32,196 nucleotides of DNA from Rhodobacterales bacterium CG15_BIG_FIL_POST_REV_8_21_14_020_59_13. Lineage in GTDB: Bacteria; Pseudomonadota; Alphaproteobacteria; Caulobacterales; Maricaulaceae. The stretch spans positions 1-32,196 of the forward strand of contig PFFX01000155.1 of assembly GCA_002783385.1 (NCBI GenBank), in the 5' to 3' direction. The position numbers were made by a program, and so were the translations under genes. A model generated the notes under the pieces. It was given only the letters and a program-made list of their open reading frames with translations. It was not told where the DNA came from and made no database searches. Positions 1 to 32,196 of the stretch are shown one piece after another (the stretch's first letter is position 1; the number at the start of each line of letters is the position of its first letter).

Positions 1-77
1 TTGCCTTGCGTGGCTGGGGTGGCGCTGCTAATCGCGCGCCTCCCACCGACGGTTCGACCGTTCGGGAGCGTCAGTGA

Positions 78-152
78 GCGGGCGTAGCTCAGGGGTAGAG
101 CACAACCTTGCCAAGGTTGGGGTCGGGCGTTCGAATCGCCTCGCCCGCTCCA
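78..152 (+). tRNA. tRNA-Gly (anticodon GCC), CCA encoded
   Basis: Sequence GCGGGCGTAGCTCAGGGGTAGAGCACAACCTTGCCAAGGTTGGGGTCGGGCGTTCGAATCGCCTCGCCCGCTCCA: 7-bp acceptor stem GCGGGCG/CGCCCGC, D-arm, anticodon arm AACCTTGCCAAGGTT with GCC, TTCGAAT T-loop, terminal CCA. Confidence 0.95.
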
Positions 153-385
153 TTTTTCCTTCATATTTTCAAGTGCGTATAGCCGGTAGGCGCCAATCAA
201 GGGCGCTTACACGGCTCATTGCGCTTGTTGTTGTAAGCAAAATGTAAGCGCGACGGCTTGTGCCGGGTGTGCGGTGAATTGACTCAGCCCCGGTTATTGG
301 CATGACGTATGCAGCACCGACAACAGAGCATTCGTTCAAATTATGGGGCCACAACAATGACTAAGGGCAAGGTGGGGCGAAGTCT

Positions 386-1294
386 TTGACCATCGACCTT
401 CGCCAGCTTCGCTTCGCTGTTACTGCAGCAGACACGGCCAGCTTCCTGCGCGCGGCCAAGCAGCTTAATGTCAAACAATCGACCCTCAGCAAGAAGGTAT
501 CCGCGCTCGAGCATCGCCTCGGTATCACTCTATTTGAGCGCTCGACCAGAGGCGTTGTCCCGACAGAGACTGGCAAGGCCTTCCTCGAGGTCGCGCGGCG
601 GATCGTCACCGATGCCGACAATCTGCTGACGACGGCGAAGGCCGTGAGATACGGGGAGGTCGGGCGCCTGATGGTCGGCTTTTCCGGCTCTCTCAGTACC
701 GGCAATCTGCGCCTTTTGCTTGGCGATGTGCTCGAACGCTTTCCCGATGTGCAACTTGATGCGCTCGAAGCCAGTCCCGAACGCATGCTATCAGGGCTGC
801 AAACCCGCATCGTCGACATCGCCATCCATGCCAGCCAGATGGAGGAACCCGGAGTCACCAAGCGCTGGCTGTGGTCCGAACGACTGATGGTCGTCTTGCC
901 CAAGGAAGATCGCCTAACCGAGAATGAAAACTTGCTCTGGACCGATTTGCGCAAAGAAGTGTTTGTGATGCCGCGCGACCGTAGCGGGCCCAGAATCTCC
1001 GAAGTGATCCGCCAGCGGCTTGGCAGCCATGGCTTCAAGGCCAACATCATCACCCAGGAAACGAGCGCAGAGACCATCGCCGCTATGGTGCCGTTCGGGA
1101 AGTTCATCACCGTGGTCCCCGAAAGCGCGACCGGCGCTGTCCGGCCCGATGTCCTGTTCCGCGAGATAACCGACCCAAGCGGTGCTGCGCATCTCGATTT
1201 TGCAGCCTGGTGGCGCGAGGACAACGATAATCCCGCACTCGCCCGCTTCTTCAAGCTGCTCGATGAACGCTATCCGCTAACCGGCGCTGGCTGA
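386..1294 (+). CDS. LysR-family transcriptional regulator
   Basis: N-terminal HTH 'LRQLRFAVTAADTASFLRAAKQLNVKQSTLSKKVSALEHRLGITLFERSTRGVVPTETG' is a textbook LysR wHTH, followed by a substrate-binding-like domain. TTG start in the ORF track. Confidence 0.9.
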   Translation: MTIDLRQLRFAVTAADTASFLRAAKQLNVKQSTLSKKVSALEHRLGITLFERSTRGVVPTETGKAFLEVARRIVTDADNLLTTAKAVRYGEVGRLMVGFSGSLSTGNLRLLLGDVLERFPDVQLDALEASPERMLSGLQTRIVDIAIHASQMEEPGVTKRWLWSERLMVVLPKEDRLTENENLLWTDLRKEVFVMPRDRSGPRISEVIRQRLGSHGFKANIITQETSAETIAAMVPFGKFITVVPESATGAVRPDVLFREITDPSGAAHLDFAAWWREDNDNPALARFFKLLDERYPLTGAG

Positions 1295-1509
1295 ATGTTC
1301 CGCCGCGCTTTCGCGAACTCGCGATCGGTCGCCATAAACCGCTCCAGCATCGGGGCGACCAACTGCTCGGGTGTTGGTGCACCTAGCTCCTCTCCGCCAT
1401 TCAGGACGGTGCCATAGGTTACCAGATCGCAGTGCAACCGGGCGGGGATCTCGATGGTGAGCTTGACCGGCTTCTCGTCGGTGATGTCGGAAAGCTTGAG
1501 CCTGGTCAC
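1270..1509 (-). CDS. DUF2274 family protein (trb-operon associated)
   Basis: 'TRLKLSDITDEKPVKLTIEIPARLHCDLVTYGTVLNGGEELGAPTPEQLVAPMLERFMATDREFAKARR'; immediately downstream of trbI with a 4-nt overlap. Confidence 0.8.
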   Translation of the reverse strand: MTRLKLSDITDEKPVKLTIEIPARLHCDLVTYGTVLNGGEELGAPTPEQLVAPMLERFMATDREFAKARRNIQPAPVSG

Positions 1510-2681
1510 GATGCACTTTCCAGTACGATATCACGGGTGACCAGCACCCGCACTGGATAGCCCGGCCGTATAGTCAGCGTCGGGCGGATATTGAGCTCGC
1601 GCGAGACGATCTGTTCGCCTGTGCGGTTGACGCTGTCCTGACTGCCGCGCCGCAGCGCCCGCGCCAAATCACTGTCACTGCCGGAACCAAGGTCGCTACC
1701 GACGCCCAGCAAGGTCGAGACCAGCGCGGCCTTGAGCACGCCGCCCCAGTGATAGTCGACCCCGTCTTCGAGGCCGGCATAGCCGGATGGGTCTGCCGCA
1801 GGCTGGCGCTCCAGTACGATCGAACGACCATCCGGTAGGATAAGCCGGTTCCACGCCAGCAGCACGCGCCGCTGGCCAAAGCCGACATCGGATTCGTACT
1901 CGCCGATCAGGCGCGCGCCTTGCGGGATCAGCAAGCGGCGTCCGGTCAGGCTGTCATAGACATTTTCAGTGACCTGCGCGGTCACAAGGCCGGGCTGGTC
2001 GGAGCGGATACCGGTAATGAGTGCGGCGGGGATGACTGAACCGGCTTGCAACAAGGCTCCCGTTGGTGCGGCATCGAGCCGCTGCAATGAAACCGTGCGG
2101 CGCTCAGCGGGTCGATCAAGAAAAGCAGGCTGTGCGGCAGAAACCGAAGCCTGAGCTGGTGCAGGCACTGGCGCGGAAGGAGACAGCGCCTGCGCCAGAC
2201 TGGCCGCGGACGTTCCGCCGCCAAAAAACAGGCGGCTACCGCGTGCGGCTTCGCGTTCCTGTTCGATCCGCTGACGCGCCGCTTCCTCTGGGCTGATGCC
2301 CTGCGGCGGCGGCGGGGGCGGTTGTGCACCCACAGGCGGCAAGGCTGCGACAGCCCCGCGCTCTTGCGCATCAAGTATCGGTTTGCCGAGATCGCCGGGA
2401 AGCGGCGGTCCAAGCCTTGGCACCTGCGAATAATCCCTCGGGGCCGAGGCCAGACCGTCGGCCACCGCGACACCATCGGTGTTGAACAGTTCCTCCTCGC
2501 TCCCTTGCGAGGCAGGCTGCAGCGCATAGAGCAAAGCTGCGCCCACCAGCGATAGTCCGACGGCGCTGGCGATACCAATTGCCTTTCGCGACAGCCGCAC
2601 GACGCGCGGGCCCTCGCCGCGCAGGCTGGTGATGGATTCGGCGTCGACGGGGCGTTCGGGAGCAGGCTCGCTGTTCATCAC
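1506..2681 (-). CDS. trbI: TrbI/VirB10-family conjugal transfer protein
   Basis: Single N-terminal TM, proline-rich segment, conserved C-terminal 'VIPAALITGIRSDQPGLVTAQVTENVYDSLTGRRLLIPQGARLIGEYESDVGFGQRRVLLAWNRLILPDG'. Confidence 0.92.
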   Translation of the reverse strand: MMNSEPAPERPVDAESITSLRGEGPRVVRLSRKAIGIASAVGLSLVGAALLYALQPASQGSEEELFNTDGVAVADGLASAPRDYSQVPRLGPPLPGDLGKPILDAQERGAVAALPPVGAQPPPPPPQGISPEEAARQRIEQEREAARGSRLFFGGGTSAASLAQALSPSAPVPAPAQASVSAAQPAFLDRPAERRTVSLQRLDAAPTGALLQAGSVIPAALITGIRSDQPGLVTAQVTENVYDSLTGRRLLIPQGARLIGEYESDVGFGQRRVLLAWNRLILPDGRSIVLERQPAADPSGYAGLEDGVDYHWGGVLKAALVSTLLGVGSDLGSGSDSDLARALRRGSQDSVNRTGEQIVSRELNIRPTLTIRPGYPVRVLVTRDIVLESAS

Positions 2682-3670
2682 TCGCTCCGGGCGCGGTTGG
2701 TGATCTTGACGCGTACCTGCCTGCGCCCTGCGCCAAGACGCAATTCGGCCTTATGGAACAGCCGGTCGACGATCAAATAGCGCCCGTTCACCCGGTAATT
2801 GACCAGTTCGGCCTCGCCCTCCTCGCCAATGACAAAGAAGGGCGGCATTTCGCCTTGGGCAATATCGGGCGGGAACTCCACGAGCGTGCGCTGACCATCA
2901 TCGAAAACGCGCAGCGGCCGCCAATCGGGTTTGTCGCCCGATATCCGGTAATCAAAATTGAGGTTTTCGATCGTGAACCCATCCGCAATCGGCGCCGTGC
3001 GCACGGCTTCGGCTTCTGCCCGTCGCAATGCGATCAGCTCGTCTTCGGGATAGAACCAGCTGACCGAGGCCATGTAGACGCGGGCATTGGCGCGCAGTTC
3101 GACGTGATAGGTGCGCCGGTCGGTGTTGATGACAAGGTTGGTGGTGATGTCAGCCCGGGTCGGCTTGACGAGGATATGCACCCGCTGTGTGGAGCCCGAT
3201 CCGCTGAGCGTATCGCCGATCATCCAGCGTACCGTATCGCCTGCCGCAACCGGGCCGGGGCCGACCAGCTGCTCGCCTTCTTGCAGCGCGATATCGGTCA
3301 CTTGCCCTGGCTTGGCATAAATCTGGAACAGCGCTCCTTCGCTAAAGGCATAGCGCTGGATCGCATTCTGGAAACCTGCATCCTCGGGCTGGATACGGGC
3401 AGCATCATTTGCCGCTCCCACTTGCGTCTCGGGGTCAGACGGGCGGGAGCGGCGCGCGGCAGTGGGGGAGGCCTGCCGCGAAAGGAGGTGGATGTCATCG
3501 GGTGTCTGGATCGCCGTGAGCGGGCGCATTTTCACCAGCGCTGCCAAGGCTAACTGCATGGCCGCAGCCGAGGGGGCCGGGGTCGCCGAGGCCGGGACGG
3601 CCAGCGCCAGCGAGGTCGCGGCAAGCAGGCTGACGAAAACTTTGCGGAAGACAATATGTGAGCGGGACAT
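2678..3670 (-). CDS. trbG: TrbG/VirB9-family conjugal transfer protein
   Basis: Signal peptide; VirB9-like 'LVINTDRRTYHVELRA' and 'NLNFDYRISGDKPDWRPLRVFDDGQRTLVEFP'; genomic position. Confidence 0.92.
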   Translation of the reverse strand: MSRSHIVFRKVFVSLLAATSLALAVPASATPAPSAAAMQLALAALVKMRPLTAIQTPDDIHLLSRQASPTAARRSRPSDPETQVGAANDAARIQPEDAGFQNAIQRYAFSEGALFQIYAKPGQVTDIALQEGEQLVGPGPVAAGDTVRWMIGDTLSGSGSTQRVHILVKPTRADITTNLVINTDRRTYHVELRANARVYMASVSWFYPEDELIALRRAEAEAVRTAPIADGFTIENLNFDYRISGDKPDWRPLRVFDDGQRTLVEFPPDIAQGEMPPFFVIGEEGEAELVNYRVNGRYLIVDRLFHKAELRLGAGRRQVRVKITNRARSE

Positions 3671-4350
3671 CAGCCGAGCTCCTTTGACCAGTTGATGGAT
3701 GTGACGAAGATACCGAGTGGATTCTTGGTGAGCGCATCGGGATTATTGGGAGGCTGCACGGTGATGCCGAGGATCGCGGTCCAGCGGCTCGTCTCAGCGA
3801 GCGCGCCGTCGCGGTAGCGGCGCTCGACCCAGGCCACCCGGAAACTCCTTGGCGAAGCACGGATCACGCTGGTGACATCGACGGCCACCTGTTCGCGTCC
3901 AATCACGGAAAAGGGATCATTGGCGCGCGCATAGTCATTGAGCGCCAGCGCGCCCTTGTCGCTCGCAAAGTCATAGGCCCTGAGCCAGTTCTCGCGCACG
4001 ACGATTGCATCATCGGGAATGGCGCGGACATGTTCGATGAAGCGGGCAAGGTGGAAGGCGATCTGCGGATCGGTCGGCGCGAACTCCGCATTGGCAGGCG
4101 CGACGCTGCGCGCTTCGCCAAGCTTGTCGACCTCGACCACCCAGGGGACGATGGTGCCGCGCGCATTCTGCCAGATGAGACCGCCGGTCAGCGCCGCCGA
4201 CAGGCCGAGCGCGCCGAAAAAGGCATAGCGCCAGCTCCTTGCCTGCACGCGGGCCGAGCCGATGCGCTCGTCCCAGACCTGTGCCGCGCGCTGATAGGGC
4301 GTCTCGGGTTGCGGTGTCTTGCCGTACCGGATCGAGGGGCGTTTGAACAT
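3670..4350 (-). CDS. trbF: TrbF/VirB8-family conjugal transfer protein
   Basis: 'PYQRAAQVWDERIGSARVQARSWRYAFFGALGLSAALTGGLIWQNARGTIVPWVVEVDKLGEA' typical TrbF; single TM. Confidence 0.92.
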   Translation of the reverse strand: MFKRPSIRYGKTPQPETPYQRAAQVWDERIGSARVQARSWRYAFFGALGLSAALTGGLIWQNARGTIVPWVVEVDKLGEARSVAPANAEFAPTDPQIAFHLARFIEHVRAIPDDAIVVRENWLRAYDFASDKGALALNDYARANDPFSVIGREQVAVDVTSVIRASPRSFRVAWVERRYRDGALAETSRWTAILGITVQPPNNPDALTKNPLGIFVTSINWSKELG

Positions 4351-4356
4351 GAGAGG

Positions 4357-5670
4357 TCAGTCCTTCTCTTTGGTGTCGATCGAGGAGCCTGCGCCGTGGC
4401 CGTCACCGGAGCGCACAGTGTGCGCGGCGAGCGAGGCCGAGTGGCCGAGGCTCTGGCGCTGCTTCATGGATTTGGCCCAGGCGGGCGGGCCGTTTTCGGG
4501 TGCTGGACCGGAGGGCGTGGTGCCTGGTGCAGGCACAATGCGGCCGCCCATATTGCCGACCGACGCCCGTGCACCCTCGCGGAAATTGCTCTTGGCGCTA
4601 TCTGCCGCTTTGCGCAGTGGCGACATGGCTGCGCCTCCTGCGGCGCGGCCGACACCGGCCATACCGCCTGCGACGGCCGCACCGCCGCTCTTGCCAGCGG
4701 AACCGGTGGCATAGGCCATGGTTGCTCCGCCTGCGGCGCGCGATGTGCCTTGCGCGGCCGACGAGGCGGCGCTCGCCACCGCCCCGCCAGCCAGCTTGGC
4801 TCCAGCGACACCGCCCACCGCCGCGCCGCCCGCCAGCAGGGCGGTGCCTGCTGCTGCGCCAGCGCCCAATTGCGGCCCGCCTGCGACGATGCCGTTAGCG
4901 ATGCCGGGGCCAAAGATGCCCAGACCGAGAAGCGTGAGGCTTGCAAGCACGATGGCAAGCGCATCCTCGATGGTCGGCTCGCCGGGGATCGCGCTGGTGA
5001 ATTCAGCAAAGAGCGTCGAGCCGATGCCGATGATCACCGCGAGCACCAGCACCTTGATGCCCGAAGACACGACATTGCCGAGCACACGCTCGGCTAGGAA
5101 GGCGGTCTTGCCGAACAGACCGAAGGGGATGAGGATAAAGCCAGCGAGCGTGGTCAGCTTGAACTCGATCAGCGTGACGAAGAGCTGGATCGAGAGGATG
5201 AAGAAGGCGATGATCACCACCGCCCAGGCGAGCAGCAGGATGATGATCTGCAGGAAATTCTCGAAGAAACCGACATAGCCCATCAGATCGGCGATGGATT
5301 CGATCAGCGGCCAGGCGGCATCGATCCCGACCTGGGCCACACGCCCGGGCTGTAACAGGTCGGCGGCACCCAGCCCCGAACCGCTGGCTTTGAGGCCTAG
5401 GCCTGCAAAGCTGTTGAAGATGATGTTGGCGAGCGCGCTCCAGTTACCGATGATATAGGCAAAGATGCCGACGAAGAGCGTCTTCTTGACGAGCCGGGCG
5501 ATGATGTCGTCATTCTCGCCCCAGCTCCAGAACAGGGCAGCCAGCGTCACATCGATCACGATCAGCGTGGTCGCGATGAAGGCGACCTCGCCAGAGAGCA
5601 GGCCAAAGCCGCTGTCGATATATTGGGAGAAGATCGCCAGAAAGCGATCGACGACGCCGGTGCCGCCCAT
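4357..5670 (-). CDS. trbL: P-type conjugative transfer protein TrbL (VirB6-like)
   Basis: Polytopic membrane protein; start taken at MGGTGVVDRFLAIFSQYIDSGFGLL rather than the longer ORF start; Ala/Gly-rich C-terminal tail. Confidence 0.9.
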   Translation of the reverse strand: MGGTGVVDRFLAIFSQYIDSGFGLLSGEVAFIATTLIVIDVTLAALFWSWGENDDIIARLVKKTLFVGIFAYIIGNWSALANIIFNSFAGLGLKASGSGLGAADLLQPGRVAQVGIDAAWPLIESIADLMGYVGFFENFLQIIILLLAWAVVIIAFFILSIQLFVTLIEFKLTTLAGFILIPFGLFGKTAFLAERVLGNVVSSGIKVLVLAVIIGIGSTLFAEFTSAIPGEPTIEDALAIVLASLTLLGLGIFGPGIANGIVAGGPQLGAGAAAGTALLAGGAAVGGVAGAKLAGGAVASAASSAAQGTSRAAGGATMAYATGSAGKSGGAAVAGGMAGVGRAAGGAAMSPLRKAADSAKSNFREGARASVGNMGGRIVPAPGTTPSGPAPENGPPAWAKSMKQRQSLGHSASLAAHTVRSGDGHGAGSSIDTKEKD

Positions 5671-5671
5671 G

Positions 5672-6019
5672 TCAGTCCTCCCCTCGTTGGTCGCCAACCG
5701 GGGCTGACACCGGGAGGTGCGGCGCGTCCGGCGGCGGAGGATCGGCGAGCCCGGAATAGGCCTCTGGATGATCCACGCCCAGGAAGCGGCGGCGCTTTTC
5801 GGCCCAGGCCGCACGGCAATCGGGTGAGGACAGCGCCAGTTCGCCCATCTCTGCGCAGGCCTTGATCTGTAAGGGCAGCGGGTCGCCGTCGGGCACCCAT
5901 GCGATTGGCACGGGGCCCGCGCGCGGGGCAGGCTCCTCGCGCATCTGCACGAGCGTCATGGCAAAGGCGAGCCCGACGAAGACGGCGGCACCGATGCGCG
6001 CGAAGAGCTTGCTGTCCAT
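5672..6019 (-). CDS. TrbK-like (putative alternative entry-exclusion) protein
   Basis: Short protein with N-terminal TM and 'KACAEMGELALSSPDCRAAWAEKRRRFLG' Cys pair, in the trbJ-trbL interval. Confidence 0.75.
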   Translation of the reverse strand: MDSKLFARIGAAVFVGLAFAMTLVQMREEPAPRAGPVPIAWVPDGDPLPLQIKACAEMGELALSSPDCRAAWAEKRRRFLGVDHPEAYSGLADPPPPDAPHLPVSAPVGDQRGED

Positions 6020-6025
6020 GGCCGA

Positions 6026-6772
6026 TTACTTCGACCCGCTGGGCAGGTAGCGCGGACGATTGGCCAGAAAACGCCGCAGCTGTTCGCGCGCCTGCGCCTT
6101 GGCCGCGGCGCGCTCTGCCGCATCGAGCGTTTGCGCCCGGCTCAGCGCCGCCAGCGTCGCGGTGAGATCGGCGAGTTGGCCTGCCTGCACCGCCAGCAGC
6201 TGGTTGCCCGCCTGCGCGGCCTGCAAGGCGCCGGTGGCCGACTGGCTGGCGCTGACCAGTTCATTCACCGCTGTGCGCGAGCCTTCGATATTGGCGACCG
6301 CGCCCGCCTGGACTTTCATGGCGTCCTCGAACCCGGCGACGCTGTTCTGCCAGCGTGCCTCTGCGCCATTGACCATCGCCTGCTGCGAGGCACCCAGCGG
6401 GATATTCTTGTATTGCGCATCGAAGGTGGTTTCGATTGCGCGCACATCATAGGCGATGCGCTGGGCTTGCTGCAGCAATTGCTGGGTCTGCCGGATCTGG
6501 TCCTGTAGGGGCTGGAGCACGGTAAGCGGCAGGCTCTGCAAATTGCGCGCCTCGTTGACGAGCGAGTTCGCCTGGTTCTGCAGCATGCGGATCTGATTGT
6601 TGATCTGCTCAAGCGTGCGCGCAGCGGTGAGCAGGTTCTGGGCATAGTTCGTCGGATCATAAACAATGCCGCCGAACTGCGCGTGTGCGGGCGCAGAAAC
6701 CAGAGCGCCGGTTCCAGCACAGGCAAGCGCGACACCGGTCAAAAGGCAGCGGAGGTATTTACGGGGGATCAT
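6026..6772 (-). CDS. trbJ: P-type conjugative transfer protein TrbJ (VirB5-like)
   Basis: Signal peptide, 'GGIVYDPTNYAQNLLTAARTLEQINNQIRMLQNQANSLVNEARNLQSL'. Confidence 0.92.
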   Translation of the reverse strand: MIPRKYLRCLLTGVALACAGTGALVSAPAHAQFGGIVYDPTNYAQNLLTAARTLEQINNQIRMLQNQANSLVNEARNLQSLPLTVLQPLQDQIRQTQQLLQQAQRIAYDVRAIETTFDAQYKNIPLGASQQAMVNGAEARWQNSVAGFEDAMKVQAGAVANIEGSRTAVNELVSASQSATGALQAAQAGNQLLAVQAGQLADLTATLAALSRAQTLDAAERAAAKAQAREQLRRFLANRPRYLPSGSK

Positions 6773-9231
6773 GGGAGGTCTCCTTGTTGGGGGCTGGGGA
6801 TAAGGGATTTTGCTTCGCGGGCACCGAGCAAGTCGGCAGCCCAGTCGAGGCCGCGATGGCGCAGCCAGGCGGCGGCGAACCCTGCGCGGCCGGAATTCTC
6901 GATGATCCGCGCAATGGCGAGCTGGTCGCTCTTCGACGAGGCGGCGGTGAAGGCGAGCGCGACCTCTCCAAGACCCAGCTCGAACAGACGGTTGCCGCGT
7001 GCTGACTGACAGTAATAGTCGCGCTTGGGAGTTGCCCGGCTGAGGATTTCGATCTGGCGATCATTGAGACCGAAGCGGCGATAGATGCTCAGGATTTGCG
7101 GTTCGACCGCGCGCTCATTGGGCAGGAAGATACGGGTCGGGCAGCTTTCGATGATCGCGGGCGCAATCGCCGATGTCTCGATATCGGCAAGGCTCTGCGT
7201 GGCGAAGACGACGCTTGCGTTCTTCTTGCGCAGGGTCTTGAGCCATTCGCGCAATTGCGCAGCGAAGGCCGGGCTGTCGAGCACCAGCCAGCCTTCATCG
7301 ATGATGATCATCGTGGGCGACCCGTCGAGCCGCCCTTCGATCCGGTGGAAGAGATAGGAGAGCACCGCCGGTGCCGCGGCCGATCCGGTCAGCCCCTCGG
7401 TCTCAAAGGCCTGGAAGCTGCCTTCGCCAAGCCGCTCGCTTTCGGCATCAAGCAGGCGCCCAAATGGCCCGCCGATGCAATAGGGCGCGAGTGCCTGCTT
7501 CAAGCCCTGCGATTGGAGCAGGACGGCGAGGCCCGTCAGCGTGCGTTCGGCAATTGGCGCGGTCGACAACGAGGTCAGTGCCGACCAGAGGTGGTCCTTG
7601 GTGACCGGATCGATGGTGACGCCTTCGGAAGCAAGGATGGCCTGCAGCCATTCGGACGCCCAATTGCGTTCTCCCGGCTCGTCGATCCGCGCGAGCGGTT
7701 GCAGCATCACGGCCTCGTCGCCGTCCTCTGAAAGGCTTGATCCCAAGTCCTGCCAGTCACCGCCGCAAGCGAGCGCTGCCGCGCGGATCGAGCCACCAAA
7801 ATCGAAGGCGAAGATTTGCGAGCGATTATACCGGCGGAATTGCATTGCCATCATGGCAAGCAGCACCGATTTGCCCGCGCCGGTCGGGCCGACCACCAGA
7901 GCGTGCCCGACATCGCCAACATGAAGCGAAAAGCGGAACGGGGTCGAGCCTTCGGTCTTCGCATAGAAGAGCGGCGGTGCATCAAGATGCGCATTGCGCT
8001 CCGGCCCGGCCCAGACCGCCGATAGCGGCATCATGTGGGCCAGGTTCAGCGTGGAGATGGGAGGCTGGCGGACATTGGCATAGACGTGCCCCGGCAGTGA
8101 TCCGAGCCAGGCTTCGACCGCGTTCATGCCTTCGGTCACACAGGTGAAATCACGGCCCTGAATGACCTTCTCGACCAGACGTAGCTTTTCAGCAGCGAGC
8201 GCGGCATCCTCGTCCCAGACGGTGACGGTGGCCGTCACCAGCGCCAGCCCGACATGATCCGCGCCCAGTTCCTGCAAGGCCGTATCGGCATCCTCGGCCT
8301 TGTTGGCCGCGTCGCTGTCGACCAGCACCGAGGCCTCGTTGGTCATCACCTCTTTGAGGATCGCGGCGACCGATTTGCGCTTGGCAAACCATTGGCGGCG
8401 GATTTTGGAGAGCAGCCGCGTGGCGTCGCTCTTGTCGAGCATGATCGCCCGGGTCGACCATCGATAAGCGAACCCTTGTGCGTTGAGTTCATCGAGCAGG
8501 CCGGGAAAGGTCGCGCTCGGAAAGCCGATCACGCTCAGTGTGCGCAGATGGGCCGCGCCTAGACGCGGCTCAAGCCCGCCAGTGAGCGGCTCGTCGGCGA
8601 GCAGCGCATCCAAATGCATCGGGGTTTCGGGAACGCGGACGGACTGCACCCGCGTCGAGATGCAGCTGTGAAGATAGGTCAGCGTGTCGCCGTCATCGAG
8701 CCATTGGGCTTCGGGGAAAAAGCCCTCGAACAGGCGCAGCAGACGGTCAGTTCGATCCACGAAGCCGTCAAGCAATTCACGTGGGACAATGCCTTTCTCA
8801 GCCTTGCCCTCATAAAGCCAGCTTTCCGCACGCGCTGCCTCTTCGGCAGGCGACATCCACAGGAAGGTAAGGAAATAGCGGCTCTCGAAATGCGCGCCTT
8901 CTTCGGCGAACTGTGCGGCGCGTTCGCGCTCGACCAGCGCCGATGCCGGATCGGGAAAGTCACAGACCGGATAGTCCAGCGCAGGGCGGCGCACCGCTTC
9001 AACGAAGATCGCCCAGCCAGATCCCAACCGCCGCAATGCGCTGTTGAGCCGCGCGGTGGTTGCGACCAGTTCGGCAGGCGTTGCGCTGTCGAGGTCTGGC
9101 CCACGAAAGCGCGCCGTCCGCTGAAAGCTGCCGTCCTTGTTTAAGACGACGCCGGGCGCAACGAGCGCTGCCCAAGGCAGGAAGTCCGCGAGCCTGTCGG
9201 CCTTGTTTCGGTATTCGCGAAGCGAGAACAT
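6769..9231 (-). CDS. trbE: TrbE/VirB4-family conjugal transfer ATPase
   Basis: Walker A 'VVGPTGAGKSVLLAMMAMQF', Walker B 'PTMIIIDEGWLVLDSPAFAAQLREWLKTLRKKNASVVFATQS'. Confidence 0.95.
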   Translation of the reverse strand: MFSLREYRNKADRLADFLPWAALVAPGVVLNKDGSFQRTARFRGPDLDSATPAELVATTARLNSALRRLGSGWAIFVEAVRRPALDYPVCDFPDPASALVERERAAQFAEEGAHFESRYFLTFLWMSPAEEAARAESWLYEGKAEKGIVPRELLDGFVDRTDRLLRLFEGFFPEAQWLDDGDTLTYLHSCISTRVQSVRVPETPMHLDALLADEPLTGGLEPRLGAAHLRTLSVIGFPSATFPGLLDELNAQGFAYRWSTRAIMLDKSDATRLLSKIRRQWFAKRKSVAAILKEVMTNEASVLVDSDAANKAEDADTALQELGADHVGLALVTATVTVWDEDAALAAEKLRLVEKVIQGRDFTCVTEGMNAVEAWLGSLPGHVYANVRQPPISTLNLAHMMPLSAVWAGPERNAHLDAPPLFYAKTEGSTPFRFSLHVGDVGHALVVGPTGAGKSVLLAMMAMQFRRYNRSQIFAFDFGGSIRAAALACGGDWQDLGSSLSEDGDEAVMLQPLARIDEPGERNWASEWLQAILASEGVTIDPVTKDHLWSALTSLSTAPIAERTLTGLAVLLQSQGLKQALAPYCIGGPFGRLLDAESERLGEGSFQAFETEGLTGSAAAPAVLSYLFHRIEGRLDGSPTMIIIDEGWLVLDSPAFAAQLREWLKTLRKKNASVVFATQSLADIETSAIAPAIIESCPTRIFLPNERAVEPQILSIYRRFGLNDRQIEILSRATPKRDYYCQSARGNRLFELGLGEVALAFTAASSKSDQLAIARIIENSGRAGFAAAWLRHRGLDWAADLLGAREAKSLIPSPQQGDLP

Positions 9232-9234
9232 CCC

Positions 9235-9510
9235 TCACACTCCGCAATGGGCAGGAAAGCGTAGATGCCGCCGGGCCACATCCACGAATTGCGGATCGCG
9301 CCGCGCTGCCCAGACCGCCACCATGTGGCCAAGCGCGAAGAAAACGAGCCCTGCGATCCACAGCTGCAGGCCAAGCCCGATGGCTCCGGCCAGTGTCGCG
9401 TTGGCGATCGCCAGCCCTCGCGGTGCGCCGCCAAGCAGAATATGCTCGGTCAGTGCTCGGTGGACCGGGACCACGAAGCCATTGGGAAGAGAGGAAGCGC
9501 CGCTCTCCAT
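9235..9510 (-). CDS. trbD: TrbD/VirB3-family protein
   Basis: 'VPVHRALTEHILLGGAPRGLAIANATLAGAIGLGLQLWIAGLVFFALGH' VirB3-like with TM segment. Confidence 0.9.
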   Translation of the reverse strand: MESGASSLPNGFVVPVHRALTEHILLGGAPRGLAIANATLAGAIGLGLQLWIAGLVFFALGHMVAVWAARRDPQFVDVARRHLRFPAHCGV

Positions 9511-9842
9511 CAGACGAGCGCTCCGCCTCCGAAGGAAAAGAAGGAGAGGAAGAAAGACGATGCGGCAAAGGCGATCGACAGGCCGAAAACGATCTGGATC
9601 AGCCGCCGAAACCCGCCCGACGTGTCGCCGAAGGCCAATGCCAGCCCGGTGGCGATGATGATGATCACCGCGACGATCTTGGCGACCGGTCCCTGGATCG
9701 ATTCAAGGATCGCCTGCAGCGGCGCTTCCCATGGCATGGACGAACCGGCGGCGTGGGCGGGCGTTGTAACGACGAGCGCCACGCCGGTAGTCAAGACAAG
9801 AGCCGACAGGCGCGAGCGCGCCCGTGATAAAATGCGGATCAC
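9510..9842 (-). CDS. trbC: TrbC/VirB2-family pilin
   Basis: Signal peptide then two hydrophobic segments 'ILESIQGPVAKIVAVIIIIATGLALAFGDTSGGFRRLIQIVFGLSIAFAASSF'. Confidence 0.9.
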   Translation of the reverse strand: MIRILSRARSRLSALVLTTGVALVVTTPAHAAGSSMPWEAPLQAILESIQGPVAKIVAVIIIIATGLALAFGDTSGGFRRLIQIVFGLSIAFAASSFFLSFFSFGGGALV

Positions 9843-10819
9843 GAAGGGTCTCCTTGAGTTGGGGAAAGTGGCGCGAGGACATATTCGCCTGCCGCATCGA
9901 GCCCGCGGACCTCGGCCAGTTCGGACAGCCGCCGTCCGGTGCCATCGCGCACAAGCACAGCAATAACGTCGATGGTCTCGGCGATCAGCGCGCGCGGCAC
10001 AGTGACCACGCTTTCCTGAATCAGCTGTTCGAGCCGCCGCAGCGTGCCTAGCGCAGTCCCAGCATGGATCGTGCCGATCCCGCCCGGATGTCCGGTGCCC
10101 CAGGCCTTGAGCAAGTCGAGCGCTTCTGCGCCGCGCACTTCGCCTATTGGAATACGGTCAGGCCGAAGACGTAAGGCCGAGCGGACCAGATCGGACAGGG
10201 TGGCAACGCCATCCTTGGTCCGCAGCGATACGAGATTGGGCGCGGCGCATTGCAGTTCGCGCGTATCTTCGATCAGGACGACGCGGTCAGAGCTGGAAGC
10301 AACTTCGGCCAGCAGCGCATTGGTAAGCGTGGTCTTGCCGGTGGAAGTACCGCCAGCGACCAGAATGTTCTTCCGCGACACAACGGCATCGGCCATCAAA
10401 TCGGCCTGCCAGTCTGCCATGATGCCCGCAGCGACATAGTCAGCCAGCGTAAATACCGCGACTGCAGGCTTGCGAATGGCAAAGCTGGGCGCTGCAACCA
10501 CCGGCGGCAGGAGCCCTTCAAAGCGTTCCCCGCCCTCGGGCAGCTCTGCCGAAACACGCGGAGCACCGCCATGAACCTCGGAACCGACATGGTGCGCGAC
10601 CAGTCGAATGATGCGCTCGCCATCGGCGGCGCCCATAAGGCAGTCAGTTGCGGCAAGGCCTTCCCCGAGACGGTCGACCCAGAGTCGACCGTCCGGATTG
10701 AGCATGACTTCGATCACTGCGGGTTCTTCGAGCCAGCGAGCAATCTCTACGCCCAAAGCCGTGCGCAACATGCGCGCGCCGCGCGACGATGCTTCGGATC
10801 GGATCGGAATAACGCTCAT
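9839..10819 (-). CDS. trbB: TrbB/VirB11-family P-type conjugative transfer ATPase
   Basis: Walker A '[19 protein letters not shown]', '[23 protein letters not shown]', '[38 protein letters not shown]'. Start set at [19 protein letters not shown]. Confidence 0.95.
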
Positions 10820-11097
10820 GGGCTGCCCCGGATTGCGGCAACCGACCATCGGCTGCGCTTGCGAGGCAGATCAAAGAGACATCAGATTGCCGTCAGGCAA
10901 CAAGCTTTTGCTGCGAGGAAAGCGCAGCGTAGCCAAAGTATCGCTAGCGTAACGGGCCGGTCAGTCAAACGCGTCAACAATCCGAATCAAACCTGCTATT
11001 CGAGATGAACTCGTCCGATTTCAATTAGATCGATATTTGTCATCGCAACACAAGTCGCGTTGCCGTTGCGGGGCGGCTGTGCTTTATCGTGTTCCCG

Positions 11098-14000
11098 ATG
11101 ACCACCCCTGCCGATATCGACAAATTCATTTCCCAGTGGCGCGATACCGGCGGCAGTGAGCTTGCCAATACGCAGAGCTTTATCAACGGCCTGTGCGATC
11201 TGCTAGAGGTAGAACCGCCCACCGGCAGCCGCACTGACGACGTGCATAACGATTATGTCTTCGAACGCCGCGTCTTTCAGGACAATGGCGACGGCACACA
11301 GAGCTTCGGCCGCATCGATTGCTATAAGCGCGGTTGTTACATCCTCGAAGCCAAGCAGGGCAGCGAGGCCGACCGCGCGGCAGCGGATAAAGGCGAGGAC
11401 GATCTCGATATCTTCGGCCAGACCGCCAGCGCCCGCGTCAAGCGTGGCACCGCCCGGCGCGGCACTCCCGGTTGGGCCAAGGCGATGGTGCAGGCCAAGG
11501 GCCAGGCCGAACGCTATGCCAAGGCGCTTCCCGTTGACCATGGCTGGCCGCCAATCCTGCTCGTCACCGACATCGGCTATTGCATCGAGGTCTATGCCGA
11601 CTTCACCGGGACCGGCAAAGCCTATGCCCAGTTCCCCGACCGGGCGCGCTACCGGATCATGCTGGAGGATTTGCACGACGACGACGTGCGAGAGCGGCTC
11701 CGCGCTATCTGGACCGATCCCAAGAGCCTCGACCCCGCTGCCCGCGCTGCTCGTGTTACCCGCGACATTGCCGATCTGCTGGCCACAGTCGCCCGGCGCC
11801 TTGAGAAGCGGGGCTATAATGCGGAGACCACCAGCGGTTTCCTGATGCGGGTGTTGTTCACAATGTTCGCGGAAGACAGCGGACTGATCCCGGAAGGCAA
11901 ATTTACGCAGCTCCTCAAAGACCAGCGCGCACACCCCGAACATCTGGAGCATCAGCTCTCAGCACTGTGGGCGGCGATGGACAAGGGCGAGTTCTCCCCT
12001 GCGCTGGGCGTGCCGCTGAAGAAATTCAACGGCTATCTGTTCAAGGAACGCACCGCGATCCCGCTGGATGCAGAAGAGCTGGAAGTGCTGATCAAGGCGG
12101 GCGAGCACGTCTGGACCGAGGTGGAGCCGGCGATCTTCGGGACGCTGCTGGAACGCGCGCTCAACCCCAAGGAGCGGGCGAAGCTTGGCGCGCATTACAC
12201 CCCGCGCGCCTATGTCGAGCGGCTGATCGGCCCCACGATCATGGAGCCGCTGCGCGCCGATTGGGACGGGGTACGCGGAGCCGCGGCGACCCTGATCGAA
12301 GAGGGGAAGGAGGACGAGGCCAAGGCTTTTGTCGAGGCATTCCATTCTCGGCTTGCCCAGACGAAGGTGCTCGATCCTGCCTGCGGCACAGGCAACTTCC
12401 TCTATGTCGCCTTGGCGCGCATGAAGGAGCTTGAGGGCGAGGTGCTCGATCTGCTGGTCGAGCTGGGCGACGACCAATATGTCGCCGAGCTAACCGGCCA
12501 CACCATCACGCCCGAAAACTTCCTCGGGATTGAGGTAAACGAACGTGCCGTCGAAATTGCGCAACTGGTGCTGTGGATCGGTTATTTGCAATGGCATTTC
12601 CGCGTGAATGGTGCCGACCGCACGCCGCCCGAACCCATCCTGCGCGACGTGCGGACGATTGAACATCGCGATGCCCTGATTGACTACGACGACAAGCTTC
12701 TTGAACGCGATGACGCGGGCAAGCCCATTTCTCGCTGGGATGGCGAGACGATGAAGCTCCATCCCGTCACGGGCAAAAAGGTGCCCGACGAGGGCGCGCG
12801 GGTTGAGGTGTATCGCTACGTGAAGCCCCGTGCGGCGAAGTGGCCCAAGGCCGATTTTATTGTCGGGAACCCGCCATTCATTGGCGGCAAGGACGTGCGG
12901 GACCGTTTGGGAGATGGCTATTTCGACGCGCTGTTCGCCACCACTGATGTGCCTGAAAGCGCCGATTTTGTCATGCATTGGTGGGACAAGGCGGCAACGG
13001 CGGTTCGCAAGGCGGGTACGCGGCGGTTCGGCTTCGTCACCACCAATTCGATCACGCAGGTGTTCAGCCGCCGGGTGATTGCCAAACATCTCGACGCGAA
13101 GAGCGGCGTTGGCCTGAGATTTGCCATTCCGAACCATCCATGGGTGGACGAAAAGGATGGTGCCGCCGTGCGCATCGCCATGACGGTGGCTGAACCGCAG
13201 GGCAAATCAGGCCGCGAGCCGGGAATGGTGCAAACCGTCATTGATGAAAGCGGCGCGCCGCACACCATTGCGTTTGGCATCAATATGGGCCTGATAAGCG
13301 CTGATCTGCGGATCGGGGCCGATGTTTCCTCGGCCCGCCCGCTCAAGGCGAACGACAAGCTCGCTTCTCGAGGCGTTCAATTGATGGGCAATGGCTTCAT
13401 CGTGACGCCGGAGCAGGCAGAGGGTCTGTCGGTTCAAATCACTAATAAGCAACCAGCCAACATCCGCACCGGAGTTAAAGATGGCGATGCCGTGATCTTC
13501 GACTATCGCAATGGCCGTGATCTCGCTGCGCGCCCGCGCGGGGTGAAGGTGATCGACCTCTACGGCCTCAGCGAGACCGAAGTGCGCAACAAGCATCCGG
13601 CAATCTATCAGCACCTCTCGCATGCAGTTCGACCACAGCGTGATGGGCAAGCTTCCAAGAGCAAGACGACCGACGCGAAGCAATATGCTGAAAAATGGTG
13701 GCTCTTCGGCAAACCACGTCCTGAAATCCGCAAGGCCTTATGCGGAGTATCGCGCTACATCGCCACCATCGAGACCGCAAAACACCGGGTGTTCCAGTTC
13801 CTGGCCATGTCGATCCTTCCGGATAACATGCTGGTTTGTATCGCACTCGATGATGCGTTTCATCTCGGCGTGCTGTCGAGCCGGATCAGTGTACTGTGGG
13901 CACTTGAGGCTGGAGGGACACTGGAGGATCGTCCGCGCTACAATAAGACAGCGTGCTTTGACCCCTTTCCCTTCCCTAGGGACGTTGACGAATCGCTCAA

Positions 14001-14625
14001 GGACAAAATCCGGGCCGAGGCCGAAGCACTCGATGCGCTGCGCAAGCGGGTTCTGAAAGAGCACGAGGACCTGACCCTCACTAAGCTTTACAATGTGCTT
14101 GAAGCCCTGCGGGAGGGCCGCGCGCTGACCGAGGCCGAGCGCGACATGCATGATCGCGGGCTCGTCACCCTGATCCGCCAGCACCACGACGCCATCGATG
14201 CGCTGGTTGCCGAAGCCTATCGCTGGCCCGTTGACCTCTCAGATGAGGAAATCCTCATCCGCCTCGTTGCGCTCAACAAGGAACGCGCCGCCGAGGAAGC
14301 CCGTGGCCTGATCCGCTGGCTGCGCCCCGAATATCAGAACCCGCCGTCCGACGATTGGCTCGACACCGGGTCAGGCGTCAAACCGGCAAAGCCCGTGCTC
14401 GCAGCCGAACATGTGCCGGACAACATCATCCCATGGCCCGGAACGCTGCCCGAACAGGTCAGCGCAGTGCAGTCGATACTCTCGACCGCACAAACGCCGC
14501 TCGCACCGCAGGACGTTGCCCGTTCCTTCAAGGGCAAGCGCGCCGCCACTGTCCGTCCCGTGCTCGAGGCGCTGGCTGGTATCGGCATGGCCCGTCGGCT
14601 GAAAGATGGGCGGTATGCGGCGTGA
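11098..14625 (+). CDS. MmeI-like type IIG restriction-modification enzyme (N-terminal PD-(D/E)XK, gamma-class N6-adenine methylase, C-terminal winged-helix-like tail)
   Basis: N-terminal nuclease motif 'GRID-CYKRGCYIL-EAK' (D74-X9-E84-A-K86, nt 11317-11355); SAM motif I 'VLDPACGTGNF' (12367-12399); motif IV 'NPPF' (12868-12879); C-terminal 'QVSAVQSILSTAQTPLAPQDVARSFKGKRAATVRPVLEALAGIGMARRLKDGRYAA'. Confidence 0.88.
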   Translation: MTTPADIDKFISQWRDTGGSELANTQSFINGLCDLLEVEPPTGSRTDDVHNDYVFERRVFQDNGDGTQSFGRIDCYKRGCYILEAKQGSEADRAAADKGEDDLDIFGQTASARVKRGTARRGTPGWAKAMVQAKGQAERYAKALPVDHGWPPILLVTDIGYCIEVYADFTGTGKAYAQFPDRARYRIMLEDLHDDDVRERLRAIWTDPKSLDPAARAARVTRDIADLLATVARRLEKRGYNAETTSGFLMRVLFTMFAEDSGLIPEGKFTQLLKDQRAHPEHLEHQLSALWAAMDKGEFSPALGVPLKKFNGYLFKERTAIPLDAEELEVLIKAGEHVWTEVEPAIFGTLLERALNPKERAKLGAHYTPRAYVERLIGPTIMEPLRADWDGVRGAAATLIEEGKEDEAKAFVEAFHSRLAQTKVLDPACGTGNFLYVALARMKELEGEVLDLLVELGDDQYVAELTGHTITPENFLGIEVNERAVEIAQLVLWIGYLQWHFRVNGADRTPPEPILRDVRTIEHRDALIDYDDKLLERDDAGKPISRWDGETMKLHPVTGKKVPDEGARVEVYRYVKPRAAKWPKADFIVGNPPFIGGKDVRDRLGDGYFDALFATTDVPESADFVMHWWDKAATAVRKAGTRRFGFVTTNSITQVFSRRVIAKHLDAKSGVGLRFAIPNHPWVDEKDGAAVRIAMTVAEPQGKSGREPGMVQTVIDESGAPHTIAFGINMGLISADLRIGADVSSARPLKANDKLASRGVQLMGNGFIVTPEQAEGLSVQITNKQPANIRTGVKDGDAVIFDYRNGRDLAARPRGVKVIDLYGLSETEVRNKHPAIYQHLSHAVRPQRDGQASKSKTTDAKQYAEKWWLFGKPRPEIRKALCGVSRYIATIETAKHRVFQFLAMSILPDNMLVCIALDDAFHLGVLSSRISVLWALEAGGTLEDRPRYNKTACFDPFPFPRDVDESLKDKIRAEAEALDALRKRVLKEHEDLTLTKLYNVLEALREGRALTEAERDMHDRGLVTLIRQHHDAIDALVAEAYRWPVDLSDEEILIRLVALNKERAAEEARGLIRWLRPEYQNPPSDDWLDTGSGVKPAKPVLAAEHVPDNIIPWPGTLPEQVSAVQSILSTAQTPLAPQDVARSFKGKRAATVRPVLEALAGIGMARRLKDGRYAA

Positions 14626-14641
14626 CGGGTGAAACAAGCCA

Positions 14642-17509
14642 ATGAAGGAAGATGATTTCAAGCTGTGGCTGACCCGTGCGGGATATGCGGAGAACACTGT
14701 CAACACCCAGATGACCCAGGCCCGCCGACTTGATCAGGCGTATGGCGATCTTGACGAGCATTTTGACCGGGACAAGTTCACCGCCATCGCTGCAACGCTG
14801 AAATACTCCGCTCAGGACAAGCGCGATCAGGCACCCAACCCCTCCAAGCTCCCAATCGATGGGGACCTGTATTCCAACCTCGCAAGTTACAGGGCCACCC
14901 TGAATTTTTACCAGCGTTATCGCGACGATGATCAGGCGGGTCGAAAACCCAGAACCCCAAAACTGGGGGATGATCAGTTCTTCTCCGAAGTTAACCGCAT
15001 GATGGGCGTGTTCAAGGAACGGATGCCCGACTTCGCAGGCTTCGCGGAAGAGATAGGCCAGTTCTGGGAAACCGAGGGCAGCTACAAGCGCGATGCGCGC
15101 GACAGCGTGATCGCCGCTGCCACCAATTTCGACCAGACCGAAGAAGAATGCGGCCGCGCAGTCTACAAGGCGCTGGTGCAGGGCACACAGCAGGGCCTCC
15201 CGCTCAGCTGGCGCACGCAGGCGGAAATCTCCAAGGCACCTGCCGATCTCCAGACCCGCTTCTACGAAACGGTTGCCCGCCTGGCGCGCCTGGAAGCTGG
15301 TGACAACCAAGGCTTGCTGGAAAGCGCCCGAGAGCTTGAAAGCCTGAAGCAAGCAGGCCTGCCGGGTATGCGGCGGGGCGAGGTGCTCAGCATTGCGATC
15401 TCGGTTTACGGCACGGTCAACGTGAATGATGCCTGCTGGTTCAAAGTCCGCACCTTCGACCGGCTTGGCAAGGCCCTGATGGGACACAAATTCTTCGCCT
15501 CACCGCAATTCGAGCTGGCGGACTTCGAGAAGTTCCAGTGGGCGATGAACCGGATTCGTGACCAGCTCGATGACTGGAACTGGCGGACCGGCAGCCTGAC
15601 CGATGTGCAAGGTTTCATCTGGGTTGCCATGGCAGAAAACTGGGAGGAACCGGAAGTGTCGGACCTGACGCGCGAAGCAGTTGAGGAGGCCATGGACGAG
15701 TGCGAGGAGATCGGCGTCGAGGCCTTCCTCGCCAAATACCGGTTCGGCAAGCCGCGCGATTATTGGACCCGGCGGGAGCCGGAAGGGTTTCTGTTCCCGG
15801 CCAAGGCAATTGTTGGCGCGGCCTATGGCTTCATGCCCGAGGGCAAGCCGCAGAGCGCCAAGGAGTTTTACGGCGGCTATGGAGAGCAGGCCGCAAACGG
15901 GATCTTGCAGCGCTTAGGCTTTGAGATCGTGAGCACGAAAGGGGGCGAGATGGCTCCGGCAACCGAAGGCAAGCCCGCGATAGGGGCAAAACCAACCAAC
16001 CTGATTCTCTATGGCCCGCCCGGCACCGGCAAGACCTATGCCACGGCCAGCGAGGCGGTGCGGCTGTGCGATGGCACTGTCCCCGCCGATCGCGACGAAT
16101 TGATGCTGCGCTATCAGGAATTGTCCCGCAAGGGGCGGATCGGATTCGTAACTTTCCATCAGAGCTTCAGCTACGAAGACTTCGTCGAGGGGCTTCGGCC
16201 ACAGCAGGCGGAAACCGGTGACGAAGGCTCGCCCGACACTACGGGCTTCTCACTGGTGGCACGCGATGGTGTGTTCAAGGAAATGGCGCGGGTCGCAGGC
16301 GAGAACAAGGGCCGCGCGCTCTCGCATGATCTTCCGCCGTTCGATGGAAGCCGAAAGATCTTCAAGATGTCGCTTGGCAGGAGCTGGGCGTCCGAAGATG
16401 ATGCCATTTACCAAGGCGCGCTGGAGGGAGGCTACGTAGTCCTTGGATGGGGCGGCGAAGTCGACTGGTCGGATCAGCGGTTCGACGATTGGGAGGCGAT
16501 CAAGGAGCGCTGGCGGCAAGACCATCCCGATGCTCATGGCAACGACCCCAACATGTCGCAGATCTATACCTTCCGCAGCAACATGGAGGTCGGATCGCTG
16601 ATTGTCATTTCGGATGGCAACATGAAGTTCCGCGCCGTTGCCGAAGTGACCAGCGACTATCGCTTCGTTCCTGGACCGGACGGCGAATACAATCACCGCC
16701 GCAGCGTACGCTGGCTGTGGCACACCGAGGACAGTCTTCCGCGGGAACGCATCTACAAGAAACAGCTTAGCCAGGTTTCCGCATACCAGATGCAGGGACG
16801 GCAGGTGATTTGGGATGCGCTCGAGCAGATCGTGGCCTCGGGCGGCGATGCCGTGGCAACCAGCGGTGAGCCGGAACCCTATGTCCTCATCATCGACGAG
16901 ATCAACAGGGCCAACATCTCCAAGGTATTCGGCGAACTGATCACCCTGCTGGAGCAGGATAAGCGCGCGGGACAGCCTAATGCACTGAGCGTGAAGCTGC
17001 CCTATTCCGGCGAAGAATTCTCAGTCCCGGCCAATCTCCACGTCATCGGCACGATGAACACAGCCGACCGCTCAATCGCCCTGCTCGACACGGCACTGCG
17101 ACGCCGGTTCGAATTCCGCGAAGTGATGCCCGAGCCCGATGTCCTCGAAGATGCTGCTGCGCCGACAGGGGTCGATCTGCCCATGGTGTTGCGCACGCTG
17201 AACGAGCGGATCGAGTATCTTTTCGATCGCGAACACCAAATCGGCCACGCCTACTTTATGGCCTGCAAGAGCCGGGCAGACGTGGATGCGTGCATGCGAG
17301 TGCGAATCATTCCCCTCTTGTCGGAATACTTCTTCGATGACTGGAACAAGATTGCACTGGTTCTTGGTGATCGGGACGGGAGCAGATTCCTCGAGCGGGT
17401 CGAGCTCAAGCCGCCGGTCGGGCTCGATGAAGACGGCGAGGCACCCTCTCGATGGCGATGGAATGTTCGATCGGCATTCCCGCCGGATGCCTACTCGGGC
17501 CTGTCGTGA
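14642..17509 (+). CDS. McrB-like AAA+ GTPase with inserted EVE/PUA-like domain
   Basis: Walker A 'LILYGPPGTGKT' (16001-16036), 'GFVTFHQSFSYEDFVEGL', Walker B 'YVLIIDEINRANISKVFGELITLLE' (from 16880), McrB signature 'GTMNTADRSIALLDTALRRRF'; insert with 'IYTFRSNMEVGSLIVISDGNMKFRAVAEVTSDYRF...YNHRRSVRWLW'. Confidence 0.9.
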   Translation: MKEDDFKLWLTRAGYAENTVNTQMTQARRLDQAYGDLDEHFDRDKFTAIAATLKYSAQDKRDQAPNPSKLPIDGDLYSNLASYRATLNFYQRYRDDDQAGRKPRTPKLGDDQFFSEVNRMMGVFKERMPDFAGFAEEIGQFWETEGSYKRDARDSVIAAATNFDQTEEECGRAVYKALVQGTQQGLPLSWRTQAEISKAPADLQTRFYETVARLARLEAGDNQGLLESARELESLKQAGLPGMRRGEVLSIAISVYGTVNVNDACWFKVRTFDRLGKALMGHKFFASPQFELADFEKFQWAMNRIRDQLDDWNWRTGSLTDVQGFIWVAMAENWEEPEVSDLTREAVEEAMDECEEIGVEAFLAKYRFGKPRDYWTRREPEGFLFPAKAIVGAAYGFMPEGKPQSAKEFYGGYGEQAANGILQRLGFEIVSTKGGEMAPATEGKPAIGAKPTNLILYGPPGTGKTYATASEAVRLCDGTVPADRDELMLRYQELSRKGRIGFVTFHQSFSYEDFVEGLRPQQAETGDEGSPDTTGFSLVARDGVFKEMARVAGENKGRALSHDLPPFDGSRKIFKMSLGRSWASEDDAIYQGALEGGYVVLGWGGEVDWSDQRFDDWEAIKERWRQDHPDAHGNDPNMSQIYTFRSNMEVGSLIVISDGNMKFRAVAEVTSDYRFVPGPDGEYNHRRSVRWLWHTEDSLPRERIYKKQLSQVSAYQMQGRQVIWDALEQIVASGGDAVATSGEPEPYVLIIDEINRANISKVFGELITLLEQDKRAGQPNALSVKLPYSGEEFSVPANLHVIGTMNTADRSIALLDTALRRRFEFREVMPEPDVLEDAAAPTGVDLPMVLRTLNERIEYLFDREHQIGHAYFMACKSRADVDACMRVRIIPLLSEYFFDDWNKIALVLGDRDGSRFLERVELKPPVGLDEDGEAPSRWRWNVRSAFPPDAYSGLS

Positions 17510-18816
17510 TCCAGCGCTCGGTCCTCGAATGGCAGTCCCTGCCATATGGCGATGGGCATGACGAAATCCCCGTCTGGGCGGCAGACCAGCTTGCGGGCGT
17601 AGCGAAGCAGTCTCCGCTGGGCGGTGAAAGCGGCGGACGCATACTGACGCTGGGGCGAAAATCTCTGCGCGCCGGGCAGGTGGTGGGGATTGTAGCGGGA
17701 GAAGGCTGCACACTGGAAATACTCCCGAAGATCGATTTCCCTGCGGAGGCTGACGACGCGCACAAGCGCGGGTTGATCCGTGAAAGGCTGGTGCATCTGC
17801 TTGCCGTCGCTCTGGACATCCAGATTGATGGCGGGGCGATGACCGAACTTGGCTGGCAGAAGGACAGCCTACTCGAAATCCTCATTCGGCTGTTCAGCAC
17901 AAAGCTGCTGGATGCCGTCCGTCAGGGCGTTCCCAGACGCTACATCGACTGTGAGGATGACCTTCGAGCGCTAAGAGGACGCCTCGATATTGGGCGTCAG
18001 TTCACCGTTCTGGCGGTTGACCCGTCCAAGCTTGCTTGCCGATATGACGAGCTTTCGAGCGATACAGCTTTGAATCAAATCATGAAGGCAGCAGTCGATA
18101 GACTCGGTCGCCTTGCGCGCACGAGTGATAATCAGAGGCGGTTATCGGAACTGGCGTTTGGTTATGCCGAAGTTTCGTCGGTTCCGCCGAGCGCCCTACG
18201 CTGGCAGGATGTTCAGCTCGACCGCACAAATGCGCGATGGAAGGATCTGTTCGCGCTTGCGAAGTTCATTCTAGGCGATCGATTTCAGACCACCTCGATG
18301 GGCACTCAGGCTGGCTTCTCGCTACTTTTTGAGATGAACACTCTGTTCGAGCAATATGTCGGTCGGATGATGCGCCGCGCTCTCGTTGGCAGCGGTCTGA
18401 CCGTTCATTTACAGGGCGGGCGGCTGTTCTGTCTGGAATCTGTCGAGGAGGGCCGGCGCCTCTTTCAAACCAAGCCTGACATATTGATCAAGGATGGTGG
18501 TCGGGTAATCCAGGTCATCGACACAAAATGGAAACGCATTTCCCCGCAAATCGAAGACGCCAAACAGGGCATCTCCCAAGCTGATGTCTACCAGATGATG
18601 GCTTATGGTCAGCTCTACGAGTGTGAGGCACTGACTCTGCTTTACCCGCACCATGGCGAGCTCTTAGAAGTGCCGGGTGTGACAGGTACATTTGCGGTGC
18701 CGCACAGCCTCCAGCGTCTGTCGGCTGCAACTATCGATATTTCGCGCAAAACAGGAATCAAGGATGCGCTCAGGCAGATTGCTGGTTACCATTTATCAGA
18801 TGCGAGGTTGTCGTAG
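17506..18816 (+). CDS. McrC-like 5-methylcytosine restriction subunit (PD-(D/E)XK nuclease)
   Basis: GTG start at 17506 overlapping the McrB stop as GTGA; 'VPRRYIDCEDDLRALRGRLDIGRQF', 'KPDILIKDGGRVIQVIDTKWKRI' catalytic D-X(n)-DTK motif; adjacent to McrB. Confidence 0.88.
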   Translation: MIQRSVLEWQSLPYGDGHDEIPVWAADQLAGVAKQSPLGGESGGRILTLGRKSLRAGQVVGIVAGEGCTLEILPKIDFPAEADDAHKRGLIRERLVHLLAVALDIQIDGGAMTELGWQKDSLLEILIRLFSTKLLDAVRQGVPRRYIDCEDDLRALRGRLDIGRQFTVLAVDPSKLACRYDELSSDTALNQIMKAAVDRLGRLARTSDNQRRLSELAFGYAEVSSVPPSALRWQDVQLDRTNARWKDLFALAKFILGDRFQTTSMGTQAGFSLLFEMNTLFEQYVGRMMRRALVGSGLTVHLQGGRLFCLESVEEGRRLFQTKPDILIKDGGRVIQVIDTKWKRISPQIEDAKQGISQADVYQMMAYGQLYECEALTLLYPHHGELLEVPGVTGTFAVPHSLQRLSAATIDISRKTGIKDALRQIAGYHLSDARLS

Positions 18817-19032
18817 GTGTCGAGTTATTTTCCTAGCCAGTTTCGGATATTCCCGCACCGTACGTCTAAAACATCATCGTGCTTCCACGAAATCAGATCG
18901 TCTGCGAGGTCAGCATTTAGGCCGGTTGCTGAACGGCGGGTTGCGGTTGGCTAGAGGCGGAAAGCGGTCAGTCGATCAAATGTGAAATTCCATCACTATC
19001 CCGCTCAAGTCTGTGGGAACCTTCTGAAGTCG

Positions 19033-19347
19033 TCAGTTCGCAATTGCGCGTAATGCTTTTTCCATCGAGAAGATGGTGCTGGTTCCATCCGCGAAGGTCA
19101 CGCCGAAGCATCGTGTGGTAAATCCGACACCACGGCCATGGGTAGGATAATAAGAGGCAGGCGACGATTCCAACGTCCATTTGGTCTTGGCGCAATAAGC
19201 CAGATATGCCGCGCCGATGTCGCTTTCATCCGCTCCGGTAAATGGCGCCTTGTCAGGCTGTTCCTTTAATACTCCAGAGAAATGATCGAGCGCTGCTTTG
19301 ATGGTGGGGAAGGAACGACCTGTCGCAAGCGACACCGATTTTACCAT
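19033..19347 (-). CDS. DUF3223-like small protein (104 aa)
   Basis: Start MVKSVSLATGRSFPTIKAALDHFSGVLKEQ... preceded by good RBS (AAAGGAG on minus strand); C-terminal 'TTRCFGVTFADGTSTIFSMEKALRAI' resembles the DUF3223/DCL-type signature. 40 bp downstream of the ietS-like stop. Confidence 0.6.
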   Translation of the reverse strand: MVKSVSLATGRSFPTIKAALDHFSGVLKEQPDKAPFTGADESDIGAAYLAYCAKTKWTLESSPASYYPTHGRGVGFTTRCFGVTFADGTSTIFSMEKALRAIAN

Positions 19348-19387
19348 TCGAAACTCCTTTCCTCGTAGCGGGTCAGATTTGATGTCG

Positions 19388-21892
19388 TTACACGCGCGGA
19401 GTAATGCGCGCGGCGGTACGGATATCCGCGATTTGGGTTCCGAGCGCCTGAAGATTTTGCCGCATATCATTGAATACCGGTTGCTCAGACGCCGGATCAC
19501 TTATCGTCACGATCGCAGTGAACGGTACGCCTTCCTCGGGCATCACCTCACCAGCGCGAGTGAGATAGTCGACGAAGAGGCGCCAGTTGGAAGACGGCCC
19601 GACCCCTTTCGGAAACGTCTTCGCCAAAACTTTCACCGGGCTCCATTTCAGATCGTGTTCAATGAGCTCGGCTTCAACGGCAGGGGATTCCCGCTTTGAC
19701 GGCAGGTACAACGGCTCGAGCCGCCCTTTCCAGCCTCCGGCGGCCTGTTCTTGTTGCAGCGTCGCATTGATATTGACCCTCACGAACTCAGATCCGAAGC
19801 GCGCATCGAGCGGTGGCGTCGATATCAACGTGATCTTTGCCCGGCCGCGACATTTGCCGCCCGGGCCGACGAGAGAGGCAGGCCAAGCGAACCGGAAGTT
19901 AATCTGCTGATCGCGCTGGATGCGCGAGGCAAAAACCAGCGTGATCGCGTGATCGCCAGTTTCTAGGATCCGATCCGCTGACGGCGGCATTCCAAATCCC
20001 ACAAAATGCCTGGCAATCGGCGCAAGTTCTTTTGACTGCATAGTCGTGGGTATTTCTGCATGATGCACCAGCAGTCCGATCAAAGTCTCGCGAGACACCT
20101 CGCCTTCGATGGCATGATCTAGGACGGCAGCAGTTTTCGCCGCAAGCGGCGCAGCATAGCTCGTACCGCAACCGTCGATGATGGTGCCGTCGGGCAGGAT
20201 CGAAAATAGGCCATGGCCGAGCTCGGAATGCTGAGTGCCGGACCCGCCGATATGCGCGAGGTCGGGCTTGACGCCCGCACGCATTCCGGGCCCCCTGCGG
20301 CTGAACCGTGTCGGTGCGAAAGCCATACACCCGTCGTGTCCAGGAGGATTGAGCGCTGCGACCGCGACGTTGCGTGCGCTCTCCGCAGGGGTCAGCAAGC
20401 CATCGTTCCGGGCATTCACAAGATTCGTGAGCGCTGTGGCGGCGTCCGCAGGCCATTCCGGACGAAGGTCTTGAGGCGCGATGTTGCCTGCAGAAATGAA
20501 TACGATGGCGTTATTTGCTTCGGCGATCTGATCAAGCCGAGCGGCATGCTGACTGTATCGGTCGGGCGTCGCTGGTTGCAGAATATTGAGGCTCATATTG
20601 AATACGCGCACCCCGTGGCGGGCCTGCGCATCGGAAACGGCGTTGGCCATTTCGTCGAAGAACTGGGGCAATCCTTCAGGATAATATGATGCAAAGGCGC
20701 CAGCTTTTCCCTCGTTCGGGAAAACAGCGACGTCGACCAATTCCGCTCCGTCCGGTTCGGGACAGGTTTCTAGTCCGTTCAATGCGCCCCCAACGGCGGC
20801 CAAGCCTCCGATAAAGGTGCCGTGCGAAAGATCGGAATCTTCGCTAGCCAAGATGTCCCAGCGATCGATGACCCAGTCCGATAGTGCATCGCTTATCCCG
20901 CCATCGATGATGCCGAGCCGCGGATGCGTTCTCCGAGTATCTCGCGCGGGCATAGCCAAGTCGGTTGGCCACGCCCGGGCTGCACCTTCCGCTGTCGCAG
21001 ACCTCACGACAATGCCTGGAAGCTCAATACGCCTTACGAGCGGGTGCTTTTCCAGAAAGCGCAGCAGTTGCGTGTGGCGCTCAATATCGGGACTGAAATC
21101 CGGTAACTCGCGTCGGCGTTCGGTGGCAGACGTATCATCCAGACGGAGAATAGGTTGATCGGCCGACTGATCCAGTCGCACCGCGAGTACCGCTTGCTTG
21201 TCGCGATGAAAGGACAGCCGTTCGACCGCAAGCCCATGTCCAAGATCTCTAAACCCTCCAATGAAAGTCTCGATAAGGCGCCTGTGGCCCGTGTCCAGCC
21301 GATCCCATTCCGATCGGGGAGGAGGGCTTTCGAACAGTTCGACCTGATAACTGCTGCCCGTCATGGGATTAGCAAGCCAAGCCACGGCTTCCTCAACCGA
21401 GAAGCTTCGCCGATCCGCCGCGCTATAAATTTCGATACGATCGATGGCACCCGTTTCGCTCTTTCGCGACGTCGGGTGCGGTTCTTCCTTCTGCTTATAT
21501 TCGTTGAAGCGCATCTCAGTGTGCGTTTCCGCTTTCGCGATTTCCGCAGCGACTTGGAGGATTGTCGACGGGCGCGCCTCGATGAGCATCACGCCAAGAT
21601 CGCCTCCTCCGACTATGGGCGTGCGATCGCTGCGAAACAGACTTTGGACCGGGCGATGACTCTTGGCCCAAGCTTCCCTTCGCAAGATGACCTTTACGTA
21701 CCCGACGTCGCCCTGTGACTGCGCGCTGAGCACTCCTGAGATCGTCTCGATCTGCCCAATCAGGGTATCGCGGTGTGTGCGGAACTCGGCATCGCGATGT
21801 GCGAAGAAATCCTTCCGACCGCCGCCACCGCCAGCTTCGCGCGCTTGCTCATAATTTTCAGGATTGAGGACAATCTGGATCGGGCTAGCCAT
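19388..21892 (-). CDS. ietS: S8 subtilisin-like serine protease, IetS-like anti-phage component
   Basis: Catalytic triad contexts 'LGIIDGGI' (Asp), 'LSHGTFIGGL' (His), 'GTSYAAPLAAKTAAV' (Ser), oxyanion Asn 'ISAGN'; overlaps an upstream AAA ATPase gene by 8 nt (ATGGCTAG), the ietAS architecture. Confidence 0.85.
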   Translation of the reverse strand: MASPIQIVLNPENYEQAREAGGGGGRKDFFAHRDAEFRTHRDTLIGQIETISGVLSAQSQGDVGYVKVILRREAWAKSHRPVQSLFRSDRTPIVGGGDLGVMLIEARPSTILQVAAEIAKAETHTEMRFNEYKQKEEPHPTSRKSETGAIDRIEIYSAADRRSFSVEEAVAWLANPMTGSSYQVELFESPPPRSEWDRLDTGHRRLIETFIGGFRDLGHGLAVERLSFHRDKQAVLAVRLDQSADQPILRLDDTSATERRRELPDFSPDIERHTQLLRFLEKHPLVRRIELPGIVVRSATAEGAARAWPTDLAMPARDTRRTHPRLGIIDGGISDALSDWVIDRWDILASEDSDLSHGTFIGGLAAVGGALNGLETCPEPDGAELVDVAVFPNEGKAGAFASYYPEGLPQFFDEMANAVSDAQARHGVRVFNMSLNILQPATPDRYSQHAARLDQIAEANNAIVFISAGNIAPQDLRPEWPADAATALTNLVNARNDGLLTPAESARNVAVAALNPPGHDGCMAFAPTRFSRRGPGMRAGVKPDLAHIGGSGTQHSELGHGLFSILPDGTIIDGCGTSYAAPLAAKTAAVLDHAIEGEVSRETLIGLLVHHAEIPTTMQSKELAPIARHFVGFGMPPSADRILETGDHAITLVFASRIQRDQQINFRFAWPASLVGPGGKCRGRAKITLISTPPLDARFGSEFVRVNINATLQQEQAAGGWKGRLEPLYLPSKRESPAVEAELIEHDLKWSPVKVLAKTFPKGVGPSSNWRLFVDYLTRAGEVMPEEGVPFTAIVTISDPASEQPVFNDMRQNLQALGTQIADIRTAARITPRV

Positions 21893-23087
21893 TCGTCACC
21901 TCATTCTCTGACTTTGCTGCGCGGCCCAGCTGTCGGCTGACCGTCGATTTGTCCTTGCCTGCTATTTCGCCGATATCGGCCATCGAGAAGCCAAGAATCG
22001 GGTCATCGCGCATCGCTCTAAACAGGTTGCTCGTGTCGTCGAAAAGCAGGGCCCGCCGTTCGCTCTGGACCCGTGCGGCATTGAGCGTAGCGAACTGGCG
22101 CAAGGTATCGAGGAGGCCGCGCTTATCTTCAGCCCGAACCGTCGTCGCTTTCTTGTAGGTGCGAACGAGCGACTCGATCTCGGCGCCTGTGGAGCCTTCG
22201 GTGAACCATGCGATTAGCCGTAGATGCACGTCGGGAGCTTTGATTGGTGGCATGAAATTCGCAGCGATTGCTTTGCGCATTTCAAAATCAGGTTTCGGAA
22301 TTTCAAGCTGGACTTCGAACCGGCGCCAAACGGCTGGATCAAGCAGCTTCGGGTGATTTGTGATGCCGATTGTGAAACCCACATCGCGCCGGATGTCGAG
22401 ATTCTGCAAAAGAGCATTCACTACGCGCTTGATTTCACCGACTTCCTGCGGGTCATCTCGAACTTTGGCGATCGCGTCAAATTCATCAAGAAGGAGAATG
22501 CACCGATGCCGATTGGCAAACGCAAACAGATTGCCGATATTCCGTGCTGTGGTTCCAAGAAATGACGACACCAGACCATCAAGCTTGACCAACACGACTG
22601 GCAAATCGAGTTGTTGCGCAATCCATAACGCTAGGCGCGTTTTGCCCGTCCCGGGCGCGCCATAAATAAGGCAGGTTTTGGATGGCCGAATGTCGATTTC
22701 CGACAGAACATCGAAATTCGCCCATTCCTCGATAATCGTCCGGATTGCTTGGCTTACCCTTGAATTGAACAACGGCGGCGACGCCTGAATATCGCTAGGA
22801 AAGAAAATATCGGCAAGCGCCGCCGACGTCTCGCGATCGACAGGTAGAGGCGTGTTGCGTGTCAGAACCTCGCCAGCAACGATCGATTTCGACCGCTCGA
22901 TGCGACTGGGTGAGAGCTCTTTGGTTCGATCCGCAGTCGTTAAAATGCTGGACAGCGCCGCCGACTGTTTTGGGTCGCCATCCTTCGCGATCGCGTCACG
23001 CAGGCGCTCGATCTGTTTGCGCGTCGCTGGCGATGCCTCTGCGATTGCTGCTCGACAGAGCGCTTGGATGATTGAGAAGTGTTCCAT
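21885..23087 (-). CDS. ietA: AAA+ ATPase, IetA-like anti-phage component
   Basis: Walker A 'LIYGAPGTGKTRLALWIA', Walker B 'CILLLDEFDAIAKVRD', sensor 'GITNHPKLLDPAVWRRFEVQLEIP'. Start chosen at MEHFSIIQALCRAAI because the upstream ORF extension overlaps a promoter-like sequence. Confidence 0.85.
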   Translation of the reverse strand: MEHFSIIQALCRAAIAEASPATRKQIERLRDAIAKDGDPKQSAALSSILTTADRTKELSPSRIERSKSIVAGEVLTRNTPLPVDRETSAALADIFFPSDIQASPPLFNSRVSQAIRTIIEEWANFDVLSEIDIRPSKTCLIYGAPGTGKTRLALWIAQQLDLPVVLVKLDGLVSSFLGTTARNIGNLFAFANRHRCILLLDEFDAIAKVRDDPQEVGEIKRVVNALLQNLDIRRDVGFTIGITNHPKLLDPAVWRRFEVQLEIPKPDFEMRKAIAANFMPPIKAPDVHLRLIAWFTEGSTGAEIESLVRTYKKATTVRAEDKRGLLDTLRQFATLNAARVQSERRALLFDDTSNLFRAMRDDPILGFSMADIGEIAGKDKSTVSRQLGRAAKSENEVTNG

Positions 23088-23129
23088 AAGCAGTCCCATA
23101 TGCGGTTGCGTCGAGTAGGCGCTATGATG

Positions 23130-23158
23130 CGTATAACGAGCGATATGATGCATATCAA
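23130..23158 (-). promoter_or_regulatory. Candidate sigma70-type promoter for ietA (TTGATA-N17-TATACG)
   Basis: Minus strand reads TTGATA tgcatcatatcgctcgt TATACG, about 40 nt upstream of the proposed ietA start. Confidence 0.4.
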
Positions 23159-23341
23159 CTCACTTCGTTGCTATTTTATTAGATTGTGATGCACTGTTAT
23201 GGTCTGTAACGCTTTCTCCGGAGGTCGGTCAGATTTGCTGTAAAGGTGGCGATCCACGGCGTTGTGCCGCTTAGACTGAAAGGCTCTTACGCACGCGAAA
23301 TATCTGCGCGGTAGTCCAGTGCATTCAATCTAAGTCAGACT

Positions 23342-23355
23342 GCACTCTAGAGTGC
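23342..23355. repeat. Perfect 14-bp palindrome GCACTCTAGAGTGC
   Basis: Directly readable; equals its own reverse complement. Confidence 0.9.
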
Positions 23356-23625
23356 TGTCGCGCCGCTCAATCTCAGCTTCTCGCGATTTGCGTCCGAGAA
23401 CAGAACGCCTCTAACCGGCCCAGTTGCCGTCTCGTTGCAAGGCTGGTTTGACGAAAACTGGATGTCGGTTTTTAGCGAACCGCCTGCCGTTGAAGTCGTC
23501 GCAAGGGAAGGGCGGCTTTGTCCCAGAACCGATTTTTGAAACATGTTGGCAAGTGTGTCCGCTTTCAGGCGATCGTCGGGCGATCCGCTATGATCGACAT
23601 TAGGGCGCTTGGCGGACTTTCTCAT
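23347..23625 (-). CDS. Possible small uncharacterised ORF (about 92 aa), low confidence
   Basis: ORF MRKSAKRPNVDHSGSPDDRLKADTLANMFQKSVLG...; overlaps the 3' end of copG by 26 nt; no recognised domain. Confidence 0.2.
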   Translation of the reverse strand: MRKSAKRPNVDHSGSPDDRLKADTLANMFQKSVLGQSRPSLATTSTAGGSLKTDIQFSSNQPCNETATGPVRGVLFSDANREKLRLSGATAL

Positions 23626-24022
23626 CGACGAAATTAGAGAGCCGCTGGCCATTCTCAACGCGCCGCGCCAAAGCAGCAACGAAGTGTTCAAAGCGCTGCT
23701 CGCCGGCAGCTTTGGCCGCAGCTGTTGCTTCGTCTGGCATCGAGGGGGTCATCCCGAGCCAGAAGCGCACAAATAGGGCAATAGCCTCGTTGCCGACCTC
23801 GACGTGATAGTCGAGCTTGTCGAACTGCCGCGAAATACGATCCAGACGCCGACTGAACGCAGCTTCCATTCGTTCCGATCCGTCCGGTGATAGGAATGAT
23901 GCAACCGCTGCCTCGACCACCGATGCCTGCGATACCCGCTTGCGCCCGGCGTAGTCTGCCAGTTGCTGCGAGAGGTCTGGAGGCAGCCGAAAAGTATGCT
24001 TGATGCGATTGCCCTTGCTCAC
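23600..24022 (-). CDS. Ribbon-helix-helix (CopG-like) conjugation-associated protein
   Basis: 'KHTFRLPPDLSQQLADYAGRKRVSQASVVEAAVASFLSPDG' RHH-like; 4-nt overlap with traG. Confidence 0.8.
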   Translation of the reverse strand: MSKGNRIKHTFRLPPDLSQQLADYAGRKRVSQASVVEAAVASFLSPDGSERMEAAFSRRLDRISRQFDKLDYHVEVGNEAIALFVRFWLGMTPSMPDEATAAAKAAGEQRFEHFVAALARRVENGQRLSNFVDEKVRQAP

Positions 24023-26004
24023 AGTTCGATCCCGTCATTGGGATCGAGCGCCGCGCGCCGGGCGTTGGCGCGCATCTGGTCGGTCAATCCGCGAGTGGTG
24101 CTCGCGATGTCAGCATCGCTCCTCTCCTCAAAATCAAATTCATTGCACACCGGTGCAGGTGCTGGCGCGATGTCTTCGTGCTCAGGCAATTCCGGTTCAC
24201 GCCGAATTCCACCTTCGGCCTCATCATCCTGCCACTCGGGCTTGCTGACAGAGCTGTCCTTCCGTTGCATAGTTTTCGCAGTCCTGCCTTCCCAGTCACC
24301 GGCAGCGCCCTTGTCATCGCTCTGCTGCGGCGTCGGTGGCGCTTCGATCCGCTTCTTGAGCCGCGGATCGGCAAAGTAGCGTGCCTTCTTCGCGCGGATC
24401 GGATGCGCGCCAGCTAGCATGACGATTTGATCGGTGTCGGGCAGTTGCATGATCTCGCCCTGGGTCAGCAGCGCGCGAGCAGTTTCGGAGCGCGAGACCA
24501 TCAAATGGCCGAGCCATGGTGACAGCCTGTGCCCGGCATAGTTCTTCATCGCCCGCATTTCGGTAGCGGTGCCAAGCGATTCCGAGACGCGCTTGGCGGT
24601 GCGTTCGTCATTTGTGGCGAAACAGACTCGCACATGGCAATTGTCGAGGATCGCGTTGTTCTGGCCGTAGGCCTTCTCGATCTGGTTCAATGATTGCGCG
24701 ATCAGAAAGGCCTTGATGCCATAGCCTGCCATGAAGGCGAGCGCGCTTTCGAAGAAGTCGAGGCGGCCAAGTGCGGGGAATTCGTCGAGCATCAGGAGCA
24801 GGCGCTGCCGCTGAGCGCCGTCAGAAAGATCCTCAGTCAGTCGCCGCCCGAGCTGATTGAGGATCAGACGAATGAGCGGCTTGGTCCGGCTGATGTCGGA
24901 TGGCGGCACGACAAGGTACAGCGTGACCGGGCGTCTGACGTCGACAAGATCGGCGATGCGCCAGTCGCATTGCCTTGTGACTTTGGCGATGACTGGGTCG
25001 CGGTAGAGGCCAAGGAAGGACATGGCAGTTGAGAGAACCCCCGAACGTTCATTTTCCGACTTGTTGAGGAGTTCACGAGCAGCGCTCGCAACGACCGGGT
25101 GCACGCCTTCCTCACCCAAATGCGGGGTCATCATCATGGCGGCAAGCGTTGCTTCAATCGAGCGCTTGGGGTCGGACAGGAAGGCTGCGACGCCTGCCAG
25201 GGTCTTGTCGGCTTCGGCATAGAGCACATGCAGGATCGCCCCGACCAGCAGTGCATGACTGGTCTTTTCCCAATGGTTGCGGCGCTCGAGCGAGCCTTCG
25301 GGATCGACCAGCACATCGGCGATATTCTGGACATCGCGAACCTCATTGATTCCGCGCCGCACCTCCATCAGTGGATTATAGGCTGCCGAGGCCTCATCGG
25401 TCGGATCGAACAGCAGCACGCGGCTGAAATGCGAGCGAAAGCCTGCGGTCAGGTCCCAGTTCTCGCCCTTGATATCGTGCACGATGGCCGAGTGCGGCCA
25501 GGTCAGCAGTGTCGGGATGACCAGCCCCACGCCCTTGCCGCTGCGGGTTGGCGCAAAGCACAGAACATGTTCGGGACCGTCATGGCGCAGGTAGAGATTG
25601 GCGTGTTGGCCGATAACGACGCCCTTGCCCACTAGCAGTCCTGCCTTGGCGATTTCGGACCGGGTCGCCCAGCGCGCCGAGCCATAAGTTGCGCTGTTCC
25701 TGATCTCACGCGCGCGCCAGACTGACATGGCAATCGCCACCACTACCGAGGCGAGGCCGCCCGATGCCGCGATCATGCCGCCGGTTTCGAAGATGCGCGG
25801 CGCATAGGCCTCAAAGCTAAACCACCACCAGAAGATCGCGTAGGGCGGATAGACGGGCACACCGAAGGCCTCGAACCAAGCCGGCCCCAGCTCGGGTTGG
25901 AACCCAAGCGCCGCCGCTGTCCATTGCGTGCTGGCCCAGATGCCTGCCAGCGTCAGGGCGAAGACCGCCAGGATCTGGCCCCACAGGATTTTGGTTGCCG
26001 ACAT
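24019..26004 (-). CDS. traG: TraG/VirD4-family type IV coupling protein
   Basis: N-terminal TMs, 'CFAPTRSGKGVGLVIPTLLTWPHSAIVHDIKGENWDLTAG', 'LLLMLDEFPALGRLDFFESALAFMAGYGIKAFLIAQSLNQIEKAYG'. Start at MSATKILWGQILAVF. Confidence 0.95.
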   Translation of the reverse strand: MSATKILWGQILAVFALTLAGIWASTQWTAAALGFQPELGPAWFEAFGVPVYPPYAIFWWWFSFEAYAPRIFETGGMIAASGGLASVVVAIAMSVWRAREIRNSATYGSARWATRSEIAKAGLLVGKGVVIGQHANLYLRHDGPEHVLCFAPTRSGKGVGLVIPTLLTWPHSAIVHDIKGENWDLTAGFRSHFSRVLLFDPTDEASAAYNPLMEVRRGINEVRDVQNIADVLVDPEGSLERRNHWEKTSHALLVGAILHVLYAEADKTLAGVAAFLSDPKRSIEATLAAMMMTPHLGEEGVHPVVASAARELLNKSENERSGVLSTAMSFLGLYRDPVIAKVTRQCDWRIADLVDVRRPVTLYLVVPPSDISRTKPLIRLILNQLGRRLTEDLSDGAQRQRLLLMLDEFPALGRLDFFESALAFMAGYGIKAFLIAQSLNQIEKAYGQNNAILDNCHVRVCFATNDERTAKRVSESLGTATEMRAMKNYAGHRLSPWLGHLMVSRSETARALLTQGEIMQLPDTDQIVMLAGAHPIRAKKARYFADPRLKKRIEAPPTPQQSDDKGAAGDWEGRTAKTMQRKDSSVSKPEWQDDEAEGGIRREPELPEHEDIAPAPAPVCNEFDFEERSDADIASTTRGLTDQMRANARRAALDPNDGIEL

Positions 26005-26100
26005 GGTGCCTCCTTTCGGGAGGCAGGAGGCCCAACGAGGTCTGCAAATCAAGCGCTGCGCTTGGGAAGCGCAGTCTGGCGAAGGCAAAGAAACGGGCGG

Positions 26101-26817
26101 CTAGATGGCTTCGCAGGCGAACTCGGGTTCGCCGGACCATGTCAGACGGTACATGGCACCCTGCACGACCGACTGCACGACATTGGGCCAGAGTGCGGCA
26201 ATGCAGGTTCCGCCCTCGTGGCGAACCGAGGGATAGATGATCCCATTATGCCCTTCGCCGCGCACCTCTGCCGCCAGAGCATTGCCTGCCGGATAACCCC
26301 TCGCAGCATCGGGATCGAGGCTGGGATGATTGGGAAGGCCGCGCAGATCGATGAACACGCCCGACATGCTGGCGACCATCTCGCCATATTCGACAATCGC
26401 GTTGAAATCGCCCGCATCGGCCAAGGCTTTGGTCAGGTGATGGCCGACTTCGGCGATGCAGGTCTCGATAACCAGCGCAGCATACCAGGCACCGCGATCG
26501 GCGGGATTGAAGCGACCCGGCTCACGCGGCTTGGCATAGGCGAAGCTGGCATTGATGAATTTGGCATGCGGCACGCCGTGAACCAGCTCATCGGCGGTCA
26601 GCTCACCAAGCCCTCGTTCTTCAGCAATCAGCCTCCCGCTCGTCGCGCCCTCGATCTCAGCCAACAAGGCAAGATCGTCGTCATCGTCAGCAAGAGCCGA
26701 CATGACCGCTTCGCGCAGACGCGCGCTCGGCACGAGCCTGATGGTCCGCTCGAAAGCTTCACGTATTGTCGGAAGGCTGGCCGGTGGCGGGGCGGCCTGC
26801 CGCTCAGAGCCCCCCAC
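26101..26817 (-). CDS. RES-domain toxin (putative NAD+ phosphorylase)
   Basis: 'RFNPADRGAWYAALVIETCIAEVGHHL' and 'GHNGIIYPSVRHEGGTCIAALWPNVV' RES-like motifs; overlaps the Xre-type antitoxin gene. Confidence 0.85.
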   Translation of the reverse strand: MGGSERQAAPPPASLPTIREAFERTIRLVPSARLREAVMSALADDDDDLALLAEIEGATSGRLIAEERGLGELTADELVHGVPHAKFINASFAYAKPREPGRFNPADRGAWYAALVIETCIAEVGHHLTKALADAGDFNAIVEYGEMVASMSGVFIDLRGLPNHPSLDPDAARGYPAGNALAAEVRGEGHNGIIYPSVRHEGGTCIAALWPNVVQSVVQGAMYRLTWSGEPEFACEAI

Positions 26818-27235
26818 GAAGCGCGTCGATATACTGCCGGGTCTCTAGCATGCGCGGGATGCCACCGCCGATCATCGCCTGCACCGGCGAGAGCCGGTCG
26901 AATACCGGCGCCTTGTTTGCAAGCTTCGGCCAGCGATCGGCCATATCGTTGGCGAAGAGCAGGTGCAGTCCCTTGAAAAGACCGATCAGCGCCGAAGCAC
27001 GGGTCAGCTGGTCCTGACTGAGCATGCCTTCCCAAGTCCCCGCCTTCATCCGGTCCCAAGTGCTTTCGGACACACCGAGCAGCGCAGCGCCCTCGGCGTT
27101 GCTGCCGCCCCAGGCCTCGACAAGCCTAAGCACGGCTTTCACCGCCGCGCCGGTCAGACGGCGGCGATCATCATCACCCGCAAAGGTTTGAAGTCCGCGC
27201 GGGGCTTCGACTTGTTCAAAAGCTGCACTCGCCAT
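26804..27235 (-). CDS. Xre/MbcA/ParS-type (DUF2384) antitoxin
   Basis: 'AVLRLVEAWGGSNAEGAALLGVSESTWDRMKAGTWEGMLSQDQLTRASALIGLFKGLHLLF'; start at MASAAFEQ with RBS AGGAG just upstream. Confidence 0.85.
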   Translation of the reverse strand: MASAAFEQVEAPRGLQTFAGDDDRRRLTGAAVKAVLRLVEAWGGSNAEGAALLGVSESTWDRMKAGTWEGMLSQDQLTRASALIGLFKGLHLLFANDMADRWPKLANKAPVFDRLSPVQAMIGGGIPRMLETRQYIDALRGGL

Positions 27236-27253
27236 ATCGCTTCTCCTGATGCG

Positions 27254-27283
27254 TTTATAAGCATCATGTGGTGCTTTTGTCAA
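27254..27283 (-). promoter_or_regulatory. Strong sigma70-like promoter TTGACA-N18-TATAAA upstream of the RES/Xre pair
   Basis: Minus strand TTGACA aaagcaccacatgatgct TATAAA; 6/6 at -35 and 5/6 at -10; contains a 16-bp near-palindrome. Confidence 0.65.
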
Positions 27284-27307
27284 GATTTGTGTCATTGGCC
27301 TACCTCC

Positions 27308-29059
27308 TCAGATTGCTGGGCCGCGCGAGCGGGCAAAGCTCCAGTCGACGCCGCCGCGCTGGTTGATCCTGCCGGTCACGGCCTGCCCCAGATGGCGGTC
27401 CATATCCTGCCGCCAGGGGACGAGCTGGAAGCCCATGCCATTGTCGATCATGGCGAAGCGGCCTGACGCGAGCGTCACCCGCTCGCGGTAGATACCAGCT
27501 ACATGGTCGCCGGCATTGACGGACTGAGCGATACCACCGTGGCGTGCCGCTAGGGCCTCGCCTGCGTCAGCCAGTTCGCGGTCTCGGAGCGTATTGAGCA
27601 AACCGCGCGCAAAGACGACGCGCTGCCCCTGACGTTTGGCGAGGCCTTCATCGATCAAGCCCTCCGACCGTTGCTCCAGTGCGTCGCGAACTTCCGATCC
27701 GAATCCGCTCGGCAGCGTTTCGGGACGCGGCGACACCAGCTGCCGGTCGAGCCATGTCGCGCCGCGTGCATGGATTTGCGTGTCGATAGAAAGGTCGGAC
27801 CGGACCAGCAGGCTTGTCTGTTGCTGCCCTTTGCGATCGGTCCAGCTGCTGGCCTCGACGATGGCGCCCGGCGAAGCGTCAGTTGTCCGCTCGATGTCGG
27901 GAAAACGCAGATGATGTGTGCGGCCATCCACTCCATCGACGATCGCATAGGCCTCGCCGGTCAGTTCATCATGCAACCCGCGTTCGACGAGCCTGCCGAT
28001 GACACGCTCGCCACCGGTTCTTCCATGCAAGGCGATGCGCTCGGGATCGATGGTCAGACCGTGGCCGGTTATGGCGCGGTGCATGGTCTTGATGATGTCG
28101 CCGCGATCACCCAGTTCGCGCAAAGTCGGCTCGACATCCGCAGCTAGCGTCCAACTGGCCGGACCGACACGCTCTGCCAAGCCCATGCGTTCGAGTGTCT
28201 GCGCACGGCCAAGCAGCAGACTGCGATCCTTGCGCGTCCCTGCTGCCTCGGGGCGGAGATCGACCACCCCAAGATCATCGCGCTGCCGGACCAATCGGCG
28301 GTCGAGCGAGGTCCAGCGTTCTGCATCAACCTCACACCTAAGGGAGTTCTGAATATCGCGCTCACTGCGCGGGCCAAGCTCCATGGTCACGCGCTCTTCA
28401 GCCCGGGCGCGGAGGCCCTCGCTGATATAGGCGCGGTCGATTACGAGGCCCTTGCCATCACTCGCAACGCCCCGGACCAGCACATGGATATGCGGATTGT
28501 CGGTGTTCCAGTGATCGACCGCGACCCAGTCGAGCCCACTGCCAGGGTCAATATCCAAATCGTTCGCCATGTCCTCCATCATCTCGCGGGTGAAAGCCCG
28601 CAGGTCCGCCATCTCGCTGGCATCCTCAGGCGACACGATGAAGCGGAAGTGGTGCCGGTCTTCCTCGCAGCGCTCGGCGAAGGCTTCGCCATCGGCCTGA
28701 TCCGACCCGGCATCGAACATCTGGCCGTAAGATCCATCACGGGTGACGCCGTCACGTTCGAGATAGGCGATATGGCGCGCGAGCGGTGCGGAACGAAACG
28801 CTGTGCCTCTATGGCGGACAACGCGCGCTTTGATGACGACGCGCCGCTGGAAAGCACTGCGGCGACGCTGGAGCGCTGCGCGCTTGCCGCGCCCCAAATG
28901 CCCGGTGCCGCGTCCTGATCTTCCGCGACCGAGCGGCGTATAACCTGCCCGGCGCGAAACCTGGAGCACGCGGCCGACCAGCGTGTTGGCCTTGCGGTAG
29001 GAGCTGGCGCCGCTGTCGCGCGAGCGGCCCGGGCGCACGTCGAATTCATCATCAGCCAT
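27308..29059 (-). CDS. Relaxase / mobilisation nuclease with DUF3363
   Basis: 'RHIAYLERDGVTRDG', 'FRFIVSPEDASEMADLRAFTREMMEDMANDLD...LDWVAVDHWNTDNPHIHVLVRG' (His-rich relaxase motif HxxxDNPHxHV). Start at MADDEFDVRPGRSRD. Confidence 0.93.
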   Translation of the reverse strand: MADDEFDVRPGRSRDSGASSYRKANTLVGRVLQVSRRAGYTPLGRGRSGRGTGHLGRGKRAALQRRRSAFQRRVVIKARVVRHRGTAFRSAPLARHIAYLERDGVTRDGSYGQMFDAGSDQADGEAFAERCEEDRHHFRFIVSPEDASEMADLRAFTREMMEDMANDLDIDPGSGLDWVAVDHWNTDNPHIHVLVRGVASDGKGLVIDRAYISEGLRARAEERVTMELGPRSERDIQNSLRCEVDAERWTSLDRRLVRQRDDLGVVDLRPEAAGTRKDRSLLLGRAQTLERMGLAERVGPASWTLAADVEPTLRELGDRGDIIKTMHRAITGHGLTIDPERIALHGRTGGERVIGRLVERGLHDELTGEAYAIVDGVDGRTHHLRFPDIERTTDASPGAIVEASSWTDRKGQQQTSLLVRSDLSIDTQIHARGATWLDRQLVSPRPETLPSGFGSEVRDALEQRSEGLIDEGLAKRQGQRVVFARGLLNTLRDRELADAGEALAARHGGIAQSVNAGDHVAGIYRERVTLASGRFAMIDNGMGFQLVPWRQDMDRHLGQAVTGRINQRGGVDWSFARSRGPAI

Positions 29060-29299
29060 GTGCAATGAAACCGGGCGACGGCGCATTGGCCGTTGAAATT
29101 GTGAGAGAATTCGCCAGAAGCGACGGCAGGGCATATGCCAAGACGGCGCATATTGCCCAATAGAACCAACCACCTGCACCCCGGCCGACGGCGGTGCTTT
29201 TATCTCGCCATCCTCCTTTCCCCTTTCTGACGCTTCCCACCATCCTTCGCCCAGCTTCGCCATCGGACGAAGCCGGGCGCGAGAGCATGATTGCGGGCA

Positions 29300-29980
29300 T
29301 CACTGATCGCTGACTGTGGAGACAGGTGCAAACAGGTCATGCGCGGGCACCGCCGGTCGTGCGAATGGGTTGGCTGGAACGTCGGGATCGACGGCCTCGT
29401 TCGCGGGCGGTGCCGCGTCTGTCGGGCGCGGCGGGACGGCAGATGGAGCACTCGCAGGCTGCCTGGCCGCTGCGACGAAAATGCGTTCCGCCTGCAGCAT
29501 CGGGGCGATCTTGGCGACATAGCGACGCGTTTCGAGAGGGAGCGAACGCCGTCCGCCAAGCCACGCCTCATACCGTCCCGGCCCCGCATTGTAGGCTGCA
29601 AGGAAGCCAGCTGCGCCATAGCGATCATACATTTCCCGCAGGTAAGATGTTCCTGCCATGATGTTGTCACGCGGATCGAAGGGATCGCTGCCGAGCGCAA
29701 ACCGGTCGCGCTGGCGCGCCCAGGTTCCGGGCATCAGTTGCATCAGACCCATGGCCCCGGCGGACGACACGGCGCGCGTCCGACCCGCGCTTTCGATGCG
29801 GATTACGGCGTAGATCCAGTGCTCAGGAATACCGAAGCGCTTTGCCGCTTCGCGCACGTGGACGTCGATATCAATGCGCTGTGCTTGCGAAGCGGTTGAA
29901 CCGGCCTGCGCTTGAAGGGGAGCCGGGTAGGCCCAGGCCAGTGCAGCCCAGCCCGCAAAGACCAGTGGATGGTCGCGCAT
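29300..29980 (-). CDS. Lytic transglycosylase (VirB1-like)
   Basis: SLT motifs 'IRIESAGRTRAVSSAGAMGLMQLMPGTW', 'NIMAGTSYLREMYDRYG', 'AAYNAGPGRYEAW'; N-terminal signal-like sequence. Confidence 0.92.
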   Translation of the reverse strand: MRDHPLVFAGWAALAWAYPAPLQAQAGSTASQAQRIDIDVHVREAAKRFGIPEHWIYAVIRIESAGRTRAVSSAGAMGLMQLMPGTWARQRDRFALGSDPFDPRDNIMAGTSYLREMYDRYGAAGFLAAYNAGPGRYEAWLGGRRSLPLETRRYVAKIAPMLQAERIFVAAARQPASAPSAVPPRPTDAAPPANEAVDPDVPANPFARPAVPAHDLFAPVSTVSDQ

Positions 29981-29983
29981 CGC

Positions 29984-30316
29984 TCAGTCCTTCGCTTCGC
30001 GGCGCGAGGGGCGTGACCACATCAGCACATGGGTGCGGGGGTCCGACTGGAACAGATTCGCGCGCAGCGGCTGCACGAGCGCCGGATCGTCGATCAAAAC
30101 CGCGACATAGGCACCCGCCTTGTCGCCGACGCGCTTCCAGCCTGCACCGACCTCGAAGGCGGTATCGCCCTCGCCAGCCATGATCCGGTAGTCCGGTGCG
30201 TTCTCGGCTTCGCCGGACTCTGCAGGGACAATGGTCAAGGCGCTGTCGATCGTCAGCGTTTGCAGGCGTCCTTCGAAGCCATCGGGGCGCGCGGTGAATG
30301 TGCCGATACAGGTCAT
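29984..30316 (-). CDS. DUF736 family protein
   Basis: 'IGTFTARPDGFEGRLQTLTIDSALTIVP...PDYRIMAG...EVGAGWKRVGDKAGAYVAVLIDDP'. Confidence 0.88.
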   Translation of the reverse strand: MTCIGTFTARPDGFEGRLQTLTIDSALTIVPAESGEAENAPDYRIMAGEGDTAFEVGAGWKRVGDKAGAYVAVLIDDPALVQPLRANLFQSDPRTHVLMWSRPSRREAKD

Positions 30317-30906
30317 GGTGTAGTCTCCTTGTTGTCGTCGGGGTTGGTGTTGGGAGTCGGGGTCATGTGCGGGCGGGCGAACCAGACATGCTCGCCGCCG
30401 CCCGCTTCGTCGGTCCAGACAGGGTTTGCGCGTCCGATCACATGGGCGCGCGCAATCGGCCCGAAATAGCGCCCGTCGAAGCTGCCGGGCGCGCTCCTGT
30501 TCATCACGAAGATTTCATCAGCGCCGATGGTGCGGCAGCCCTGCCAGTCGGGTAGTGGGCGCGCCTGGCTGTCGAGCGCACGCGCCTCGCCTGCCGGCTT
30601 GCCATTGATCGTGATGGTGAGGCCACGGCGGCAAACGGTGTCGCCGCGCAATGCCGCGACCTCCTTCAGCAGCGGCACGCCGGTGGGTAGATAGCCGCGC
30701 TCAGCGAGATAGATGCGCAGCCGGGGCGGCGGATCGATGGCCACCCGCTCGCCGACATGGAGGCTGGCTGTCCCGCGAATATGATAGAGGCCGGTCGGCA
30801 CGCTGGCGGTCGCATTCCAGAGGAGAATGCGCGACATGGGCAGAGCAGCACTGAGCAGCGCCGCCGCCGCGACTGTGCCTGCCAGAAGGAGCGTTCGCCG
30901 CTTCAT
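30313..30906 (-). CDS. S26-family signal peptidase (TraF-like)
   Basis: N-terminal TM, 'NATASVPTGLYHI' Ser site, 'EVAALRGDTVCRRG', 'FVMNRSAPGSFDGRYFGPIARAHVIG'. Start at MKRRTLLLAG. Confidence 0.9.
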   Translation of the reverse strand: MKRRTLLLAGTVAAAALLSAALPMSRILLWNATASVPTGLYHIRGTASLHVGERVAIDPPPRLRIYLAERGYLPTGVPLLKEVAALRGDTVCRRGLTITINGKPAGEARALDSQARPLPDWQGCRTIGADEIFVMNRSAPGSFDGRYFGPIARAHVIGRANPVWTDEAGGGEHVWFARPHMTPTPNTNPDDNKETTP

Positions 30907-31589
30907 GATTTCAGTTTCCGGCGGCGCAGCCATGCATGGTGGCGGTCCTTTCCATAGATGCGCGGCAGCATTCCCGCTGCCAGCCTGTTGTGCATATGCC
31001 GCCAGTGATCGGGCGCGATTTCGCACGGATCGTGGCCCGCCTGTTCGATGGCGTCGATCAGTTCAAAGGTCTGGCGAACCTTCGGCCAGCCTCGAACCGA
31101 CAGGAGGATTTCGCCGCCAGGGTCGACCTGCGGCACTGTCGTGAAGGCTTCACCGCTGGCCACCGCGCGCACGATGTCGAGCGATGAACGGACGGTGCCG
31201 TAATCATTGGAGGCCCAGCGAACCAAAGCGAACACCTGACCCGGCGCATAGCTCTCGATGCGGGTGCGGCGATCCAGGATCCGTTCGGCAACCGGCTTGC
31301 CGAAGCGCAGCCAGTCTTCGCGTATGCCTTGCTGCCACACCAGCTTGACATGGGTGAGCGGCGGATCGCCGTGCTCAGCACAGGCAGAGCCTAAAACCGG
31401 AGGCAGCGCGCCCGCTGTGCACAGGCGCTGCGCCGTTAGCAGGAATCTGGAAGATTCCTTGTTAGGATAGTTAAGGGGCGCAGCAGCCCAGTATTTCTGC
31501 GGGTTTGGGCTCGATTCCGGTTCCCGATAGTCCGAACTTTCGGTTCCTGATCGACCGAGCGCGTGGGTTCCTGATAGTCCGAACATCAC
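30903..31589 (-). CDS. DUF2840 family protein; 5' end uncertain
   Basis: Conserved part begins at 'LTHVKLVWQQGIREDWLRFGKPVAERILDRRTRIESYAPGQVFALVRWASNDYGT'; ORF-track extension upstream of about 31358 runs through iteron-like repeats and is probably not coding. Confidence 0.75.
   Translation of the reverse strand: MMFGLSGTHALGRSGTESSDYREPESSPNPQKYWAAAPLNYPNKESSRFLLTAQRLCTAGALPPVLGSACAEHGDPPLTHVKLVWQQGIREDWLRFGKPVAERILDRRTRIESYAPGQVFALVRWASNDYGTVRSSLDIVRAVASGEAFTTVPQVDPGGEILLSVRGWPKVRQTFELIDAIEQAGHDPCEIAPDHWRHMHNRLAAGMLPRIYGKDRHHAWLRRRKLKS
31441..31459. repeat. Inverted repeat AGGAATCT-GGA-AGATTCCT
   Basis: Perfect 8-bp arms with 3-nt spacer between the iteron-like repeats and the conserved DUF2840 region. 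Confidence 0.8.
31519..31584. repeat. Three iteron-like direct repeats (19 bp, 23-24 bp period)
   Basis: 31519 GGTTCCCGATAGTCCGAAC; 31542 GGTTCCTGATCGACCGAGC; 31566 GGTTCCTGATAGTCCGAAC; adjacent to the 3' end of repA. Confidence 0.8.
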
Positions 31590-32196
31590 ACCGACTTGTC
31601 CACAGGGGTCATGCCGATCCGTCGCATGGCGGTTTCAAAGGGATCGGCGGGCAGTGCAACGAAGTTGAGGCGCTCGCGGCCCAGCGCATATTCGAGGGTC
31701 AGTGTGTAGCCCGGCAATGGCTGGCGGCGGACAATGTCGCGCATCTCGAATGCAAATCGCTTAAGGGGCGACAGCGCACCTGATTTCAGATGCAAATGGG
31801 CGATATCGAAACTCCACCCGCCCTTTTGTCTGCCGCCATGCTTGCGCACGATGCGGTAGAGCCAACGTTCAAGCCCGCCGGTCAGCTGGAAATAGGCCGG
31901 GTCGATAGTAAGCACGAGCGCCCGGTCAAGCACGCCTTCATAGAACCAGTCGGGCACAATCATCTCAATGCCGAGCGCGCGGCCATTGGCATCGAGGCGC
32001 TCGCGCCATTCGTTGATCCAGGAGAAACGGTGACGGCGGCGTGCACCAAGTTGTCGGATCGAGGTGGCAACGGTGGTTGATTGCAGCCGGTCGAGCGCCG
32101 CCTTCAACCGGTCATAGCCCGCCTTGCCGGTCCCGCGCCGGGTGAAGGCAAGGATTTCATGCGGCGTGGCAGCAATGAGCCGCGAGGTTGGTCTGC
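31586..32196 (-). CDS. repA: Plasmid-type replication initiator protein A (RepA), 5' end truncated by the window
   Basis: 'RHRFSWINEWRERLDANGRALGIEMIVPDWFYEGVLDRALVLTIDPAYFQLTGGLERWLYRIVRKHGG'; reading frame stays open past the ORF-track start to the window edge ('RLIAATPHEILAFTRRGTGKAGYDRLKAALDRL'). Confidence 0.88.
   Translation of the reverse strand, partial: RPTSRLIAATPHEILAFTRRGTGKAGYDRLKAALDRLQSTTVATSIRQLGARRRHRFSWINEWRERLDANGRALGIEMIVPDWFYEGVLDRALVLTIDPAYFQLTGGLERWLYRIVRKHGGRQKGGWSFDIAHLHLKSGALSPLKRFAFEMRDIVRRQPLPGYTLTLEYALGRERLNFVALPADPFETAMRRIGMTPVDKSV

Follow-up and report, generated by a model that had tools for sequence, protein, structure and literature searches.

MmeI, a type IIL restriction-modification (RM) enzyme of 919 aa, has the catalytic nuclease residues D70/E80/K82, and the shared target recognition domain (TRD) of MmeI-type enzymes diversifies readily (PMC4833311). 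McrBC systems with EVE-superfamily specificity domains (Bell 2020, 2024) have an NxxD-class McrB, a specificity domain inside the GTPase domain and an McrC of PD-DxK type. Insertion of specificity domains into McrB GTPase domains was reported by Bell et al. 2024, together with one McrBC branch accompanied by predicted DNA methyltransferases and another by type I RM, in possible operons (PMC11090510). The same census found the association of type IV systems with DNA methyltransferases surprising and deferred it to later work. McrBC of the archaeon Thermococcus gammatolerans (TgMcrBC) carries an m6A-reading YTH domain at the N-terminus of McrB. We know of no methyltransferase (MTase) partner of this system. 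LlaJI, LlaI and PcaRCI hold MTase gene(s) together with McrBC-like genes, the products of which restrict unmodified DNA as the cognate arm, as described for LlaJI (PMC1459862) and PcaRCI (PMC8989522); LlaJI and PcaRCI carry 5mC MTases. Complementary protection by a modification-based defence and a type IV enzyme is provided by BREX and BrxU on pEFER (PMC8565348).

The window, meaning the whole analysed stretch of 32,196 nucleotides, contains a trio of genes for a type IIL enzyme, McrB and McrC. The first protein resembles MmeI in domain order, D-X9-E-X-K nuclease and NPPF gamma-class adenine MTase, and differs in its length of 1175 aa, a C-terminal extension and the presence of McrBC 16 bp downstream. 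The trio differs from the McrBC of Bell 2020 and 2024 in its partner, a bifunctional single-chain type IIL enzyme, and in extra helical and ScoMcrA-head-like N-terminal parts of McrB. TgMcrBC is the nearest solved structure for both McrB and McrC and has a YTH-type reader, but in the window the stretch from Walker A to Walker B, not the N-terminus, holds the reader-like fold. BREX and GmrSD-family enzymes occupy in the pEFER pair the places taken here by type IIL and McrBC. The association of McrBC with RM genes and DNA methyltransferases is already published, and the trio is a specific variant of it; a report of a type IIL and EVE-McrBC trio was not found in a non-exhaustive literature search. 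The features of the locus are as follows.

11098–14625, + strand: MmeI-like type IIG/IIL RM enzyme, 1175 aa (Pfam, PADLOC, PDB match 5hr4)
11317–11355, + strand: PD-(D/E)XK nuclease motif D74-X9-E84-A-K86, spaced as D70-X9-E80-M-K82 of MmeI
12373–12393, + strand: SAM-binding motif DPACGTG, residues 426–432 (sequence)
12868–12879, + strand: N6-adenine methyltransferase motif NPPF, residues 591–594 (sequence)
13588–13980, + strand: TRD, residues 831–961 (PF20466; dN/dS and identity profile)
14626–14641, + strand: 16-bp spacer from type IIL stop to McrB start (sequence)
14642–17509, + strand: McrB-like AAA+ GTPase, 955 aa (PDB 6ut3–6ut8, AAA_5, fold match to TgMcrB)
14642–15631, + strand: N-terminal all-helical region of McrB, residues 1–330 (AlphaFold model, mostly pLDDT 70–90)
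15659–15931, + strand: weak ScoMcrA-like N-terminal head segment, McrB residues 340–430 (5zmm, E 0.0017)
16013–16036, + strand: Walker A of McrB, GPPGTGKT (invariant in the McrB alignment)
16331–16864, + strand: EVE/YTH-like reader-type fold inserted in the AAA+ domain (separate fold, PDB matches)
16883–16906, + strand: Walker B of McrB, VLIIDEIN (McrB alignment)
17054–17074, + strand: McrB signature MNTADRS, NxxD class (McrB alignment; motif classes of PMC11090510)
17506–18816, + strand: McrC-like nuclease subunit, 436 aa (PF10117, 2.6e-72; TgMcrC, 7e-19)
18475–18528, + strand: McrC catalytic motif PD...DTK with intact PD-DxK (sequence aligned to TgMcrC)

Properties of the three proteins

The type IIL gene starts with ATG at 11098 and stops at 14625. 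It encodes nuclease, spacer, m6A methyltransferase, TRD and C-terminal extension in one polypeptide. MmeI_N, MmeI_hel, MmeI_Mtase and MmeI_TRD all score above the Pfam cut-off, in this order; the PADLOC model REase_MTase_IIG scores 1484 bits, and MmeI (5hr4, E 9e-39) is the sole PDB match. The single-chain domain order, together with intact D-X9-(E)XK and NPP(F/Y) motifs, is that of a type IIL RM enzyme. All 47 full-length relatives in the alignment (47/47) keep the D-E-K nuclease triad, the NPPF motif and, with minor variants, DPACGTG; the original prediction of an apparently intact D-X9-EAK nuclease is thus upheld. On sequence evidence the enzyme probably writes m6A at a short site of its own.

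McrB matches TgMcrB (6ut3–6ut8, E 2.5e-58), EcMcrB and Pfam AAA_5 by sequence, and its model matches TgMcrB by fold (3.7e-19). The Walker A and B motifs and the MNxxDRS signature of the McrB GTPase are present, as are DUF2357 and PD-(D/E)xK in McrC, which agrees with membership of the pair in the McrBC type IV systems. Assignment to CoCoNuT was rejected: MNTADRS is of the NxxD class, whereas CoCoNuT McrBC is of the NxD class with coiled coils. The N-terminal helical region has no Pfam match. The ScoMcrA-head-like segment is also matched by PADLOC mREase_IV (7e-5) and is of low confidence in the structure model. Domain placement was left out of use in view of the pTM of 0.38 for the whole McrB model.

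An EVE domain is scored in McrB by no Pfam model; Pfam searches of McrB sub-regions, insert included, gave nothing usable even at lax thresholds, and fold comparison was required. PADLOC PDC-S02 models match McrB residues 591–710. Modelled alone, the insert (16331–16864) reaches pLDDT 90. Its nearest PDB folds are YTH domains (YTHDF2, 1e-5), MJECL36 (2p5d, 3.8e-4) matches as well, and against EVE/YTH-superfamily structures Foldseek gives probability 1.00 and TM about 0.45–0.5. By its model, the insert is an EVE/YTH-superfamily fold and would be expected to read a modified base. Of the EVE-containing McrB first proposed, the superfamily stands; the label EVE rather than YTH was dropped, TM being about 0.45–0.5 against both.

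The coordinates of the three genes, the 16-bp gap, the GTGA overlap of McrB and McrC (17506–17509) and the same-strand packing were confirmed as predicted. The GTG start of McrC is backed by the homologue in comparison locus L024, which starts at the same GTG. The gap between the type IIL and McrB genes is 16, 16 and 15 bp in the window, L022 and L024, respectively. A sigma-70-like promoter was not detected at the gene junctions by a scan that covers some promoter types and performs little above chance. From their arrangement, the three genes probably constitute one cotranscribed operon.

Mobility, distribution and exchange of specificity parts

The trio is flanked by trbB (9839–10849, − strand) and by traG/relaxase genes (24019–29263), with other trb genes at 1506–9231; a trb-type integrative or conjugative element thus carries it as cargo. 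The IetS (subtilase) and IetA (AAA ATPase) defence pair lies in the same cargo region (19388–23153), convergent to the trio. A RES-domain toxin and an Xre-like antitoxin are encoded between traG and the relaxase gene (26101–27295). McrC-family genes other than that of the trio were not found in the assembly.

Co-occurrence of the three genes, as the original prediction supposed, extends beyond the window: L023 is identical to it, L022, at 93% over 21 kb, represents the same element, both elements being from other MAGs, and L024 has only the trio in common with the window, in an unrelated context. Since the trio alone is common to these two contexts, it has been transferred as one piece on at least one occasion. 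Three distinct trio alleles (window, L022, L024) are present in the data. The trio is rare: McrB or McrC was detected near none of 45 other loci of this MTase family (0/45; sampled genomes and plasmids, profile search of fetched flanks, a few of them short).

Most of about 55 EVE-McrBC loci are without an MTase. A complete adenine RM system is located directly upstream, on the same strand, at 6–7 of about 55; these neighbour counts come from a sample of genomes and plasmids and are raw with respect to phylogeny. The systems are of type IIL (window/L022, L024), type III (L086, L138), ISP (L151) and type I (L220), and EVE-McrBC repeatedly follows adenine RM genes of these four types at a distance of no more than 60 bp. 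L053, with an McrC 91% identical and no MTase relative in the genome, is uncounted, the MAG contig ending at the McrB gene. Types IIL, III and ISP, the initial same-strand RM partners of EVE-McrBC, are not known to mark more than one strand, which hinted at a common requirement. Such a one-strand-methylation rule for RM partners was dropped on account of L220, in which a type I RM system (both strands) lies 49 bp upstream of EVE-McrBC.

Between the window and L022 the EVE insert (McrB 521–740) has 100% aa identity at dS 0.15, MTase residues 1–830 have dS of about 0.3–0.36, and the TRD (831–960) has 70.7% aa identity, dN 0.22 and dS 0.96. The elevated dS of the TRD suggests an imported segment. 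In MTase residues 841–885, L022 and L024 are 89% alike and the window deviates from both; this stretch and the base-contact residues differ among the three alleles. Contacts were mapped by a weak TRD sequence alignment to MmeI (domain i-Evalue 0.34; PF20466 matches the same stretch; the L022 gene is designated L155 and the L024 gene L156 therein), in which the predicted contacts to base 4 read M911/R947 (window) and K911/V947 (L022), and those to base 6 are E943/R945 in the window and L022 and G/D in L024. From these base-4 and base-6 differences, three MTase specificities are predicted for the three trios.

Between the window and L024, MTase residues 1–620 are about 90–92% identical and the EVE insert is 33% identical. 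Between the window and L025, which has no MTase, the EVE insert is 85.5% identical and the McrB N-terminus 25% (unrelated). An McrBC keyed to the mark of its neighbour should show joint changes of reader and writer, which is not what is seen: the specificity parts of reader and writer change or are swapped independently. The AAA+-inserted EVE-like module may be a specificity cassette that is exchanged much as TRDs are in RM enzymes. The specificities are separated by natural allele pairs, with the same reader and a different MTase in window/L022 and a related MTase and a different reader in window/L024; with these pairs the choice between linked logic and stacked layers can be tested directly, and they already speak for stacked layers. 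A hint of separate histories of MTase and McrBC in L024 (MTase dS about 0.7, McrBC saturated) was dropped, as NG86 saturates.

Interpretation of the trio

The trio is probably a stacked, complementary pair of RM and type IV restriction, the arms of which share transcription and mobility and not target recognition; BREX with BrxU is a precedent for such layers. The type IIL enzyme would place m6A on self DNA at a short site of its own and cut incoming DNA that is unmarked. McrBC would bind a foreign base modification by the EVE/YTH-like reader embedded in its AAA+ domain and translocate with GTP, upon which McrC would cut. Phages escaping the type IIL arm by base modification would thereby become exposed to the McrBC arm, and McrBC would have to tolerate the m6A made by the neighbouring enzyme. 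Both enzyme activities and protection against phages are presumed. The proposal that the locus combines restriction of unmodified and of modified DNA is plausible. It is favoured that McrBC reads a mark other than that of its neighbour. Counted against stacked layers are the movement of the trio as a unit into two contexts and the conserved 15–16 bp spacing, which could reflect functional dependence of the arms.

The independent change of reader and writer favours stacked RM and type IV layers over a composite RM system of the LlaJI/LlaI/PcaRCI kind, in which McrBC would be the cutting arm against unmodified sites and the MTase would protect, one of the options originally put forward for this locus. 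The trio shares the gene order MTase-McrB-McrC with these systems and the use of McrBC-like subunits as restriction arms with cognate MTases has precedent, but the cognate MTases of LlaJI are 5mC enzymes with separate R subunits, whereas the MTase of the trio is fused to an intact nuclease motif of its own in 3/3 alleles. The McrB-like subunit of H. pylori LlaJI has an N-terminal B3 domain, and McrB here has an EVE/YTH-like reader fold besides its N-terminal helical region of no Pfam match. Both modules are also common without each other, and MTase specificity changed beside an unchanged reader (window/L022) and the parts vary independently in L024 as well. In a composite, both specificities would act on one site and be expected to change jointly. 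Because of the fused nuclease and this independent variation, the composite is hardly probable. Chance neighbourhood, that is, accretion of cargo in a defence island with a junction of no selected value, is unlikely: IetAS beside the trio and the many different neighbours of EVE-McrBC would fit it, but the same junction recurs with 15–16 bp spacing in two unrelated contexts, and EVE-McrBC repeatedly stands close behind adenine RM genes.

Two readings connect the arms through the mark itself. McrBC could be a guard that kills cells or invading DNA gaining competing methylation and so enforces the mark of the element. Host killing by McrBC upon foreign genome methylation has been described (PMC2614495), and an m6A-type reader fold is plausible for such a role; however, the EVE insert is constant beside an MTase of changed specificity, so the reader is not tuned to the neighbour's mark, and a guard is very improbable. 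The nearest solved folds of the insert are m6A readers, and m6A is the kind of mark the neighbour should make; a conflict or link between the two is therefore kept as an alternative of low probability. In its joint form the type IIL enzyme would cut unmarked DNA and the YTH-like McrBC would cut DNA whose m6A lies in a wrong context or occupies both strands, the one-strand pattern of the type IIL enzyme being self; little likelihood is given to this scheme.

Other neighbours of the two modules

EVE-McrBC usually occurs either by itself or, at 14 of about 55 loci, downstream of a TM0106 RecB-like nuclease/helicase. TM0106 is directly upstream of EVE-McrB in L025, L026, L027, L029, L032, L034, L139, L140, L145, L148, L149, L223 and L224, and a WYL gene is often near such loci. 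No partner of this McrBC is more frequent than TM0106, and the two may form a distinct conserved system. L138 (3332–15223) carries type III Mod and Res, EVE-McrB, McrC and the TM0106 nuclease/helicase in one same-strand run. The closest standalone relative of the MTase is that of L099 (76%), in which the downstream slot is occupied by a DUF5655 gene instead (7087–8001, − strand; with a 4-bp overlap of the MTase stop), which would fit an exchangeable slot behind this MTase. In L024 the type IIL gene of the trio is preceded, about 80–120 bp upstream on the same strand, by a gene for an Hsp70-like protein of 836 aa (3868–6378).
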